A stretch of DNA of 64,000 nt, taken from Halorubrum coriense DSM 10284. GTDB lineage: Archaea > Halobacteriota > Halobacteria > Halobacteriales > Haloferacaceae. The stretch covers positions 1 through 64,000 of the forward strand of contig NZ_AOJL01000011.1 of the NCBI RefSeq assembly GCF_000337035.1, written 5' to 3'. The position numbers and the translations under genes are program-made. Shown here piece by piece: positions 1 through 64,000 of the stretch (positions within the stretch are counted from its first letter, which is position 1; every line of letters starts with the position of its first letter). Under the pieces are notes generated by a model. The model was not told the DNA's origin and made no database searches. It saw only the letters and a program-made list of their open reading frames with translations.

Positions 1-199
1 TTCAAGAATCGAAACGGTATCCGAGAGTGATAGTCCAGCCAAATGGAGTCGGATACCGAGCTTCATCGCCGGCTCGGGTGTCGACTCTCGCTCCAGAAAA
101 TCTAATTCGATACAACTGCTATCGCCGCTGAGGCGGTCGAAGTTGAGCATAGAGCACTCGATCTTTTGACCGCCTCATTCCTTATCGCAACGCTACCGA
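1..199 (-). mobile_element. IS6-family element, 5' end only (cut by window edge)
   Basis: The minus strand from 150 down to 1 encodes the first 50 residues of an IS6/IS240-type transposase (MLNFDRLSG..., then LAGLSLSDTVSILE). It is clearly homologous to the complete copy at 38867-39502 (LSGCLDEINLEF..., LAGLSLSNTVLFLE). The 150-199 stretch has the same layout as the right end of that copy: a CCGCCTCA motif, then a CTTATC segment. The element end is therefore placed near 199, but the terminal sequence differs from the other copy, so it is a different IS of the same family. The rest lies outside the window, so intactness cannot be judged. Confidence 0.8.
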
Positions 200-206
200 T
201 TCACCT

Positions 207-1658
207 TTAGCTGATTTTTTCAACAAGTACCTTGTCTACATCATCGAAGCCCAACTGCCAGGTAATTATTGTGAAAACTACTAGGGTCGCAAAGCCTCCA
301 ACAAACACTCGAAGAAGGCCCGGGATTGGAAGCAATTGACTGAGTAATAAAACAGGGAAAGTGACAGCAATAGCTATACCTCCTTTGTAATATTTCCACG
401 AGTAGGGCTGTAGCTCAAGTAAATACCAAACTTCGACTAATCGGAGCGTGTTTAATACAGAAAGCGAGGTAGCCGTCGCAACAGCTGCCCCGATAATTCC
501 GTAAGATTGAATCAAAACAAGGTTGAGAATGAGGTTCAATACTGCAGCAACAACATTATTGACTAACTGGAGACGTTCGTAGCCAGTCATAACTAAGAGG
601 AACCCAGTTGGGCCGACAACCGCGTTGACAGTTTGCCCAATTGCGAGAATCACAAGTGCTGTCTGAGCTTGTGGAACTGTTGGTCCGAAAATCGAGAGAA
701 GTTCACCAGTATAGACGAGCACGAATGCCAATCCGAGAACAGTCAGATACGTTACCCAACGTGTGACAGCAGAATACACCCGGTTTAATTGCTCGGTCTG
801 ACCAGCTTCGTGGAGATCAGCTGCGATCGACGGAAAAATCGAGTTTGCGGATTGGAGGACGATGACAAGTAAAACGGATGTTTGGTAGGCAGCCTGATAC
901 ACGCCAACTGCGTCTGACGGAACAAAGACCCCGAGAACCAGAATGTCCGTCCACGAAACGAGATACTGAATGCTCGCAGCGAGCGTGAGCGGAAGCGAGA
1001 ACGCGAAGATCTTCTTGTATTCGAAATCTGGACTAATGTCAAACCGCAGCGCGCCTTCCCGCAGTAGAAGGAAAACAGCGAGGAGAATCCCGAACACGAT
1101 GGACGCCAAGTAGCCGAGTATAAGCAGATCGAGGTCCGTGAAGATGAAGGCTGCAATCGCCATGAGAACGAGCGCAGCGATGGACTGACCGAAGTCACGA
1201 ATATACACGGAGTATTTCGTCTGTTTCAGCCCGTACGTTGCGTTCACCCCTACCATCATTACCGCTATCAGCGGGATACCAAGTATGAAGAGTGGTGTCG
1301 TGGGATGGAACGTCGTGCCAACGAGCGCTTCGATGACATCGTAGCCGAGGTAGAGGGCAGATGCCACTGCTGTTCCGGCCAACAGAGGAGCGACAAGACA
1401 GATCAACACAGTTCCAGATACCTTTGCCGGGTCGCCGTCTGTGCGAAAGATGGGAATGAATTTCTGTGCTGCGCTATCTAGCCCGAGCCGCGCAAACACG
1501 CCGCCGCCTTTCATCACGACCATCCCGAAGGCAAATACACCGAGTGCTTCAAATCCGAGCCCACGCGCGATGACGACGTTGAATCCGTATCGGAGGCCAC
1601 GACCGATGAGACCGCCGAGAAAGGAGATCGAAACGAGCTTCGTAATGCTATCGCGCAT
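207..1658 (-). CDS. Wzx/MATE-type polysaccharide flippase
   Basis: This is an oligosaccharide-lipid flippase, a membrane protein that would move lipid-linked glycan to the outer face of the cell membrane. It has 484 residues from the ATG at 1658, close to the usual length, and about 12-14 hydrophobic segments. The N-terminus (ISFLGGLIGRGLRYGFNVVI) and central ALVILAIGQTVNAVVGPTGF region are typical of the RfbX/polysaccharide biosynthesis family. The reading frame is open for 34 further codons upstream, but that part is basic and unlike a flippase, and MRDSITKLVSISFLGG is the normal family start. The IS6 fragment lies just downstream. The epimerase remnant upstream and the nucleotidyltransferase at 4.9 kb suggest a broken-up N-glycan or exopolysaccharide locus. 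Confidence 0.88.
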   Translation of the reverse strand: MRDSITKLVSISFLGGLIGRGLRYGFNVVIARGLGFEALGVFAFGMVVMKGGGVFARLGLDSAAQKFIPIFRTDGDPAKVSGTVLICLVAPLLAGTAVASALYLGYDVIEALVGTTFHPTTPLFILGIPLIAVMMVGVNATYGLKQTKYSVYIRDFGQSIAALVLMAIAAFIFTDLDLLILGYLASIVFGILLAVFLLLREGALRFDISPDFEYKKIFAFSLPLTLAASIQYLVSWTDILVLGVFVPSDAVGVYQAAYQTSVLLVIVLQSANSIFPSIAADLHEAGQTEQLNRVYSAVTRWVTYLTVLGLAFVLVYTGELLSIFGPTVPQAQTALVILAIGQTVNAVVGPTGFLLVMTGYERLQLVNNVVAAVLNLILNLVLIQSYGIIGAAVATATSLSVLNTLRLVEVWYLLELQPYSWKYYKGGIAIAVTFPVLLLSQLLPIPGLLRVFVGGFATLVVFTIITWQLGFDDVDKVLVEKIS

Positions 1659-1969
1659 AGATCTAACGACAAAACCAACTGGTCTCAAGTAATTATACCT
1701 CCTGTTGTATTGTCGTTGGCTACTCCGATGGCCTGAGGCGAATCTGGTATCTCGGATCACTAGTTAACATAAATAATCTATAATATAAGTATGAGATATT
1801 CTCTAACTTGTCTGGTCTTCTCTTATGTTCTCTTTCTTCCGACTTTTCAGAGAGACCCCGCGAACCCACCCTGCTCCAATTTGACCTCCAAACAGACGAA
1901 ATAAGCCGTGTCTCATTCACTCATCTCGATGCTCACACTCGTCTACGACTACCGCACCAACGCCTCGTA
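1659..1969. other. Intergenic, flippase upstream region
   Basis: No supported gene. Positions 1765-1800 are strongly A+T-rich (TATAATATAAG) and probably contain the flippase promoter, read on the minus strand. The short frames here overlap each other and show no family resemblance. Confidence 0.5.
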
Positions 1970-2081
1970 CTACTTGAGGTTCGCCTGATACCACTCGATG
2001 AACTCCCCGACGCCCCGCAATTGTCTGCGGGGCTCGTACCGGGTTATCCCGCCGAGGTCCTCTGGCGGGCAGTACAATGGA
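1970..2081 (-). pseudogene. C-terminal remnant of NAD-dependent sugar-nucleotide epimerase
   Basis: The minus strand reads VFPLYCPPEDLGGITRYEP followed by a segment ending GEFIEWYQANLK and a stop at 1970-1972. This is the typical C-terminus of NAD-dependent nucleotide-sugar epimerases/dehydratases (a 'PEDLGGI.RYEP ... EFIEWY' tail). Only about 35 residues remain. The catalytic YxxxK and the Rossmann fold are absent, and the upstream DNA belongs to the duplicated origin segment that starts near 2084. It is best read as a sugar-biosynthesis gene cut off by the rearrangement that placed the origin module here. The call rests on a short stretch. Confidence 0.6.
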
Positions 2082-2083
2082 AA

Positions 2084-2636
2084 CACCGCATGCCGAGTGA
2101 AACTGAGAGATGAAATTCTGTCAAAACGTCGCCACACACGTCGTACCGAGTGACACCTACCGAAACAGTAGAACGCTGTCAGCGTGACCCAGTTCAGTTA
2201 GGACGACACCCCGACCAGACTTTAGACTCACAAACACACCTCATAACGAGTGAGGTCCAACGAGAATGAACCGACCGCATTCGTCCATTGTCTCACCCTC
2301 AACGCCCAAATGCTCGGCTTCTTTGCTTTGCCAGTAGCACAACGGTTGTCAATTTCATTCGGTGCCTAGTGTGTATGTAAACGGTGTGGTATTCATACAC
2401 TGTCCAAGCCCGGTCTAGAGGAAGTAGAATTCATATGTTGTGTATCTCACTCGGCACAGGGCCGGTGGCATTTCATGAGCTGAAGTATTTACCGCACCTC
2501 CTCCGCGTTCATCGCCACCCCCAGTTCACCATTTCAAGTGCTCTTCCCGAGACGAAATGGGACCGCTGAGACCCCACCATATCTAGTGATCGTGCGGCTC
2601 CGGCTAGGGCCACCCGAATGAAACCGATCGAACTCA
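2084..2636. repeat. Diverged duplicate of origin-flanking DNA, copy 1
   Basis: This non-coding stretch lines up along its length with 9214-9627, the DNA just downstream of the intact type-B orc gene. The best-conserved islands include CCCAGTTCAGTTAGGACGAC (2189 and 9319) and GCCAGTAGCACAACGGTT (2330 and 9460), together with repeated ACCGAGTGA/AACGAGTGA words. The 3' end carries a degraded type-B origin repeat (about 2530-2545). The reading frames do not correspond between the two copies, so conservation is not obviously protein-driven. Confidence 0.75.
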
Positions 2637-3296
2637 CTCAATCCGCGTTGTCACGCCCTTTGGGAGCGCAATAGAATCAAAATCCCGAACGATATCGCCG
2701 GCGATATTGAGGTTGACGTTGAACTCGTACTGGTAGTATTGCCCGCCCGTCCTTCGTTTTTATTTACTTGTCAAGAATGCCAAGCATCGCCAGATCCGCG
2801 AGGTGGTCGTGTATTCGGCGACAGGCGAGCGGGTCGATGTTGGAATCCTCCGAAATACGTCGGTATAGCAGGTACACGTCACGGATTCGTGTTGGTGCCT
2901 CCTGTTCGAATGCGAGCTGTAACATCACTACGAGGGCAAGATGCCCATGTTTCGTCAACTCACGCATCCCATGTTTGACCTGGCTCTCTTCGATTTTCTC
3001 GCAAGCCCGGTGGACGTGCTCCTCCGTCAGTCGCTCCACGTCGTTTGTCCGTGCGATCTCACCGGACTCATTTTCAGAGAGGTCGTCGTGGAAGCCGAAA
3101 TCGTGCTGATGCCGATCGCAACCGGTTCGTCCTTGGAGAGGTACCCGTTTGATCGGGTTCGTGGGATCTCATACAAAATTTCGTCGTTGTCGATGTGGCC
3201 GATCTCGTCGAGGACGAGCAGAACTGTCCCGCCGATCTGGTTTAATTCCTCGACAGGAGATCGAACACGGCTAGAGAGTACGTTTCGTGTGCTTTC
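2634..3296 (-). pseudogene. Decayed Orc1/Cdc6 initiator, type B (second copy of the gene at 9.6 kb)
   Basis: Pieces of this stretch are nearly the same protein as the intact Orc1/Cdc6 at 9625-10836. They include the Walker-B region ([14 protein letters not shown], intact copy [11 protein letters not shown]), SNGYLSK, and the C-terminal winged-helix part ([20 protein letters not shown], then [14 protein letters not shown]). The first 130 or so residues, with the P-loop, are missing. An internal deletion joins the DDLS region directly to SGEIARTN, removing sensor and lid segments. There are frameshifts, and a TAA at 2764 replaces a glutamine codon. The truncated 5' end coincides with a type-A origin repeat at 3274-3296. 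It cannot make a functional initiator. Confidence 0.9.
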
Positions 3297-3352
3297 ACGC
3301 AACCGTCCGAGGATGACACCGCAGAGAAAGAGAGTAGATTTCGTGTGCTTTC
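3274..3352 (-). repeat. Type-A origin repeats, left pair (inverted)
   Basis: There are two 23-base copies, at 3274-3296 and 3330-3352, both reading GAGAGTA..TTTCGTGTGCTTTC on the + strand. They are the reverse complement of the three copies at 4673-4807. The second overlaps the stop codon of the orc gene by two bases. The copies differ only in a two-base CG/GA step. Near-identical repeats in opposite orientations beside an Orc1/Cdc6 gene are the expected form of haloarchaeal origin recognition boxes. Confidence 0.8.
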
Positions 3353-4547
3353 ACTCGGTGTGCTTGGCGATCTCCGTCCGTGTCTCTAAGACGAGCGCCG
3401 GATCGAGATCGAGTTCGTACTCGTAGTACTGCCCCCCACTCAATCCCTTGTTCTGCTCGTGGCGTCGAAGGAACCCGAGCATGTGAAGATCCGAAAGATG
3501 ATCTTGAATACTCTTCAGTGTCGACAGCGGCGACGCAGCATGCGAATCCGCCACCTGCTCGTACGTTCGCTGGATCTCTTTTGACCGCGCCGGGACTTCA
3601 CCGCTGGTCTGGAGATTCGCGATCGCTTCGAGGATATACTGTGCGTGTTCAGTTTGGTCGCGGATCTTGTTTGTTACTCGACCACGCTGTACTCGTTCCC
3701 GTGCGGTCTCTATGTGTGCGTCTGTCACCGGTGTCTCACCATTCTGCTCAGCCAACTCCGCGCCGACACGGAGCAGATCGAGCGCTTGCCGCGCGTTCCC
3801 CATGTCCTGGGCAGCGAGCGCTGCCGCTTTCGCGATCGCCGACGTATCACACACCCCATCAACAAAGGCATGGTCCGCCCGGTGATCCAAGATCGTTCGC
3901 AGTTCCGCGGCGTCGTACGGACTGAACGAGATCTCAGTCTCCATCAGCGTGTCCTTCACCTTCGGCGAGAGCGTCTGTCGAAACGTGTAGTCATTGCTGA
4001 TCCCGATGACGCCGACCTTCGCGTCCGTGATGTGGCCGTTCGCTCGTGCGCGTGGCAGTTCGTACAGTAGCGTGTTTGCGTCCTCCAGATGATCAATCTC
4101 GTCAAACACGACAAGATGCGTCCCGCCGATGCGATCGAACTGTCGGTACAGCTCGTCGAACGCATCTCCAGTCCCAAGCCCCCGTTCTGGAAATGGACTG
4201 GCGTGATCCGGAAGGAGTCGGTTGACGAGATTACGAACCACCATGAACAGCGTCCGCCCGTTACAGTTCGCGGTGTGGGTGTGGAGATTGTCGGCTGACT
4301 CTCGCGTTGGTACCTCCTCGCGCAGTTCCTCTAACATGTACTTTGTAACAGCAGTCTTCCCGAGTCCGGCTTTGCCGTACACAAAGATGTTCTCTGGCGT
4401 TCGACCGAACAGTACGTCCTGAAGCGCGTGACTGTATGCTTCAATTTCCTCGTCACGCTCGAGGATTGTCTCCGGCTGGTAACTTTCCGTGAGTACCGTT
4501 TTGTCCGCAAATACAGTCTCTGTGAGATCGTCGAACGGACCACCCAT
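3351..4547 (-). CDS. orc: Orc1/Cdc6 replication initiator, type A
   Basis: This is an archaeal Orc1/Cdc6 AAA+ ATPase that recognises origin repeats and loads the replicative helicase. It has 398 residues, the usual length. The P-loop GKAGLGKT lies at residues 58-65 and Walker B (HLVVFDEIDHL) has D149/E150. Lid helices and a C-terminal winged-helix DNA-binding domain follow (PARSKEIQRTYEQ, HLSDLHMLGFL). The ATG at 4547 is chosen because MGGPFDDLTETVF is a normal start and a TTTTATATTT promoter element lies about 25-35 bases upstream. The longer frame to 4631 runs through that promoter. Type-A repeats sit on both sides of the gene, in inverted orientation. A decayed C-terminal fragment of a close relative is at 11.7-12.1 kb. 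Confidence 0.95.
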   Translation of the reverse strand: MGGPFDDLTETVFADKTVLTESYQPETILERDEEIEAYSHALQDVLFGRTPENIFVYGKAGLGKTAVTKYMLEELREEVPTRESADNLHTHTANCNGRTLFMVVRNLVNRLLPDHASPFPERGLGTGDAFDELYRQFDRIGGTHLVVFDEIDHLEDANTLLYELPRARANGHITDAKVGVIGISNDYTFRQTLSPKVKDTLMETEISFSPYDAAELRTILDHRADHAFVDGVCDTSAIAKAAALAAQDMGNARQALDLLRVGAELAEQNGETPVTDAHIETARERVQRGRVTNKIRDQTEHAQYILEAIANLQTSGEVPARSKEIQRTYEQVADSHAASPLSTLKSIQDHLSDLHMLGFLRRHEQNKGLSGGQYYEYELDLDPALVLETRTEIAKHTE

Positions 4548-4672
4548 GGATATCGTATCTAATAGGACGTACAAATATAAAACCACATGTTGTGTGCTTC
4601 GTATGCTTTTGTGGGTATATATCACAAGCAACGATAGTCACTACGTCGTCGTATTTTTGCGGGAATGAGATG

Positions 4673-4807
4673 GAAAGCACACGAAACGTACTCTCTCACT
4701 ATGTGCCGATTGGATTCTCACAATCGAGATAGAAAGCACACGAAATCTACTCTCCCCGTGGTGTTCCCGGGCCCATCACCGGTCGGAAGCACACGAAATC
4801 TACTCTC
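4673..4807 (+). repeat. Type-A origin repeats, right triplet
   Basis: There are three 23-base copies at 4673-4695, 4732-4754 and 4785-4807. The core is CACACGAAA(CG/TC)TACTCTC, preceded by GAAAG or GGAAG. They are separated by 36 and 30 bases. They have the opposite orientation to the pair at 3274-3352. Confidence 0.85.
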
Positions 4808-4862
4808 TCAGCAACTATTTTCTTAAATACTTATGAGAAATTCGACTGCTCCTCTGATAAAA

Positions 4863-4884
4863 AAGCACTCGACACGGTGGGGTG
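4863..4884 (+). repeat. Single type-B origin repeat beside origin A
   Basis: The core CACTCGACACGGTGGGGTG is identical to copies in the type-B array at 10.98-11.2 kb. It ends in the G-string typical of haloarchaeal origin boxes. It is the only clear B copy in the type-A origin. Confidence 0.8.
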
Positions 4885-4933
4885 TGGGGGCCGACTACTA
4901 CCCCAATAGAAAATCCACTTCACACGGTGAGGG

Positions 4934-5662
4934 TCAGGAACCCGTCTCGTTCTTCCCGCGCACCAACTCGCTCGCCCGCTCCACGTCGTCCGGCGTGTTC
5001 ACGTTCACGCGCTCGCCGAGCCGCGCAGTCTCGACGTCGTACCCCGCACGCACCAACAGACTCACGGCCTCGCTTAGCTGGTACTCGCCCTCGGCCGACG
5101 GCCGGAGCAGCGCACAGGCGTGAAAGACATCCTCCGGAAGCACGTAACACCTGGTCGTGACGAGCGTCGACGACGGCTCCGCCGGCTTCTCGACGAGTCC
5201 CGTCATGCGCCCCGCCGCGTCCGTCGCGATCACACCGGTCGTCGCTGCATCCTCTGGCGAGACCTCCTCGACCGCAAGTGCGGCATCCGCCTCCGCGACA
5301 GCCGCAATCGCGGGCGCAACGCTCCCCCCGAAGACGTTGTCGCCGTTCACGAGCAGGAACGTCCCGTCGACGTACGGCTCAACCTGTACCACCGCGTGCC
5401 CGAGCCCCAGCCGCTCGCGCTGGTAGACGTACGTGATCGGGACGCCCTCGAAGGCGTCGCCGAACCGGTCGACGATCTGCCCCGCTTCGTACCCGACGAC
5501 CACGACCAGCGCGTCGGCCCCGGCCCCGACCGCCGTCTCGAAGACGTGCGCGAGCAGCGGTTGCCCTGCCACATCGACGAGCCCCTTCGGTCGGTCCGCC
5601 GTCAGCTCGCCGAGTCGACTGCCGCGCCCGGCGGCGGGGATGACCGCGTCTATACAAACCAT
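4934..5662 (-). CDS. Sugar-1-phosphate nucleotidyltransferase
   Basis: This protein makes an activated sugar (UDP- or dTDP-hexose) from NTP and sugar-1-phosphate, probably for surface-glycan synthesis. It has 242 residues. The N-terminal nucleotide-binding signature DAVIPAAGRGSRLGELT is followed by RPKGLVDVAGQPLLAH, with LLVNGDNVF further on as the metal/sugar-binding DN segment. It resembles AglF-type glucose-1-phosphate uridylyltransferases, but substrate cannot be read from sequence. The ATG at 5662 (MVCIDAVIPAAG) is preferred to the GTG- or ATG-led extension upstream. The 3' quarter is duplicated as a broken fragment at 13466-13636. The gene points toward origin A. Confidence 0.88.
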   Translation of the reverse strand: MVCIDAVIPAAGRGSRLGELTADRPKGLVDVAGQPLLAHVFETAVGAGADALVVVVGYEAGQIVDRFGDAFEGVPITYVYQRERLGLGHAVVQVEPYVDGTFLLVNGDNVFGGSVAPAIAAVAEADAALAVEEVSPEDAATTGVIATDAAGRMTGLVEKPAEPSSTLVTTRCYVLPEDVFHACALLRPSAEGEYQLSEAVSLLVRAGYDVETARLGERVNVNTPDDVERASELVRGKNETGS

Positions 5663-5831
5663 GGCACACACCAGCCACCTCAAGCCCCCGGTCTCTCACA
5701 CCGCCGGGGGCAGGCGACTGGCGTGAGCCAGAATCGATGTCCACGAACACCTCCGCGCGGATCGTCCCGGAACGCGGAAGTCGATCAGCGGTGGCAGAGT
5801 ATTTATTGATGGCTCCGACGTAAGAGCTCAC

Positions 5832-6128
5832 ATGTCCGGTCTCGCCGAGGATCTCGACGCCATCGCGGCCGCTGGCGGCTACGACGATACCGACGCCGTG
5901 GTCGAGGAGGCGGTCCGAGAGCTGTTGCGTCGGCGTCCGGAGCTTCGACTGTCGCTCGCGGTCGAAAGGTACCGAACCGGCACCGTAAGCCTCAATGGGG
6001 CGGCCGAGCTCGCCGGGGTCTCGGCGGAGGCGTTCAAAGAAGAACTCGCGGACCGCGGGATCGACCGCGATGCCGGCTTTCTGGACGACTCCTCCCGAGA
6101 AGAGCGCCTAGAGACGTTCCTTGAGTAG
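5832..6128 (+). CDS. UPF0175 family antitoxin-like protein
   Basis: This 98-residue protein has the UPF0175 pattern: a degenerate N-terminus, then LRLSLAVERYRTGTVSL and NGAAELAGVSAEAFKEELA, a helix-turn-helix-like segment. UPF0175 proteins are usually the first gene of a toxin-antitoxin pair with a PIN-like DUF3368 protein, and a PIN start follows 8 bases downstream (6137). That partner is truncated, so this is likely an orphan antitoxin. Its coding strand is overlapped by the antisense tail of the HNH reading frame. Confidence 0.8.
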   Translation: MSGLAEDLDAIAAAGGYDDTDAVVEEAVRELLRRRPELRLSLAVERYRTGTVSLNGAAELAGVSAEAFKEELADRGIDRDAGFLDDSSREERLETFLE

Positions 6129-6693
6129 GTCGGCTGATGGCGCTCGTTGACAACAACATCCTGTGTTCGCTCGTCAAGATCGACCGGTTGGAGCTGCTGC
6201 CATCGGTGTTCGAGACTGTCGAGACGCCGCCGTCGGTCATCGACGAACTCGATCGTGCTGACGTCGACTCTACAGACTCGTCTGCGTCCGCAGCCGCGTC
6301 TGGCTCGTGGCGACGATATTTCTCACTGGCTGGCGTTCCCTCATCATCACCGAACAGCCGTTCTGCCTCGTCACTACTGATACGCGGCCCCTCGTAGTAC
6401 TCCTTATAGTGGGCGTTCCACGCGTTCCGGTGTTCGATCGGAAGCTGCCGGTGCCACTGTCGGTAGGGCGGTTCGTCCACCTTGTGGATATGGACGTGAC
6501 AACTCTGACAGAGCGGGATCACGTTGGCGACGCGATTGTCGGTGTCATCACCATTGAGATGATGAAGCGAGAGCACGTCCTGCCGCCGCTCTCCTTGGGT
6601 AGTATTAAGCCAGCTTTCAGGAGACCGCCCACAGACGAGACACGCACCGCCCCACGCGTCGCGGACGGCCTGTCGGAACTCGTCGTCGCTCAT
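6034..6693 (-). CDS. HNH endonuclease with a chimeric C-terminal tail
   Basis: This is a small HNH nuclease. From the ATG at 6693 (MSDDEFRQAVRDAWGGACLV) it shows CLVCGRSPESW, LSLHHLNGDDTDNRVANVIP and CQSCHVHIHK. These give two Cys pairs plus the HH..N..H metal-finger core. Recognisable sequence ends near residue 145 (position about 6262). Past this point the open frame runs antisense through the broken PIN toxin and the UPF0175 gene to a stop at 6034, so the last 75 or so residues are probably junk acquired at a recombination junction. Haloarchaeal HNH proteins of this type are common on plasmids and proviruses; the target is unknown. The open frame upstream of 6693 is unlike a protein. Confidence 0.75.
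   Translation of the reverse strand: MSDDEFRQAVRDAWGGACLVCGRSPESWLNTTQGERRQDVLSLHHLNGDDTDNRVANVIPLCQSCHVHIHKVDEPPYRQWHRQLPIEHRNAWNAHYKEYYEGPRISSDEAERLFGDDEGTPASEKYRRHEPDAAADADESVESTSARSSSSMTDGGVSTVSNTDGSSSNRSILTSEHRMLLSTSAISRPTQGTSLGALLGRSRPESRHRGRSRGPRVLL
6137..6268 (+). pseudogene. Truncated PIN-domain (DUF3368-like) toxin
   Basis: The frame begins MALVDNNILCSLVKIDRLEL and continues to TPPSVIDELDRAD. This is the first 42 or so residues of a PIN-like toxin, with the conserved N-terminal Asp (D5) and the 'P.VIDEL' helix. Family members have about 150-160 residues. After about 6268 the frame enters the tail of the HNH gene read backwards, and the remaining catalytic acidic residues are absent. 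The toxin should be inactive. Confidence 0.7.
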
Positions 6694-7112
6694 GTTGTCC
6701 GTTCCTCCTCGATATCTGACGGTGACTGAGCACTTGTTCGTCGGTGGCCGACTGTCGACCACTGCTCGTGCTCTTTCACCAGGAGAGTTGCTTGGTTCGA
6801 TACTACTGAGCTTCGCGTACGTGTGACCGCTTGCCACGTCGGTTGTGCCGGCGGCGACGCGAGCAGAGCCACACACAGAGCTCTTGATGATTGTTTCATG
6901 TTTGGACGAGAGGGCGCTGGGCAGCACTCATACCCAGTTCCCTCTCCCCCCAATCGAGGGATACAAACGGATCCAACAGCGGACCGCATCCCACTCGACT
7001 TGACAAGAACCACCCAACAGTATACGCCGATTCGAACGCTGTTCCCGATTTTTAGTTGTGAAGACTGTTTTCAAAACTAGTTCCGATGGTGCTGTCGCCT
7101 TTGATCGTCGAA
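6694..7112. other. Intergenic, no gene recognised
   Basis: No family-like reading frame on either strand. The short frames overlap one another and are rich in Arg/Ser/Thr in the manner of shadows. The A+T-rich stretch at 7040-7080 may be a promoter for one of the flanking genes. Confidence 0.4.
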
Positions 7113-7392
7113 TTAACCAACAGTTCGGTACACCTCGATAATCTGTTGGTTAAAACACTCACCATCACGGTGCCAGATCCCCTCAACAAGATCTCCAGAG
7201 ATGATATTCTAGAATATGATTATTCAGAATATGTTTATTCAGTCGGACAGTCGACAGCGTGTAGTTGCCAACAGTTTGGCGTGTGACGCCGGCGTGTTCC
7301 GCGAGTTCGGGTCTGTTGAACGCACGATTCGGCGGGAGATCGAGCAACGCGTCGACGAGAATCAGGATCGCATCGTGCTGCGTGAGGTAGGT
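7113..7392 (-). pseudogene. Remnant of a winged-helix transcription regulator
   Basis: The minus strand reads LTQHDAILILVDALLDLPPN then AFNRPELAEHAGVTRQTVGN, a clear helix-turn-helix. The frame is then interrupted by about 50 bases of A+T-rich sequence containing a 14-base palindrome (ATATTCTAGAATAT, 7204-7217), and resumes in another frame as DLVEGIWHRDGECFNQQIIE up to a stop at 7113. An in-frame TGA lies just before the first part. It looks like a small haloarchaeal wHTH regulator broken by an insertion. The family call rests on the helix-turn-helix segment only. Confidence 0.5.
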
Positions 7393-7512
7393 TCATCCTC
7401 ACAGCACGCTAACTCTTCCCTAATATTAGAATTTGAGCTATTATTGCTCAGACTATTATTGTCCAAATTCCAACTTCGGCATACATATGTACCTCCTGCC
7501 CCGAGGAGGGGC
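7393..7512. promoter_or_regulatory. A+T-rich leader of the ATPase gene with Shine-Dalgarno
   Basis: Repeated TTATTG/TATTAT words at 7420-7470 precede the ATG at 7513. GAGGAGG at 7503-7509 lies just before the start and is the basis for choosing 7513 over the upstream in-frame start at 7216. Confidence 0.55.
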
Positions 7513-8931
7513 ATGGATCAGTTCGTCAATCGGGTCGAAGAACTCGATAGGCTACGGACGCTCTACGAGAGCGATGCCGCGGAACTCGCAGTTATCTACG
7601 GACGTCGCCAGATCGGCAAAAGTGAACTCGTCCGTCGATCGATCTCCGACCGCGACGATGCCGTATACTATCAGGCCGTTCAAGGAACAGCGACCACACA
7701 GCGCAGGCGGTTCGTCGAGGCCGCAGCGACGACCTATCCAGAAATCACAGAGATCAAAGAGGAGTGGGAACTACTACTAAAACACCTCACTGAGCGAGAC
7801 GCCGTCATCGTCATCGACGAATTTCCATACCTTATTGAATCGAACGACGGGCTCCCATCGATCATACAACATTTGTGGGATACCGCGGTCGATGAAAGCC
7901 AGGCAACGCTCGTACTCACAGGCTCTGCGATCGGGATGATCCATACCCACATCCTCGATGGCGGTGCGCCACTCTACGGCCGCGTGTCCCAGACGCCGAA
8001 CGGCCGTCTTGAACTCGCACAACTCCCGTTTCACACGATCCACGAGTTCGTCCCGGCGTACGATCCCGAAGAGCGGGTGTTCGTCTATGGCGTCTTCGGC
8101 GGCACGCCCCGGTATCTCAGTCCCCTCGATCCGTCACAGAGCCTTGGAGAGAATATCACGCGACTGCTGTACGATCCGGATGGCCCACTCCATGACGAGC
8201 CCGAAACTGTCCTTCAGATGGAACTCAACGAAGTACACACGTATTTTTCCGTGCTCGAGTCGATGGCCAGCGGAAATCGTCGTCGGAACGAGATTGCCCA
8301 GGGAGCCGGCATCGCAAGCACCAACACGTCGTACTACTTCGACCGGTTGGAAACGCTCCGGATCATCGAAAAACATCACCCGGCACTCACCGATCCGGCA
8401 CGCAGCAAGCGGACGCGATACCGGATTCGAGATCCCGTCTTCCGGTTTTATTTCCGATACCTCTACGGCCGCGAGGGCCAGTACGAACTCTACGGCGAGA
8501 ACGGCTACGAGGATCTCATCGAGCCGGAACTACCCGACTTCGTCAGCGAAACGTTCGAATCACTCTGTCACCAAGCGGTGCCGGCACTCTATTCGGACTA
8601 CCAACTTACGCGAGTGCCGACCCAGTGGTGGTACAAGCGCCGAGAGATAGACATTGTCGCGCCGACTGACGAGTCGACACTGATCGCTGGCGAAGTGAAG
8701 TTCACGAGTACTCCGCTCGGGTATGACGTATTTTCGGACCTCGAAGATGACGTGGAACATGTCGACTGGACGCCCGCGGGCGGTGGTGATCCGACGTACG
8801 AGTTCGCTCTGTTCAGCCGCTCCGGGTTCAACCCCTCCGTCGAGGAAGCCGCAGACGAGCGTGATGACCTCCGCCTTTTCGATCTGTCCGATGTTGTTGC
8901 CGTTCTTGAGAATGGAACCTCCCCGCGCTGA
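7513..8931 (+). CDS. Archaeal-type ATPase with DUF234 nuclease-like C-terminus
   Basis: This 472-residue protein belongs to the archaeal STAND-like ATPase family. The P-loop is GRRQIGKS (30-37) and Walker B VIVIDEFPYL (D102/E103), with a sensor-like LTGSAIGM. A winged-helix part follows (RRNEIAQGAGIASTNTSYYF), then the DUF234 domain with its conserved YRIRDPVFRFYFRYLYG motif. Near the C-terminus REIDIVA ... IAGEVKF has the D...E-x-K spacing of a PD-(D/E)XK nuclease-type fold. Such proteins are abundant in archaea and often lie near mobile or defence genes; their physiological role is not settled. The gene stands alone between the decayed regulator and origin module 2. Confidence 0.85.
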   Translation: MDQFVNRVEELDRLRTLYESDAAELAVIYGRRQIGKSELVRRSISDRDDAVYYQAVQGTATTQRRRFVEAAATTYPEITEIKEEWELLLKHLTERDAVIVIDEFPYLIESNDGLPSIIQHLWDTAVDESQATLVLTGSAIGMIHTHILDGGAPLYGRVSQTPNGRLELAQLPFHTIHEFVPAYDPEERVFVYGVFGGTPRYLSPLDPSQSLGENITRLLYDPDGPLHDEPETVLQMELNEVHTYFSVLESMASGNRRRNEIAQGAGIASTNTSYYFDRLETLRIIEKHHPALTDPARSKRTRYRIRDPVFRFYFRYLYGREGQYELYGENGYEDLIEPELPDFVSETFESLCHQAVPALYSDYQLTRVPTQWWYKRREIDIVAPTDESTLIAGEVKFTSTPLGYDVFSDLEDDVEHVDWTPAGGGDPTYEFALFSRSGFNPSVEEAADERDDLRLFDLSDVVAVLENGTSPR

Positions 8932-9624
8932 ATATTGACTGTGCCCCGTCGCGTTCTCTCCCACCCCACTGTGTCAAGTGTTCTTTCTGAGAGCGGGTGG
9001 GATGCCCTCCGATGAGACCCACTGTGTCAAGTGTTCACACGACGCTGGCGAGGGCCACCCGAACGAAACCGATCGAACTCATCCGATCCGTGCTGCCACG
9101 ACTGTCGAAAGCGCGATGTCGTCGAAGTCCCAAACGAGGGCGTCAACGACGCCGGGGCCGATGTCGAACTCGTACTGACAAATCGGGATCTTCCGCTGGG
9201 CAGCACGAGGGACACACCACATACCGAGTGAAATCAAGAGATGAAAACCCCGTCAAACCGTCGTCACACACGTCGAACCGAGTGACACCTGCCGAAACGG
9301 TACAACGCAGTCAACGTACCCAGTTCAGTTAGGACGACACCCCAACCAGAATTCAGGTTCGCAGACACACCTCATACCAAGTGAGTTCCAACAAAGTGAA
9401 CAGACCGCAAAGTCCATCATCTCACCACCAAGACCCGAATTGCTCGACGTCTTTGTTCTGCCAGTAGCACAACGGTTACAATTTCTTCGCCCCTCCGCGT
9501 TCATCGCCACTCCCACCCCACCGTGTCAAGTGTTTTCCCCGAGACGGAACGGGATGCTGAGATCCTACCATATCTAGTGTTCGTACAACTCTGGCCGGAG
9601 CCATCCGAATGAATCCGATCGAAC
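8932..9624. other. Intergenic: type-B origin repeats and duplicated DNA
   Basis: Three reverse-oriented type-B origin repeats (8962-8983, 9015-9036, 9514-9535) flank the segment that is duplicated at 2084-2636. No gene is supported here. A 63-residue cysteine-containing frame at 9325-9516 is not conserved in the other copy. Confidence 0.65.
8962..9535 (-). repeat. Type-B origin repeats downstream of the type-B orc
   Basis: There are three copies in reverse orientation: CACCCCACTGTGTCAAGTG at 8962, a copy missing two of the C residues at 9015-9036, and CACCCCACCGTGTCAAGTG at 9514. They are the inverse of most copies in the main array at 10925-11651, so B repeats bracket the orc gene on both sides, as A repeats do for the type-A orc. 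Confidence 0.8.
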
Positions 9625-9627
9625 TCA
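9214..9627. repeat. Diverged duplicate of origin-flanking DNA, copy 2
   Basis: Partner of 2084-2636. It carries CATACCGAGTGA (9219), CGAACCGAGTGA (9271) and CATACCAAGTGA (9371), three variants of one short word, plus the conserved islands listed for copy 1. It ends at the stop codon of the intact type-B orc, just as copy 1 ends at the pseudogene's stop. Confidence 0.75.
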
Positions 9628-10836
9628 CTCGATCCGCGCTGTCACGCCCTTCGGGAGCGCAATAGAATCAAAATCCCGAACAACATCGCCGACAATATCG
9701 AGGTCGACATCGAACTCGTACTGGTAGTAGTGCCCACCAGCCCGCCCCTCGTTTTTCATTTGCCGGTCGAGGATGCCGAGCATCGCCAGATCCGCGAGGT
9801 GGTCGTGCATACGACGACGAACGAGCGGGTCGACGTTGGAGCCCTCCGCGATACGTCGATACAGCGGGTACACGTCGCGGATCCGCGCCGGAGTCTCCTG
9901 CTCGAACGCGAGCTGTAGCATAGCCACGAGCGCGAGATGCCCGTGTTTCGTCAGCTCGCGCATCCCGTGTTCGACCTGACTCTGCTCGAGTTTCTCGCGA
10001 GCCTGATGGACATGCTCCTCTGTTAGTCGCTTCTCGCTGTTCGTCCGCGCAATCTCACCGGATTTATACAAGATATCCAACGCCTGCCGGGCACTTCCCG
10101 TGTCCTGCGCCGCGATAGCGGCACACAGCGCGATCACGGCGTCGTCTACCGCGTCGTCGTACATCGCACCGGCCACTCGCTCTTCGAGGATGGCGCGCAG
10201 TTCCGGGGCGTTGTACGGCGAGAAGTGAATCTCCTCCTCACAGAGGGTGTCTTTCACCTTCGGAGAGAGGTCATCGCGGAAGCCGAAATCGTTGCTGATG
10301 CCGATCACGCCCGGTTTCGCCTTGGAAAGGTAGCCATTTGAGCGGGCTCGCGGGATCTCGTACAGGATCTCGTCGTCGCTGCCGATATGGTCGATTTCGT
10401 CGAGGACGAGGAGGACTGTCCCGCCAATCTGATCGAGTTCCTCATACAGGATATCAAACACACGCTGTTGGGGATACCCGGTCGTACTGATCTGATCGTC
10501 TGCGGGTCGCAGCTGATTCACGAGGTTAACCGCAACTTGGTAGGACGACGAGAGGTTCGTACAGTTGAGCCAACAGACTGAGAGCTCAACATCGTCGTAC
10601 TGCTCCGTGTCTCGTTGTAGCTGCTTCAATAGATAGCGGGACACCGCCGTCTTCCCGACGCCCGTTTTACCGTACAAGAAGATATTCCGGGGTTGTGCGC
10701 CGTTAACGATCGGCTGAAGCGCGGCCGTGTACGTCGAAATTTCGTCCTCGCGAGCGGTAATCGAATCCGGCTGGTAATCCTCGCGGAGCATGTCCTCGTT
10801 GCGGAATATCTCCGTGTCCCGTGTGAACGTCGCCAT
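9625..10836 (-). CDS. orc: Orc1/Cdc6 replication initiator, type B
   Basis: This 403-residue archaeal Orc1/Cdc6 has P-loop GKTGVGKT (56-63), Walker [12 protein letters not shown] (D146/E147), an [11 protein letters not shown] sensor-1 segment, a SARQALDIL sensor-2 region and a C-terminal winged helix ([12 protein letters not shown]). It differs clearly from the type-A protein (N-terminus [17 protein letters not shown] against MGGPFDDLTETVF). The ATG at 10836 is the natural family start, with a TTTTATGGG promoter-like element about 25-35 bases upstream. Type-B repeats lie on both sides. A broken near-copy occupies 2634-3296. Confidence 0.95.
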
Positions 10837-10869
10837 CCTCTATCGCGTTCGACTCGGCCCATACCCATA

Positions 10870-11651
10870 AAACCACCGCGTCAAGTGTATCGTATGAAAA
10901 TACAGATTATCGAGGTCTATCGGTTAGCACTTGACGTAGTGGAGTGTCTCCCGGTCAGTCCTCGTCGATAGCAACCGAGAGGAACACTCGACACGGTGGG
11001 GTGGGTTTCCTTCGACACGACGGCTGGACCGGTTTCACTTGGTACAAGGCGTGGGTACATCTCAACCTCCTATTTCAGTTAGACGCAAGCGGACCGCCTC
11101 GCAGCTGACCGAACCAGTTGTCGTTTGCGACTCCGGACGATCGACGTCGGGTCAACACCTCTCCAGACGGCTCCCACGCACGAAACACTCGACACGGTGG
11201 GGTGAGAGATCTGACTCCAACTCCAGCGAGGAAAGCACTTGACATGGTGGGGTGTCACGTATCACTTCCTCCCGTCCCATCCACCCGCTGGCTTACCCGT
11301 TATTCGTCACCTCTTAGCGAGAAAGAGACGGAAAGCACACGAAACGTACTCTCTCTCACCGACTACTCCTCCAAGCCGGCCGCAAGCCGAATTCTATCCG
11401 GACTATGTATCCGAGCCAACCCGTGATCGATCGTTCCCCCATCGCGTTCATCACTACTCTACCCCGCTGTATCGAGTGTTCTTTTCAACATGAGGTGGGA
11501 CGTGGAGATGTCTAGGTACCTACATCGAACACTTGACGCGGTGGGGCGTGATACGAGACCTGTCGTTGGCTGTCTCCGAGAACACTCGACACAGTGGGGT
11601 GGGGGATCCGACTGCTGCTCCGACGAGGAAAGCACTCGACACAGTGGGGTG
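10870..11651 (+). repeat. Type-B origin repeat array
   Basis: The 22-base units have core CACTYGACRCGGTGGGGTG, mostly forward. Copies lie at 10982-11003, 11183-11204, 11233-11254, 11527-11548, 11580-11601 and 11630-11651. Reverse copies are at 10870-10891 and 11460-11481, and a divergent forward copy is at 10925-10946. Spacing is irregular (about 30-230 bases), and the unit ends in GGGGTG. Confidence 0.85.
11331..11353 (+). repeat. Type-A origin repeat inside origin B
   Basis: This is a 23-base copy identical to the one at 4673-4695 (core GCACACGAAACGTACTCTC). It is the only intact A copy in this origin; a partial one (GAAACGTACTCTCTC) is near 12139. It mirrors the single B repeat found beside origin A. 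Confidence 0.85.
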
Positions 11652-11674
11652 TCGAGCGTTCATCCCACCGACTC

Positions 11675-12116
11675 GCTCGCTTGCTCTCTCCTCAGAGTCG
11701 GCGGCGAAGTGACGAAGAAGCGCGGCGACGACGTTATCGATGATTCACATATCGTCGTGGCCTAGGACCTCGTCCAGTGCGGTCGATTACGCAACCGAAT
11801 GCAAGACCAGATCCAGCACGCCCACCTGCTGCTCGAAACGCTCGCGTCCCTCGAAGAACGAGGCGCAACGCCGGCCCGGTCGAAGACGATCAAGACCCAA
11901 TACGAGCGCGTGGCGGACTCATACGCCGTGGACCCGCTTACGACGGTAAAAAGCATTCAGAGCCGCCTCTCGGATCACCACAGCCTCGGCTTCCTCCAAT
12001 GGACGAACCGAAACCGCGGCGAAAACAGCGGCCAGTGCGACGAGTACGGTCTCGATCTCGGCCCCGAGATCGTCCTCGACAGCAGCGACGAGAGCGAAAC
12101 GGAACGCGACCGGTGA
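11675..12116 (+). pseudogene. C-terminal fragment of a type-A Orc1/Cdc6
   Basis: The + strand reads SLLRVGGEVTKKRGDDVIDD, then SHIVVA, a TAG at 11763, and then RMQDQIQHAHLLLETLASLE and VADSYAVDPLTTVKSIQSRL to a stop at 12114. It aligns with the type-A orc C-terminus (LLRVGAELAEQNGETPVTDA, EHAQYILEAIANLQ, ASPLSTLKSIQDHLSD). Only the lid end and the winged helix survive, with an in-frame stop. It lies on the opposite strand to both intact orc genes. The part from 11799 is open and could be made as a DNA-binding fragment, but there is no sign that it is. Confidence 0.85.
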
Positions 12117-12259
12117 CACCCCGCCGCGAAGACAGATGAAACGTACTCTCTCGCTTTGCTGGTGAGCGAGTGAGAATCGAGAGAGTCCTACCGAGGTCGT
12201 CCCCGAGACAGACGAAATCACTCCCTGATCGCGGCGGAAGCCTTCAGGGTCCTCAGTGG

Positions 12260-12763
12260 TCACCCGAGCGTATCGCTCGGGATCGTAGGTTGACCGTCGG
12301 TCCACGTGAGCACATCGACGACGTCCACGAACTGGGCAATTCGGTGGTCGAACACGTTCCGTGGATGCCGATCGAGAAACACCGCCTCCGTTCGGTGGAT
12401 GGTGTCACCACGGTAATCAAGCTGAAAGTGACACTCGCCGAGGTTCATATGCGTGTCATCCTGGTGCCATCCCAACATGAGCTCCCGGTCGGAGTCGACC
12501 CATTGGATCCGATAGAAGTCGTACGCGAACTCGATCGGAAAGTCAAACGACACGTGGAGTTGGACCGTGTTGGCGGGATACGACGCGTCGAGAAATCGCT
12601 CCGGATGAATCGTCGCTCGAACCTCGAGTTTGTTCGCCTTCGAGGGATAATACCGGACGTGTTCAACCGGTGCGTCCGTACCGGTCTGTGTCTGTAGCTG
12701 GGTGTGGATCCGCGTGAGAAGCGTCCGCTTGTCGAGGTTGACACGATCTGCAAGAAAGATCAT
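12260..12763 (-). CDS. Hypothetical protein, possible toxin of a two-gene module
   Basis: This 167-residue cytosolic protein is not confidently recognised. The middle shows FAYDFYRIQWVDSDRELMLG, WHQDDTHMNLGECHFQ and a C-terminal VFDHRIAQFVDVVDVL. The order 'aromatic-rich strand, W-x-D, His-containing loop' is reminiscent of TumE/DUF6516-type toxins, but the resemblance is weak. The start codon lies five bases after the stop of the upstream gene at 12769, so the two are co-transcribed, with the regulator-like gene first. That arrangement fits a toxin-antitoxin-like pair. Confidence 0.6.
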   Translation of the reverse strand: MIFLADRVNLDKRTLLTRIHTQLQTQTGTDAPVEHVRYYPSKANKLEVRATIHPERFLDASYPANTVQLHVSFDFPIEFAYDFYRIQWVDSDRELMLGWHQDDTHMNLGECHFQLDYRGDTIHRTEAVFLDRHPRNVFDHRIAQFVDVVDVLTWTDGQPTIPSDTLG

Positions 12764-12768
12764 CGCGA

Positions 12769-13326
12769 CTACTGTGAGAGCGGATTTGAGGCGTTCGCCG
12801 AGTCTCCCTGTCCGGGATAAAGTTCACGAGCGTCGTCGTAGAGTTCGAGCGCGTGCCTGAGAAGCCGTTTGTTGTCCTCGGTGTGTTCCCAGCGACGGAG
12901 TATCCGATTTCGCTCCCGGATCTCGTCGCTCGAAAGCGCGCCGTCGGTGAGTGTCGCTTCGAGTTCGTCGCGTGACTCGATGTCGAACGCCGTCTTCCAG
13001 TCGTCGATCTGTGCTTGGAGGGTCGCGATCTCCTCACGGAGTTCCTCGCGGGTGTGGTCGTTGATTAACTCGGTGAGTTCGGTGAAATACCGCTGCTGGT
13101 AATTCGGCGCGTACCTGGGACTCCCGTCGTCCCCGTCGACGATCTGTACCTGCCCGAACTCGGCGAGCATCTCCAGTTCGTCTTTGGCCGTCTGCCACGA
13201 AGACACCTGCGCCTCGTCGCGTACCCAGTCGACGGACCGCGGCTGCGTGAGCGTCGTGGCGATCGCTCTGACCCGCTCACGGGCGGTCCGCCCGTCACTC
13301 CATGACGCGAGGCCTTGTTCAGTCAT
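12769..13326 (-). CDS. DUF7342-like winged-helix regulator with coiled coil
   Basis: This 185-residue protein starts MTEQGLASWSDGRTARERVR, followed by a winged helix (SVDWVRDEAQVSSWQTAKDE, then MLAEFGQVQ) and a helical heptad-like region (REELREEIATLQAQIDDWKT). This is the pattern of the haloarchaeal DUF7342 family. The ATG at 13326 was chosen because the 50 codons upstream are low-complexity and the protein family begins at this point. It is likely the DNA-binding, autoregulating first gene of a two-gene unit with 12260-12763. Confidence 0.75.
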   Translation of the reverse strand: MTEQGLASWSDGRTARERVRAIATTLTQPRSVDWVRDEAQVSSWQTAKDELEMLAEFGQVQIVDGDDGSPRYAPNYQQRYFTELTELINDHTREELREEIATLQAQIDDWKTAFDIESRDELEATLTDGALSSDEIRERNRILRRWEHTEDNKRLLRHALELYDDARELYPGQGDSANASNPLSQ

Positions 13327-13465
13327 ATCCAGTCGTAGGGAGTAATATCTATTATTTCTTTGGACAAATCTCAGATATACGAGAACATGCCCACGACGAA
13401 CGGACGAACTGAGTGGTTCCGTCTCGGCTCCCGAACGGGGATGTCCTCCGAACTCCCGAGAGTCA

Positions 13466-13636
13466 TCACACCCCACGGAGTAACTCTTTCGCCTGCCCCA
13501 CGTCCTCCGGCGTGTTCACGCGCTCACCCAGCCGCACAGTCTCGACCTCGTAGCCCGCCCGCACCAACAGGTTCCCCTCCTCGCTCAGCTGGTACTCGCT
13601 CTCGGCCGACGGCCGGAGCAGCGCACAGGCATGGAG
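13466..13636 (-). pseudogene. 3' fragment of sugar nucleotidyltransferase
   Basis: The minus strand reads LHACALLRPSAESEYQLSE, then NLLVRAGYEVETVRLGERVN and TPEDVGQAKELLRG. This matches the end of the intact gene at 4934-5662 (HACALLRPSAEGEYQLSEAV, LLVRAGYDVETARLGERVNV). Two codons are missing in the VNVNTP segment. No N-terminal two thirds are present. It has the same orientation as the intact copy, so the two copies are direct repeats about 8.5 kb apart that enclose origin B and the accessory genes. Confidence 0.88.
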
Positions 13637-13926
13637 CCTGCCCTGTTCACTGAACGAGCCGCCCGCTGTAAGCTGTACTCCAGAGTACCACCGATACATC
13701 CTCCAGAATCTCTACCCTTATCACCCGAACCCCCTCCCCGTTTCTCACCCCCGATATTTTGAGAGCAACAATTAATTCACATTCTTTATTCGACACAAAC
13801 ACACCAATCGGACCGACTTCGCTGACTACCCAACACAGACTCACCGTGAGCTACACACAACAACACCCACACTCCACATCTCGAACCGCCGCCCTGAGCA
13901 ACGACGCCCTCCTGTGCCCCCGCTAA

Positions 13927-16311
13927 ATGGCCGCAACCCCAGAATCCCCCCAAACTGACGACGACCGCGCTGAAAACGACCAAGAAGACTCCTCTACCCC
14001 AGACACCCTGCCAGACGAGAAGTTCGGGCCCAGCACACGCGCTCGGTTCGAACCACCTAAAGACAAGCCCCAACGACGCTCGGCTTTTCGGATTCGACTC
14101 CCCATTATCGAAGACGAATTCGAAACCCTTCCGGACTACATCCGCGGGTGTATCACCCAAGTCATCGAAGAAGTCCGGAAGGAAACCGCCGGTGGAATCA
14201 ATCAGTTCGAAGTACTCCAGTACCCTGGTCCGGTTGGCTTAGAACTCATCTTGAGCATCGAGCCAAAACGGAATGACGCCCGAAGTACCAACCAGAGCAC
14301 GGTCGGCGATTTTGTCGACAGGACCCATGAGGCGGGCGCCAACAAACTCACCAAAGCGATTCAAAAATACGTTCCTGAGGAATGTACCGTTGAACGTGGG
14401 TCTCTCGATCTGTCTCCACTCGGTACCACCCCAGTCAACGTGTCTCGGCTTCATCTCCGTAAAGATCACGTGGTCAATCCCGTTGGCACGAGCGGTGTCG
14501 ACGTGCTCGCGACGACGTTTAACACACTACGTGAGCACTCAGTAGCATTCGTCTATCAAACACTTCTTAAACCGAAACAAGATGGCCAGTACACTGCCGC
14601 CGTTCGGCTTGCGACGTATCCACCTCAGTTCGTCTTTACCGGTCGAGAGGACTTCGTTAAGATCGCTGAACGTGGCCACCCATTTGATCTGGCGACGACG
14701 TTCGGCGCGTACAACCTCACCTCCAACTTCCGGGGACTCACTGACCGGTACTGGGAAACCGAGTACACCGAGAAAATCAACGGTGAATCGTTCGCCAGCG
14801 CAAGTTATACTGATGAAATGGTAACATCGCGCAAATCAAGATCGCAGGCACGGCGTGAAGCGGACCAAGTGAAAGAGATCGTACTTGGCAAATCCGATTA
14901 CTGGCACATGCTGTCTGCGAACGCAACGTGGGACACACTGCTCAAAAAAGAACTCAACCGCTATGCTCGATTCGATATTACGGGACCGTTCGTAGCACAA
15001 CTCACTGGCCTGGTTCGATTACGCTGGAAGACCAACCCGTGGGGGGTCGTTCCAGGGCGTGAACCGCCTAAGTTCCACACAGAAGAGATACTCAACACAT
15101 ACGGCTCAACAGCGCCAAACTATGGCGACAATGATGAGCTCATCCACGTCCCCGACGAGACGCTCGCAAACACCGGCAGCATTGCACACCACGGACACGT
15201 CCAGTCGATTGTTGACATCTTCACCGAAGGCGGCGATGAGATTTACGAAATCACCCAAAACAGCAAGTCGCTGCCGGATATCGAACTCCACACAGAGACC
15301 GGTGAGATTAGTACGATCCCGCTGACTGTTGACGCCTCATACGTCTCTGTTGAAGCTGAACTCCATAACAAAACAAAGGCGTCGACCACACTCGTCAACG
15401 CTGACCGCGCCTACGCCATGGGTCGGCACGTCATCTTCGTCTATGATTCACGAAAAAGCGCAAAACGGGGCTTTAGCCACCTCAGTCAGCCGTACAACGA
15501 CAACCTCTCAGACCGAGATGATGGCGGTGTTCGGCTGTACAACCGCACAAGGCCAGTGCGCTGTCCCGACGACCGCATTCCGGTGATGAAAGGCAGTACC
15601 ACAACCACCTGGGAGCTGTTTGGTCGCGACCGGATTGTCGCCCGCGTCAACGGCGAGCGTATCGCAGGCGGCGCACCTGGCGGTGACGTCGGTGAGTTCT
15701 CGTGGGACACCCACTTCTATCAGGAGGTCGACGGCGTCCACCGCGTTGAGGATGCAGACGGAGCGGTCATTGAGACGTACAACGAACCAGAGACGCTCAA
15801 CTCAGAGTGGACACGGATTCCGCTCCCACACATTCCCATCTGTGGCAACTACCTTCATTTCGCGACAGTTGCGTACCGTACCGGAGCGGGTGGCATTGAC
15901 GTCTACTCCGACTTCCCGGACTGGGATACGCCTGACAGCGCCGGCAAGATGAAGCGACATCGTGGCTGTCTCGAAACGTTCACCGAGCAACTCATGTGTG
16001 AACGCGAGGACACGCGCATCTCGTCGGGAGCACTCCAAACGTGGGCCCAACACTACTACACCGCCGCCTCAGCCCACGATACTCCACCGGGATCGATCAT
16101 CGTCCAAGCGCTCCCCGACGAGATCAAAGACGCGAAGAAAGGCGGCACCAACAACCGCAATCCGCACTACCCTGGATACGACTGGGTCATCCCCCCAGAG
16201 ATCGACACGCCTCACCGCCCGGGTGTTGAAGAAGGACTCACCGACCTCTCCGAAACGCTCACAGAGACGTCGGTAGCCGACGTCGAGATTGACACCGACG
16301 AGGCGGAATGA
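13927..16311 (+). CDS. Large unrecognised soluble protein (794 aa)
   Basis: I do not recognise this protein. It has no signal peptide or membrane segment and no visible P-loop. An acidic disordered N-terminus (1-50) is followed by an alpha/beta region. Several motifs recur in the next gene in the same order: SPLGTTPVNVSRLHL (163-177; next gene APLGNTPVPVHRLL) and PFDLATTFGAYNLTSNF (252-268; next gene PFDAFNLTTNREF). Near residue 450 SYVSVEAELHNKTKASTTLV and, further on, GVRLYNRTRPVRCP recall, from memory, a domain found beside HerA/VirB4-type ATPases of haloarchaeal plasmids. That is a weak inference. It overlaps the next gene by four bases (ATGA). Confidence 0.8.
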   Translation: MAATPESPQTDDDRAENDQEDSSTPDTLPDEKFGPSTRARFEPPKDKPQRRSAFRIRLPIIEDEFETLPDYIRGCITQVIEEVRKETAGGINQFEVLQYPGPVGLELILSIEPKRNDARSTNQSTVGDFVDRTHEAGANKLTKAIQKYVPEECTVERGSLDLSPLGTTPVNVSRLHLRKDHVVNPVGTSGVDVLATTFNTLREHSVAFVYQTLLKPKQDGQYTAAVRLATYPPQFVFTGREDFVKIAERGHPFDLATTFGAYNLTSNFRGLTDRYWETEYTEKINGESFASASYTDEMVTSRKSRSQARREADQVKEIVLGKSDYWHMLSANATWDTLLKKELNRYARFDITGPFVAQLTGLVRLRWKTNPWGVVPGREPPKFHTEEILNTYGSTAPNYGDNDELIHVPDETLANTGSIAHHGHVQSIVDIFTEGGDEIYEITQNSKSLPDIELHTETGEISTIPLTVDASYVSVEAELHNKTKASTTLVNADRAYAMGRHVIFVYDSRKSAKRGFSHLSQPYNDNLSDRDDGGVRLYNRTRPVRCPDDRIPVMKGSTTTTWELFGRDRIVARVNGERIAGGAPGGDVGEFSWDTHFYQEVDGVHRVEDADGAVIETYNEPETLNSEWTRIPLPHIPICGNYLHFATVAYRTGAGGIDVYSDFPDWDTPDSAGKMKRHRGCLETFTEQLMCEREDTRISSGALQTWAQHYYTAASAHDTPPGSIIVQALPDEIKDAKKGGTNNRNPHYPGYDWVIPPEIDTPHRPGVEEGLTDLSETLTETSVADVEIDTDEAE

Positions 16312-18305
16312 AACACATCGCAACGGGTAGTCATCCCGCTGCGCCGTGGTCTGCTGTCGAGCTCGTCACCACCAGCAAGTCACCAGCTGGATATCATGGG
16401 ACGCCCATCTCACGACTCCTCGCGCGGGTGATCCATCGGGCGCTTTTCGACGAGCATCTCGATGCTGTCACGTTGCTTGCGGTCTCTGGACACCATCGTG
16501 AGCGGTATCTGCTCCGCTCGCGATCGACCACACACTCGGACGCGAGCACTGAGACACTTGCCAGCATTGCCAACGATGAACTCCCACTCGAAGTCGGCAT
16601 CACGATTGTCGAGGTCGACCCAGCACCACTCGGCAACACACCCGTGCCTGTCCACCGACTGCTCACAACACGCGATCGTCCAGTTGATCGCGCTCGGACG
16701 TCGACGCCAACACCGTTCGAACAACTGCTCGAGATCGCCGCCAACATTCGGCCACATGCGATCCAACTCATCGTCGGTCGATTCGAGAGTGACTGTGTTG
16801 AGGTGAGCATCCGCATCGCAGACTTTTCACCGACTGTGGCCACCAACACGGCCGCGGCTGACGCCCACTATCATCAGGATGCGCCTAGTATTACAGCGCC
16901 CTTCGACGCATTCAATCTCACGACAAACCGTGAGTTCATCTTCGATCACGGCTGGGAACAGCATACAGAAACCCGCCTGTCTGGGCCACCCGCTCCGATG
17001 GTGACACACGAGCACGGAGCGGCTGCAGAAATCTCCACGATTGCGTCCGCTCGCACGCTCTCACGGACCCCAACAGAGTATGAGGCGTTGTTCTCTGACC
17101 ACCCACCTGCGGCCCCACTCACACCGACGTACGCCCAACATGGGGTACTTCCATGGATTCGGCTCAATACAGAACTCTTGCCAGAGTTCTGTGGGCTGCG
17201 AGAACAAACGTACTACCTCTCACCGTGGGACAAATTCGGTCGCGCACCACCACGGATTACCCCTCAGTACACCCTCCGGAAGCCAACGCCGCCGGCAGCG
17301 TCGCCGCCGCCATCGGCTCCCCTTCCGACTGCTGAGGAACTCGAGATTGAATCCTCACTTGGTCGGACTGCTCTCGAATGGGTCCGTGAACACGGTGGGA
17401 ACATCACCGACGACCACGCCAGTCCGTTCGAGGACTTCACCGCGGTGTACCCAGACCAGACGCATCGCTGTGTCATCTTAACGGACCCACAGTTTGTTCG
17501 TGGCGACCTGATTGCGGTCGCCGCTGACGTCCATCAGTCGTCAACAACCGACCGACTCACGGTAGTCACAGACGCAACCGAAGTTGCCGCTCGCGCACGG
17601 GATTGTCTCCAACAGCCGTTCATCCGCACCGACGGGAAGACACGACTGTACACCCAATCGATTCGACTACCGAAGACGCTTGACACGCCTGTCCATCGAC
17701 TGCCAGCAACGAGCGAGTGGGTACTCACGCCTGCGGGAGAGCTCGAATATCATCATGGCGGTACTGTGCGAGCACGCACTGCCCCTGATGAGGAGTTCAC
17801 CACGATCACGGCTGCGTTCCCGCAGGTCTCTCATCGTGATGGGCTCTTCACTGTCACAAACCCTGTCGACGGCGACCAGCGCATCTACAAAACCAATGAA
17901 GCATGTTTCGAGGCGTTCGAATTTGTCTACCCGCCAGCTGTCCCGACGTGGCTTACAGGCGGTCTTGAGTTCGCCACAGTTCTGACTATGAACGGAGACG
18001 ACTTCCGTGAATACCGGCCACAAGCCCGGTGGGATCGCCCACAACTCACGACTCGCGATCGGGACGCTGCGATCGAGTTTTTTGTGACGTATACCGTCTC
18101 AGATCCCGACCGCTCGCTCACCTACGCTGCGGTTGAATCTGCGTTTATCGCGTGGCTTCGTCACCAAACCACGGAGCCGATTGCCGGTAATTTCGCCCCG
18201 AGTCTGAAGTCTGCGTTCCCTGGAACGCTCTCAAGCATCCATAGTGACGACCTCGAAAACCGAACGTGGCGATACCCGTTTGAACGCGCACAAGCGTCAG
18301 TGTGA
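16308..18305 (+). CDS. Large unrecognised soluble protein (665 aa), diverged paralogue of its neighbour
   Basis: Function unknown. The start at 16308 overlaps the upstream stop (ATGA), so the two products are translationally coupled. It shares with the 794-residue protein the LGNTPVPVHRLL motif (108-119), an ITAPFDAFNLTTNREF segment (195-210), and later KTRLYTQSIRLPKT (equivalent to VRLYNRTRPVRCP). It is shorter, with a Pro/Ser-rich linker (PPAASPPPSAPLPTAEE) in the middle. No membrane helices, signal or nucleotide-binding loop are visible. A pair of homologous, coupled, differently sized proteins suggests two subunits of one complex. Confidence 0.8.
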   Translation: MKHIATGSHPAAPWSAVELVTTSKSPAGYHGTPISRLLARVIHRALFDEHLDAVTLLAVSGHHRERYLLRSRSTTHSDASTETLASIANDELPLEVGITIVEVDPAPLGNTPVPVHRLLTTRDRPVDRARTSTPTPFEQLLEIAANIRPHAIQLIVGRFESDCVEVSIRIADFSPTVATNTAAADAHYHQDAPSITAPFDAFNLTTNREFIFDHGWEQHTETRLSGPPAPMVTHEHGAAAEISTIASARTLSRTPTEYEALFSDHPPAAPLTPTYAQHGVLPWIRLNTELLPEFCGLREQTYYLSPWDKFGRAPPRITPQYTLRKPTPPAASPPPSAPLPTAEELEIESSLGRTALEWVREHGGNITDDHASPFEDFTAVYPDQTHRCVILTDPQFVRGDLIAVAADVHQSSTTDRLTVVTDATEVAARARDCLQQPFIRTDGKTRLYTQSIRLPKTLDTPVHRLPATSEWVLTPAGELEYHHGGTVRARTAPDEEFTTITAAFPQVSHRDGLFTVTNPVDGDQRIYKTNEACFEAFEFVYPPAVPTWLTGGLEFATVLTMNGDDFREYRPQARWDRPQLTTRDRDAAIEFFVTYTVSDPDRSLTYAAVESAFIAWLRHQTTEPIAGNFAPSLKSAFPGTLSSIHSDDLENRTWRYPFERAQASV

Positions 18306-18903
18306 CTACCACACGCCGGGTGGTGTCGGTGTCAATATATCTGAATTATTATCTATTCTATTTTGTCTTTGATCGACTCTCAACGAGTCAGTTGTGCTGT
18401 GTGCTGTTTCGGATCTCGGCGATCCTGAGCGGATGCTGTGAATGAGCGGGATCGATGAGCGGGCCACGTTGGGAATGAGGGGTATCACGGGTATAATGAG
18501 GGGGCTAATTGAGAGACGTCGCGGCCATGATGGGGCCGCCAGTACGACTGATAATAGTAATAATAACCTTCCAACTGTCGGGAGAAGAGAGACCAGCGGA
18601 ACCAGTTTCAGGGCGGAGCCACGGGAGGTGATTGTCTTCTTCGCGAAGAACCGGTCACACCACCCTGTCGCAGAATATCTCAGAAAGTCTATGTCAATTC
18701 TGGCACAAACAGTCGTCCGTGAACCACTATCAAATCTTCTCGTTCGCTCTGTTCATTCGTTGTGAACTAGCCGTCCGCACAGTCGAATCTCTGTTGACCT
18801 AACTGCCTCCCAATCCACACAATGTCAGAACCGCCGTGAAATATGAAGAGCGACCAGTGACTGATACTGTGTATTTATCAGTTCAAAAGACAATCACGAA
18901 GAC
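18306..18903. other. Intergenic with half of a distant inverted repeat
   Basis: Positions 18543-18566 carry a 24-base sequence (inner part GACTGATAATAGTAATAA) present as an exact reverse complement at 22455-22478, beyond the PQQ gene. A GGGGGCTAATTG stretch at 18501 also has a loose inverted counterpart near 22560. A TATTTATC element at 18870-18877 lies about 30 bases before the PQQ gene start. No gene supported. Confidence 0.6.
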
Positions 18904-21900
18904 ATGAACGACCGTTCGGGATCCAGACGTCTTGAAACAACTCGTCGCCGGGCTCTACAAACGGTCAGTGGTCTCACCACACTTGCCATCTTCAGTACTA
19001 GTGCTTCTACGGTCGCCGGCGACTCCGGTGATCAACAGTGGGTATTCGAAACCGGCCGGGTGTACTCCTCACCAACTGTCTCTGATGGATCTGTTTTCGT
19101 TGGGAGTCGTGATAGGAATCTGTACGCGGTGGAGGCTACAACAGGGCAAAAGCAGTGGGCATTCAGCGCGAACGATGCGATCCTTTCATCGCCGACAGTC
19201 GTCGATGGAGTCGCCTTCGTCGGAAGTCGTGATTCACATCTATATGCGGTAGATACTGAATCGGGCGAGCAACAGTGGGCGTTCGTCACTGGCGATGATA
19301 TCCTCTCGTCACCAGTCGTGGTCGATGGGTCCGTACTCGCTGGAAGCAACGATGGAAACCTCTACGCGGTGGATGCTGAATCGGGTGAGCAACAGTGGAG
19401 TTTTGAAACCAGTGGCTGGGTCCGCTCATCCCCAACAGTGGTTAATGGAACCGCCTTTGTTGGAAGTCTTGACAACGCCCTCTATGCGGTAGATGTCGAA
19501 TCAGGTGAACAACAGTGGCGGTTTGAAACGAGTGATGGGATCTCATCTTCACCAACAGTGAGTGACGGGACGGTCTTCATCGGCGGCCTTGACAGCAGGT
19601 TCTATGCGGTGGATACAAACACGGGCAATCAACAGTGGACTTTCGACACCGGCGACTTGATTAGTACATCACCAACAGTGGCCGATGGGAGCGTTTTCTT
19701 TGGGAGTGCTGACAACCGTCTCTACGCAGTAGACACTGACACTGGTACTGAACAGTGGAATCTTGAAACGGATGACTGGATCAATTCATCACCGACGATA
19801 GTTGCTGAGCGTGTCTTCGTCGGGAGTTCTGATGGGAACCTCTACGCGATAGATGCGAATACGGGCGATCAGCAGTGGACCGCTGAAGTTGGCACCGTCT
19901 TGTCATCGCCAACAGTGGTTAATGGAACCGCCTTTGTCGGAAGTTATGACGGGGGTCTCTACGCAATAGATACCGGTGGTAACGCCTCAAGTGTGGGCTC
20001 TCGTGCGATGCTTGGAACGTTAGGACACCACGATGATTGGCGCTATGCTGGCCAGACAGTTGACCCGGAAACTCGCAGTAACCAACGGTGGGTCTTCGAA
20101 ACTGGCGATTCAATTCAGTCATCGCCAACAGTCGTTGATGGGACTGCCTTCATCGGGAGCAAAGACGAGCACCTCTACGCAGTGAATGTCGAAACCGGTG
20201 ATCAACAGTGGGCGTTCGAAACCGACGGGTGGGTCAACTCGTCGCCGGCGGTGGTGGATGGAATCGACTTCTTCGGGAGTGATGACGGATATCTCTACGC
20301 AGTGAACGCCGAGACAGGTGACGAACAGTGGTTTTTCAACACTGGCGATCTCGTTCGTGGATCACTGACAGTGGCTGAGAAGACAGTGTTTGTTGGGAGT
20401 GCTGATCAGAACCTCTATGCGGTGGATGTAAAAACAGGCAAACAGCAGTGGCAATTCAAAGCGAACGTTGTTTCGATACTGCCGGTCGTGGCTGACTCGA
20501 CTGTCTTCATCACGGGTGGGTCTCTCTATGCGGTAGATGCGGAAACTGGTGATCAACAGTGGCAGTTTGTGACTACTGGGGGTGTCCACTCGTCGCCAAC
20601 AGTGAGGGATGGAACTGTCTTTTTTGTGAGTGGTAACGAAACCCTCTATGCGGTAGATGCGGAGACAGGCGACGAACAATGGGCCGCCGAAACTGGCGCG
20701 CCGATCAGGTCATCTCCAACAGTTGCTGACGGGACTGTCTTTGTTGGGAGTGCTGAAGGCACTCTCTACGCGGTGGATGAAGAAACAGGAAACCAACAGT
20801 GGGTCTTCTCGATTGGCGATAGACTGTCATCGCCAACGGTGGTTGATGATCTGGTTTTCGTTGGGAGTGAGACTGGAAATCTCTATGCGGTAGATACAAA
20901 CACGGGCGCTCAACAGTGGAGTTCTCCCACCGCCACGATGGGGCTTTCGTCGCCAATAGTGGTTGATGGAACCATCTTCGTCGGGAGTGGTGATGGTAAC
21001 CTATACGCAATAGGTTCTGAGGTTGAGGGCTCGAGTGATGACTCTCGTGTCCTGTTTGGGTCTCTGGGACACCACGACGATTGGCGGTATGCCAACCAGT
21101 CAATCACCATTCCAGCATCCGCCTCGTATCTGTCTACACTGCGGGACAATACCGAACTGCTCACCGTTGGTGGTGTTGGCATCGTCAGTGCCGTTGGTGG
21201 GACATATGTACTACATAAACGGAGCCAGAACTCAGCAGAAAACTCTCCTGATGAATCCAAGACGCAATCGTCTCCAACATCAGATTCTGAGACAACCCAG
21301 TCGGTGCCCTCCACAGAAGAGTCTGAAACCGACGGATCCGCAGATATCGATACACTTCGCTCCGAAGCGGAGACAGCCGTTGACACAGCCATCTCTGCCA
21401 GAAAAACTGCCAACTACACTGAGGCAGTCGACGCCTACAACAAAGCCCTCACTCAGTATCAGGCTGCCCTCAAGCAACTTGATACCGGATCCACGGAGAG
21501 GCGTACCACAATCGAGACCGCTATCGACTCAGTACGTACTGACTTGGAGGCAATCAAAGCCCGCAGTAAACAACGCGACACTCTCATTGAGCTGTTGGAC
21601 GCAGCTGAACAGAGTTTTCAGGTAGCGATTGTCGCTTATGTACAAGGAAGCCAAACGCTCGCTCGAATTCGGTTCCGTCAGGCACGGAATAACTTTGAGG
21701 AAGCCATGGCGATTCTCGAAGAAAGCGACGACCTGCTCACTCCGACTGTAGAAGTGAGCGTCCAACCTGATCGAGAGTTAGCCTCCACAACACTCAGTGC
21801 GTTACCGGTGATCCCCAAATTGGAAACGGAGGCATTAGCTGACGCTGGAGTCGAAACACTTGGTGATCTTGAGAGTAGCACCGAGTCGCCATGGACTCCC

Positions 21901-22074
21901 CCAACTGTCGAAACACTGGCCACCAACGGAATGTTGAACGCCGAGGCAGTTACGACACTGACCTTCCTGTCGTGGTGGAACACCACCGACAATTACGAGT
22001 TTGACACCCTATCAACAGTTTCGCGCCGACGCGATCAAGCCGACTACGGATTTACGCAAAGTTCAAATTCCTGA
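18904..22074 (+). CDS. Tat-exported double PQQ-propeller membrane protein
   Basis: This 1056-residue protein begins with a twin-arginine signal (RRRALQTVSGLTTLAIF). Sixteen repeats of about 38-40 residues follow, of the form QQWxFETGxxxSSPTVxDG ... VFVGSxDxNLYAVDxxTG, which is the PQQ/YVTN-type blade. They fall into two sets of eight, each closed by an LGHHDDWRYAxQ motif, so two eight-blade propellers are predicted. A hydrophobic segment (GGVGIVSAVGGTYVL) follows, then a Ser/Thr-rich linker, a helical coiled-coil/TPR-like part (TAVDTAISARKTANYTEAVD) and a C-terminal helix-hairpin-helix-like stretch (ALADAGVETLGDLESS). No PQQ-dehydrogenase catalytic residues are evident, so a structural or binding role is likelier than an enzyme. 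Confidence 0.85.
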   Translation: MNDRSGSRRLETTRRRALQTVSGLTTLAIFSTSASTVAGDSGDQQWVFETGRVYSSPTVSDGSVFVGSRDRNLYAVEATTGQKQWAFSANDAILSSPTVVDGVAFVGSRDSHLYAVDTESGEQQWAFVTGDDILSSPVVVDGSVLAGSNDGNLYAVDAESGEQQWSFETSGWVRSSPTVVNGTAFVGSLDNALYAVDVESGEQQWRFETSDGISSSPTVSDGTVFIGGLDSRFYAVDTNTGNQQWTFDTGDLISTSPTVADGSVFFGSADNRLYAVDTDTGTEQWNLETDDWINSSPTIVAERVFVGSSDGNLYAIDANTGDQQWTAEVGTVLSSPTVVNGTAFVGSYDGGLYAIDTGGNASSVGSRAMLGTLGHHDDWRYAGQTVDPETRSNQRWVFETGDSIQSSPTVVDGTAFIGSKDEHLYAVNVETGDQQWAFETDGWVNSSPAVVDGIDFFGSDDGYLYAVNAETGDEQWFFNTGDLVRGSLTVAEKTVFVGSADQNLYAVDVKTGKQQWQFKANVVSILPVVADSTVFITGGSLYAVDAETGDQQWQFVTTGGVHSSPTVRDGTVFFVSGNETLYAVDAETGDEQWAAETGAPIRSSPTVADGTVFVGSAEGTLYAVDEETGNQQWVFSIGDRLSSPTVVDDLVFVGSETGNLYAVDTNTGAQQWSSPTATMGLSSPIVVDGTIFVGSGDGNLYAIGSEVEGSSDDSRVLFGSLGHHDDWRYANQSITIPASASYLSTLRDNTELLTVGGVGIVSAVGGTYVLHKRSQNSAENSPDESKTQSSPTSDSETTQSVPSTEESETDGSADIDTLRSEAETAVDTAISARKTANYTEAVDAYNKALTQYQAALKQLDTGSTERRTTIETAIDSVRTDLEAIKARSKQRDTLIELLDAAEQSFQVAIVAYVQGSQTLARIRFRQARNNFEEAMAILEESDDLLTPTVEVSVQPDRELASTTLSALPVIPKLETEALADAGVETLGDLESSTESPWTPPTVETLATNGMLNAEAVTTLTFLSWWNTTDNYEFDTLSTVSRRRDQADYGFTQSSNS

Positions 22075-22075
22075 T

Positions 22076-22262
22076 TTTGTGGCCGCTCGTCGACGGTTGC
22101 GCCCGCGGGTCGAGCCTCTGAGACAGTAGCATCCGTGGCCCCATCATCGACCACCAACACCGAGTACTCATCAGTGAGTTCCACGACCGTCGTGCCGATC
22201 CGAGTTGTCTCGTTGTACCCTGGAACGACGAGTATGGTCGCTGGCGTAGGTGGTACTCATCT
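22076..22262 (-). pseudogene. N-terminal fragment of a GT2 glycosyltransferase
   Basis: The minus strand reads ATILVVPGYNETTRIGTTVV, then EYSVLVVDDGATDATVSEA and GATVDERPQNQ. This is the start of a family-2 glycosyltransferase (PxYNE and VVDDGxTDxT nucleotide-sugar motifs). Nothing of the remaining enzyme is present: the frame runs into the end of the PQQ gene on the other strand. No proper start codon is in frame. It adds to the remnants of glycan genes in this island. Confidence 0.65.
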
Positions 22263-23148
22263 CTTGTCGGATCGTACACTTTGTCTACCCGGTGAATTGT
22301 GAACCGTGAGAACGGTATCAGCGAGACGTTGTGTGGAACCACCAGCAGGTCTCTTAGTGGCCAGTATACTGATCTGCCCAGCGGGTTTGTGGTGGGACAC
22401 GCCTCCATGCTGAGAGATGTCGATACTGTGCTCACAGCCGTCGTGAGTTGGTCTTTATTATTACTATTATCAGTCGTATCTGACCCAGCTAACTGCGCCA
22501 CGTCATGCGTTTTTCGCCAATATACCCATCATCGAAGTTAGCTGTAAGTTTTGGCCCGCTAATTGTCCCCCTAACTCGTTGAGTACATAAAAACTCACTT
22601 GCTCGCGCTGTTACCTCTCGTGTGAGGGCTTGCCTGATCCGTGAGCTACTCTCCTATCAGGCGTCCACTGTCATTCCAGTCTGTTCGCTGAAGACGTCGT
22701 TGGAATTATTCAACTGCTCATTTCGTCGATAGATATCTCTGTCTGAAGTACGATATAGCCGAGACCCGTCCACTGACACTACTCAGCATCGAGATGTCGG
22801 ATATGTTTGACTGACCACTCGTCTATTTCGGTCCCTGTATCGATGCTCACCTCTGTGTTTGCGGTGTCTGCGCTGTCGTCTGCCACTCCAGATTGCGTGA
22901 TGAACCAGTCATTTCCCTAGCAGTGTTCTGTTTCGCGTCTCAATGCTTAGCTGCTGCCCGCGCGATCACAAATAACCAGCCTACTGAGTCTCCGACAGTG
23001 TTAACGCGTACTTACCAGCTATTGAGGCGATAATCTCACAAACAGAGTATAAACTATATCATTGTAGTTTACTCTGCTGAGACTGTCAGCCAGTATGGAC
23101 AACACCGAATAGTTTATTGAACGATATTTCGTGTGTGGGTACGTTAGG
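22263..23148. other. Long intergenic region before the tubulin-like operon
   Basis: Apart from the inverted-repeat half at 22455-22478, I see no gene. The last 120 bases (GAGTATAAACTATATC at 23046, TAGTTTATTGAACGATA at 23110) are A+T-rich and probably contain the operon promoter. No Shine-Dalgarno precedes the ATG at 23149. Confidence 0.5.
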
Positions 23149-26100
23149 ATGAACTTACCAAGTCGGATATTCGCCGTGGGTGGTGCTGGGAAGGCAATCA
23201 CCTACGAACTCTTAGAAGCAGACTGGGTTCAGGAATCTGTGCTTCAGCCGCGCCGAAATCCGCGAACGCTGACCGTGACCGTGATCGACACGGCTGAAGA
23301 AGAAGAAAACAGAGATCTCGAACGAATCCAACAAATCCGGGATTCGATCCAAGAGACCAGAGAGCGCCTCCGAGCAGACGCGACACAGGAGGGCCGACTC
23401 GGCGAGATCAACATCGATTACCTGCCACTGACTCAGAACATCCAACTCCACGATCAAAACGATCTGATCGGGGCGGAGGCGGTGCCACGGATTGCGGCGG
23501 GAGTTGGCATCGACGAGGAAAATTGGTGGCTTAAACCTGAGTTCATTAACGAGAATCTCGACTTCGCTACCGGTGTTGTCAGGAAACGAGGACTCGGAAA
23601 GGGACTGTACTACAAATCCTACGCCGAAGATGATAGTGTCCGCACGTCGATTGATCTCCCGAACCGCGGAAAAGTCGCTGTCGTCGCCGGACTCGGCGGC
23701 GGTTCTGGCTCAGGGATCTTCATCGACTTAGTCAAACACCTCAAGCGGACGAAGCGGACCGCCGAGATCACCCTTTTCGGGGTGCTCCCCAACGACGAGG
23801 AAGGCGACGCAGAAAGTGCGAACGCACACGCCGTCCTTTCGGAGTTGGAGTACATGAGCCTCCAAGGAGAAGACCTGTTCAAAGACAGGATCCTCATTCC
23901 CATCGATCCGACTGGCTTCGGCGGCAAGAAAGGGAACCTTATCCAGAGTTCTGACGCACTTGTCGAGTTCGACAGGGCTGCGGTCTACCTCATCACCTCG
24001 TACTACAACATGATGGACATGGAGGACCCGTTCGCGGACACGCCCTCCTACGCACCCTTCATCATGGGTGTCCCGCAGGTCCTCCGGTACAACGTCGACG
24101 CTATCCAAGACGCGAAGACTGTCACCAAAGAGATTCTCAACGCGAAACAGGACGCATTAGAAGCCGAAGAGGACGTATACACCGGTGTCGACCGATTCCT
24201 CTCGCGAGAGTGGAGCCCAGACGAGATGGAGGGCGAACTCCACGACTCTGACCGGACGGATCTCGAGACCCGGCTTGATAACGTCTGGTCGCTCACCGAA
24301 CTCGACATCTTCACCGAACTTGAGTACGAGTCCATCTCTGCTTACCGCGAGATCATCTCGGAAGCCGAGGCCGAAACCGATGACATCCTCGACCGGATCA
24401 ACGTCATCGCTGGTTCGATTCGGGCGGGCACTGCGCGGATCGGTGATAACGAACAGTACGTCGATAGCATCGACAAGCAGCTGGCCGACATCATCGACAC
24501 GGAACTGAACCGTATTGCTCACCGCAAGGACCTGCTCGTCCGGCTCCGGTCGATCGACAACAACCGCGTTGAGGGGACGATCAGTTACTTGCTTGCTGTC
24601 GAAGACGAGGGAATCAACCCCGGCGTCCGCATCAATCGGTTGGAAGCGAAACGTGACGAGGTCGTCGACCGCCGAGATCGACTCCAGTCGGAACTCGAGG
24701 AGGCCGAAGCTGAACTGGAGACCCGCAAGCGGGAACAGCAAGACGAGGTTGACCGCCGGGTCGCAACGTGGAAGAACGCGGCCGAACCGCTATATCGAGA
24801 GTACAACGACTGCCAGTCGATGGCCGTCGAGGAACTGGTCGGTGACCTTCGGAACGGACTAGAGTCCTTCGCACGTGCTGTGGAGAACGCAGAGGATCCT
24901 GATCAGGTCGAGTCTGTTAACGACAGTGCTGTTCGGACGGCACTCGACGATATCAGCAACGAGTTCGACACTGTCGGCGTTGACACAACGGATATCGAAC
25001 GCCGGATTAACTCGTCGCTCGCGGACCTCGCAGACGCAAAGGAGTCGTTCCTCACGATGAATCAAGAGGAGGGAACGATTGAATCCATCCTCCCGTGGGA
25101 CTCCTCCAGCGAAGAGGAACGAAAGAAGGCTGAAAAGAACTACAGGCGCAAGCGCAGTCAGCTTGATGAAGCGGAGGTGTTCAAAATGTCGCGGGCGGGC
25201 AGCAATCTGTCGATTGAGGTCCAGTTCTCAGTCACCGAACTCAAACACCTTATTGAACGGGAGCTTGACCAGCGCCAACAGGAGATCATCTCGCGAACGC
25301 GCTCCGAACTCGATGAGCAGCACCGGGCGGCGATCGACGAACTAGAACGCGATCTTGAGTCGGGGGTCGGCTTCGACCAACTCACTCGCCAGTTCGAAGA
25401 ACTTGTTCGCGACGAGATTGTCGAAACGGCAGATATTGAGCGGCGTCGTGACGATCTCGAATCGGATCTGGAAACCGCAAAGGTCGAGTCAGATCTCTAC
25501 GATGCGACCGTCACGCTGTTTGAGGAACTAAACGGACCTCGGGACTCATTCTTGAACTCCCAAGAGTCCTATAAGCAGCTTCGTGAAGAGTACAACGCCG
25601 AGAAGAACTCCTCAGTCGCAACTGAGACCGAAGAGTACAGTTACGTCAAAACTGTTCAGCCAAACGACATCCTCCAACTTAGAGACGACACCGATATCGC
25701 CGAGAGCAAGATCTTCGACGACGAGACCGAACGGCAGCGACTGCGTGGTTCACTTGAGGAACTCGCCCGGAACGCACACAATCCCCGCTACACCGGAATC
25801 CGTCGGCGCCGGATCAGTGGCGACCGTGCGCGATACAACGAGATGAACATCGTCGTTGGCGTGATGAGCCGAGCGATCGAGCAGATCAACGATGTCGCCG
25901 ATCTAAAATCCGAGTTCCAGGGGGCGTACAATCTCGGCGCAGGCGGCGAAAACTACGCCTCCTTCCCGGTTGAGGCGGGCGGCAGTTGGGATGTCGGGTT
26001 GGGGATCTTCATTGATGGCATCTTCCTCGATAACCTCCGGGCGGAGATCGAAGCCGACGGCTACCGGAATGGGTACGAATCGAAAAAACAGTCAGACGAG

Positions 26101-26298
26101 ACCGATATTCTCGTCCACCACGCGTACGGTCTCGACAAGGGCTACTTCGTCAAACGTGACTCGGTGTTGAACCTCGAGCATCCCGACGATGTGGAGTTCT
26201 TCTTGAGGGATGAAGGCGATATCAAGGCCGACCTTCTTGATGAACACATCAGTCGAACTGACTTCACCGCTTCTGCTGATGGAGGCGAGGAGGAATAA
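23149..26298 (+). CDS. Giant tubulin/FtsZ-superfamily protein (FtsZl-1 / Tubulin_2 type)
   Basis: This is a 1049-residue predicted GTPase. The N-terminus (MNLPSRIFAVGGAGKAITYE) is the first nucleotide-binding loop, and GLGGGSGSGIFIDLVKHL at 181-198 is the tubulin signature G-box (GGGSGSG, residues 183-189). LFGVLPN follows, as in FtsZ/tubulin. After about residue 350 comes some 500 residues of highly charged coiled coil (for example RDRLQSELEEAEAELETRKR), then a globular C-terminal region. Length and layout fit the FtsZl-1 family described by Makarova and Koonin as part of a membrane-remodelling system. The ATG at 23149 is preferred over the GTG at 23131. The next gene begins six bases downstream. 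Confidence 0.85.
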   Translation: MNLPSRIFAVGGAGKAITYELLEADWVQESVLQPRRNPRTLTVTVIDTAEEEENRDLERIQQIRDSIQETRERLRADATQEGRLGEINIDYLPLTQNIQLHDQNDLIGAEAVPRIAAGVGIDEENWWLKPEFINENLDFATGVVRKRGLGKGLYYKSYAEDDSVRTSIDLPNRGKVAVVAGLGGGSGSGIFIDLVKHLKRTKRTAEITLFGVLPNDEEGDAESANAHAVLSELEYMSLQGEDLFKDRILIPIDPTGFGGKKGNLIQSSDALVEFDRAAVYLITSYYNMMDMEDPFADTPSYAPFIMGVPQVLRYNVDAIQDAKTVTKEILNAKQDALEAEEDVYTGVDRFLSREWSPDEMEGELHDSDRTDLETRLDNVWSLTELDIFTELEYESISAYREIISEAEAETDDILDRINVIAGSIRAGTARIGDNEQYVDSIDKQLADIIDTELNRIAHRKDLLVRLRSIDNNRVEGTISYLLAVEDEGINPGVRINRLEAKRDEVVDRRDRLQSELEEAEAELETRKREQQDEVDRRVATWKNAAEPLYREYNDCQSMAVEELVGDLRNGLESFARAVENAEDPDQVESVNDSAVRTALDDISNEFDTVGVDTTDIERRINSSLADLADAKESFLTMNQEEGTIESILPWDSSSEEERKKAEKNYRRKRSQLDEAEVFKMSRAGSNLSIEVQFSVTELKHLIERELDQRQQEIISRTRSELDEQHRAAIDELERDLESGVGFDQLTRQFEELVRDEIVETADIERRRDDLESDLETAKVESDLYDATVTLFEELNGPRDSFLNSQESYKQLREEYNAEKNSSVATETEEYSYVKTVQPNDILQLRDDTDIAESKIFDDETERQRLRGSLEELARNAHNPRYTGIRRRRISGDRARYNEMNIVVGVMSRAIEQINDVADLKSEFQGAYNLGAGGENYASFPVEAGGSWDVGLGIFIDGIFLDNLRAEIEADGYRNGYESKKQSDETDILVHHAYGLDKGYFVKRDSVLNLEHPDDVEFFLRDEGDIKADLLDEHISRTDFTASADGGEEE

Positions 26299-26303
26299 CT
26301 CCA

Positions 26304-27746
26304 ATGGACTCACCTGTCACGTTCCTTGAGGAGCACGGCGAGAAGTTCTTCCTCGGGGTGTACTTTCTCATCATGGTCGTTGTCGCCGGCCCGCTGTTCT
26401 TGACGCTTGGCGAGGCGTGGATCGCCTCTGATGTGTTCCGGCCGCTGATCCTTTCGTTAGATCCACTCTTATCGATTTCACTTGAACAGTTCTCAGCTGC
26501 GGTGTTCGGGATCTACCTCGGCTTGCTTGCGCTCATGACAATCGACCCCAAAAAGCGGGTCCAAGGTGCGCTGCTCTGGCTTGGAACAGGCTCTGCGCTT
26601 ATTGGACTGCTCTCTATTGGGCTCTTCATCCCAAACATCGATTTCACCGCCAACGTGGCATGGCTCGGTGCCGGGCTCGTCGGCGGAACCGTCGTCGGCG
26701 GCGGCAAACAGCTTATGGAGGTTCGAACAACCTCCGCACTTGAATTCCGCCGATCCGCGAGTATTCTGTTCTATTTGATCACTGCTATCGTCCTCGTCGG
26801 ACTGGTTGAGTTCCATGTCAATTTCCCGCAGTTCATTGACCCGTCGGGTGGCACAGTAGAAATCATCACACCGGAACCGACCATCTCAGTCGCGTGGAAC
26901 GGACTCACAACGAACGCTCTAATGGCTGGGGTGTTCGTTGTGACCCTTCGTCGGTTCGTTACCTACGACTCCTCTGAGAACTTCTTCGTGCTTGGACCGC
27001 CGGGGTCTGGCAAGTCGCTATTTTTGGTCGGGAAGTATCTCGCCGCGCTTGATGACGCAGTCGACAGGAAAAGCGACACGCCGCTAAACCCGAGCGGTGA
27101 CCTGATGGAGCTCGTCGGCCGACTCGATGCCGCAACCAAAAGCGCTGGCTGGGAGCTCGACTCAACGGGTGCGACGGAGGTAGAGGACCTACAGTTCCGC
27201 TTCGTCAACGGACGTGTCTTCCCGAAGAACATCGAGCTGTCGAGTCTCGATTACGCTGGTGAGTATCTCGAAGAACTTCCGGGCGCACTGATGAGCCCCG
27301 ACACCGAGATCGACAACTCTACGGTCCAGTTGCTTGCCGACCGGGTTCGAGCGGCGAACACACTCATTCTCGTGATCGACGTTGAGCGGTACCACAACAA
27401 CGAACCGCTCGGGATTGAGCCGTACTTCGACATCCTCGATTCAGCTGAAAACAAGGATGTCCTGTTGGTGGCGACGAAATCAGACATTCTCGCACAGCAG
27501 TTTGAGGATGAGCAAGCGCTTGACCCACACCAGTACTTCGAGGACTTCCGCCAGTACGTGAATGACACGCTCGTCGAAAATAACCAAGCAGTACGAACGC
27601 TCGTGCAAGACACTTCTGGTTCGGAAATCCATCCGGTGTACTACGAAACGACAGTGAACGATGACGGCGAACGCGTGCCGATGCGCGACCGGAACGGGAA
27701 CGTGATGACGGTCGGCTTTGAGGAAATGCTGGAGAAACTGGGGTGA
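26304..27746 (+). CDS. Membrane-anchored GTPase of the FtsZl-1-type operon
   Basis: This 480-residue protein has about six hydrophobic segments in residues 17-215, then a cytosolic P-loop domain. G1 is GPPGSGKS (231-238), G3 is DYAGE (D316, G319) and G4 is TKSD (391-394), preceded by LLVA. These make it a GTPase. The spacing from the tubulin gene (five bases) and to the next gene (six bases) shows one operon. In the published FtsZl-1 neighbourhoods a distinct GTPase and a membrane protein accompany the tubulin-like protein; this gene combines a membrane part and a GTPase part. It probably couples GTP hydrolysis at the membrane to the filament formed by the neighbour; that is inference. Confidence 0.82.
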   Translation: MDSPVTFLEEHGEKFFLGVYFLIMVVVAGPLFLTLGEAWIASDVFRPLILSLDPLLSISLEQFSAAVFGIYLGLLALMTIDPKKRVQGALLWLGTGSALIGLLSIGLFIPNIDFTANVAWLGAGLVGGTVVGGGKQLMEVRTTSALEFRRSASILFYLITAIVLVGLVEFHVNFPQFIDPSGGTVEIITPEPTISVAWNGLTTNALMAGVFVVTLRRFVTYDSSENFFVLGPPGSGKSLFLVGKYLAALDDAVDRKSDTPLNPSGDLMELVGRLDAATKSAGWELDSTGATEVEDLQFRFVNGRVFPKNIELSSLDYAGEYLEELPGALMSPDTEIDNSTVQLLADRVRAANTLILVIDVERYHNNEPLGIEPYFDILDSAENKDVLLVATKSDILAQQFEDEQALDPHQYFEDFRQYVNDTLVENNQAVRTLVQDTSGSEIHPVYYETTVNDDGERVPMRDRNGNVMTVGFEEMLEKLG

Positions 27747-27752
27747 CCACGC

Positions 27753-29471
27753 ATGTCAACACTACGCATTTACGATACGAAGGGGAATGCGTATTCCCCT
27801 GATGGGACCGCAACGGGATCAAACGAACAGGTCAAAGAGCTGTTTTACGGCGGTGTTCGACTGGCCATTCGGTCAGATCACCGACGCGAAATAAGCCTGT
27901 TTTTCCGCGCCCGCGAAACGCGGAACGCTCGCACGGAGCAGTTCTACGCTGTCTACTCCGTCGATGATTCCTCAACACCGCTCCAAGACCTCATCACTGA
28001 TCTCACAACACGTGTCGAGTCTGAGTGGGGGTATTCGATCGATGACTCCTCAGAAGAGATGCAGGTGTACCGGGACCTGAAACGCGGGAATACTGCTCTT
28101 CCTGGAGGCAGTACAGAACAGGGTATTCTCTCTAAACTCATCAGCTCTCGGCAGCCTGTGGTGGTCGGTGTCCAAGATGAACGCAACGCCATTGGCCTGC
28201 TCAGCGAGTACCTCGATGAGTACGATCAGGCGGCAATCGCCGACTCGGAAGACGCTGATGTGCTCTCAACATTTGATTTCGTCGTCACACCAAATGGAAC
28301 CCGCGGCATTACACCACTTGGCGAAACAGAGGCCAGATGGGAGTCGACGTCTCGGTCGCTCCGCGATAAGCATATTAAACAGGAGATTGCGTCAATTCGC
28401 GAGTCGGTTGAGACACTCTCACGCGAACACGGCCTCTCGAATGGGGAGATACGAGATCGAATCCAAAGTAGCGTTCCGGCGCTCAAAGCGTCGACGACGA
28501 GTTCCGACCTTAGAACAAGCGCAAGCGGGTCAGATGATGATTATCTGGTACCGCCGAAAGTTGGATTGTACGTAGCTGTTGGTGCTGCCGTCCTACTCGT
28601 GTTGTTTGCTGCGATTTACTTCGGCGTTTTCGGATTCATTGGCGCAACTAATGGCAGTGGGCAGACGTCTTCACAAGCTAATATCACCGGTGTAGTTATT
28701 GACAGCACGACCGGTAACCCGCTTAATTCTTCTACTCGCAATGTTTACGTTACCCTCAATAACGAGACTGGGGCCGTCGTGAAAAACGCGAGCCAACCGC
28801 AATATGCTTTCACCGTCTCCAAAGCGCGACTATCGAATTTGACACTTAAGGCCAGCGCAGATGGCTATCAGAACCAGACAAGGGATCTTTCAGGTGACTC
28901 TCGCGAAATCAATATCTCGCTTGTGCCCGCTTCTACAGATGCTGATAGTGCGACGCTTTCTCGTGTCCAAGGTCAGGTGGTTGACTCGACTAACGATGCT
29001 GCTATCTCGGATGCGAACATCTCTTTAATTGGGACTGAAAACAGAGTAGTTAAAACGAATCTCATTGGAAACTACACGTTCGAAGAAATTCCTCCCGGCG
29101 AATACACACTCTCTGTTACCGCCGATGGATACGTTGCCTCGGAAAGCCGTACTATCAGTGTGAATGGCACAACCACACAAGTTGACGATATCAACTTAGA
29201 CCCAACTGCCGCTCTGTCGATCTTGGTTACTGATTCAAACGCAGATGCTGGCGTTGCTGGCGCTTCTGTGTACCTCTATGACAACAGTACCAGGAAATCG
29301 GTCAACAGCAGTACAACAGATCAAGCCGGTTGGTACAATGTCTCTGATCTTGCGCCTGGAACATACGATATTGAAGCTAGGCCAGATGGCTACGATAACA
29401 AAGAAAAAACGTATGAGGTTAAGCCGGGCGCCGCTCGCGTGATTGAAATCACCGTAATAAGCGACTCGTAG
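27753..29471 (+). CDS. Single-pass membrane protein with carboxypeptidase-regulatory-like repeats
   Basis: This 572-residue protein has a cytosolic N-terminal domain of about 270 residues, without recognised family (STLRIYDTKGNAYSPDG...). One membrane helix follows (VGLYVAVGAAVLLVLFAAIY), then about 280 residues outside the cell. The outer part holds three beta-sandwich repeats of the CarboxypepD_reg/PEGA kind: GVVIDSTTGNPLN, GQVVDSTNDAAISDANIS with GNYTFEEIPPGEYTLSVTAD, and AGVAGASVYLYD with LAPGTYDIEARPDGY. Many N-x-S/T sites suit S-layer-associated glycosylation. It is the last gene of the tubulin/GTPase operon, and would link the cytosolic machine to the cell surface. Confidence 0.8.
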   Translation: MSTLRIYDTKGNAYSPDGTATGSNEQVKELFYGGVRLAIRSDHRREISLFFRARETRNARTEQFYAVYSVDDSSTPLQDLITDLTTRVESEWGYSIDDSSEEMQVYRDLKRGNTALPGGSTEQGILSKLISSRQPVVVGVQDERNAIGLLSEYLDEYDQAAIADSEDADVLSTFDFVVTPNGTRGITPLGETEARWESTSRSLRDKHIKQEIASIRESVETLSREHGLSNGEIRDRIQSSVPALKASTTSSDLRTSASGSDDDYLVPPKVGLYVAVGAAVLLVLFAAIYFGVFGFIGATNGSGQTSSQANITGVVIDSTTGNPLNSSTRNVYVTLNNETGAVVKNASQPQYAFTVSKARLSNLTLKASADGYQNQTRDLSGDSREINISLVPASTDADSATLSRVQGQVVDSTNDAAISDANISLIGTENRVVKTNLIGNYTFEEIPPGEYTLSVTADGYVASESRTISVNGTTTQVDDINLDPTAALSILVTDSNADAGVAGASVYLYDNSTRKSVNSSTTDQAGWYNVSDLAPGTYDIEARPDGYDNKEKTYEVKPGAARVIEITVISDS

Positions 29472-29748
29472 CGACTGTGTACAGTGACTAATGCGGAGGC
29501 CTAGATTTTGTGACTACATTACAGAGCGCACCTTGATCATGCTGACTTGTTTAGTGACTTCGTTACGCTCCAGTATCACGACTTCTTGGGCTGATACGCG
29601 AGCAACTCTATTTTCACATACTCTAACAAATTCAATCATTTGTACACAAGAACTCAAATCGGTACTACCGGGCTTCAGTCGTAGGGACAATAAGTTGAAC
29701 TGGGGGCACTCTAAGCTCTACTCTTGTTGAATCCATCGTCTGGACGGG

Positions 29749-31179
29749 TTACCAGATCGCTTCCAACACGTCCACTCCAACCTTCCACAACTGCCGTGCC
29801 ACTATCTTCAGATCATACGTAAATGACTGCTCGCGAACGTACTGGAGATCATACCGGAGCTTCGCTCGTGGATCAACGCTGCTCGCCTCGTTGATCTGCG
29901 CGAGCCCAGTCAACCCGGGCTTCACGAACCACCGCTTGCGCCACGCATCGGCTTCATTCTCAAGCAAGTGCTCTTCTTCAGTCCACACCGCACGTGGACC
30001 CACGACGCTCATGTCGCCGCGCAGGATCGACCATAACTGCGGAATCTCGTCAAGATGCGTCTGCCGAAGAATGCCTCCCACTGTTGTAATGCGGTCATTT
30101 TCCTCATCGTCGATCGGCGTTGCTGACTCGCCTTCTGGGACCATTGACCGGAATTTGAAGATTGGAAACGTCTCGCCGAATACTGCGGTCCGATCTTGTT
30201 GGTACAACACTGGGCCGCGATCTTCAAGCTTGATTACGACCGCAATAACGAGGATAACCGGCGCCAACGCGAGCAGTCCCGTCAGCGAGAAGGCGATATC
30301 GAAGCCACGCTTGAACATGTAATCTTGGATGTCCCACGGCTCAATCTCAACGTCGACGAGCGATGCGTTCGGATCGGTGGTGTCTGTCAACACCGTGTCA
30401 ACATGGGCTGGGAGAACTTTCGCGGCGACGCCGTACTCGTAACAGGCGTCAAGCGCGCCGAAAAACTCTGCCCGGTCCGGCTCATTGAACGCCAACACAA
30501 CTGTATCAATGTCCTGTGCGACGAGGATATCCTCCAGCCGCGAGAGGCCACCAAGCCGAGTGAGTCCAGCCTGTTGGCGCCCCCCGTCCGCAGCACGGGC
30601 GACACCAGATGTCGTGGCGCCGGGGTCGCCGCCAGCAGACTCCCCAGCGGCCAATACTCGAACTGTTGTCGGGCAGAGATAGCCGAGCAACGGAACATCC
30701 GCACTCCGTGTAACCTCAGCAATTTGGGCTGGGTCATCCCCAACGACAATCGCTCGCTCACTACGAGCTTCCGGCCGACGCAACCAAGTAAACCACACTG
30801 GCAACACCACTAACAGAAGCGGAGTAATCAGCACCAGCGTCAGTCGTGGTACCTTGTACGTGTAATCAAAGTAGCCAATCGTCGCCAGTGCGAACACGGC
30901 GACGAAAGTCCGCTTGTGGGCAAGTCCGACGATATCCAGAATCCGTCGCGGCCGAGGCTTGTAGAGGGGAACGAACGCAGCCGCCATGACCACAACCGTC
31001 AACGCAACCTCGATGACGAACTCCGCCCCAGCTGGCGGATCAACGGGGAGCCGCCCGATTACGGGCACCAACGACACCGCAGTCTGGACGGTCTCGCTGT
31101 TGGCGAGCATCACCGCTACCCCGACGAGGGCGGCAACGCCCCCGACGCTCGCAATGCGGTAGCGCCACCCCGTATCCAT
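29749..31179 (-). CDS. Polyprenyl-phosphate sugar-phosphate transferase (WbaP/EPS type)
   Basis: This enzyme transfers a sugar-1-phosphate from a nucleotide sugar to a membrane polyprenyl phosphate, the first step of glycan assembly. It has 476 residues: an N-terminal membrane region with four helices, a soluble nucleotide-binding-like middle (AIVVGDDPAQIAEVTRSADV), and the C-terminal catalytic domain PF02397. The catalytic domain starts MFKRGFDIAFSLTGLLALAP and shows FPIFKFRSM, LRQTHLDEIPQLWSILRGDM and SVVGPRAVW. All expected motifs are present, so it looks functional. It converges on the tubulin operon and, with the flippase and nucleotidyltransferase, indicates glycan synthesis. Confidence 0.92.
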   Translation of the reverse strand: MDTGWRYRIASVGGVAALVGVAVMLANSETVQTAVSLVPVIGRLPVDPPAGAEFVIEVALTVVVMAAAFVPLYKPRPRRILDIVGLAHKRTFVAVFALATIGYFDYTYKVPRLTLVLITPLLLVVLPVWFTWLRRPEARSERAIVVGDDPAQIAEVTRSADVPLLGYLCPTTVRVLAAGESAGGDPGATTSGVARAADGGRQQAGLTRLGGLSRLEDILVAQDIDTVVLAFNEPDRAEFFGALDACYEYGVAAKVLPAHVDTVLTDTTDPNASLVDVEIEPWDIQDYMFKRGFDIAFSLTGLLALAPVILVIAVVIKLEDRGPVLYQQDRTAVFGETFPIFKFRSMVPEGESATPIDDEENDRITTVGGILRQTHLDEIPQLWSILRGDMSVVGPRAVWTEEEHLLENEADAWRKRWFVKPGLTGLAQINEASSVDPRAKLRYDLQYVREQSFTYDLKIVARQLWKVGVDVLEAIW

Positions 31180-31269
31180 TACCTATTGTTGGCAAACATA
31201 TCGTGTTAAACACTATGTTTTGAATCATGCTACTACAACCACAACGACGGAGCAGGGCGTTGCCGACCT

Positions 31270-31788
31270 GAAATAACGTCACTCTCGCACAGGGGGAGCG
31301 CATCCGGGCGCGGGAGGCCGAATCAGAGCGTATTAATGCCCAAACCGAATTCGGGACGCCGGAAGTTCCAGACGCGTGCCGCGGGTGTGGACCGCGACGG
31401 CCAATCCCGAACAGGCCGATCCTCGAACGGATCTCTCCCAAGGGGAACTGGCGACAGTAAACGCGGAGGCAGATCAATTGGCGACACGATTGAGTGGCTG
31501 GTCGCGTGCGGCGGCCAGTCGACATCTAGCTGACGGCGACGGGACGGAGATAACGAGTGCGGTGATGCGGGTGTTCGAGGAGTTACAGACGGCCCCCGGA
31601 CAGGTGGTTCCAATCGAGACATTCGAAGACGTCCACCGCAAGTAGGTGAGTGTCGAAGATCAAATTGAGGTGCTCTGGGAGAATGACTCTCCAGCCATCG
31701 CGCAATCGGCCTCATCGCGGACGCAAGCGGGAAAACGAAGGTGACAGTCTGGAAGACATTGGATGTGCCATGGATCGCGGACGATTAA
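31270..31788 (+). pseudogene. Broken plasmid-type OB-fold DNA-binding protein
   Basis: The frame from 31376 contains DLSQGELATVNAEADQLATR, LSGWSRAAASRHLADGDGTE and TAVMRVFEELQ-like helices, ending HRK then TAG. After the stop the same frame continues VSVEDQIEVLWENDSPAIAQ, and a frameshift then gives IGLIADASGKTKVTVWKTLD to a stop at 31786-31788. 'VLWE..SPAI.Q.GLIAD.SG.TK.TVWK' is the OB-fold of small haloarchaeal ssDNA-binding/RPA-like proteins frequent on plasmids. A separate protein-like frame just upstream (31270-31400, GERIRAREAESERINAQTEF then ACRGCG) may be another fragment. Not functional. Confidence 0.6.
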
Positions 31789-32095
31789 TGAGTTCGCATT
31801 CACGGCGCAGCCCAGAATTGGCATGAAGGTCGTATCTCACTTACCGTCACCAGCTGGAGCAGCATTCACTTCCTCGAACGTGGCTGGTAGTGGGAAGCAT
31901 CTCCAGCCGGAGTGACATTTTTTATTTTGTACCAGACGGACCCAGACCCCCGTCGTCCTATTTATAGTGAATGCGACACCAACGGTCATCAGTTTATTGA
32001 TTATACTGTCACACCCCACGATAGAAATGCGTCTCCTGTTTCAACGGGTAAAACACAGCAGTAACTCTTAGTATCAGAAGCATCAATCGCCGCTA
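31789..32095. other. Intergenic before the CARDB/MacB operon
   Basis: No gene recognised. A+T-rich TTTTTTATTTTGTA at 31917-31930 and TATTGATTATACTG near 31993 could be promoter elements for the operon starting at 32096. Confidence 0.4.
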
Positions 32096-33301
32096 ATGCG
32101 TGGGTCCCTCCTCCCTCGATTGGGAATCGCCCTCCTCGTTTTGTTCAGTAGTACCGGTGCGATGGCGGTGACAGCCGCTGACCCGGCCATCCAATTATCG
32201 TCGGTAACAGTATCCCCTGATGATCCAACGACTGACGAGCAGGTTACGATTGATGCTACGATTTCAAATCTCGAAAATAGTGAGACGGTCGTTGATGTAA
32301 CGAGTCTCTACGTCCGATCGTTAAGCAGTACGGAAGAGTTCGCCCGTATTGAGGACATCGGTTCAGTCTCACCTGGTGGCTCTCTGTCTATCCCAATCTC
32401 TACGAAGTTTGAAACTCCCGGACAGAAACAACTCGAACTCAATCTTGTTGTCCAAGACGCCAACGGTGACTATCACTCATACAGCTATCCAGTCTACGTT
32501 GAGGTCTCTGAAACGGATGTAAAGGCGGATCTCTCAGCAACAGCCCCTGCTAACGAGTCTGAGACAATTGAGGTTTCGCTCACAAACTTTGGTAATACCA
32601 ATCTCACTGATATCGAAGTGACCGCCACGGCTAACGGTGAAGTCTTCGATAGCAATTTTGTTCGTGATGTCCAACCTGAATCCAGCCAAACTACTTCGTT
32701 CGACACCAGCAACATTGCGTCTGATACCGTTGAGTTCACCGCAACATACGATGCCGCTGATGCCAGCTATTCTACATCACTCGTAACCAACGTCAACGAA
32801 GAAACACAGGTTCCCGGAGAAATCAGACTTACTGCGGTTGAGGTTTCTCGCATTGGGCCTGGAATCACGATCGAAGGTGACGCTGCGAACCTCGGCGGCA
32901 CAGATGCCCAATCTGTGCTTGTTCAGGTCAACGACACTGCCGATGTCCAGCCAACATCACCGTCGGGCGAGTACTTCGTAGGTGGCGTTGAGGCCAGTGA
33001 GTTCGCTACGTTTGAACTCACCGCCCAGACGGAGGCAAACGCGTCATCGCTTCCTGTCGCAATCACGTATATTGTTGATAATGAGCGTGTGACAACGACG
33101 CAGCATGTTGACCTAACAACAACGATGTCTACTGGCAGTGGTGCGACACCCAACGGAGGTACTACTGCTAGCAGCGGTACAGCCGGCCCTCCCTCTGGCA
33201 CGACCGGCGATAGTAGTCTACCGGTCAGCCTTCTTGCGGGGGGCGCTGTAGTCCTCGTCATCTTGGCCGGTGGTATAGTCTATAGGTGGCGGAGCCAATG
33301 A
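32096..33301 (+). CDS. Secreted, membrane-anchored CARDB-like protein
   Basis: This 401-residue protein has a Sec signal (LLPRLGIALLVLFSSTGAMA), two or three Ig-like CARDB/NEW3-type domains (SSVTVSPDDPTTDEQVTIDA; ETIEVSLTNFGNTNLTDIEV; GDAANLGGTDAQSVLVQVND), a Ser/Gly/Thr-rich linker and a C-terminal membrane anchor (LAGGAVVLVILAGGIVYRW). It lies outside the cell on the membrane and, by context, acts as the outer component of the ABC exporter encoded next. The downstream ATPase start overlaps its stop (ATGA), so the genes are coupled. Confidence 0.82.
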   Translation: MRGSLLPRLGIALLVLFSSTGAMAVTAADPAIQLSSVTVSPDDPTTDEQVTIDATISNLENSETVVDVTSLYVRSLSSTEEFARIEDIGSVSPGGSLSIPISTKFETPGQKQLELNLVVQDANGDYHSYSYPVYVEVSETDVKADLSATAPANESETIEVSLTNFGNTNLTDIEVTATANGEVFDSNFVRDVQPESSQTTSFDTSNIASDTVEFTATYDAADASYSTSLVTNVNEETQVPGEIRLTAVEVSRIGPGITIEGDAANLGGTDAQSVLVQVNDTADVQPTSPSGEYFVGGVEASEFATFELTAQTEANASSLPVAITYIVDNERVTTTQHVDLTTTMSTGSGATPNGGTTASSGTAGPPSGTTGDSSLPVSLLAGGAVVLVILAGGIVYRWRSQ

Positions 33302-33963
33302 GCGTCATTGCTCTTGATGATGCAGTAAAGCGGTATCACACGGGTGGTGAGGTTATTGAAGCGCTGGCCAGCGTTGACTTCCGCGCTAACCGCGGCGAGA
33401 TGGTCACAATCATTGGCCCTTCCGGGTCAGGCAAAAGCACCCTGCTGAATATGATTGGGTTGCTTGACACGCCGACAACCGGGCGCGTTAGACTCAATGG
33501 GCGTGATGTCACAGACTTCTCTATTGACGAACTCACGGCAGAGAGACGCTCAGAAATTGGATTCGTTTTTCAGGATTATCACCTGCTACCAATGCTTACT
33601 GCAACAGAAAACGTTGAGCTTCCGACAATGTGGGACACAGAAAGCGACAGGTATGACCGAGCTGTTGATCTGCTCAATCGCGTTGGACTTGGTGAACGAC
33701 TGGCACACAAGCCGACCCAACTCTCTGGTGGCCAACGACAGCGGGTTGCCATCGCCCGTGCGTTGATTAACGAACCAGATGTCCTCCTCGCAGATGAGCC
33801 AACTGGCAACCTCGATCAAGATACTGGAGCAACTATTCTTGATGAGCTAACAAGACTCAAAGAAAGCGAAAATATCGCCATCGTAGCGGTCACTCACGAC
33901 GAGCAGTTAGTTGAGTACGCTGATCGAGTTGTTGAGCTTGTGGATGGGACTATCAATACATGA
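33298..33963 (+). CDS. MacB/LolD-type ABC transporter ATPase
   Basis: This 221-residue ABC ATPase has Walker [11 protein letters not shown]-loop [11 protein letters not shown], signature [15 protein letters not shown], Walker [13 protein letters not shown] and the H-loop histidine in VTHDE. The [10 protein letters not shown] form and length place it in the MacB/LolD/FtsE-like group that works with FtsX-type permeases. The ATG at 33298 overlaps the stop of the preceding gene and gives the normal N-terminus [20 protein letters not shown]. Four-base overlap with the permease gene. Confidence 0.93.
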
Positions 33964-35105
33964 GCAAACGACACCCACTACGGCGATTTCCAAGCGTCTT
34001 GATGGCGTGGCGAAATCTCGGCCGAAATCGGGTTCGAACGGCCCTCGCCACACTTGGCATCCTGATTGGCGTTGTCGCGATTGCATCGTTAGGCATGGCT
34101 ACAGCCGCAATTCAACAACAAGCAACGGCAAATCTTGAAGGGCTGTCGAATGAAATTACAATCTCTACAGGGCCTGACAACCCTAATGATGGAATCTCTG
34201 CGGAACAAGTTGACGATATTGAGCGACTTGCCGGTGATGCAACAGTCGTGCCTGAACGCAGCAATGTGACGACACTCTCTGCCCGCAATGGAGCTGAAAC
34301 GCGCGTCGGCGTAACTGCACTGACGAAAGCAGATGCCATGTATAATGTCTCCCGAGGGCAAATTTCCAACCGGCTCCGGTCTGGGGCGCTACTCTCTGCG
34401 GCAGATGCTCGACGACTTGGGATTGAAATTGGTGACCCAGTCACCTACCGTGGACAATTGTACCGCGTTCAAGGAATCCTCTCGTCATCACAAGGGTTTG
34501 GTGGCCAACAGCGAGTACTTGTCTTACCGCTTTCAGCAATGGATGATCAAAACCACTACGATTCAGTGACTGTTCTAACAACTCCTGAGCAATCGGTTGA
34601 GGCGCTCAGTGCCGCCATTGAGTCTTCGTTTAATACTGATGATGAGCAAGTTGTCCGTGTTCGAAACTTTGCCTCAGTACAAGAGAACGTTGGCTCATTC
34701 TTGGGCACGCTTCAGCTCGGCCTTCTCGGTATTGGTTCGATCTCATTAGTGGTTGCTAGCGTCGCCATTCTTAATGTCATGCTGATGAGCACGGTGGAAC
34801 GTCAGGGCGAAATCGGTGTGCTCAGAGCTATTGGTATTACGCGGGGTGAGGTCCTCCGGATGATCCTCACCGAGGCTGTGTTCCTTGGAGTGATCGGTGG
34901 TCTCTTGGGCGTTGTTCTCTCCGCCGGGATTGGGATTGTGCTCTTTGAGTTCCTTGTTGGGAACCCTCTACAGGTGTTCAGTTGGCAGAGCGCCCAGTAT
35001 CTGTTGTATGGCATGCTCTTTGCGATCGTTGCAAGTACACTTAGTGGGTTGTACCCAGCATGGAAAGCAGCAAATGAGCGGCCCGTTGAGGCTCTCCGGG
35101 AGTGA
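33960..35105 (+). CDS. MacB/FtsX-type ABC permease
   Basis: This 381-residue protein has the MacB layout. One N-terminal helix (ALATLGILIGVVAIASLGMA) is followed by a large extracellular domain (about 50-230) and three C-terminal helices with the FtsX motif (MLMSTVERQGEIGVLRAIGI), ending YPAWKAANERPVEALRE. Such permeases are mechanotransmitters that drive extracytoplasmic partners or export without passing substrate through the membrane core. The CARDB-like protein is the obvious outer partner. The CetZ genes follow after a 328-base gap on the same strand. Confidence 0.92.
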   Translation: MSKRHPLRRFPSVLMAWRNLGRNRVRTALATLGILIGVVAIASLGMATAAIQQQATANLEGLSNEITISTGPDNPNDGISAEQVDDIERLAGDATVVPERSNVTTLSARNGAETRVGVTALTKADAMYNVSRGQISNRLRSGALLSAADARRLGIEIGDPVTYRGQLYRVQGILSSSQGFGGQQRVLVLPLSAMDDQNHYDSVTVLTTPEQSVEALSAAIESSFNTDDEQVVRVRNFASVQENVGSFLGTLQLGLLGIGSISLVVASVAILNVMLMSTVERQGEIGVLRAIGITRGEVLRMILTEAVFLGVIGGLLGVVLSAGIGIVLFEFLVGNPLQVFSWQSAQYLLYGMLFAIVASTLSGLYPAWKAANERPVEALRE

Positions 35106-35433
35106 TGTTGAACTCAAAGGGGTTTCTAGCTGACTAACACGCTATCGCGAACATCGGCCGTGAGATTTGTTGAATTAACTCGCGTGAACAATCACCCTAG
35201 CGCTCTCTTCTGGCATAACTCGCCAGTAAACTACTCAATTCGTGCCCAGAGGTAGCTTAGACTCGCTGTTGAAGCGACAGTTAGTTTCAGCAGAGTGTGT
35301 CTGACGCAGATTAATACGTATTGACCCACACCATCCAATACTTGATGATCCGCTCGAAGATTTCCCCTGTGAAAGACATCAAAACGCGGCCACAGCCGCA
35401 TCAACACCAATCTCTCTGGGAGGAAGGTCGATA
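35106..35433. other. Intergenic between permease and CetZ
   Basis: No gene seen. GGAGG at 35419-35423 lies 10 bases before the ATG at 35434 and is a good ribosome-binding site for the CetZ gene. Confidence 0.55.
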
Positions 35434-36606
35434 ATGAAGCTTGCAACAATCGGGGTCGGCAATGCTGGAAGCAAGCTTATCGACCAGATGCTTGAGTTTG
35501 AGTTCGAAACGGGTCGTAACCTGTGTCGACACGCCCTCGTGATCAACACCGCTCGGACAGACCTCGCCAAGCCACAGCATCTTGACGAGGACCGCCGCGT
35601 ACTCATCGGAGACACTCATCAAAAAGCCCGTGGACACGGTGTTGGTGGCGATGCTAAAATTGGCGCTGAGGTCGCTCAAACCGATATTGACGAGATCAGA
35701 CGCGTGTTTGATGATGTGGAAATACATGAAGTCGACGCCGTGTTAGTTGCCGCCGGGTTGGGTGGCGGAACGGGAAGCGGTGCTGCGCCAGTTGTCATTG
35801 ATGAACTTCAAAAGATGTACGATGAACCAGTGTACGGTCTTGGCGTGTTACCTGGCACGTATGAGGGTGGTCGTCCAGCCCTGAACGCTGCACGTTCTCT
35901 CCAATCATTCGTCACTAAAGTTGACAATTTTATTGCGTTCGACAACGACGCATGGCGCTCTCGCGGGCAGACTATCGAGCAGGGCTACGAGGAGATGAAC
36001 GAAGAGCTTGCAACCCGAATTGTTACGCTGCTTGCTGCCGGTGAAGTCGATGAGTCAGAGGTTGGCGAAAACGCGATGGATTCGAGTGACATTATGAGGA
36101 CACTCGACACGGGTGGTGTTTCATCAATTGGGTATGCCTCAACTGATGTTACTCCCGCAAAAGAAGGGTTGTTAGCCAACTTCAAACACGACGGTGAATC
36201 ACAGAGTGAGTCCACAGATGCCGCTAAAATCAAGGGACTTGTTCGACGCGCGACAAACTCACGGCTCACGGTGCCATGTAATGTTTCAAGTGCTGATCGA
36301 GCGTTGATTGTCTTTGCCGGGCCGCCAGATGTTATCTCTCGGAAAGGCGTAGAATCCGCCCGTGAGTGGCTTGAAGAAACAGCTGATACCGTTGATGTGC
36401 TTGCTGGCGATGATCCGCGACCTAACTCGTCGACACTTGCAGCTGTGGTGTTACTTTCGAACGTGACTGAAACTCCTCGAATCAATGAAATCCAAGATCA
36501 GGCCGTTGACGCACAGAATAAAATACAAGAACAGGATGCTGTTCGAGAACAAGAGATTCAGTCACTGATTACCGATGAGGATAATGATCTGGATCCAATT
36601 GTTTAG
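35434..36606 (+). CDS. cetZ: CetZ-family tubulin-like GTPase
   Basis: This 390-residue CetZ protein belongs to the archaeal tubulin-superfamily group that controls cell shape and motility in haloarchaea. It has MKLATIGVGNAGSKLIDQML at the N-terminus, RVLIGDTHQKARGHGVGGDA, and the tubulin G-box GLGGGTGSG (GGGTGSG at 110-116). It continues with VYGLGVLPGTYEGGRPALNA, IAFDNDAWRSRG and TLDTGGVSSIGYA. The C-terminal half (VPCNVSSADRALIVFAGPPD, then NVTETPRINEIQD) is typical. All nucleotide-binding loops appear intact. A Shine-Dalgarno precedes the start. It lies between a MacB-type exporter and a second CetZ gene. Confidence 0.93.
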   Translation: MKLATIGVGNAGSKLIDQMLEFEFETGRNLCRHALVINTARTDLAKPQHLDEDRRVLIGDTHQKARGHGVGGDAKIGAEVAQTDIDEIRRVFDDVEIHEVDAVLVAAGLGGGTGSGAAPVVIDELQKMYDEPVYGLGVLPGTYEGGRPALNAARSLQSFVTKVDNFIAFDNDAWRSRGQTIEQGYEEMNEELATRIVTLLAAGEVDESEVGENAMDSSDIMRTLDTGGVSSIGYASTDVTPAKEGLLANFKHDGESQSESTDAAKIKGLVRRATNSRLTVPCNVSSADRALIVFAGPPDVISRKGVESAREWLEETADTVDVLAGDDPRPNSSTLAAVVLLSNVTETPRINEIQDQAVDAQNKIQEQDAVREQEIQSLITDEDNDLDPIV

Positions 36607-36690
36607 GTGGGTTTCTCGGAGCTCGAGTGCTTCGAGCGATAAGCCAATTCGTCGTAGTCTCTGTATTGACTTACGACTCTCAACAAGCGA

Positions 36691-38130
36691 ATGAAACTCG
36701 CGCTCGTTGGAGTGGGAGGGTGTGGGACCCGAGTTGTTGATCAATTTGTCCGGGCTGAACATCGTACCGGGCGGTCTGTGACTAATGGGAACGTCCTTGC
36801 GTTTCACACTGAATCACAGCCGTTTGATAAGACACAAACACTGACCAGCGACCAGCAAGTTCTGCTCGGTGACACTCACCCGGCAGTGCTTCGCCGCGAC
36901 ACAAGTCCGCCGGCCCCCCACGGTGAGCAAACTAGCCAGCCTCCGAGCGGTAGTGAGACACTGACATACACAGATGTACCCTCATCTGAGAGTGATCAAG
37001 CTACCTCTCCCACCGGTACTGAAGATTCCAGTAGTAACAAGTCGGACCCTGATTCGTTTGGCGTCGGGGGTGACCCAGATATCGGTGCGCAGGTCGCCAA
37101 AGCTGACCGACCAGAAATCCGCCGAGCACTTGACCGGATTGATGAAACAGACGTGACAGCGACGATGCTTGTGGCGGGGCTGGGTGGCGGAACTGGGTCA
37201 GGGGTTGGAAGCCTCCTTTTAGACGAACTCTCCTCAATTTATGAAACAGCAGTGTATGCCCTTGGCGTGCTTCCTGCTGGCAATGAGGCTCCAATCCGAG
37301 CGTTGACCGCAGCCCGCGGTCTGCAGACGTTCGTGCCACGCACAGACTCTATGTTTTTAGTCGATAATGAGGCCTGGCGTCAAGATAACTCTGCTATTGC
37401 CGATAGTTACTCTTCAATCAACAAGATGACCGTTGAGCGGCTTTTGAGTGTGTTTGGTACCGGCGAACGCGCTGGCACGCCGCTGTCTGAAATGCGGATC
37501 GATCCTGCAGATATCACACGTACGCTCAACCTCGGTGGAGTCTCAACAATTGGTCATTCAACGATGACTCTCGACACTCAAAGTGTTGGGCTCTTGCGAC
37601 GGGTTCTTTCATTGCTCCGTCGGTCTTCATCGTCTGTTAGCACACCAGTTGATGCAACACAGATTAAGACCCTGATCAGTCAAGCTGTCCAGTCGAAAAT
37701 GACCCTACCGTGTGAGATCACCTCTGCGGATCGTGTTCTTTTGATTCTTACCGGTCCCCCAGATACAATCTCAAGAAAAGGATTTGAGACTGGTCGGTAT
37801 CTCTTAGAAGAAAAAACAGAGACGGTTGAAGTTCTAGCCGGTGATGAGCCAGTTCAGAAGAGTACAGAACTCACAGCAACGGTTGTCCTTTCTAACGTAA
37901 CATCCGTTCCGCGAATTGACAACCTCCAACAGCGAGCCGTTGCCGCCCAGTCTGACCCTGACGCGGATACAAGCGTGGCATCATCAGCTCATAGTCAACA
38001 GTCCTACACACTGTCTGTTACCGATCAAAACTCTACTCAGTCGCATCGAGATACACAACGCACTGAGTTTGACTTTGGTGAAGCTACAACAGATCTCGAT
38101 ACGACAGACTCCCCAGATAATGAAACGTAA
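36691..38130 (+). CDS. Divergent CetZ-family protein with an inserted linker
   Basis: This 479-residue tubulin-superfamily protein has N-terminus MKLALVGVGGCGTRVVDQFV, G-box GLGGGTGSG (GGGTGSG at 165-171), YALGVLPAGNEAPIRALTAA, VDNEAWRQDNS and LNLGGVSTIGHS. The C-terminal domain (LPCEITSADRVLLILTGPPD, NVTSVPRIDNLQQRA) is also present. Compared with the upstream CetZ it carries an extra Ser/Thr/Pro/Glu-rich stretch at about 65-122, right after RVLIGD-equivalent QQVLLGDTH, and a longer disordered C-terminal tail. The insert sits near the nucleotide pocket, so its filament behaviour may differ. It is 84 bases after the first CetZ gene, and its end overlaps the TetR start. Confidence 0.88.
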   Translation: MKLALVGVGGCGTRVVDQFVRAEHRTGRSVTNGNVLAFHTESQPFDKTQTLTSDQQVLLGDTHPAVLRRDTSPPAPHGEQTSQPPSGSETLTYTDVPSSESDQATSPTGTEDSSSNKSDPDSFGVGGDPDIGAQVAKADRPEIRRALDRIDETDVTATMLVAGLGGGTGSGVGSLLLDELSSIYETAVYALGVLPAGNEAPIRALTAARGLQTFVPRTDSMFLVDNEAWRQDNSAIADSYSSINKMTVERLLSVFGTGERAGTPLSEMRIDPADITRTLNLGGVSTIGHSTMTLDTQSVGLLRRVLSLLRRSSSSVSTPVDATQIKTLISQAVQSKMTLPCEITSADRVLLILTGPPDTISRKGFETGRYLLEEKTETVEVLAGDEPVQKSTELTATVVLSNVTSVPRIDNLQQRAVAAQSDPDADTSVASSAHSQQSYTLSVTDQNSTQSHRDTQRTEFDFGEATTDLDTTDSPDNET

Positions 38131-38725
38131 CACACCCGACTCTGAATGGAGCACCGCAGAAAAGGAGATTCTAGATGCAACGTACTCTGCGTTGCTTAAA
38201 CACGGCTATGCTGACCTTTCTATTACCCGAATTGGGGAGGAGTTAGATAAATCAAATTCGTCAATATACCACCACTACGATACGAAAACAGATCTTCTCA
38301 ATACACTTCTTGAATTCACGATTGACCAATTCATGCTACAAATTAAGACACAACCAACAAATGATCCCGCTGAAGAACTCAATACTCTTCTTACAGATCT
38401 ACTACCGCCTGACGCCTCCGAACGCCCACAACTACAGGTAGTGCTTGTCTGCTTCCGGTCTCAAGCTGTGTCAGACGAAGAGGTTCGCGCTCAATTCACA
38501 CAGATTGACCAGCGCTTAGCAGCAACTATCCAAGAGATAATTAGACGTGGCATCTCTCAAGGGGTGTTTCGTGAGGTTGATGCGTCGCAGGTGACTGAAC
38601 ACCTTCTCGCTATGATAACTGGTGTGGCGCATAACTCACTTACAACAGACAGAGACGACGCTGCTTCACTGGCCCGTGCGTCTGTCGCGTCCTACATTGA
38701 GTCCGAACTCAAGCAGTCCGGCTGA
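38120..38725 (+). CDS. TetR-family regulator
   Basis: This 201-residue TetR-type repressor has an N-terminal helix-turn-helix (HGYADLSITRIGEELDKSNS, then SIYHHYDTKTDLLNTLLEF) and a helical ligand-binding domain. The ATG at 38120 lies 11 bases before the end of the CetZ gene, so translation is coupled and the regulator is produced with the CetZ proteins. The longer frame upstream is just the CetZ tail read out of frame. It probably controls the exporter/CetZ cluster, by position only. Confidence 0.88.
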   Translation: MKRNTPDSEWSTAEKEILDATYSALLKHGYADLSITRIGEELDKSNSSIYHHYDTKTDLLNTLLEFTIDQFMLQIKTQPTNDPAEELNTLLTDLLPPDASERPQLQVVLVCFRSQAVSDEEVRAQFTQIDQRLAATIQEIIRRGISQGVFREVDASQVTEHLLAMITGVAHNSLTTDRDDAASLARASVASYIESELKQSG

Positions 38726-38862
38726 GGAGGTCTGTGCACGCGACAGGGGTGTAATTAAATATCTTTCATTCTCTGCTTAACATATTATTTCAACAACACT
38801 TAGTAAATAAGATACCGTCCAGAATTTTCTGACTCAAATATGCTTGTGTTTCCAATGACCTC

Positions 38863-39552
38863 GTGTTCAGATAAGCTGATTCCATGCGAAGGCGAACGAT
38901 CTGAGCCACCTTTCAGCAGTTTCTGCTTTGGTGTTGCTGAAACAGTTTGAGAAACTGGTAGTTCTGCGTTTTACCTCACGAAAGACACGTTCGACGCTGT
39001 TTCGATTTCCATGTCGTTCATATCTGAAATCGAGGCCGTGTTTTTCACAGGCTCGGTGAAGTGGAACCGCTCCATCAACGAGAAAGATCGCGTCATCTAC
39101 ATCGTGTTTTTCCCGGAGTTCCGCAAAAAACTGATCTGCGATCACATTCGTTCTTGTCGGCTCAAGCTTTGTATGGAGCAAATCGTTTGAATTAGGATCG
39201 ACAGCAGCGTACAGCCAATATTGTTCACCGTCAAGTTGAATCACTGTTTCATCGACCGCAACGTGATTCGGGCATCGACTAGATTCTGGCTGTAAATCAG
39301 CCTTGTGAACCCAATTGTGGACGGTAGATCGAACCCGATCAACACCAAACACCTCAAGAAATAAAACAGTATTCGAAAGCGATAATCCAGCAAGATGGAG
39401 CTGAATACTGAGCTTCATCAACAACTTCGGTGTTGCTTCTCGCTCCACAAACTCTAAGTTGATCTCGTCTAAACAGCCGCTGAGGCGGTCGTTTTCGGGC
39501 ATAGATCACTTTGAAAACGCACCGCCTCACCTTTCAATCCTTATCTGAACAC
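38863..39552 (-). mobile_element. Complete IS6-family insertion sequence
   Basis: This 690-base element is bounded by a 13-base terminal inverted repeat, GTGTTCAGATAAG at 38863-38875 and its reverse complement at 39540-39552. It contains one transposase gene. I see no convincing 8-base target duplication at its borders (ATGACCTC left, CGTCTCCA right), so it may have arrived by cointegrate formation and later recombination. Confidence 0.85.
38867..39502 (-). CDS. IS6-family DDE transposase
   Basis: This 211-residue, single-domain DDE transposase matches the short haloarchaeal IS6/IS240 group in length. It shows CPNHVAVDETVIQLDGEQYW (first Asp), YAAVDPNSND, IFLVDGAVPLHRACEKHGLD (second Asp) and RNSVERVFREVKRRT (Glu). 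The helix-turn-helix part is STVHNWVHKADL. All three catalytic acids are present and the frame is intact, so it should be active. Confidence 0.92.
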   Translation of the reverse strand: MPENDRLSGCLDEINLEFVEREATPKLLMKLSIQLHLAGLSLSNTVLFLEVFGVDRVRSTVHNWVHKADLQPESSRCPNHVAVDETVIQLDGEQYWLYAAVDPNSNDLLHTKLEPTRTNVIADQFFAELREKHDVDDAIFLVDGAVPLHRACEKHGLDFRYERHGNRNSVERVFREVKRRTTSFSNCFSNTKAETAERWLRSFAFAWNQLI

Positions 39553-39791
39553 CGTCTCCAATGATAGGCTATGATCGCACCGGCTGTTAGCACTATGTTC
39601 AATCGAGACTGAACAGATCATCTTCAACCGGTAGACTACAACAAATCGATAAAGCTACTATACAATACATGACAGTGCCGCATCATCGTACTGCTGGTTG
39701 ATTATCTAGTACTACTTAGATACCATCTAGTTGGAACGAAGCGGTTCATCATCACTGAGCGGGTGACCGTGGTTTTGGATGTGTGAGACCA

Positions 39792-40712
39792 CTATCCAAA
39801 GTGTGAACTAACTTCATTTCTGTCAGCTGAGATCCGTGCTCCGAGCATACCAACCGCTGAAAGCACTGGATAACGTGGCGCGTCACTCTCTTCATAGAGG
39901 TACTCATAAAGATTCACCTCTTCAACCGCGCTGCTTGCGCTTGTCGCCTCTTTCATCGGCGAGTTGGCAAGTGTTGCCTGTCGCTGTTGAGCAATCTTGT
40001 CAAGTTCAGTTTCGAGTTCGTACAGCCCACACCAGACATCAAACGCGGCGTCTTTCCGACAGGCATGAACCGAGTCAAGATGGGCTCGCAAATTTTCTCG
40101 CTTCGTTTCAAGAGTGCACAGGGTTTCCTGCCTGTCGACCAAAGCGCTGATTTCAGTGCTGATAGCGTCTACAAGCGCAGTGCGAACATCTATTGCATTT
40201 TGCGCTCGCTCAATAAGCGTTTGTTGTGTAGGAGGTGTAAGAACAGTGTTGGTTACTAGTGATGTGACTATGTCCTCACCCAATCCAGCAGCGAGACTCT
40301 CAGCAAGCGTCTCATCGTACCCAGACTTGTAGTGTGACAACGAACGCACTGAATTCTCATACGCTGTCAAAACATATCGTAACGTTGCGTCTCCGGGGCT
40401 GGTTGTCGGCTCAATGCCACATGACTGGGTACCTAAAGGCTCAGTAATTTTGTCCGGCTCAAGCTTAACCGGCTCAACACGCTTAATGCGGGTTTGAAAC
40501 GTCTGAAACGCATCACGCTCTGCGACAACGCAGTCTCGCTCATCTTGACAAGATTGTATTGCGAGTTGAATGTCTCCAACCGCTAGAACAGTTATCATCC
40601 CAACACAGATCATGATGCTAACTGCCTCCGGTGACAACAGTTCTTCCGCTCCGGTGCACCCTGTTTTCAAACACGCATTGGTTTGCTCAATTACACGTGG
40701 GTGTATTCTCAT
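39792..40712 (-). CDS. DUF7260-like haloarchaeal protein
   Basis: This 306-residue protein has one hydrophobic N-terminal segment (SIMICVGMITVLAVGDIQLA), then a helical, Cys-containing region (AERDAFQTFQTRIKRVEPV). It ends in a conserved-looking tail (NLYEYLYEESDAPRYPVLSA). This arrangement fits the DUF7260 family of Halobacteria. Function is unknown; the coiled region suggests protein interactions under the membrane. It is transcribed toward the IS6 element and away from the oligosaccharyltransferase. Confidence 0.68.
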   Translation of the reverse strand: MRIHPRVIEQTNACLKTGCTGAEELLSPEAVSIMICVGMITVLAVGDIQLAIQSCQDERDCVVAERDAFQTFQTRIKRVEPVKLEPDKITEPLGTQSCGIEPTTSPGDATLRYVLTAYENSVRSLSHYKSGYDETLAESLAAGLGEDIVTSLVTNTVLTPPTQQTLIERAQNAIDVRTALVDAISTEISALVDRQETLCTLETKRENLRAHLDSVHACRKDAAFDVWCGLYELETELDKIAQQRQATLANSPMKEATSASSAVEEVNLYEYLYEESDAPRYPVLSAVGMLGARISADRNEVSSHFG

Positions 40713-41123
40713 GGCGATGCTAACTGATGATACTGTCTCCAGTTTGTTTGACAGTTTCGCTCAATTAACTGGAAATGAAACGCACTAGGCCACACCGCTT
40801 TCAACAGTCGCTAACCTCTCTATCCGTTGTGTAGGCTCTGTGTACTACGTATTGACCTGGTACGCACCATGTGTTACTGTCGACTATCTGCTCGTCCATC
40901 TATCATCTTACCCGACTGAGAGAACATTCACTTCTACTACATACAGCCTGAGTTAGGTCTCATAGCATGACTACGGTCCAACATTCCTGAGAACTCGTGT
41001 CTAACCGTTCAATATAGGTGGTCATGTAACTACTGGCTATCAACCCACAGTTACAGTAACGTCTCGGCGACACGTAGCACACCAACCGAAACGGTAATCG
41101 GCCCTGGAAAAAACAAGGGGTAT
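40713..41123. other. Intergenic, divergent promoter region
   Basis: The genes on the two sides diverge, so both promoters lie here. No small gene or RNA recognised. The oligosaccharyltransferase start (41124) is preceded by GGAAAAAACAAGGGGTAT, with no clear Shine-Dalgarno. Confidence 0.45.
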
Positions 41124-43673
41124 ATGCCCTCGCCCGAGGACACGACTGCGGCTACCCGTGCCTTCCTCGACGATCACCCTGACGCCGAAGAGTCCCTCGC
41201 TGCGCTTGTTGAGCGCGATGCCCAAGAGGAGCCGTGGACGTTCGATGAAATCGAACTTGATTCTGGCCGCTTCGGAGAACTCGTTGCGCGTGATATAGCG
41301 ATTAGTGTCGACGGCGGCTATCGGCTGGCACACGCTAGCGCAGTCGAATCAGTCCTCGCAACGTCGTCTGATGTTCATACAGGTGTTAGCCCATCAGGGT
41401 CCGAGCAGTCTCGAGCATCTCAAGGGTCCAACACGTCTAACAAGGTCGAGCTAGATATCCGCTCACGTCTAATTGGACGCTTTGTATCCGACCCATCAAC
41501 TACAATCGCGCTCGTCGGCGCACTCGCCACTGTTGCGGTGGCACGACTTGTGGCTCTACTTGCTGTGTTCCGAGATGGATTTGTTGTTTCGCCTGCCAAT
41601 GACACCTATTTTTTCCGTTACTGGCAGGAACGACTTGCCGCACGTGCTGGTGGCATCTTTGATTTTGGGTTGTTTGCTGACATGGGCGGGGCCGCCAGCG
41701 CACGCCCACTTGCGCATGCGACAAACTGGTGGATAACAGTCCTTCTTGGTGGTGTTGATGCCGCACCTATCGTTGCTGCATGGTTACCCGTTCTGCTGTC
41801 TGTCTGTGTGGGATGCCTTGTGTACTACATTACCGTTGTCCTCACTGATGATGTCCGAGTTGCACTTGCTTCGGTGGTGTTCTATGGACTTGCACCCGCT
41901 AACGTTGTGTATACCTCCGTTGGCTTTCTCGATCACCAAGCACATCAGTATCTCTGGCTCGGGCTGCTTATCGCAACCCTCACGATACTCGGAAGCGATC
42001 TTACACGACGACGGGCCACAACTGATACAACAGCTGCTGCGCAGGCTCACGTTCGCGATCCTACGATGTGGGCGGTCGGCCTTGGTCTTGCGCTTGCTGT
42101 CTTCGCCTCTGCGCATGTCTGGGGGGGCTCCCCGCTCACGTTCATTCCGGTCGCGGCCATCATCGGAATCCGTGTCATAGTTGATGTCCGCCACGACGTG
42201 CCCCCGGTTGCTGCCAACCTACCACTGCTTGCCGGACTTGGACTCGGTGCCGCTGGGGCGTTTGCCGTTCACCATACGCTTGGCTGGCATGAATCACTCG
42301 CTGCGATCACGCCAGTTCTTGTGGCTGGTGGAGGTTTTGTTGTCGTTGGTATCGGTGCGGTTTGGCGTCGCCTTACATTGGGACCGGCCAAACTCGCCGT
42401 TGTCAACGTGATTGTAGCTATCGGTGCACTCACCGGCTACGTCCTTGCCCGTCCTGATGTCACAAGCCGTATTCGCACCCGTGTAAACGACTTATTCGGC
42501 CGTGGGGGCATCTCAGAGACAGTTTCGCTGTTTAATCCAGACTTTGCGGTCGTACTTGGACCGCTCCTACAGCTTGGACTCGGATTTTACTTCGCAATTG
42601 TCGTGCTCGCCGTTATCACTTGGGCGTTCACTCGTCGGTATGAACCTGGCTGGCTCGTCCTTACTTGCTTTGCGTGGTACTACATACTACTCGCGACAAT
42701 TCAGGTCCGTTTTGCCGGCCAATTGGCCATCGTCATTGCACCCTTTGCGGGGATTGGGCTCATCCACCTGCTTTCGTTGGTTGACCTCACACGCCCGGTT
42801 GCGGTGCTTAGCCTTTCCGATGATGAGAGTCGGAGTTCGTCCAGACTTACCGGCGCTGCTAATCGTTTTAATAGTGGTTCACTCGGGTCTGTTTCTGGTT
42901 CTGGCGACGATCCTACTCCTGGTTCAATCTCAATCACATCGATCCAACTGCCTGCTGAGCGAGGCAAACGGAACTACCTTGTGGGCGCAATTATCGTTGT
43001 ATTGCTGTTTAATCTCGTGCTTGTGCCCTCACTTGTCGGGCAGACAACCTACGATCGTGCGCAGTTTGATGCTGCCCTTACAGTTGATGCCCATGCGGAT
43101 AAGGTCAATCGCGAGTATCCGCAAAACTTTGTGTTAAGCCAGTGGACGGATAACAGAATGTATAATTACTTTGTGAACGGTGAGTCGCGGAGCTATGGAT
43201 ACGCACGGAGTACTTACAGTGAGTTCCTTTCAGGATCTAATCCAGACGATTGGTACAATCGACTTCAGTCACGAGTTGGGTACGTCGTAATTACTAACGA
43301 AGACCGTATCTCCGTGACAAATACCACATATGCGGCTCTTCAGGAGGGACTTGGTGTTGGCGCCAACGGTACCAATTCGGTCGGCCGGTATCAACTCATC
43401 CACGCCGCTGATACTGTTCGAACCTATGCGCTTGTCCCTGGTGCTCAGATTCAGGTTACAAATGTATCTACAGCGTCTGTGACGGCAACTACTACTGTAA
43501 CACTTCGTGGTGTTGATTACAAGTACACCCGAACCGCGACTCGTAGTAACGGGTCTGTGACACTCAGAGTTGCTCACTCTGGCACATATCACATTGGTAA
43601 CCGCACGGTCAGGATCACTGAGAACGATGTTTATGCCGGAAATCAGACCCACGTTTCCGTGGCCAGTCAGTAA
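41124..43673 (+). CDS. STT3/AglB-like oligosaccharyltransferase, divergent
   Basis: This 849-residue polytopic membrane protein belongs to the group of enzymes that transfer lipid-linked glycan to Asn of secreted proteins. Residues 1-75 form a soluble, helix-turn-helix-like domain (WTFDEIELDSGRFGELVARD, DGGYRLAHASAVE). About 12 membrane helices follow, and the last 250 residues face outside. Family signs are PANDTYFFRYW in the first outer loop, FYGLAPANVVYTSVGFLDHQ, and WTDNRMYNYFVNGESRSYGY near the outer domain. The canonical WWDYG is not visible, so this is a diverged paralogue rather than a standard AglB. The S-layer glycoprotein gene follows 509 bases downstream on the same strand. Confidence 0.78.
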   Translation: MPSPEDTTAATRAFLDDHPDAEESLAALVERDAQEEPWTFDEIELDSGRFGELVARDIAISVDGGYRLAHASAVESVLATSSDVHTGVSPSGSEQSRASQGSNTSNKVELDIRSRLIGRFVSDPSTTIALVGALATVAVARLVALLAVFRDGFVVSPANDTYFFRYWQERLAARAGGIFDFGLFADMGGAASARPLAHATNWWITVLLGGVDAAPIVAAWLPVLLSVCVGCLVYYITVVLTDDVRVALASVVFYGLAPANVVYTSVGFLDHQAHQYLWLGLLIATLTILGSDLTRRRATTDTTAAAQAHVRDPTMWAVGLGLALAVFASAHVWGGSPLTFIPVAAIIGIRVIVDVRHDVPPVAANLPLLAGLGLGAAGAFAVHHTLGWHESLAAITPVLVAGGGFVVVGIGAVWRRLTLGPAKLAVVNVIVAIGALTGYVLARPDVTSRIRTRVNDLFGRGGISETVSLFNPDFAVVLGPLLQLGLGFYFAIVVLAVITWAFTRRYEPGWLVLTCFAWYYILLATIQVRFAGQLAIVIAPFAGIGLIHLLSLVDLTRPVAVLSLSDDESRSSSRLTGAANRFNSGSLGSVSGSGDDPTPGSISITSIQLPAERGKRNYLVGAIIVVLLFNLVLVPSLVGQTTYDRAQFDAALTVDAHADKVNREYPQNFVLSQWTDNRMYNYFVNGESRSYGYARSTYSEFLSGSNPDDWYNRLQSRVGYVVITNEDRISVTNTTYAALQEGLGVGANGTNSVGRYQLIHAADTVRTYALVPGAQIQVTNVSTASVTATTTVTLRGVDYKYTRTATRSNGSVTLRVAHSGTYHIGNRTVRITENDVYAGNQTHVSVASQ

Positions 43674-44008
43674 CCCCCGTATGAAAGAGTCACATACGAT
43701 CTAAATCATGTACGGGTCCGCTAACCTGTAGCTGATGCAAAACTATGTCTTGGGGGTTGACTAGTCCTGTCTATTTTTTGACTAAAAATTGGATCTCATT
43801 ACTAGAAAGAAGTCTCTTGGCACCACCTGGCCAGTCAAAACTAGCTAACTCCACGCTCGTAACGCTCGCACCACCGGGTTGGTAATATTCTACATCGGAG
43901 TGTAATATCACCAACCAATCTCCAGACAACCGCATTTTCCAAAAACGCCCGTCAAAGGCGTGTAGAAGGTTTGTTAAGCGTTATCATACAATTTCAACCC
44001 CACAAAGC
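43674..44008. other. Intergenic upstream of the S-layer promoter
   Basis: No gene recognised. A T-rich patch (TGTCTATTTTTTGACTAAAA, 43769-43788) may end the oligosaccharyltransferase transcript. Confidence 0.45.
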
Positions 44009-44182
44009 ATATATAACAACCACCACAACCACCAGTCGCAGACCCTACCCCATCCCCAATGCGACACCAATGCGAGTAATCTCTGTCAGGTCTGGTCGTG
44101 CCATCGCTGTGACGCCGGTCACTGATGAACGGGGGACTCAGATGGAGACAAAGCACGGTTGTCGCGCTGAAACAACACAACA
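44009..44182 (+). promoter_or_regulatory. S-layer gene promoter and long 5' leader
   Basis: ATATATAA at 44009-44016 is a strong archaeal TATA box. Transcription should start near 44038-44042, giving a leader of about 140 bases before the ATG at 44183. The leader has a GTGAC/GTCAC inverted repeat at 44109-44122 and no Shine-Dalgarno. A strong promoter with a structured leader is known for the Halobacterium csg gene. Confidence 0.65.
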
Positions 44183-47014
44183 ATGACACAAGACACAACC
44201 TATCGCGGAAAGGCCAACGCGGTCTTTTTCGCAGCGATCATGGTCGTATCCATGTTCGCAGCTGGCTTCGCAGCGGCTCCCGTTGCGGCAGCCAGTGTCA
44301 ATGGCCAGTACGTTAACGACGCTGGCGACCAAGTGGATATCGTTTATCAAGGACAAGACGTCTACCTCACCGGTGGTGACATCGACGCAGCAGCCGTCGA
44401 CGATACCGTCAATCTCCGTGAGGTAGATAGCTTCGACGGGGGAGTGGTTGATACCAGTTCTCAGGTCGAGCAGCTGACTGTCGAGAGCGCCAGCGAGTTC
44501 GGTCTTGGTTCTGGACTGGCTGTCGAGATTGACACAGATGACCTCTCGTCCGGCGATTACTTCATCCGTGGCGCAGGGGACCTCCCGAACAGCCCGGACC
44601 AGTCGGATACTTTCGAGGTCACAACCCAGTCGCTCAGTGTCGAGTTTGACGACGACTCGGTGACTGACGAGGGTTCCAATGCGGAAACTGACCTCGATAT
44701 CTCCTCGGACCGCGGAACTTACAGCGTCAACGTGACCGCTGATGGTCTTGAGGATGAGGACCTGTTCAACATCTTCTCCGGTGACGGGGCCAACTTCAGC
44801 TCCGACCGGCCAACCCGGATCGATGCTGACAATCTTGCATCCACGGGCAACTTCTACTCGAACGGTGAATTCAAGATTGGCCTCTACCAGGAAGACGACG
44901 AGAACTACGATCAGAAGATCGTGCTCGTCAACATTCAGGACTCGGAGGAGACCATCGACTTCGATGGTATTGACACGGACGATTACACGTTCGAGTTCAA
45001 TGTGACCGATACGGAGGCATCGGATGCCTCGAGCATCTCTGTTGGCGAACTCGACCGGCAGGCCAGCTTCGACGAGTCCGTATACTCGCAGACGGCTGGT
45101 GACATCGTCGAGATGACGGTGGAACTTGACGACACTGACAATGCCTGGGTCCAGATTGGTAGTGAAGAATCTGGGTTCGTCGACGTCCTGTACGTTGAAG
45201 ACGACGACAGTGACGACGAAGTGACTTTCGAGGTTAACACGCGTGTCCTCGGTACGCCTGTCAACTTCGACGAGGCGTACAATACTGAGGACGACATCGT
45301 CGAGAGTGAGCTGTATGACACTGTGTCGAACGACAATGCTCCCGAGTACTACTCGGAAGACACTGACACGACACTCGGTGCGGGCAACAACTTCGAGGGA
45401 TACCTCCAAGCTATTGACCAAATCGAGAGCGACGAGGGTAAGTTCGACCAGCTCGCTCGCCCGCTCCAGCCGACTACGTACGAAGTTGCTGTGAATGGTA
45501 ACCAGAACTTCATCGTTAACGAAGACGACGAGTCCGAGCTGGACGATGAAATCGGCCTGGCTACACTCGACCTCACGCAGCCCGGCGTTGAGAACGTCCA
45601 GACGTGGACGGCGCCCGGCAACCCGGCTGACGAAACAACGAACACCACCGAACTGCTGAACGAGGTCACGCAGAGTTCGGATATCGCCCTTGACGACCAA
45701 CTCGTCATCCAGGCAGAAGCGAGTGGGATCTACGGTCATATGGTCCAGATTGAAGACTTTGATGCGCTGGATGATGGCTTCTCGGCCAGCACCCTCTCCG
45801 AACTCGACGGTCGCGATGGTGAAGGTGTGAACATCGAGATCGAAGCGGACGATGCGACGGGCAACCAGGACCCGACCTCGCTTGACTTCGATGCGAGCTC
45901 GGATGTCATCTCGGTCTTCGTCGATCAGGAGTCCGGACAGATGTTCATCGTCGTCGACACTAGCGAGGACGACTCTGCGTTCTCCCAGTCTGTTGAGGAC
46001 GGCACGGACTTCACGGCTGAGATTGAGTACGAAGCCGACGATGAGGACCAGTTCGAGTTTAACGGTCAGGGTCCGCTGGGCGGTGCTGCCAACGACCAAA
46101 ACACGGCTGCGTTCCCGTACTTCGCGGCTGGTGAGGACAACACGGAGTCGGCTTCGGCTGACTTCAGTCTCGCCGACCGCGAGGCCTCGTTCGACAACAT
46201 CAACGACAACGACGAAGTTGAGATTGCGAACACCGAGTCGGCTACGGTGACGGGCACGACCAACGTTGCGCCCGGTACTGAAGTGAGCGTCCGCGTCCAG
46301 TCCACCTCTGGCGTCTCGCCCTCGTTCGTCGAGACGTCTGAAGACATTGAGGTTGGCGAGGACGGTACGTTCGAGGCCGAACTCGACCTCAGCGCTGCAT
46401 CGGTTGACGACACTGCAACGGTTGACTTCCGTGTTGAGGGTAGTTCCATCTCGGACTCCGACGCAGTGATCGTTGAGCAGGCTCAGGATCCGGCCTCCTT
46501 CGAGGTCTCGGAACTGAACCCGCAGGACGTGACCGCAACGGTCGGCGACGCGCTGACCGTGACGGCCACCGTCGAGAACACCGGCGACCAGGAAGCCACC
46601 CAGACTGTCGAGTTCCGCGTTGGCGGTAGCGCGGTCGCCAGTCAGGATGTCACGCTTGGTGCCGGTAACAGCACCACCGTTGAGTTCGCGGACGTCGATA
46701 CGTCCAGTCTCGACGCTGGTGAGTACGAGCACGGCGTCTTCACGGACAACGACGAGCAGACTGCCACGCTCACCCTCGAAGCCGCGGACGACGGGTCCGA
46801 CGGTTCCGATGGTAGCGACGGTTCCGACGGTAGTGACGGTTCCGACGGTAGTGACGGGTCCGACGGTTCCGACGGTAGTGACGGTTCCGACGGCTCCGAC
46901 GGTAGTGACGGTTCCGACGGCACCACCGACGACGGCACGCCCGGCTTCGGTGCGATCGTCGCTCTCGTCGCGCTCATCGCCGCCGCGCTGCTCGCGACCC
47001 GGCGCAACGAGTAA
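44183..47014 (+). CDS. csg: Major S-layer glycoprotein, PGF-CTERM type
   Basis: This 943-residue protein forms the cell wall lattice. The N-terminus MTQDTTYRGKANAVFFAAIM with the following hydrophobic stretch to AAPVAAAS is the haloarchaeal surface-glycoprotein signal peptide. The body is very Asp/Glu-rich with beta-sandwich Ig-like domains and numerous N-x-S/T sites. The C-terminus has a 14-unit Gly-Ser-Asp linker, then TTDDGTPGFGAIVALVALIA and ARRNE-like basic residues (TRRNE). This is the PGF-CTERM signal processed by archaeosortase ArtA with lipid attachment. In most haloarchaea the linker is Thr-rich and O-glycosylated; here it is Ser/Asp. Promoter and terminator are both recognisable. 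Confidence 0.95.
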   Translation: MTQDTTYRGKANAVFFAAIMVVSMFAAGFAAAPVAAASVNGQYVNDAGDQVDIVYQGQDVYLTGGDIDAAAVDDTVNLREVDSFDGGVVDTSSQVEQLTVESASEFGLGSGLAVEIDTDDLSSGDYFIRGAGDLPNSPDQSDTFEVTTQSLSVEFDDDSVTDEGSNAETDLDISSDRGTYSVNVTADGLEDEDLFNIFSGDGANFSSDRPTRIDADNLASTGNFYSNGEFKIGLYQEDDENYDQKIVLVNIQDSEETIDFDGIDTDDYTFEFNVTDTEASDASSISVGELDRQASFDESVYSQTAGDIVEMTVELDDTDNAWVQIGSEESGFVDVLYVEDDDSDDEVTFEVNTRVLGTPVNFDEAYNTEDDIVESELYDTVSNDNAPEYYSEDTDTTLGAGNNFEGYLQAIDQIESDEGKFDQLARPLQPTTYEVAVNGNQNFIVNEDDESELDDEIGLATLDLTQPGVENVQTWTAPGNPADETTNTTELLNEVTQSSDIALDDQLVIQAEASGIYGHMVQIEDFDALDDGFSASTLSELDGRDGEGVNIEIEADDATGNQDPTSLDFDASSDVISVFVDQESGQMFIVVDTSEDDSAFSQSVEDGTDFTAEIEYEADDEDQFEFNGQGPLGGAANDQNTAAFPYFAAGEDNTESASADFSLADREASFDNINDNDEVEIANTESATVTGTTNVAPGTEVSVRVQSTSGVSPSFVETSEDIEVGEDGTFEAELDLSAASVDDTATVDFRVEGSSISDSDAVIVEQAQDPASFEVSELNPQDVTATVGDALTVTATVENTGDQEATQTVEFRVGGSAVASQDVTLGAGNSTTVEFADVDTSSLDAGEYEHGVFTDNDEQTATLTLEAADDGSDGSDGSDGSDGSDGSDGSDGSDGSDGSDGSDGSDGSDGSDGTTDDGTPGFGAIVALVALIAAALLATRRNE
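46793..46918 (+). repeat. 14-unit Gly-Ser-Asp coding repeat
   Basis: Fourteen consecutive nine-base units encode G-S-D. Serine codons alternate between TCC and AGT/AGC in most of the array (TCC, TCC, AGC, TCC, AGT, TCC, AGT...), so the DNA has a higher-order 18-base period. Within csg it forms the spacer between the S-layer domains and the membrane anchor. Confidence 0.95.
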
Positions 47015-47050
47015 CATCGTTGCCTGAGTCGCGGTTTGTGGCTCGCAACA

Positions 47051-47090
47051 TCGGCCCTTTCGGGCCGACTCACACACGCTCTTTTTATTT
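47051..47090 (+). terminator. Terminator of the S-layer gene
   Basis: A perfect 7-base-pair hairpin (TCGGCCC, loop TTTC, GGGCCGA; 47051-47068) is followed by CTTTTTATTT at 47081-47090, 37 bases after the stop codon. Stem plus T-run fits a strong terminator for a very highly expressed gene. Confidence 0.75.
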
Positions 47091-47728
47091 CGATCTAATC
47101 GAACAGTTACGGCAACAGCTTCCTTGCTGACACGGTTGATTTACTCAATTACATTCGATAGCTGACCTGCTATTGGATTGATAGCGGTTAGTAAAAACGG
47201 GAAGAACTCAGTTGGTTGGGAGAGAACCGTTATCTAACTTTGGTACTGTTGAACTGCTCCATTAGAAAGTAATCAAGAATCGGCTTCTGCCTGCTCTGAA
47301 TCATTGAGCGACGCTGTGGTTCTGCCTGTCTGAATAGCTGGTCGCGGCTCTTGGGTGAATGAAACTACTACTTCTTCGGAGAAGCGTATCATTGCGCGGT
47401 CAACACTCCCTTCAGCCTTTGTCATAGCGTTTTCGGCTCTGTTTTAATCTGGCGTCACCCAAAGTCCCTTGATAAAGATCTGGTGAATGACAGCGTCGTA
47501 CTCCCAACCAGATCGATTAGTTTCCCTCACTGTATCATATGTACAGATCAGTGTCAGACCTGATAAGGTCTCGTTCAGCAGATGACTGATGCTAAGCTAG
47601 CCACACGTCCTAATTGATTGCTGATATGCCTGTGTAGTTAGGTTGGTGCGGGAACCCGTCCTCTTATCGCAGTCAAATATCAATTGAGCAGCCACACTCC
47701 TCCCGTAGTAGGCTCTTCTCCAGCGATT
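47091..47728. other. Intergenic after the S-layer gene
   Basis: No gene is confidently supported. A 50-codon minus-strand frame (47273-47425, starting MTKAEGSVDRAMIRFSEEVV) is acidic and protein-like and could be a small gene or the end of a lost one. Nothing else is recognisable. Confidence 0.4.
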
Positions 47729-48349
47729 TTATTTGCTCGTTACAAACAATCCATCAACAACCGTCTCAATGAGGGCATCTTCAATTTGATCATACTCAAC
47801 ACCACTATCGGCGCCTACCGGCGCGTCTCGTGCTCGCACCGTGAACACGAGTGAAATAAAGAGCTGATCTATTAGATCTTTGTCATCGAAGCGAAATGTG
47901 TCAAGCTCTGCCCACCGCTCAACGAAAGGGAGGTCTGGGCTACTTGATTTGTCTTTGGTAAACTTCCCGTCTGCTTCTAATTTCTCAAGCTGGTCTTGGA
48001 GCGTTCGCAGCTCTCCTTCGACAATTAGCGCGGAGATGAGAGGGTTGGCTTGAACCTCTGCTAGCGTTGTTTTTAAGAAAAGCCGTACCTCCTCACGTGG
48101 TGTCTCACCGTCCACAACAGCCTCCGCAATTTTCTGTTCAAGTCTCTTGCGTTCTAGCAGGAGGACCTTGACATATAGTTCCTCCTTCGAATCAAAAAAT
48201 TGATAAAAAGTGCTTGTCCCGATTCCGACTTCAGTAGTTAGGTCGCTAATGCGGGTCCGTTCAAACCCATACTGCGTAAACAGCTCTCGCCCTGTCTCGA
48301 CCAATTGAGAGCGAATGCGCTCTCTGTCTTCATCGCTGAAGCGACTCAT
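47729..48349 (-). CDS. TetR-family regulator of the adjacent exporter
   Basis: This 206-residue protein has an N-terminal helix-turn-helix (YGFERTRISDLTTEVGIGTS, TFYQFFDSKEELYVKVLL) and a helical effector domain. It is divergent from the COG1361/MMPL unit, the usual layout of a TetR repressor controlling an exporter. The shared intergenic region carries the nine-base word TGAACGCTT twice (48362-48370 and 48438-48446), a possible operator. Confidence 0.9.
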   Translation of the reverse strand: MSRFSDEDRERIRSQLVETGRELFTQYGFERTRISDLTTEVGIGTSTFYQFFDSKEELYVKVLLLERKRLEQKIAEAVVDGETPREEVRLFLKTTLAEVQANPLISALIVEGELRTLQDQLEKLEADGKFTKDKSSSPDLPFVERWAELDTFRFDDKDLIDQLFISLVFTVRARDAPVGADSGVEYDQIEDALIETVVDGLFVTSK

Positions 48350-48564
48350 TTGCCTTCTCGCTGAACGCTTTTTACTGAGTGACTTAGCTTCATCGACTGG
48401 CCATTAGGATTCTACGAACAAAATGTTTATCAATTCGTGAACGCTTACAATAGTACACGTCGAATGAAGGACTCCAGCAGCGTAACCGGTGAAGAAGGGC
48501 CTATAGCGCACAACGCAGTGCTACACAAAATAGCAACTCTTTGTCGAACAGTAGGGTGGTCTCA
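48350..48564. promoter_or_regulatory. Divergent TetR/exporter control region
   Basis: This 215-base region lies between the divergent start codons. TGAACGCTT occurs at 48362-48370 and 48438-48446 as a direct repeat 76 bases apart. AAATGTTTATC at 48421-48431 is a promoter-like A+T patch. GGGTGGT at 48554-48560 precedes the ATG at 48565 and serves as its ribosome-binding site. Confidence 0.45.
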
Positions 48565-50244
48565 ATGAACCACCGGCCGATTTTTGCTATCTTCATTACA
48601 GCACTCTTGCTCACCAGCGGGATAGTCGGCGGTGCCATGGGAGCGACTCCGATAGACTCGCCTACAGGCGAAACAGCAAGCTCAGATCTCGCTGTATCGT
48701 CTGTACCCGGTTCTTCGGTTCAACAAGCAGCAACGCTTGTTCGGGGTGAACCAGACCTGTCTGTGGTGATTGCTCAGCCAGAAGTAACCCCTGGACAAAC
48801 GAATCAGGTCACACTCCGGATTGTAAACGACGGGGATGTTGACCTTGGGACAGCACAGACTCGCGAGGTTGTTACAACCGCACGCAGTGTCCGGCTGTCC
48901 GCGAAGGCTGATAATTCGCCGCTTACTGTTGAGACTGAAACGCTGGCACTTGGTGCTGTCACCGAGGATCGACCCCGTGAAGTAACAATTCCGGTGAGTG
49001 TACCAAATGGTACTGACCCAGGAAACTACGATCTTGAAATCGAATTAGAGTACTCTTACACGTCTCAGCAGAGTGGCCGAACCACATACGATGAAGAAGA
49101 CACGGTAACAGCCAACGTTGAGGTTGAAGTGAGTAACGACGCACGGTTCAAGATCACCGATATAACAACTGATTCACAGATTGGTGATCAGGGTACGCTT
49201 GAAGCGACAATTAAGAATGTCGGCGCAACAGCCGCTTACGACGCTACCGTGGCTCTCGAGTCATCAAGTTCTGGGCTAGCACTTGGTCAACGCAGCTCGG
49301 ACGCTGCGCGGGTCCAATCAATCGAGCCCGGTGAAACAGTCACTGTCCCGTATGACGTTTCGTTTAGCTCGACATCCCCAACCCGAGAGTACGCCATTTC
49401 CGGCCAAGTCTCGTTTGACTCACCTGATGGCATCCAACACATTGACCAGGGCCTCACAGCGGGTGTGACGCCGCTTGGAGAACAGACGTTCACACTCGGG
49501 AACGTTGAGTCGACGCTTCGTGTCGGTGAAGACGGTGAGCTTACCGGCACAATTACCAACACTGGTCCTGTCACCGCAGATAACGTCGTTGTCCGATACG
49601 CAGACACTGCTGGGAATATTATCCCGATTGAACAATCGGCGGCAGTTGGGTCACTAGCTTCCGGTCAGTCGACAGAGTTTAGCTTACCGCTCTCGATCGG
49701 AGGTAAGGCTGAGCCAGGGCTCCGTACTATCGACTTTGCTGTCCAATATCGCAATGATGGTGGTGAAGCACGGGCCTACAGCGATGTCGTTGTCAACGCC
49801 GAGGTTGCCCCAGAACGAGACCGCTTCAGCGTCGCCATCGAAAACCGCACCATCGATGCTGACGGGACGCGGACTGTCCAGGTGACCGTGACGAACAACC
49901 TTGGCGAGCCCGCAAGCGACCTCGAAGCGCGTCTGTTCGCGAACGACCCGCTCGAGACCGGCGACACTGACACCGGCTACGTCCAGTCGCTTGGAGCCGG
50001 AGAGTCGACGACTATGATGTTCGAACTCTCTACAACGGGCTCGGCCACACCCGGGAGTACCTACCCAATATCGCTCGACTTCCGGTACGACGACGTCGAC
50101 GGTGATAGCCAGCTTTCAGACACTTACCGAGTTCCGATCGAAGTGACTGCCAGTGAGGGCGGTGGGCTTCCGCTCCCCATCATCTTCCTCGCCGTACTCG
50201 TGGTCGGAACCGGTGGATTGATCGTCTACCGGAGGCGGCAGTAG
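48565..50244 (+). CDS. COG1361-type secreted membrane-anchored protein
   Basis: This 559-residue protein has a signal peptide (IFAIFITALLLTSGIVGGAM), three or four NEW3/CARDB Ig-like domains (PEVTPGQTNQVTLRIVNDGD; TLEATIKNVGATAAYDATVA; GELTGTITNTGPVTADNVVV) and a C-terminal anchor (LPIIFLAVLVVGTGGLIVYR). In haloarchaea such COG1361 proteins pair with RND/MMPL transporters, and that gene follows after three bases. It is probably the extracellular accessory of the exporter. The ATG at 48565 was preferred to the upstream TTG because of the ribosome-binding site and normal signal peptide. Confidence 0.85.
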   Translation: MNHRPIFAIFITALLLTSGIVGGAMGATPIDSPTGETASSDLAVSSVPGSSVQQAATLVRGEPDLSVVIAQPEVTPGQTNQVTLRIVNDGDVDLGTAQTREVVTTARSVRLSAKADNSPLTVETETLALGAVTEDRPREVTIPVSVPNGTDPGNYDLEIELEYSYTSQQSGRTTYDEEDTVTANVEVEVSNDARFKITDITTDSQIGDQGTLEATIKNVGATAAYDATVALESSSSGLALGQRSSDAARVQSIEPGETVTVPYDVSFSSTSPTREYAISGQVSFDSPDGIQHIDQGLTAGVTPLGEQTFTLGNVESTLRVGEDGELTGTITNTGPVTADNVVVRYADTAGNIIPIEQSAAVGSLASGQSTEFSLPLSIGGKAEPGLRTIDFAVQYRNDGGEARAYSDVVVNAEVAPERDRFSVAIENRTIDADGTRTVQVTVTNNLGEPASDLEARLFANDPLETGDTDTGYVQSLGAGESTTMMFELSTTGSATPGSTYPISLDFRYDDVDGDSQLSDTYRVPIEVTASEGGGLPLPIIFLAVLVVGTGGLIVYRRRQ

Positions 50245-50247
50245 CTG

Positions 50248-52722
50248 ATGTCACTCAGTGATCGGATCGAGTCGGGTATTCGCCGACTCAACGACGCCAT
50301 CGTAGACCGACCGCGACAGGTGATTGTCGCATTCTTAGTGCTTACTGCGGTGTTTGCCGGTGGGATCGGACTCGTCAGCACCGACACTGGGGCGACTGAT
50401 TCGTTCACTGAGGGGCTTGCCGAGCAGGAAGCGCTAGACGCAGTCAACCAGGAGTTTGATGACCCGTTCGAAGCAGATAGCGAGTCAACCCAACTCATTC
50501 ACACCGGCGGAAACGTCCTCACAAAGGAGGAACTCACCCGCGAACTGCGGCTCCTTGAAGATCTTTCCCAACGGGACAACCTACGAGTCGAGTCGACCAA
50601 CGGTCCGGCGACGGTTGTCGCGAGCGCGATCGACCCGTCCGCGACAACGATCACCGAGAAGCGACGTGCGCTTGAGGCAGCGAGCCCGACAGCGGTTCGC
50701 CAGACGGTCCGGCAGCTGTCTGAGAACCCGCAGTTTAGCCGCGCGGTGTCAACGGATTTCAATCCAACTGCCGTCAGCGCGTCGGCGTCGATCACAGTCA
50801 TATCGCACGACGTGCCCGCCGGTTTCTCAGGGCTTCAGGAGCTCCAAACGACCGTCCAGTCGATCACGAACGACTACCCGAGCGACATCCGGGCTTTCGG
50901 CACCGGCGTGACGAACGCGGAAACGGCGAACGTCATCGGCGACTCGCTCACAATTGTGATGCCGGTCGTCGTGATCCTGCTGCTGATATTCCTCGTGGTC
51001 GCGTATCGGGACCCGATTGACCTGTCACTGGGACTTTTATCGCTGCTGATGACCGTTGTGTGGACCTTCGGCTTTCTTGGCTACTCCGGAATCCCGTTTA
51101 GTCAACAGATGATCTCCGTCCCGGTGTTGTTGCTTGCCGTTGGGGTCGACTTTGGGATCCACATCATTAACCGGTACCGTGAGGAGGCTGTCAAGGGGTA
51201 CAGCGCCATCGAGGCGATGCGGGAGGCAAACAATCAGCTGATGATTGCATTCATCATTGTCACCGCCACAACCGTGTTCGGGTTCGGTGCCAATGTGATC
51301 TCTGACCTCGGTCCAATCCGCGACCTCGGCATCGCCTCGGCGATCGGGATCATCTTCACATTCCTGATCTTTGGGCTGTTCCTACCAGCGGCGAAGCTTG
51401 AGGTCGACAAACTTCGCGACGCTTACGGCGTGCCCGAGTTCAATTCCGCACCGATCTCCTCGAGTGATTCGACGCTCGGCAAGCTGCTCAGCTTCCCGAC
51501 TCAGGTCAGCCAGTACGCGCCGATCGCGCTTGTGATCGTCCTACTCATTTCGGGGGGAATGGCAACAGCGTACGGCAGCGGCGTCGACACCACCTTCGAG
51601 ACTGAAGACTTCCTCCCGCCGGAAGAGCTCCCCGAGTACGTCACTGCACTCCCGGGGCCGTTCGCGCCGAGCGAGTACACCGTTGCGGAGACGATCTCGC
51701 TGCTGGAGGACCGCTTCTCGACTAGCCAAGACCAATCCGTGAAGATATACGCTGAGGGGAACTTCGAAGAGGATCACGCGCTCGAAGCACTCGTCGCCCC
51801 GAACGGGGATCCGCCTAGGACGCTCGCCGTTGCTGAGGGCGGCCGCGCTCGCCCGACAAGCATCATCACGGTGATCCAGTCGCAGGCTGAGCGAGACCCA
51901 GAATTTGGACGACTCGTTGCCCGCAGCGATGTCGACGGCAACGGCGTTCCCGATCGTAATCTAGAGCGTATCTACGACGAGCTATTCGCGTCGCCGGCCG
52001 GTGATCGGGCGAAACAGTATCTCACGCCCGACCGCCGAAAGGCACAGATCGAGTACGCCATCGACTCGAGCGCGACCCAGAGCGAAGCCGCGGCCGACGC
52101 CCGCCAGTTCGCTGATGACTTCCGGCCCCAAGCGACCGCAACCGGCCAGCTCGTGGTGTTCGCCGCGGTCACGGATATCATCTTCAACTCTGCGATCCAA
52201 GGACTAATCCTCGCGATGGGGCTCACCGGGATTTTCCTTGTCATCGCCTATGGCGTGTTGGAGGGGAAACCGCTGCTCGGGATCGTTAACCTGTTTCCGA
52301 TCGCGATTGCGATCGCATTCCTCCTTGGTACAATGCGTGCGCTTGGGCTCTCGCTCAACGCGTTAACGGCGACGATTCTGTCGATTTCAATCGGACTCGG
52401 GATCGCGTACTCCGTTCACGCAACTCACCGGTTCATCGATGAGTACAACGAGAACGGGGACGCACTCACGTCGATGATCATCACGTTCTCCGGAACGGGT
52501 GGCGCGCTGCTCGGCAGTATGCTCACCACATCGCTTGGTACTGGAGCGCTTGCGCTTGCGATCACGCCCGTGCTTGGGGATTTCGGGCTACTCATGGCTT
52601 TGAGCGTGGTATACTCGTTTATTTTCACGATCGTTGCGCTCCCCCCTGCCGTTCTCCTGTGGGAACGGTACCAACCTAGTGGAACAGGGGCTGAGGTGTC
52701 GTCGCCCCCGTCCCACCACTAA
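50248..52722 (+). CDS. RND/MMPL-family transporter
   Basis: This 824-residue transporter has two homologous halves. Each half has one helix, a large outer loop and five helices. The first helix is VIVAFLVLTAVFAGGIGLVS. The first sterol-sensing-like block contains LLAVGVDFGIHIINRYREEA and the second ISIGLGIAYSVHATHRFIDE, each with the Asp/His-type residues used in proton coupling. It should export lipids or hydrophobic compounds by proton antiport. It forms an operon with the COG1361 protein and is likely repressed by the divergent TetR. Confidence 0.92.
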   Translation: MSLSDRIESGIRRLNDAIVDRPRQVIVAFLVLTAVFAGGIGLVSTDTGATDSFTEGLAEQEALDAVNQEFDDPFEADSESTQLIHTGGNVLTKEELTRELRLLEDLSQRDNLRVESTNGPATVVASAIDPSATTITEKRRALEAASPTAVRQTVRQLSENPQFSRAVSTDFNPTAVSASASITVISHDVPAGFSGLQELQTTVQSITNDYPSDIRAFGTGVTNAETANVIGDSLTIVMPVVVILLLIFLVVAYRDPIDLSLGLLSLLMTVVWTFGFLGYSGIPFSQQMISVPVLLLAVGVDFGIHIINRYREEAVKGYSAIEAMREANNQLMIAFIIVTATTVFGFGANVISDLGPIRDLGIASAIGIIFTFLIFGLFLPAAKLEVDKLRDAYGVPEFNSAPISSSDSTLGKLLSFPTQVSQYAPIALVIVLLISGGMATAYGSGVDTTFETEDFLPPEELPEYVTALPGPFAPSEYTVAETISLLEDRFSTSQDQSVKIYAEGNFEEDHALEALVAPNGDPPRTLAVAEGGRARPTSIITVIQSQAERDPEFGRLVARSDVDGNGVPDRNLERIYDELFASPAGDRAKQYLTPDRRKAQIEYAIDSSATQSEAAADARQFADDFRPQATATGQLVVFAAVTDIIFNSAIQGLILAMGLTGIFLVIAYGVLEGKPLLGIVNLFPIAIAIAFLLGTMRALGLSLNALTATILSISIGLGIAYSVHATHRFIDEYNENGDALTSMIITFSGTGGALLGSMLTTSLGTGALALAITPVLGDFGLLMALSVVYSFIFTIVALPPAVLLWERYQPSGTGAEVSSPPSHH

Positions 52723-53465
52723 GACGGAGACACGTTTTACTCTCTGTGGGTTGTTCAGATTTCTATCACTGTTGTGTCCACTGCCCGTGCCATTGATTTG
52801 CGAAGCCTTCAGGATCCTCCCTCTGAATCGGGCTGAATCCTCTCTCAGACCCGGAACAGTCAAAAATAATATGGAAACATTTGTGTGACAAGATAGCTTG
52901 AAGTACATCGAGTTATATCATGTTAATGCTAGTCACTGGCACGAATACCTGTCTGATAGCCGGCTTGGCACTTGCTATCAGTACCCAGATGTGGCGGTGG
53001 CTAGTAACCCATCGTGAAAGCTTCCGGTCTGGGAGGCTGACACCTTGGCGTGACATTAAGGACCGCTTCCAGCTCTGTGCTGGTGCGGGCCTTACACTGC
53101 CAAACGGCAGTTCGGTGAGTGTACTTTCTAGCCGTGGAGTGGTCCGTGTCACTCACTGTCGGGTCGAGATTTGATCGCCACTACGCCCAAGCCCGCCTCG
53201 TCCCTTGGCGACGGCTGCGCCGTCTCGAACCCGGCTCCGTTTCGGTGACGCCGCACTGCGCTACGAGCTGGCAGCGAACCCGCGCAGGCTCTCCTCACGG
53301 CCGACACGTGCCCCGCGAAGACCAACTTCGCATCCCCGCGATAGTCGCTCGTCGAAGCGACCACGGGGGCGTTGACATCGATACCACGATGAATCCGTGA
53401 TGGTGCCGTGAGACTACAAAGACTTACACATAAGTGGACTTCGGCCGGACCGACGCGCCCAGTCG
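52723..53465. other. Intergenic at the island/core boundary
   Basis: No gene recognised on either strand. Base composition changes here: the left part is mixed, and from about 53150 it becomes strongly G+C-rich and stays so to the right edge. A Lys/Ala-rich minus-strand frame at 53149-53364 could be a transposase remnant but has no clear motif. Confidence 0.5.
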
Positions 53466-55115
53466 CTACTCGTTCTGGATGAACTCGCCCGAGCAGTCGT
53501 ACTCGATCAGCTCGTACTCGTCCGCGGCCTCGACCGTTCCGTTGTAGGGGTTCGTCCGCTCATACCCCCGGTAGATCGTCACAGTCTCGACATCCGTCTC
53601 GTGGGTGCGGTTCCAGTCGCCACAGAGGTAGTTCGCGAGGTACGAGCGGTGGTTCTCGTTGTCGGCGCCGTCGACGTTCTTGAGGTACTTCCGCCACCGC
53701 GAGGTCCGGTAAGTGGTCTCCGCGCGGTCGGGTCTGTCGAAGGTGACCGCGGCGTCGCGGTACACGTCGCGCTCGGTCCCGTCTTCGAGCGCGCCGACCG
53801 CGACGATCCAGCGGGTCGTGTGGATCGGGTCGGGCGCGAACATCTGCCACGACTGGGTCATCTCGACGGTGTCCAAGGCGTCCTCGGCGGGGTCTGGAAC
53901 CTCGGCGTAGCCGACTGATGCCGCGCTCGACAAGAGGATCAACACGAGGAACGCGTACGGGAGGACCGTCGTGAAGAGGACGCGACCGCGGGCGAGCCCC
54001 CCACTTCGGAGGGCGGCGAGCCGCTCCGCGCCGACCGGTCGCGGGAGCGCGGCGTCGACCGCGTTCAGGCGCCGCGCCAGCGAGACGCACCGGGCTCGCC
54101 AGCTTGCGACCCCCCGCGCCCAGTTCAGTCGGTCGACGACGCGCGCGACGACGTCCCAAACCGGGGTTTGGAAGAACGGGAGGAAGCCGACGACGACGAC
54201 GACCGGGAAGAGGCCGACACGGATCGTGACCGCCATCCCAAGGTGCATCCCGACGAACAGCGACGCGAGGACGGCGCGCGGGAACCCGGTGAGCAGGAGC
54301 AACAGCGGCGACGCGAACAGCAGCGCCACCCACAACACGGTGAACGCGCGCAGAAGCGGGGTGAACGCAGCGAGATAGTCTCCGAGGAGGTAGCTGAACT
54401 GGTCGGCCTGCATGACGTACACGACCGCCTCGCCGCTCATCCAGAGCTCGCTCTCGAACTTGTGGACGGCGTTCGTCAGGTACATGACCAACACCTGCGC
54501 GAGGACCGCCATCGCGGCCACGTTCGCCACCGCGGTCTCGGTCGCGTCCAGCGCCGAGACGCCGGCGTCGCCGTCCGCCGTCAGGTCGGTCTCTTCCTCT
54601 CTTCCGTCCCGCGCGTCCGGCCCCCTAACGGCGTCGACCGACCAGCGCGCGCCGAGCGGGAGGAAGAGACTCCAGAACAGCAGAGCGAGGAGTAGGTCGT
54701 CGCCCGCGTTCAACACCATCGGATTTCGGGCGTGGAGGGAGAGGAGCAACAGCCACGAGGCCGCGGTCGCGAGCCGGGTCCGGTACCCGACGCACAGCGC
54801 GAGGGCGACCGCGCCCGCGACGGCGAACACCAGCGCGACAGCCCACGGCTCGCCGACGAGGGCGTGGACCGAGAGCGTCCCCGCGTAGTCCGCGAACAGC
54901 GCGCGGCGGGGGAGGACGCCGGCGTCCGTGTAGAAGGCGGTCAACGAGCGCGACCGCGCCGCGAGGTCGGCGAGGAGCACCGCCCCGAGCCCGATTCGGA
55001 AGGCCGCGAGCGCGCGTCGGTCGACCGCGACGCGCGCCGCCAGCGCGGTCGAGAGCCGGCCGACGAGGGCCGCGACTCGCGAGCGAGCGGTGTCATCGGG
55101 GCGCGTTCCGTTCAT
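53466..55115 (-). CDS. HTTM-domain membrane protein
   Basis: This 549-residue protein has four-helix HTTM (horizontally transferred transmembrane) domain features: AAFRIGLGAVLLADLAARSR at the start, FYTDAGVLPRRALFADY, VGYRTRLATAASWLLLLSLH, ARNPMVLNAGDDLLLALLFW and SLFLPLGARWSVDA. The C-terminal part has the WQMFAPDP motif common in this family. HTTM proteins are distant relatives of vitamin-K-dependent gamma-carboxylase. Substrate unknown. Confidence 0.88.
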   Translation of the reverse strand: MNGTRPDDTARSRVAALVGRLSTALAARVAVDRRALAAFRIGLGAVLLADLAARSRSLTAFYTDAGVLPRRALFADYAGTLSVHALVGEPWAVALVFAVAGAVALALCVGYRTRLATAASWLLLLSLHARNPMVLNAGDDLLLALLFWSLFLPLGARWSVDAVRGPDARDGREEETDLTADGDAGVSALDATETAVANVAAMAVLAQVLVMYLTNAVHKFESELWMSGEAVVYVMQADQFSYLLGDYLAAFTPLLRAFTVLWVALLFASPLLLLLTGFPRAVLASLFVGMHLGMAVTIRVGLFPVVVVVGFLPFFQTPVWDVVARVVDRLNWARGVASWRARCVSLARRLNAVDAALPRPVGAERLAALRSGGLARGRVLFTTVLPYAFLVLILLSSAASVGYAEVPDPAEDALDTVEMTQSWQMFAPDPIHTTRWIVAVGALEDGTERDVYRDAAVTFDRPDRAETTYRTSRWRKYLKNVDGADNENHRSYLANYLCGDWNRTHETDVETVTIYRGYERTNPYNGTVEAADEYELIEYDCSGEFIQNE

Positions 55116-55228
55116 AATATCGTCATTCGTCGCTCAGCGTGACTCCTGACTCGACCGTGATAAGCTTGGTGTCGCCGCCTTGGCCCGGGGCAATCGCCGC
55201 GAGCGAGACGCCCGGCGGCGAGCCCGTT

Positions 55229-55684
55229 TTACGCCTCGTCGCGCTCGACGACGACCGTCCGCCCGGTCAGCTTCTCGGGGGTGAACCGGTAGAGCTCGAT
55301 GTCGAGGTCCGGCTTGTCGGCGGCCCAGATCTCGAAAAGCGGGCGCTGCGTCTCGCCGTACTGCGCGATTGTCTCAGGGGTGAGCTCCTCGAGGTCGACC
55401 CGTTCGAGCGCGCCGACGCCGACGACGCTCGCGTACTCGTCGTCGTCGTCGCCGTAGACGACCACGCGGGCCTGCGGCGTCGACGCGAGGAACTCGCGCT
55501 TCTCGCTGTCGGGCGTCGACACCAACCGGAGATACAGCTCGCGGTCGTCGGCGTCGTACCCGTAAGAGATCGGGATCGCGTACGGCGCGTCGTCGCGCGC
55601 GAGCGCGAGGACGCCCGTCTCGTGGCGCGACAGGTGTGCGTCCACCTCGGCCGGCGACATCTCGACCTCGCTGTTCGTCGGCAT
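55229..55684 (-). CDS. Pyridoxamine 5'-phosphate oxidase-fold flavoprotein
   Basis: This 151-residue split-barrel FMN-binding protein has MSPAEVDAHLSRHETGVLAL, PYAIPISYGYDADDRELYLR and ARVVVYGDDDDEYASVVGVG, the usual PPOX order of strands. The ATG at 55684 (MPTNSEVEMSP) is used because the upstream frame is Arg/Ser-rich and lacks family character. It probably acts as a small oxidoreductase; substrate unknown. Confidence 0.88.
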   Translation of the reverse strand: MPTNSEVEMSPAEVDAHLSRHETGVLALARDDAPYAIPISYGYDADDRELYLRLVSTPDSEKREFLASTPQARVVVYGDDDDEYASVVGVGALERVDLEELTPETIAQYGETQRPLFEIWAADKPDLDIELYRFTPEKLTGRTVVVERDEA

Positions 55685-55878
55685 ACCCGCTCTTCCGCGT
55701 ACGAGGTGATAAAGGAAACGAGACGGCACAGACGGCGCGACGCGCGGGGATGCGACGACGAGACGATGCGAGGCCGATGGGCGGGAACGCGGCGACGAGA
55801 CGATACAAGCTCGACCGGTTAGGTCGTGATGACGCGGCACAGCACGCGGGGACCGCGGGGCGATCGTTTCTCAGCCGC

Positions 55879-56037
55879 TCAGCCGACCGTCGGTGCCTCG
55901 CCCATGTCCTCCTCGGTGACCGGCGCTCCGCAGACGACACAGCCCGTCTCGAGCAGCGTCGACCGCATCGCGTTGTCCACCTCGATCGAGCGCCGACACT
56001 CCGGGCAGACGAAGGTGTGGGTGGATCGCCCCGTCAT
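55879..56037 (-). CDS. Small zinc-ribbon protein (DUF7560-like)
   Basis: This 52-residue protein has CPEC at 11-14 and, 20 residues on, CVVC, two knuckles of a zinc ribbon. Sequence MTGRSTHTFVCPECRRSIEV then CVVCGAPVTEEDMGE. Haloarchaea encode many such small ribbons; roles are mostly unknown. An alternative start at 56067 adds ten residues. Confidence 0.75.
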   Translation of the reverse strand: MTGRSTHTFVCPECRRSIEVDNAMRSTLLETGCVVCGAPVTEEDMGEAPTVG

Positions 56038-56101
56038 ACCTGTGGGTACGCTACCCACGCTCATCAAACGGGTCGCGGATTCTCGCGGCTTCGGAACGCG
56101 A

Positions 56102-56737
56102 TTAATCGAGCAGCGACCCGAACAGCTTCCGCTGGGCGGCCGCGACGTGTTCGGTGAACGTCGACCGGCCGATCCCGAGCGACTCGGCGACCTCCCCGGC
56201 GTTGGCCCCCTTGGGGTGATCGAAGTACCCCGCGTCGTAGGCGGCCGCGAGCACCTCGCGCTGCCGCTCCGTCAGCTCGCTCCGATCGACGGTGACCAGA
56301 TCTGTCTCCGTCGGCGTCGTCGTCGACTGGAGCAGCCGCAACACCTCCATGTCCGGACACCGGTCGCGGAACGCCTCCAACACCGACCGCAGCGTCGGCA
56401 GGTCGCCCGCGTGGAAGGTGAGCCGGAGCCGCCCGTCGCGGATCACCGCCTCCGAAAGCGGCGTCTCGTGGCGGTCAAGGACGGCAAACGGCGAGTCGGA
56501 GTCGACGGCCGCGTCGAACCGGTACGCGGCCCGCCCACCGTAGTCGAAGACGACCTCAACTCCCTCGGGAACCGAGAGGTCGGCGTCCCCAATGAACTCC
56601 ACGACGACGCGGCCGGCGTCGTCAGCGGGCGTACAGCGCGCAATCTCGGCGACCGTCGCCGCGCCGTCGACGACGCCGTCAAACGGGGACGGCGACGACG
56701 CCGGCAGCGAGACCTCCGCCCGGATTCCCGATCCCAT
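56102..56737 (-). CDS. HTH-10 / bacterioopsin-activator-type regulator
   Basis: This 211-residue protein has an N-terminal effector-like domain of the Bat family (VVVEFIGDADLSVPEGVEVV) and a C-terminal HTH-10 domain. The HTH-10 domain has LTERQREVLAAAYDAGYFDH, GANAGEVAESLGIGRSTFTE and VAAAQRKLFGSLLD. The ATG at 56737 starts the conserved region; the longer frame crosses the divergent promoter. It is divergent from a winged-helix gene at 56853. Target genes are unknown. Confidence 0.9.
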   Translation of the reverse strand: MGSGIRAEVSLPASSPSPFDGVVDGAATVAEIARCTPADDAGRVVVEFIGDADLSVPEGVEVVFDYGGRAAYRFDAAVDSDSPFAVLDRHETPLSEAVIRDGRLRLTFHAGDLPTLRSVLEAFRDRCPDMEVLRLLQSTTTPTETDLVTVDRSELTERQREVLAAAYDAGYFDHPKGANAGEVAESLGIGRSTFTEHVAAAQRKLFGSLLD

Positions 56738-56852
56738 CTCGTTCGTCCCTACCTGCCCCGGGCAAAAACATTGGCGGGCGCAGGCCCGCGGTATAAAACG
56801 CCCCGCATATGATGGGCCACCGTTCGGGTGGGTGGAGCCGATACATACAGAT

Positions 56853-57236
56853 ATGAAACGCCCCTCGCGGACGAACGACGCGACGACGACCGAAGGAGAC
56901 GCGGCGCTCGACGCGACGTTCGAAGCGCTCGCTGACGCCGACTGCCGGGCGATCCTTGCGGCCGCGGCGACGCCGAAGACGACGAGCGAACTTGCCGAAG
57001 TCTGCGACATCGCGCTCTCGACCGCCTACCGGAAGGTCGAACTTCTGAGCGAGACGCCGCTGCTCGCCGAGGGCGTCCGCTTCGACCCCGACGGCGACCA
57101 CGCCGCGGAGTACGTCCGCGACGCCGCCGATGCCGCGATCGAACTCGACGACGAGGGCGTCTCCCTTACCGTCGACGAACAGGGGACCGACCCCCTAACC
57201 GCCGCGATCGATGCCCCCGGCGTCTCGGCCGACTGA
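56853..57236 (+). CDS. Winged-helix (ArsR-like) regulator
   Basis: This 127-residue protein has DATFEALADADCRAILAAAA followed by a helix-turn-helix (TTSELAEVCDIALSTAYRKV) and a C-terminal beta wing and acidic tail. It begins at the ATG at 56853, with the A+T-rich GTATAAAAC at 56791-56799 as promoter. It is divergent from the HTH-10 gene. Confidence 0.82.
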   Translation: MKRPSRTNDATTTEGDAALDATFEALADADCRAILAAAATPKTTSELAEVCDIALSTAYRKVELLSETPLLAEGVRFDPDGDHAAEYVRDAADAAIELDDEGVSLTVDEQGTDPLTAAIDAPGVSAD

Positions 57237-57325
57237 CGCCTCACGGGAGCCGTCTGCCGCGTCAGAGTTTTGAACCTGATAATCGGACGGTCAAGGTTAT
57301 ACGAACGTTTGTTGACGATTATCGT

Positions 57326-58933
57326 ATGTCTCGCTCGCCGGAGCCAGAGACCCTCATCGATCTCGCGCAGGACAAGGTCGCGGTGATCGACGAACGGGGA
57401 CGGTTCCGGTATCTCAACGCCGCCACGCGCGACCTCCTCGGGTTCGCCCCCGACGACCTCCTCGGGACGGACGCGTTCGACCGTATTCACCCCGACGACG
57501 CTGACCGGGTCCGGGCAGTTTTCGATACAGTCGTCGCCGAGGGCGCTCGGCCCGACGCCCCCTTGGAGTACCGATACAAAAGAGCCGACGGCGACTGGCT
57601 GTGGCTCCGCACGCGCGTCTACCCGCCGGTAAAGACCGGGATCGACGGCTACGCGCTGAGTTCGCGCGATGTCACGCTCGAAGTCGAGTCTCGACGGCGA
57701 CTGGAGACGATCGCATCCACCTCGCCGGACGTGCTGTGGATGTTTACTGCCGACTGGAGCGAATTGCTGTTCGTCAACGAGGCGGTGAAGCCGGTGTACG
57801 GGATCAACCGCGAGACGCTGCGCGCACAGCCCAATGCATTTCTCGAAATGGTCCACCCGGACGACCGTCCGGCGGTCGAAGACGCGATGCGGCGGCTCTC
57901 GGCCGGCCAGTCCACGCATCTCGACTACCGCATCGGCAACCCTGATCAAGGGATGCGCTGGGTGCGGGTGCCCGCCCGGCCCGTCGTCGAGGACGACGCG
58001 GCTGTCGCGATCACCGGCTTCACCCGCGATGTCACCGACGAGTATCGTCGCAAGCGCCAACTCACGGTAATGGACAACTTGCTGCGTCACACGATCCGCA
58101 ACGACATGAACATTGTCGACGGTACCGCTGAGCAGATCGCGACTCGCGTCGACGACGCGCTCTGCCCGACGGACTCGTCGATTGATGATGATCCGGCCAG
58201 ATTTGTCGCCGACTTGATTGACCACGCAGAGACGATCCGTCGTGTCGCCGACGACTTGCTGACCTCGGCCGAGAAACAGCGCGGCGTGATCGATCTGCTC
58301 AGACGGAAGGAGCCACCGAAGCCGCTTCGGGTCGTGTCGCTCGTCGAAACCGCGGTCGACAACGCGCTGAGCAATCATAGCGCGTCGGCCGCGGAGGTCT
58401 CCGTCTGTTGTCCCGACGGCCTCCGGGCACTCACTCACCCCGAACTAGATTACGCGATTGCGGAGCTGGTCGAGAACGCCATCGAGCACGCGGAGACGAC
58501 CCCGGAGGTAGCGGTCGAGGTCACCGCGCCGGACGACCGCGTTGATATCACCGTTCAAGATAATGCGCCGCCGATCCCGGCGGACGAGCGCGACCCGATC
58601 ACCGACCGCTGGGAGATGGACGACTTGACACACACCGACGGAATGGGCTTGTGGCTCGTCTACTGGATCGCCGACCGCTCGGGCGGCGACCTGACGTTCG
58701 ACTCCGGTCCCGACGGGAACGCGGTGACGATCAGCGTGCCGGACGCCGACTGCGAGTCGACGCCCCCGGCGGGCAAGTGGGACTACCACGGCGGGGCCGC
58801 GGCCAGGCCGGTCGAGCCGGACGGCGGAGCGACGGCCACTGGCTCCGAACCCGGCGCGGACCGGGAGGCCGAAGACGCCGGCATGAACGACGACGTTCCC
58901 CGCGACTTGTCGCCGAATCCGACCGACGAGTGA
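57326..58933 (+). CDS. PAS-domain sensor histidine kinase
   Basis: This 535-residue soluble kinase has two PAS domains (about 8-118 and 128-245; HPDDADRVRAVFD and HPDDRPAVEDAMR). The H-box LLRHTIRNDMNIVDGTAEQI has H255. The HATPase domain has N-box ELVENAIEHAE (N384) and G-box HTDGMGLWLVYW. There are no membrane segments, so it senses an internal cue. The C-terminal 80 residues are disordered and acidic. No response regulator is adjacent. The gene lies alone between a winged-helix gene and the acyl-CoA synthetase. Confidence 0.93.
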   Translation: MSRSPEPETLIDLAQDKVAVIDERGRFRYLNAATRDLLGFAPDDLLGTDAFDRIHPDDADRVRAVFDTVVAEGARPDAPLEYRYKRADGDWLWLRTRVYPPVKTGIDGYALSSRDVTLEVESRRRLETIASTSPDVLWMFTADWSELLFVNEAVKPVYGINRETLRAQPNAFLEMVHPDDRPAVEDAMRRLSAGQSTHLDYRIGNPDQGMRWVRVPARPVVEDDAAVAITGFTRDVTDEYRRKRQLTVMDNLLRHTIRNDMNIVDGTAEQIATRVDDALCPTDSSIDDDPARFVADLIDHAETIRRVADDLLTSAEKQRGVIDLLRRKEPPKPLRVVSLVETAVDNALSNHSASAAEVSVCCPDGLRALTHPELDYAIAELVENAIEHAETTPEVAVEVTAPDDRVDITVQDNAPPIPADERDPITDRWEMDDLTHTDGMGLWLVYWIADRSGGDLTFDSGPDGNAVTISVPDADCESTPPAGKWDYHGGAAARPVEPDGGATATGSEPGADREAEDAGMNDDVPRDLSPNPTDE

Positions 58934-59022
58934 CCGGAACCCGATCGATCGTTCACCGTTGACTCCAATTCCGAAGAACATCCCACCGATCTTAAGCCGG
59001 CGCTTCGCGTACTCACAAGTTG

Positions 59023-61185
59023 ATGGGTACGCTCAACGAGCTGTTCGACCCGGATCGGGTCGCCGTCGTCGGCGCCACCGCCCGCGAGGGCGCGGTCGGC
59101 CGCGCGGTCACGTCGAACCTCCTCGACGACTTCGACGGCGACACGGTCCCCGTCAATCCGAACTACGACGAGGTGCTCGGGACGCCGTGCGTCGACGACG
59201 TCGCTGACGCGGACGCCGACGTCGCGGTCGTCGTCGTCCCTCCCTCGATCGTGTTAGACGCCATCGAGGCGTGCGGTGAGACGGGGGTCCGTAACGTCGT
59301 CGTGATCACCGCCGGCTTCGGCGAGACGGGAGAGGACGGAGCGGCGAGGGAGCGTCGCCTCGCGGAGCTAGCCGACGAGTACGACCTCAACCTCGTCGGC
59401 CCCAACAGTCTGGGGATCATGTCGACCCCTTCGGGCATGAACGCCACCTTCGGCCCCGAGAACGCACTCCCCGGCGGACTCTCCTTCATGAGCCAGTCCG
59501 GGGCGTTCGTCACCGCGGTGCTCGACTGGGCAAACGACAACGGGATCGGCTTCAAAGACGTCGTCTCCCTCGGCAACAAGGCCGTCCTAGACGAGACGGA
59601 CTTCGTTGACCACTGGGGTGAAGACGAGGAGACCGACGTGATCATCGGCTATCTCGAGGGGATCGAGGACGGCCGCGAGTTTATCGAGACCGCCCGGCAG
59701 ACAACCCAGGACACCCCCATCGTCGCCGTGAAGTCCGGGCGGACGAGCGCCGGCGCGCAGGCGGCCTCCTCGCACACCGGCACGCTCGCTGGCTCCGACA
59801 AGGCGTACGAGGCCGGCCTCGATCAGGCCGGCGTCATCCGCGCGGAGTCGGTCGACGAGCTGTTCGACTCGGCTGGGATCTTGGGCAGCCAGCCGCTCCC
59901 GGATACCGACAGCGTCGCCATCGTCACCAACGCCGGCGGCCCCGGCGTGATGGCGACCGACGCGGTCGGCGACGCCGATCTCGACATGGCGTCGTTCACG
60001 CGCGAGACGAGCGACGCGCTTGCCGAGTCGATGCCCGAGGAGGCGAACATCCACAACCCGGTCGACGTGATCGGCGACGCCGATGTCGACCGGTTCCGCG
60101 AGGCGCTTGAGGTCACCGTCGCTGACGACAACGTCGGCGCCGCCCTCGTGTTGGCCGCGCCGACGGCGACGATCGACTTCGACGATCTGGCGGACGCGAT
60201 CACCGATGTGAGCGACGAGATGGACGCGCCCGTCGCCGCCTGCCTGATGGGTGGCGACCGCACCCGCGAGCCGAAACAGCAGCTCCAGTCGCGGGGGATC
60301 CCCTGTTACTTCGACCCGGCGCGCGCCATCGACAGCCTCGCGACGCTTGCGACCTACCGGGACATCAAACGACGGGAGTACGCCGACCCGATGTCGTTCG
60401 ACGTCGACCGCGAGCGCGCCCGCGAGATCCTCGGCTCGGTTCGCGACCGCGACGACAACCGCTTGGGCGTCGAGGCGATGGAGCTGCTCGACGCCTACGG
60501 CATCCCCACGCCCGACGGCGAGATCGTTGACTCGCCAGAGCGCGCCCGCGAGGTCGCCGCGGGCGTCGACGGCGACGTGGTGATGAAGATCGTCTCCCCG
60601 GACATCCTCCACAAGTCCGACATCGGCGGCGTCGCCGTCGGCGTCGGGGACGACGACGTGGCGGACACCTACGAGGACCTCATCACCCGGGCGCGCAACT
60701 ACCAGCCGGACGCGACCGTCCTCGGCGTCCAGGTACAGGAGATGGTCGATTTGGATGACGGCGTCGAGACGATTGTCGGTATGAACCGCGACCCGCAGTT
60801 CGGGCCGCTGCTGATGTTCGGGCTGGGCGGCATCTTCGTGGAGGTGATGGAAGACACTACCTTCCGCGTCGCGCCCGTCTCCGAGCCCGAGGCCCGCGAG
60901 ATGACCGAGGAGATTCAGTCGGCGCCCCTGCTCCGGGGCGCGCGCGGCCGCGACCCGGTCGACGTCGACGCCGTGATCGAGACGATCGGCCGGCTCTCGC
61001 AGCTGGTCACCGACTTCCCGGCCATCCTCGAACTCGACATCAACCCCCTCGTCGCACTGCCCGACGACGACGGCGGCACGAACGCCGCCGCCGTCGACGT
61101 GAGACTCACCGTCGACCCGGAGGCGCTCGACGCGCCGGAGCCCGAACCGAAGCCGCTCGACGCGGAGGAACCCACCAATGACTGA
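59023..61185 (+). CDS. ADP-forming acyl-CoA synthetase, fused alpha-beta
   Basis: This enzyme makes ATP from ADP and acetyl- or acyl-CoA (or the reverse). It has 720 residues. The N-terminal CoA-binding domain (VAVVGATAREGAVGRAVTSN), ligase-CoA domain with the phosphohistidine loop SSHTGTLAGSD (H251), and a C-terminal ATP-grasp domain (IPTPDGEIVDSPERAREVAA, VVMKIVSPDILHKSDIGGVA) are all present. The fused order is the haloarchaeal form. The ATG at 59023 is preceded by a TTG at 59020. It overlaps the next gene by eight bases. Confidence 0.93.
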   Translation: MGTLNELFDPDRVAVVGATAREGAVGRAVTSNLLDDFDGDTVPVNPNYDEVLGTPCVDDVADADADVAVVVVPPSIVLDAIEACGETGVRNVVVITAGFGETGEDGAARERRLAELADEYDLNLVGPNSLGIMSTPSGMNATFGPENALPGGLSFMSQSGAFVTAVLDWANDNGIGFKDVVSLGNKAVLDETDFVDHWGEDEETDVIIGYLEGIEDGREFIETARQTTQDTPIVAVKSGRTSAGAQAASSHTGTLAGSDKAYEAGLDQAGVIRAESVDELFDSAGILGSQPLPDTDSVAIVTNAGGPGVMATDAVGDADLDMASFTRETSDALAESMPEEANIHNPVDVIGDADVDRFREALEVTVADDNVGAALVLAAPTATIDFDDLADAITDVSDEMDAPVAACLMGGDRTREPKQQLQSRGIPCYFDPARAIDSLATLATYRDIKRREYADPMSFDVDRERAREILGSVRDRDDNRLGVEAMELLDAYGIPTPDGEIVDSPERAREVAAGVDGDVVMKIVSPDILHKSDIGGVAVGVGDDDVADTYEDLITRARNYQPDATVLGVQVQEMVDLDDGVETIVGMNRDPQFGPLLMFGLGGIFVEVMEDTTFRVAPVSEPEAREMTEEIQSAPLLRGARGRDPVDVDAVIETIGRLSQLVTDFPAILELDINPLVALPDDDGGTNAAAVDVRLTVDPEALDAPEPEPKPLDAEEPTND

Positions 61186-62239
61186 CACACCCACCACACT
61201 CGTCACCGCGACCGGAGACAGCGCCGGAAAGACAGCGATCACCATCGCCCTCGCGCGGCTCGCGGCCGACCGCGACCGCAGCGTCGGCTACATGAAACCG
61301 AAGGGGACCCGGCTCCAGTCGAACGTCGGCAAGACGCTCGACCAGGACCCCATGCTCGCCCGCGAGGTGCTCGGCTTGGACGCCGAGATGCACCAGATGG
61401 AGCCCGTCGTCTACTCGCCAACGTTCGTCGAGGGCGCGATCCGCGGCACCGAGGACGCAGGGGCCCTGCGCGACCGTATCAGCGAGGAGTACAACGGCAT
61501 CGCGGCCGACCACGATCAGGTGTTTGTCGAGGGCGGCGGCAGCTGGACCACCGGCGGCGTCGTCGACCTCACCGACGTCGACGTGGCGGAGCTACTCGAC
61601 GCGAACGTCGTCCTCGTCGCCGAGTACGGTTCGCCGAACGACCTCGACGAGGTGCTGGCGGCCGCCGACGCGTTCGGCGACCGCCTCGCAGGCATCGTGT
61701 TCAACAAGGTGTCCGACGACGCCTTCGAGTCGCTCGACCAAGACGGCATCCCGTTCCTCGAATCGAAGGGCATCACCGTGTTCGGTGCGCTCCCGTACGA
61801 GAAGGAGCTCGCGGGCGTCACGGTCGGCGAGCTCGCGGACGAACTCGGCGCGGAACTGCTCACCGACGCGCCCACCGACCCCTTCGTCGAGCGCTTCCTC
61901 GTCGGCGCGATGGGCGGCGACGAGGCGCTGCGGTACTTCCGGCGGGCCCGTGACGCCGCCGTCATCACGGGCGGCGACCGCGCGGACGTCCAGACCGCGG
62001 CACTCGACGCCTCCGGGGTCGCCTGCCTCGTCCTCACCGGCGGACACCGTCCCTCGGGGGCGGTCCTCGGCAAGGCCGCGGACGCCGGCAAGCCCGTCCT
62101 CGCGGTGAACACCGACACGGTCACCGCTATTGACCGCGCCGAGGCGGTCATCCGCGGCGGCCGCACCCGCGACGTCCGCACGGTCGACCGGATGGCCGAA
62201 CTGCTCGACGCCAACGTCGACATCGAGGCGCTGATCTGA
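61178..62239 (+). CDS. BioD-like/DRTGG phosphotransacetylase-family protein
   Basis: This 353-residue protein has an N-terminal P-loop domain of the BioD type (LVTATGDSAGKTAITIALAR, then YMKPKGTRLQSN) and a C-terminal DRTGG domain (AVITGGDRADVQTAALDASG, CLVLTGGHRPSGAVLGKAAD). It lacks the acetyltransferase domain of true Pta. It is coupled to the acyl-CoA synthetase gene by overlap and probably regulates or assists it; this is context inference. Confidence 0.88.
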   Translation: MTDTPTTLVTATGDSAGKTAITIALARLAADRDRSVGYMKPKGTRLQSNVGKTLDQDPMLAREVLGLDAEMHQMEPVVYSPTFVEGAIRGTEDAGALRDRISEEYNGIAADHDQVFVEGGGSWTTGGVVDLTDVDVAELLDANVVLVAEYGSPNDLDEVLAAADAFGDRLAGIVFNKVSDDAFESLDQDGIPFLESKGITVFGALPYEKELAGVTVGELADELGAELLTDAPTDPFVERFLVGAMGGDEALRYFRRARDAAVITGGDRADVQTAALDASGVACLVLTGGHRPSGAVLGKAADAGKPVLAVNTDTVTAIDRAEAVIRGGRTRDVRTVDRMAELLDANVDIEALI

Positions 62240-62405
62240 GCCGGCGCACTCTCGGCCGGCTCAACCGCGGTCCGCGCCGGTCGTCGTGCGCGATCTGTTC
62301 TGCCCGTTGTGCGTGACCGCTTTTATCCCACCTATGCGGTCGCCGTCACCCGCCGCCCGTGATCGTCTGACGTACTGTTTTCACGGTGGACGACGTACCC
62401 CGCCT

Positions 62406-63413
62406 ATGACCAGTCTCTCGGAGGCGTATGGCGGACGGGGGCGCTCCGGGGTTGACCCGCGTCGGCTGTACCTCGGTGTGGGGTCGTTCGTCGTGGGCGC
62501 GCTGCTCCTCCTCGCTGGTATCCTCGTGGCGGCCGAGGTGGCGCTGCCGGCGAGCTATACCTCGGGAACCGCTCGTGAGGTCGGCGGCGTCCTCGGTGGC
62601 GTCGGCGTCCCGCTCGTGTTGCTCGGCGTGATGGCCGTCCTCCCAGCCGAGCGAAACACCTACGCCGCGGCGATCGTCGGTGCGGTCGTCATGTGCCTCG
62701 GTGTGGCGCTGTTCGCGCACGCGTACCCCCAGCAGTGGGTGGGCGGGCCACGCCCGGATCTGACCGACCTGACGCTCCCCACCGCGGGCGTCTACTTCCT
62801 CGGGGCCGCGACGACGCTGTGGAGCGTGTTTGTCGGCGTCGCCAACTTCAAGACCCGAAACGACCCCGGCGGCACCGTCTCGATGGAGGTGACTCATAAG
62901 GGGGAGACGAAGGTGGTAGAGGTCCCCCGCGACCAGCTGAATGGCCCCGGCGGCGTCGGCCTCCTCGGCGGGACGCCCGACGGCGAGGTCGAGACGCAGA
63001 CGAACCGGCCTGGTGACGCCCGCGACTCCGAGGCACGAGGGGTCGGCTCGCCGTCCGCGACGAGCGAGCGGGCGGCAACCAACGGCCAGACCGCAACCTC
63101 GTCGGGCACCGGCGCCGGCGGTCGTCCCGGGCCCGGCTCGCCGGGCGTGAGCGACGGCGGCAGCGCCGACGCGGACATCACCTCGCCGCTCGACGACACG
63201 GGACCGACGGGCGGTCCGTCGTCGTCCCCGCCGCCGGAGTCTGGGTCCTCGCCTGGCTCCCCTGCCGCGCGCGACGGCCCCGGTGACGCCTACTGCGGCA
63301 ACTGCGCGCAGTTCGACTACGTCCGGACCGACGACGGGATGCGGCCCTACTGCGCGCACTACGACGAGCTGATGGACGACATGGAAGCGTGCGACTCCTG
63401 GACGCCGCGGTAG
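62406..63413 (+). CDS. DUF7139-like membrane protein with C-terminal Cys motif
   Basis: This 335-residue protein has four membrane helices in the first 165 residues (GVGSFVVGALLLLAGILVAA; VLGGVGVPLVLLGVMAVLPA; AAIVGAVVMCLGVALFAHA; GVYFLGAATTLWSVFVGVA). A long Gly/Ser/Pro-rich disordered linker follows, then a C-terminal motif CGNCAQFDYVRTDDGMRPYC with a following His and Cys, likely a metal-binding tail. This fits DUF7139 of Halobacteria. The ATG at 62406 was chosen; the upstream frame is not family-like. Confidence 0.78.
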   Translation: MTSLSEAYGGRGRSGVDPRRLYLGVGSFVVGALLLLAGILVAAEVALPASYTSGTAREVGGVLGGVGVPLVLLGVMAVLPAERNTYAAAIVGAVVMCLGVALFAHAYPQQWVGGPRPDLTDLTLPTAGVYFLGAATTLWSVFVGVANFKTRNDPGGTVSMEVTHKGETKVVEVPRDQLNGPGGVGLLGGTPDGEVETQTNRPGDARDSEARGVGSPSATSERAATNGQTATSSGTGAGGRPGPGSPGVSDGGSADADITSPLDDTGPTGGPSSSPPPESGSSPGSPAARDGPGDAYCGNCAQFDYVRTDDGMRPYCAHYDELMDDMEACDSWTPR

Positions 63414-63451
63414 GCGGCGCTCCGCTTCCACCGCCAACCCGGCCCCCCTTC

Positions 63452-64000
63452 TCACACCGGCTCCGTCGACGGGAGCTGCGATTCTGCGACGGCGAATGCG
63501 AGCGTGCTCAACACGCCGATGAGGGTCCCCGCCGCCAGCGCCATCGCCAGCTCCGATAGCCCGAGCGCCGTCACCCCCGGCGCGTCCGGGAGGAAGAACC
63601 CGGAGACCGCGAACAGCACCACGGCGATAGAGGCGACGTAGAAGGGGGCGTTGAGATAGCGCCACCGGAACCGGCCGGCGAGGTACTCGTCGGTGATCTG
63701 TCCGAGGCTGGAGGTGACGCCCGCGACGCCGAGCCACTGGACGAACCCGTGAACGAATGCCGCGAGGCCGGTCCCAGCGGCGAGCGAGCCGCCCTGAACG
63801 CCGCGGACGACGTCGACGGTCTCAACGCCTTGGACGCCGCCGACGACGATGAGCGCGAGCGCGACGACGTAGGTGACGAGCGTCACGCGGCCGGTATACA
63901 GGACAGTGCGGATGGTCTCGGCGGTCCCGTCGACCGTCTCCTCGAGTCCCAGCCCGCGGAACAGCGAGTAGAGCCCGACCGCGCCGGAGAGGATACCCAA
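63452..64000 (-). CDS. DUF373-family membrane protein, C-terminal part
   Basis: At least 182 residues with several membrane helices, ending AAGTLIGVLSTLAFAVAESQ then LPSTEPV. The closing helix plus this tail is typical of archaeal DUF373 proteins. The N-terminus lies beyond the right edge; the apparent start at 64000 is an artefact of the cut. Confidence 0.72.
   Translation of the reverse strand: MGILSGAVGLYSLFRGLGLEETVDGTAETIRTVLYTGRVTLVTYVVALALIVVGGVQGVETVDVVRGVQGGSLAAGTGLAAFVHGFVQWLGVAGVTSSLGQITDEYLAGRFRWRYLNAPFYVASIAVVLFAVSGFFLPDAPGVTALGLSELAMALAAGTLIGVLSTLAFAVAESQLPSTEPV

Follow-up and report, generated by a model that had tools for sequence, protein, structure and literature searches.

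The first 64,000 nt of contig NZ_AOJL01000011.1 of Halorubrum coriense DSM 10284 were analysed, and this whole stretch is hereafter called the window. Two adjacent genes, A and B, were studied in detail. The coordinates, lengths and strand given for both genes in the original prediction were exact, and the four-base overlap claimed between them was present as the sequence ATGA. All features are listed in Table 1.

Table 1. Position of the gene pair A-B and of its parts within the window.
Feature	Position	Strand	Description
Conserved non-coding leader	13689..13926	+	also present at L006 and L007, whose flanks are not shared; bounds the shared block on the left
Gene A	13927..16311	+	794 aa; putative catalytic (PD...ExE) member of the pair
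A residues 1-400	13927..15126	+	N-terminal domain common to B (LGTTPVNVSRL region)
A residues 401-794	15127..16308	+	module matching haloarchaeal T4SS coupling proteins in their C-terminal third
A putative active-site stretch	15187..15399	+	H421 - G436 - P450 D451 - E476-x-E478 - K484 - N491
A winged-helix-like domain	15919..16206	+	about residues 665-760, C-terminal; limits approximate
ATGA	16308..16311	+	stop of A overlaps start of B
Gene B	16308..18305	+	665 aa; paralogue of A with the putative active-site residues lost
B putative pseudo-nuclease core	17340..17627	+	about residues 345-440; limits approximate
Conserved downstream stretch	18306..18621	+	also present at L007 and L008; bounds the shared block on the right

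The paralogy proposed for the two proteins was borne out by BLASTP (23% identity over 635 columns, E 8e-9) and by hhalign with family alignments, in which the N-terminal halves matched at 99.9% (E 8e-36) and the C-terminal halves at 100% (E 4e-38). Because both halves were matched, the relationship is full-length and above chance; judged from these alignments, A and B are ancient paralogues that have been kept adjacent. The three motifs described as shared were present in both proteins and in the same order. The first, LGTTPVNVSRL in A and LGNTPVPVHRL in B, fitted the pattern as written, but the spacing of the other two had to be corrected, being PFD-x8-NLTSN in A versus PFD-x2-NLTTN in B, and RLY-x8-P in A versus RLY-x6-P in B. 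The proteins lack a P-loop, as had been stated: the Walker A pattern [AG]x4GK[ST] occurred in none of the 23 rows of the A alignment nor of the 18 rows of the B alignment, and Pfam scans of A and B gave no match to an ATPase. No hydrophobic 19-residue segment above 1.8 was detected in any of these rows, and thus an N-terminal membrane anchor is absent from both proteins.

Among 170 genomes of Haloferacaceae, the family of the window, 20 had relatives of the pair, and A and B are not orphans. Most of the A-positive genomes (14/20) belong to the genus of the window, Halorubrum. B, or part of it, adjoins A at 24 of the 26 A-bearing loci examined; it is partial or split at L051, L053, L056 and L057, and present beside A at L040 and L048. 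The proposal that A occurs alone in some lineages was rejected, since only L045 and L049 lacked B among the 26 loci. Alignment A1 omits L044 and L057, where gene A is interrupted, and the split gene A of L011/L012; alignment A2 omits B proteins that were partial or found later; alignments A7 and A8 include 20 of 40 and 33 of 63 available sequences, respectively.

Copies of the pair share a block corresponding to positions 13689-18621, while their flanks differ. No clear long inverted repeat of the oriT type was seen by eye in the conserved flanks of the pair. The neighbours of the closest copies are ordinary (small two-gene cassettes, a nucleotidyltransferase, Orc1/Cdc6), so that the term "defence island" would express an impression only. 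None of the models of PADLOC 2.0.0 matched A or B at E<=1, single-protein scans of viral contigs yielded no relatives of the pair, and phage records gave no match at E<=0.01 (query P0001).

Residues H421, G436, P450, D451, E476, E478, N491 and R494 are identical in all 23 rows of A, in which the H...G...PD...ExE...N core is thus invariant, and K484 is kept in 21 of them. The equivalents of D451, E476 and E478 are lost in all 18 rows of B, none of the acidic residues being kept; the acidic core PD...ExE, an accepted variant of PD...(D/E)xK, was found in 23/23 rows of A and 0/18 rows of B. When 33 sequences, including 17 coupling proteins, were aligned jointly, the H, the G, the D, both E and the N proved invariant. 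As read by eye from this alignment, the core elements appear to run helix-strand-strand(PD)-strand(ExE)-helix-strand, like the alpha-beta-beta-beta-alpha-beta order of PD-(D/E)XK folds, and the acidic motif is also alike. The ExE variant of this motif is that of BamHI. Within the PD-(D/E)XK superfamily the nearest model was Pfam REase_AHJR-like, touched by one A core at E 0.0045 over residues 11-85, which is below the curated cut-off, and no model scored above it. Other weak matches point elsewhere. Searches of the PDB with A and with alignments A1, A2 and A8 returned nothing credible (e.g., designed proteins and a THEMIS fragment), and the predicted structures had a mean pLDDT of 28.8 and 32.2, too low to reveal a fold of either protein, being based on four-sequence alignments of the window protein with those of L006-L008, which are 76-89% identical to it. 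A is likely a PD-(D/E)XK-type nuclease and B its dead partner; alternatively, the presence of ExE instead of (D/E)XK could reflect a non-catalytic metal site in A.

The original prediction noted a weak similarity to domains that accompany HerA/VirB4 ATPases. This similarity is real, and the homology behind it is strong: A matched, with its C-terminal half, the C-terminal third of haloarchaeal coupling-protein-like ATPases (VirD4/TraG/TrwB type) at 99.9%, E 1.6e-31, over 334 columns (hhalign), and B matched the same third at 97.8%, E 8.3e-13. In the reverse direction, a profile of coupling proteins of 640-760 aa recovered A proteins with a best E of 2e-15. The match is collinear for both A and B, and the module of A consists, in this order, of the nuclease-like core, a beta-rich stretch and a winged helix. 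For the latter, the comparison A_W against t4cp_W gave E 6e-14 (hhalign), and the coupling-protein stretch that matches it scores with primase/Pox_D5 C-terminal models. Among 40 coupling proteins, chosen as matches to the A profile, PD...ExE was detected in 25/26 long, 6/6 medium and 8/8 short sequences. The N-terminal domains of A and of the coupling proteins aligned collinearly over 90 columns with E 0.0005 at a probability of 33% (hhalign), column-reversed controls giving E 0.5-0.6; this similarity is weak, and their homology is no more than suggestive.

One such ATPase is WP_004594534.1 of Haloarcula marismortui pNG600, annotated as "type IV secretory system conjugative DNA transfer family protein". 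Genes for ATPases of this type directly follow VirB4, or the gene in its place, on plasmids such as pCBA1232-02 and pNG600. Unlike these coupling proteins, A and B carry no P-loop ATPase, their genes lie apart from those for VirB4 and the rest of the T4SS, and they form a putative catalytic/dead pair. The core, the beta-rich stretch and the primase-type winged helix are nevertheless shared, and therefore the A-B pair corresponds to a coupling-protein tail without its motor. The comparison also locates a candidate nuclease domain, with its residues named, on haloarchaeal plasmid coupling proteins.

The suggestion that A and B are subunits of a resident transfer complex was not supported. Of the 484 ORFs surrounding the 26 loci, none was recognised as a coupling-protein or VirB4 ATPase, except at L045, where gene A lies 2.2 kb from a coupling-protein-like ATPase without nuclease domain. 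The genome of the window has no coupling-protein-type ATPase at E<=1e-10, as is the case for 6 of the 20 A-positive genomes, this one included. Such ATPases were equally common in genomes with A (14/20) and without A (104/150), with a profile that also matches other HerA-like ATPases; at a best E<=1e-80 they were counted by hand in 8/20 and 68/150 genomes, respectively. There is no association, positive or negative, between A and coupling-protein ATPases. Plasmid records contained neither A nor B (five queries), against 423 records with an Orc1/Cdc6 relative; only 14 of these are from Halorubrum, and since A occurs mostly in this genus, the absence is weaker than it appears.

The other part of the original suggestion, a defence assembly, is the reading that we prefer. 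We give even chances to the explanation that A-B is a stand-alone nuclease pair made from the coupling-protein tail module and engaged in conflict with mobile DNA. That A and B are a nuclease and a dead partner related to coupling-protein tails is, by itself, quite probable, and their use against incoming mobile DNA is more tentative, at somewhat below even. Both subunits would be built from the tail module, with the P-loop motor absent; A would cut or nick DNA with metal ions, and B would act as a structural or target-recognising partner, so that one A-B dimer may cut a single strand or may require a second dimer. The winged helices and the N-terminal domains of both proteins would bind DNA. 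Less certainly, the pair may work as a chromosomal-island cassette that interferes with incoming plasmids or viruses; the shared block between differing flanks and the loci on long contigs (see below) speak for this explanation. Should its role be to defend the cell against conjugation or viruses, the pair would represent a new defence nuclease related to a plasmid part.

According to PMC6563490 and PMC9905601, archaeal conjugative elements carry no recognisable relaxase, which leaves the way archaeal plasmids cut their DNA for transfer to be explained. In the latter, HerA-NurA was proposed as the source of ssDNA for archaeal conjugation. General Pfam and NCBIfam scans gave no match to a relaxase. 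HerA-NurA of archaea is alike in the joint work of a pump ATPase and a nuclease on DNA, but differs in the placing of the nuclease-like domain, which coupling proteins carry in fusion with the pump and which is free of it in A-B.

A-B could be a relaxosome-like mobilisation pair that does the job of the relaxase absent from archaeal elements, nicking its own island or plasmid at a specific site before the strand passes to the coupling protein of another element; it would then fill the place of bacterial relaxases in DNA transfer. A PD-(D/E)XK-type nickase would make no covalent DNA link, unlike relaxases. The absence of relaxases described above is in line with this role, as are the design with one dead subunit, which suits a nickase, the fusion of the module to a coupling-protein motor in 40/40 ATPases (fetched for carrying it), the arrangement at L045, and the typing by the collection, as non-mobilizable, of all 178 haloarchaeal plasmid records in which such an ATPase has a relative. 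Against it stand the lack of plasmid records with A or B, the A-positive genomes without such an ATPase and its proximity to a single locus of 26, and we regard mobilisation as unlikely. A broader proposal, to which we attach little probability, is that the PD...ExE module stands in for a relaxase as the DNA-processing enzyme so far missing from haloarchaeal conjugation; it would be motor-fused on self-transmissible plasmids, and on islands mobilised in trans or attacking incoming transferred DNA it would occur free, as a heterodimeric nickase with A active and B dead.

The architecture of a coupling protein minus its motor would also suit a conjugation inhibitor or decoy, which, by imitating a coupling-protein tail, would poison the coupling protein of an invading element at its hexamer or its substrate site (exclusion), the nuclease site of A being used or not. 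Contigs longer than 1 Mb carry at least 5 of the 26 loci, and the patchy spread in the family agrees with such a role; however, the fully conserved site of A is needless for a pure decoy, the negative association with coupling-protein ATPases is lacking, and exclusion of this kind seems rather improbable. Equally doubtful is island or plasmid housekeeping, in which a complex of two subunits would bind DNA for partition, replication or recombination and the core would be a DNA-binding fold stabilised by metal rather than an enzyme, since the invariant acidic residues of A, all lost in B, have the pattern of an enzyme with a dead partner, even though the ends of A and B are winged helices, Orc1/Cdc6 genes lie in the window at 3351-4625 and 9625-10836, and the island of the pair has a lower GC content and adjoins a stretch of 70% GC.

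As a nuclease pair, A-B would offer a natural, motor-free version of the module with one active and one dead subunit, which could prove more convenient for purification and assays than pumps of 1,400-1,600 aa. Purifying selection acts on both genes, as judged from the four closest copies, with dN/dS values of 0.22-0.28 for A and 0.26-0.33 for B, and the distances of A and B correlate, with r 0.975 for 16 pairs and 0.79 for 7 representatives.

The products of the overlapping genes A and B were soluble by the hydropathy test, lacked a P-loop and were paralogous (BLASTP E 8e-9 between them), all as the original prediction had claimed; the four-base overlap had the sequence ATGA. Searches of Pfam, NCBIfam, PHROGs and PADLOC gave no family of note for either protein. 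The closest named relatives of A came from three Halorubrum species; dN/dS among the four closest copies was 0.22-0.28 for A and 0.26-0.33 for B. Between the window and the comparison loci L007/L008, identity was 38-63% in the last third of B and 85-93% in the remainder, an apparent allelic swap beginning near residue 430. An open frame of 26 codons (13846-13926, GTG to TAA) abuts the ATG of A in frame with it and, as read from the sequence, looks kept in L006 and L007; it is possibly a leader peptide or serves translational coupling.

Coordinates of the gene pair and of other features (window positions unless a locus is named)
Feature	Coordinates	Length	Remark
Gene A	13927-16311	794 aa	
Gene B	16308-18305	665 aa	
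CetZ-type tubulin homologue	35434-36606		
CetZ-type tubulin homologue	36691-38130		adjacent to preceding
xseA/xseB region	L128 5013-6251		on pNG600/pCBA1232-02 set
xseA/xseB region	L129 5837-7074		on pNG600/pCBA1232-02 set

The A profile matched a stretch of 230-250 residues in long haloarchaeal proteins, with a match of some kind in 170 of the 391 genomes of the class. The matched proteins inspected were ATPases resembling type IV secretion coupling proteins (Pfam T4SS-DNA_transf, TraG-D_C and TrwB_AAD_bind; NCBIfam VirD4/TraD models below cut-off), and those fetched fell into three size classes, of about 1,370-1,625, 1,050-1,150 and 640-760 aa. The shared module, composed of a nuclease-like core, a beta-rich stretch and a winged helix, lay towards the C-terminus in all three. 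By hhalign, with E-values that stem from small profile comparisons, the coupling-protein C-terminus aligned with the C-terminal half of A (99.9%, E 1.6e-31, 334 columns) and with B (97.8%, E 8.3e-13), the last domain of A gave E 6e-14 with the coupling proteins, and off-target comparisons gave E 0.08-0.5. In the ATPases, this last domain scored weakly with Pox_D5/primase C-terminal models. A weak likeness was also found between the N-terminal halves of A/B and the ATPase N-terminal domain (best E 0.0005; reversed controls 0.5-0.6). The coupling-protein gene follows VirB4 on the plasmid pCBA1232-02 and, on pNG600, a gene in the VirB4 place annotated as hypothetical; on both, xseA/xseB (exonuclease VII) lie a few kb upstream of VirB4 and the coupling-protein gene. 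Very long haloarchaeal frames (about 3,100-3,400 aa, e.g. G130:C6, G137:C15 and G167:C2) also carry a coupling-protein-like ATPase domain.

In the core of A, residues H421, G436, P450, D451, E476, E478, N491 and R494 were invariant (23/23 rows), and position 484 was K in 21 of 23. The predicted order of elements (H helix, strand, PD strand, ExE strand, helix, strand), as read from the alignment, corresponds to the one in PD-(D/E)XK enzymes, and the ExE variant of the acidic motif is reminiscent of BamHI. The PD...ExE pattern was present in 25/26 long, 6/6 medium and 8/8 short ATPases, all 40 of which had been fetched for matching the A profile. H, G, D, E, E and N were invariant in a joint 33-row alignment of cores. 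None of the 18 B rows had D in the column of 451 or E in those of 476 and 478; two motif matches elsewhere in B fell outside the core. One A core matched Pfam REase_AHJR-like at E 0.0045, below cut-off, and other weak core matches pointed elsewhere (e.g. B12-binding in 3/33 cores), showing the weakness of matches at that level. The core alone had weak matches (E 1e-5 to 1e-9), in frames mostly of 590-960 aa, in four genomes (G450, G578, G618 and G638) of the same phylum, from other families outside the order of the window.

Profile P0001 detected relatives in 20 of the 170 genomes belonging to the family of the window. The 26 A-bearing loci were the window, L006-L009, L011 with L012 (one split locus) and L038-L057, with genes called by a simple composition rule. 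B was whole or nearly whole next to A at 20 loci, split beside A at L056 and present as its C-terminal half beside A at L051, L053 and L057; at L045 and L049 no B was found at the A locus. Clustering and a tree separated As and Bs into two clades whose split predates the divergence of the lineages. Among 18 measured pairs, the order was A-B in 10 and B-A in 8, and the overlap was exactly four bases in 6. A and B distances were correlated (r 0.975 in 16 pairs, 0/10000 permutations as high; 0.79 in seven representatives, 19/5040 as high), as physical linkage alone would likewise produce. The genome of the window holds a second, distant pair on contig C55 (L009 7317-11996, B then A), its A being 23% identical to the window A.

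The proposed resemblance to domains accompanying HerA/VirB4 ATPases thus stood for the module, and the suggested role as subunits of a resident transfer complex was not borne out: in 484 ORFs round the loci, coupling-ATPase and VirB4 profiles matched only one gene, an ATPase in L045 without the nuclease module. At E<=1e-10 a coupling ATPase was detected in 118 of the 170 genomes (14/20 with A, 104/150 without A) and not in that of the window. Five queries covering the main branches found no plasmid record with A or B; one coupling protein had relatives in 178 plasmid records and an Orc1/Cdc6 in 423. This absence is only mild evidence against a plasmid location, because few Halorubrum plasmids are in the collection; 5 of the 26 loci lay on contigs > 1 Mb. 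The block 13689-18621 is common, whole or nearly so, to the window, L006, L007 and L008 and the flanks differ, which suggests that the pair moves as a cassette.

A would be the cutting subunit and B its catalytically dead partner, both with a predicted DNA-binding tail. Because no motor and no transfer genes lie nearby, the simplest and most likely use would be the cutting or nicking of foreign incoming DNA. A less supported alternative is that the pair may act as a nickase preparing its own island for transfer by the pump of another element, a reading made attractive by archaeal conjugative elements having no known relaxases according to PMC6563490 and PMC9905601. In the open-licence literature searched, including PMC4158269, PMC10818511, PMC11078007 and PMC11868833, no description of the pair or its nuclease-like domain was found.

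In three branches (L041-L044; L009/L054/L055; L011/L040) an opposite-strand gene of 208-296 aa lies upstream of the pair; its product has one or two hydrophobic segments close to the C-terminus (below threshold in L041) and, in one branch, a DeoR-like helix-turn-helix. An ATPase_2/DUF234 protein of the window (7216-8931) matches the PADLOC candidate PDC-S27 (E 1.5e-43), and its relatives adjoin A in L047 and L052. The stretch 23131-29471 contains three consecutive genes, which encode a Tubulin_2-like protein of 1055 aa, a 480-aa protein that weakly matches AAA_16 and a carboxypeptidase-regulatory-like repeat protein of 572 aa.

Follow-up and report, generated by a model that had tools for sequence, protein, structure and literature searches.

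An FtsZl1 operon of Halorubrum coriense encoding a tubulin-like protein, a membrane GTPase and a receptor-like protein with a rapidly diverging outer part

The window, a stretch of 64,000 nucleotides from Halorubrum coriense DSM 10284, carries an operon of three genes on the forward strand, encoding a tubulin-like protein, a membrane-anchored GTPase and a receptor-like protein (Table 1). The gaps measure 5 bases between the tubulin and GTPase genes and 6 bases between the GTPase and third genes, in agreement with the packing described in the original prediction, which was made from the DNA letters alone. The span given there, 23149-29471, holds the three core genes but omits an associated gene for a PQQ-propeller protein, which lies about 1.1 kb upstream and outside the operon proper. 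The tubulin and GTPase genes have dN/dS values of 0.02-0.07, indicating that both are maintained under purifying selection. Further upstream (13927-18305), genes encoding 794 and 665 amino acids gave no Pfam match at E 1e-3 and are not common to the neighbourhoods of relatives.

Table 1. Positions of the operon genes, the associated upstream gene and the two CetZ genes within the window
Feature	Position	Strand	Remarks
PQQ-propeller protein gene	18904..22074	+	associated fourth component
Tubulin_2 (FtsZl1) protein gene	23149..26298	+	ATG start, 1049 aa
Membrane-anchored P-loop GTPase gene	26304..27746	+	480 aa
Receptor-like third gene	27753..29471	+	572 aa
CetZ gene	35434-36606		separate from the operon
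CetZ gene	36691-38130		separate from the operon

The 1049-residue protein had been assigned to the FtsZl1-type tubulins, and this assignment withstood each search applied to it. Pfam Tubulin_2 matched at 36.2 bits (E 5.5e-9, cut-off 27), the Pfam Tubulin model scored under its own cut-off, and SMC families gave zero matches. A PDB search with a profile of 37 relatives matched only FtsZ, CetZ, TubZ and tubulin chains. For the AlphaFold2 model, with a mean pLDDT of 84.8, Foldseek ranked CetZ2 of Haloferax volcanii first and then gamma-tubulin, CetZ1, FtsZ and others, and the best 50 matches were all tubulin-superfamily chains or complexes. An SMC-like or other coiled-coil ATPase, named in the original prediction as the identity that would speak against it, is ruled out by Pfam, the PDB profile search and Foldseek alike, and the matches to GrpE, DUF6446 and ZapG within the coiled coil fell under cut-off and were taken as coiled-coil noise. 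The N-terminal tubulin-type GTPase domain carries the G-box LGGGSGSG at residues 182-189, in which the signature loop GGG(T/S)G(S/T)G is present as GGGSGSG (183-189), with glycines invariant in the 37 relatives. In the model this domain is followed by a long helical or coiled-coil middle (residues ~316-880) and a C-terminal alpha/beta part (~900-1038). The Foldseek match spans the N-terminal domain, with about 330 columns aligned at high rmsd, and the C-terminal tubulin domain and T7 catalytic loop could not be located in this alignment, a limit also described in the 2010 FtsZl1 paper (PMC2875224). The N-terminal domain, as modelled, has a tubulin fold, and the whole protein is a member of the archaeal branch of the FtsZl1/Tubulin_2 family, for which it would be predicted to polymerise and to hydrolyse GTP. 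In RefSeq, proteins of this kind carry the name 'tubulin-like domain-containing protein'.

The operon family is already known and was first described in the haloarchaea themselves. According to the main text of the founding paper, FtsZl1 was established in 2010 on Huta_2051 of Halorhabdus utahensis, a protein of 1051 amino acids (Makarova and Koonin, PMC2875224), with which the window protein shares a near-identical length, an N-terminal FtsZ-like domain, a long coiled coil and a C-terminal part. The CetZ tubulins belong to the same superfamily, and CetZ2 is the best structural match of the model; unlike the window protein, they possess a CetZ_C domain and lack the coiled coil.

The second gene encodes a membrane GTPase in which the motifs GPPGSGKS, DYAGE and TKSD reported earlier were confirmed, together with at least four membrane helices at the N-terminus. 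Across 18 relatives, G231, S235-G236-K237, D316, G319, E320, K392 and D394 are invariant. The protein is thereby a P-loop GTPase with the Walker A, Walker B and TxKD-type motifs expected of the GTPase that neighbours FtsZl1. It has a glutamate after DxxG and a TKxD motif, and is weakly DO-GTPase-like: the DO-GTPase2 profile matched 11 of the 18 members weakly (best E 0.004), none of them above cut-off, and a genome search with the DO-GTPase profile likewise gave no match above cut-off. It may act as a GTPase switch. The original prediction regarded the membrane domain of this GTPase as a departure from the published system, a view that does not hold, as the main text of PMC2875224 describes archaeal GTPases of the family as membrane-associated and bacterial ones as not. 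Membrane-associated archaeal GTPases next door and kinases at related loci are shared features, the same text reporting that FtsZl1 genes adjoin GTPases and kinases. It also places a vWA gene in the majority of predicted FtsZl1 operons, though not in all. The window locus differs in this respect, since no vWA was found among the window proteins scanned; the earlier statement that the gene is missing is correct here and at the loci of close relatives, but Halorubrum and Haloplanus plasmid cousins encode vWA and Hsp70 beside the tubulin.

The third protein had been described as crossing the membrane once and carrying three beta-sandwich repeats on the outside, and this topology was recovered: residues 1-265 form a cytoplasmic domain, a single membrane helix spans residues 270-288, and Pfam places CarboxypepD_reg repeats outside the helix, which were modelled as CnaB/SdrD-B-like sandwiches. 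The modelled N-terminal domain is mixed alpha/beta with pLDDT mostly between 75 and 93; Foldseek matches for the protein are dominated by the outer pilin/adhesin-like domains, and a vWA fold considered for the N-terminal domain was not seen by Pfam. Comparison of the window with its two closest relatives showed 92-98% identity for the tubulin and GTPase parts, 82-89% for the cytoplasmic domain of the third protein and 37-48% for its outer part. In the 24 pairs whose tubulins are more than 90% identical, mean identities were 94.7% for the tubulin, 91.9% for the cytoplasmic domain and 58.3% for the outer part. The outer part therefore diverges rapidly, unlike the cytoplasmic domain and the tubulin. 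Fast ectodomain change is common among secreted proteins, and by itself it does not prove recognition.

The upstream protein has a likely export signal, outer PQQ beta-propeller repeats, a membrane helix at residues 752-770 and, on the cytoplasmic side, a domain some 280 amino acids long (residues 775-1056, DNA 21226-22071), for which Pfam offered no family and only weak MIT and TPR matches. The distance of this gene from the operon and the commonness of PQQ-propeller proteins could mean that it and the third gene are incidental neighbours of a unit formed by tubulin and GTPase only, which we regard as very improbable. Of 170 family genomes, 22 encode the N-terminal domain of the third protein, all 22 with FtsZl1 and each time directly downstream of the GTPase. 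The uncommon PQQ-protein cytoplasmic domain was found in 13 of the 170 genomes, 12 of them with FtsZl1, and a sample of 392 order genomes gave 12 strong matches (E below 1e-40), every one of them in a genome with the compact operon and together spanning 7 genera. Four further matches in the 392-genome sample were weak (E 1e-8 to 1e-5) and occurred in genomes without the operon. One of the 12 strong matches lies in a genome of an unrelated family (G283), where the gene with this cytoplasmic domain again adjoins the tubulin gene. The co-occurrence has a hypergeometric P of about 3e-6 at genus level, P values at genome level overstating independence.

FtsZl1 is present in 41 of the 170 family genomes and in 41 of the 392 order genomes, and the GTPase is present in 39 of the 170, 37 of these with FtsZl1. 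Two main arrangements were identified. The compact arrangement of the window, in which tubulin, membrane GTPase and receptor-like protein follow one another, occurs in Halorubrum, Haloferax, Halorientalis, Haloterrigena and Halovenus and on a Methanohalobium plasmid, and gene trios of similar size are found in Methanogenium and Methanosarcina. In the expanded arrangement of other haloarchaea there are often two GTPases and a third protein of large size, which in some cases carries a fused PQQ propeller. Some of these loci add vWA, Hsp70, GrpE, DnaJ and YtkA genes. Some copies of the operon are borne on plasmids. In the window, GC content is 0.49-0.58 at positions 1-52000 and 0.65-0.71 beyond 52 kb, the operon being located inside the low-GC segment. 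This segment, together with the patchy distribution and the plasmid copies, indicates that the operon is a mobile or accessory locus. A tRNA-bounded island is ruled out, as no tRNA lies within the window. The low-GC segment also contains two orc1/cdc6 genes, the two CetZ genes, a sugar transferase and a polysaccharide flippase, and it encodes an S-layer-like PGF-CTERM protein.

The same patchiness, plasmid copies and low GC would suit a conflict or defence system, in which the assembly of GTPase and tubulin would be the response to an invader or neighbour sensed by the receptor. Kaur et al. 2020 (PMC7159879) interpret bacterial DO-GTPase systems of the tubulin and HSP70 types as biological-conflict systems, and the present operon resembles their DO-GTPase/GAP1-N2 systems in its coiled-coil tubulin, in a GTPase whose N-terminus bears membrane helices and whose DxxG is followed by a conserved glutamate, and in a membrane protein with an outer beta-sandwich, the weak DO-GTPase2 matches pointing the same way. 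The likeness is extended at distant haloarchaeal loci, where tubulin, one or two GTPases, vWA, Hsp70/GrpE and YtkA/DnaJ domains reproduce the published composition, with paired GTPases beside vWA and/or HSP70 at loci L059-L077. The window locus is unlike these systems in having a single GTPase without vWA or HSP70, a DO-GTPase score under cut-off, and no GAP1 match in the operon proteins; a search of 12 archaeal FtsZl1 genomes also gave no GAP1-M, which was recovered in the control, Corynebacterium glutamicum. No effector domain was recognised. A catalogued defence system is ruled out, PADLOC giving no match, and so is a phage origin, the operon having no match in phage records. Filing the operon as a DO-GTPase/GAP1 system was rejected on the missing GAP1-M and the sub-threshold DO-GTPase matches; the likeness in composition remains, and a conflict role for the operon is, in our estimation, unlikely.

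The reading that we favour, at a probability of about one half, is that the operon encodes a tubulin-like scaffold that sits at the membrane, is controlled by receptors and serves in surface sensing or recognition. The tubulin-like protein would assemble at the inner membrane face as a GTP-dependent scaffold, and the membrane-anchored GTPase would dock it there and serve as its on/off switch. The third protein would be a transmembrane receptor: its cytoplasmic domain would connect to the core of tubulin and GTPase, and its outer part, which evolves fast, would bind to something on the cell surface. The PQQ-propeller protein would be another sensor of this type. The signal would presumably run inward, a surface cue controlling scaffold assembly and thereby producing a local change in membrane, envelope or surface organelles.

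The setting of related operons accords with such a role. In Halorubrum relatives, PQQ-TM-kinase and pseudokinase-TM-beta-sandwich proteins are encoded beside the operon, and in Halorientalis a kinase-TM receptor with a periplasmic-binding-protein (PBP) domain is found there; the window genome has no kinase adjoining the operon and a single receptor within it. The original prediction, following the 2010 authors, proposed membrane remodelling, which their main text presents as a hypothesis inferred from context and which a reviewer of that paper disputed, proposing transport or signalling instead (PMC2875224). The three genes are compatible with a structural remodelling role without signalling. 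In its plain form, FtsZl1 filaments and the membrane GTPase would deform the membrane or form vesicles, with the third protein as only an anchor or envelope link. This account draws on the joint presence of a tubulin-like protein, a membrane GTPase and membrane proteins, and on the point made in the main text of PMC2875224 that all characterised superfamily members form filaments. It leaves unexplained the receptor kinases with PBP, PQQ and beta-sandwich outer domains beside the operon, as well as a rapid turnover confined to the outer part, and we consider it rather unlikely. Given the receptor kinases, variable outer domains and PQQ propellers in context, plain membrane remodelling is no more likely than a role in sensing or recognition at the cell surface.

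The literature offers one point of comparison. The mutant of the Tubulin_2 gene sll0445 in Synechocystis is impaired in phototactic motility, and the gene product co-fractionates with pilus proteins (PMC9880817); our literature search found no other Tubulin_2 protein with a mutant phenotype. Sll0445 differs from the window protein in being bacterial and in having FtsA-like and DivIC-like neighbours. The mutant phenotype is compatible with a surface function. The original prediction held the archaeal role to be experimentally unknown, and in agreement with this no experiment on an FtsZl1 system in any archaeon was found in the literature.

The role of FtsZl1 has only been predicted since 2010, and archaeal FtsZl1 now gains a concrete, testable shape: tubulin, membrane GTPase and receptor form a compact core, a fourth component co-occurs with it, and related loci add receptor kinases. 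The receptor-like third gene, the turnover of its outer domains and the co-occurring PQQ-linked domain go unmentioned in the main text of PMC2875224, and these three, together with matched receptor pairs, are new relative to the published papers that we found. Within Halorubrum, some genomes have the operon and others lack it, which allows natural comparisons. Should the receptor reading be right, archaea would possess a tubulin-type cytoskeleton under surface-receptor control.

The matched pairs come from Halorubrum relatives in which a second receptor, with a kinase-like N-terminal domain, follows the first. This domain matches Pkinase under cut-off, and at one locus (L043) it lacks the HxD aspartate. 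At 3 of 4 two-receptor loci, the outer domains within one genome are 67-78% identical, versus 33-52% for the same receptor across species. With four loci available and a single receptor in the window, the paired outer domains look like products of concerted evolution, which predicts such a pattern. The operon might form an archaeal self/non-self or partner-recognition machine, in which variable outer domains, matched between the paired receptors of one genome but differing among species, would signal through the membrane GTPase to a tubulin-like scaffold at cell-cell contacts, for example in species-preferring fusion, or in competition; we put this forward as a speculative and quite improbable extension. 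This extension draws on a reported preference of haloarchaeal cell fusion for partners of the same species (PMC5496957).

Two archaeal plasmid loci, one from Halorubrum and the other from Haloplanus (L076 and L077), carry genes for a tubulin, one or more GTPases, a vWA protein and Hsp70, with GrpE and PQQ in addition on the Haloplanus plasmid, and are by composition the archaeal counterparts of the bacterial tubulin/HSP70 conflict systems (Kaur et al. 2020, PMC7159879). The short FtsZl1 paralogues at L057 and L058 have no adjoining GTPase or receptor gene. In methanogens and an uncultured archaeon a gene for a secreted protein lies directly 5' of FtsZl1, and the copy scanned, that of L099, had no Pfam match.

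In three relatives, the outer domain of a kinase-like receptor is closer to that of the receptor encoded next to it in its own genome (67-78%) than to those of its orthologues in other species. The PQQ-linked cytoplasmic domain recurs without a propeller in a divergently oriented gene pair elsewhere in the window's own genome, and the product of the plus-strand gene bears an N-terminal domain of another type, which looks PH-like by eye. Neither of the two proteins encoded just 5' of the PQQ gene has a Pfam match.

GC content is 0.49-0.58 across window positions 1-52000 and 0.65-0.71 past the segment end near 52 kb; this low-GC segment holds two orc1/cdc6 genes and surface-polysaccharide genes. 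A tandem CetZ pair also lies within it, about 6 kb 3' of the FtsZl1 operon, and three more CetZ genes are found elsewhere in the same genome.

Additional features in the window, at L079 (own genome) and at loci of relatives (other L-numbers, own coordinates)
Feature	Locus	Coordinates	Strand	Remark
PQQ-linked cytoplasmic domain gene	L079	7837-8724	-	contig C9
PQQ-linked cytoplasmic domain gene	L079	8873-10018	+	contig C9
Kinase-like receptor	L043	3357-5540	-	
Kinase-like receptor	L041	1924-4179	-	
Kinase-like receptor	L045	13537-15882	+	
Short FtsZl1 paralogue	L057	3931-5613	-	~560 aa
Short FtsZl1 paralogue	L058	8158-9843	-	~560 aa
Secreted protein gene	L099	3365-4141		~260-290 aa; directly 5' of FtsZl1
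Secreted protein gene	L103	9154-9936		~260-290 aa; directly 5' of FtsZl1
Secreted protein gene	L104	690-1568		~260-290 aa; directly 5' of FtsZl1
Two large overlapping genes	window	13927-18305	+	794 and 665 aa; immediately 5' of PQQ gene
CetZ tubulin	window	35434-36606	+	first of pair
CetZ tubulin	window	36691-38130	+	second of pair
S-layer-like PGF-CTERM protein	window	44183-47014		in low-GC segment
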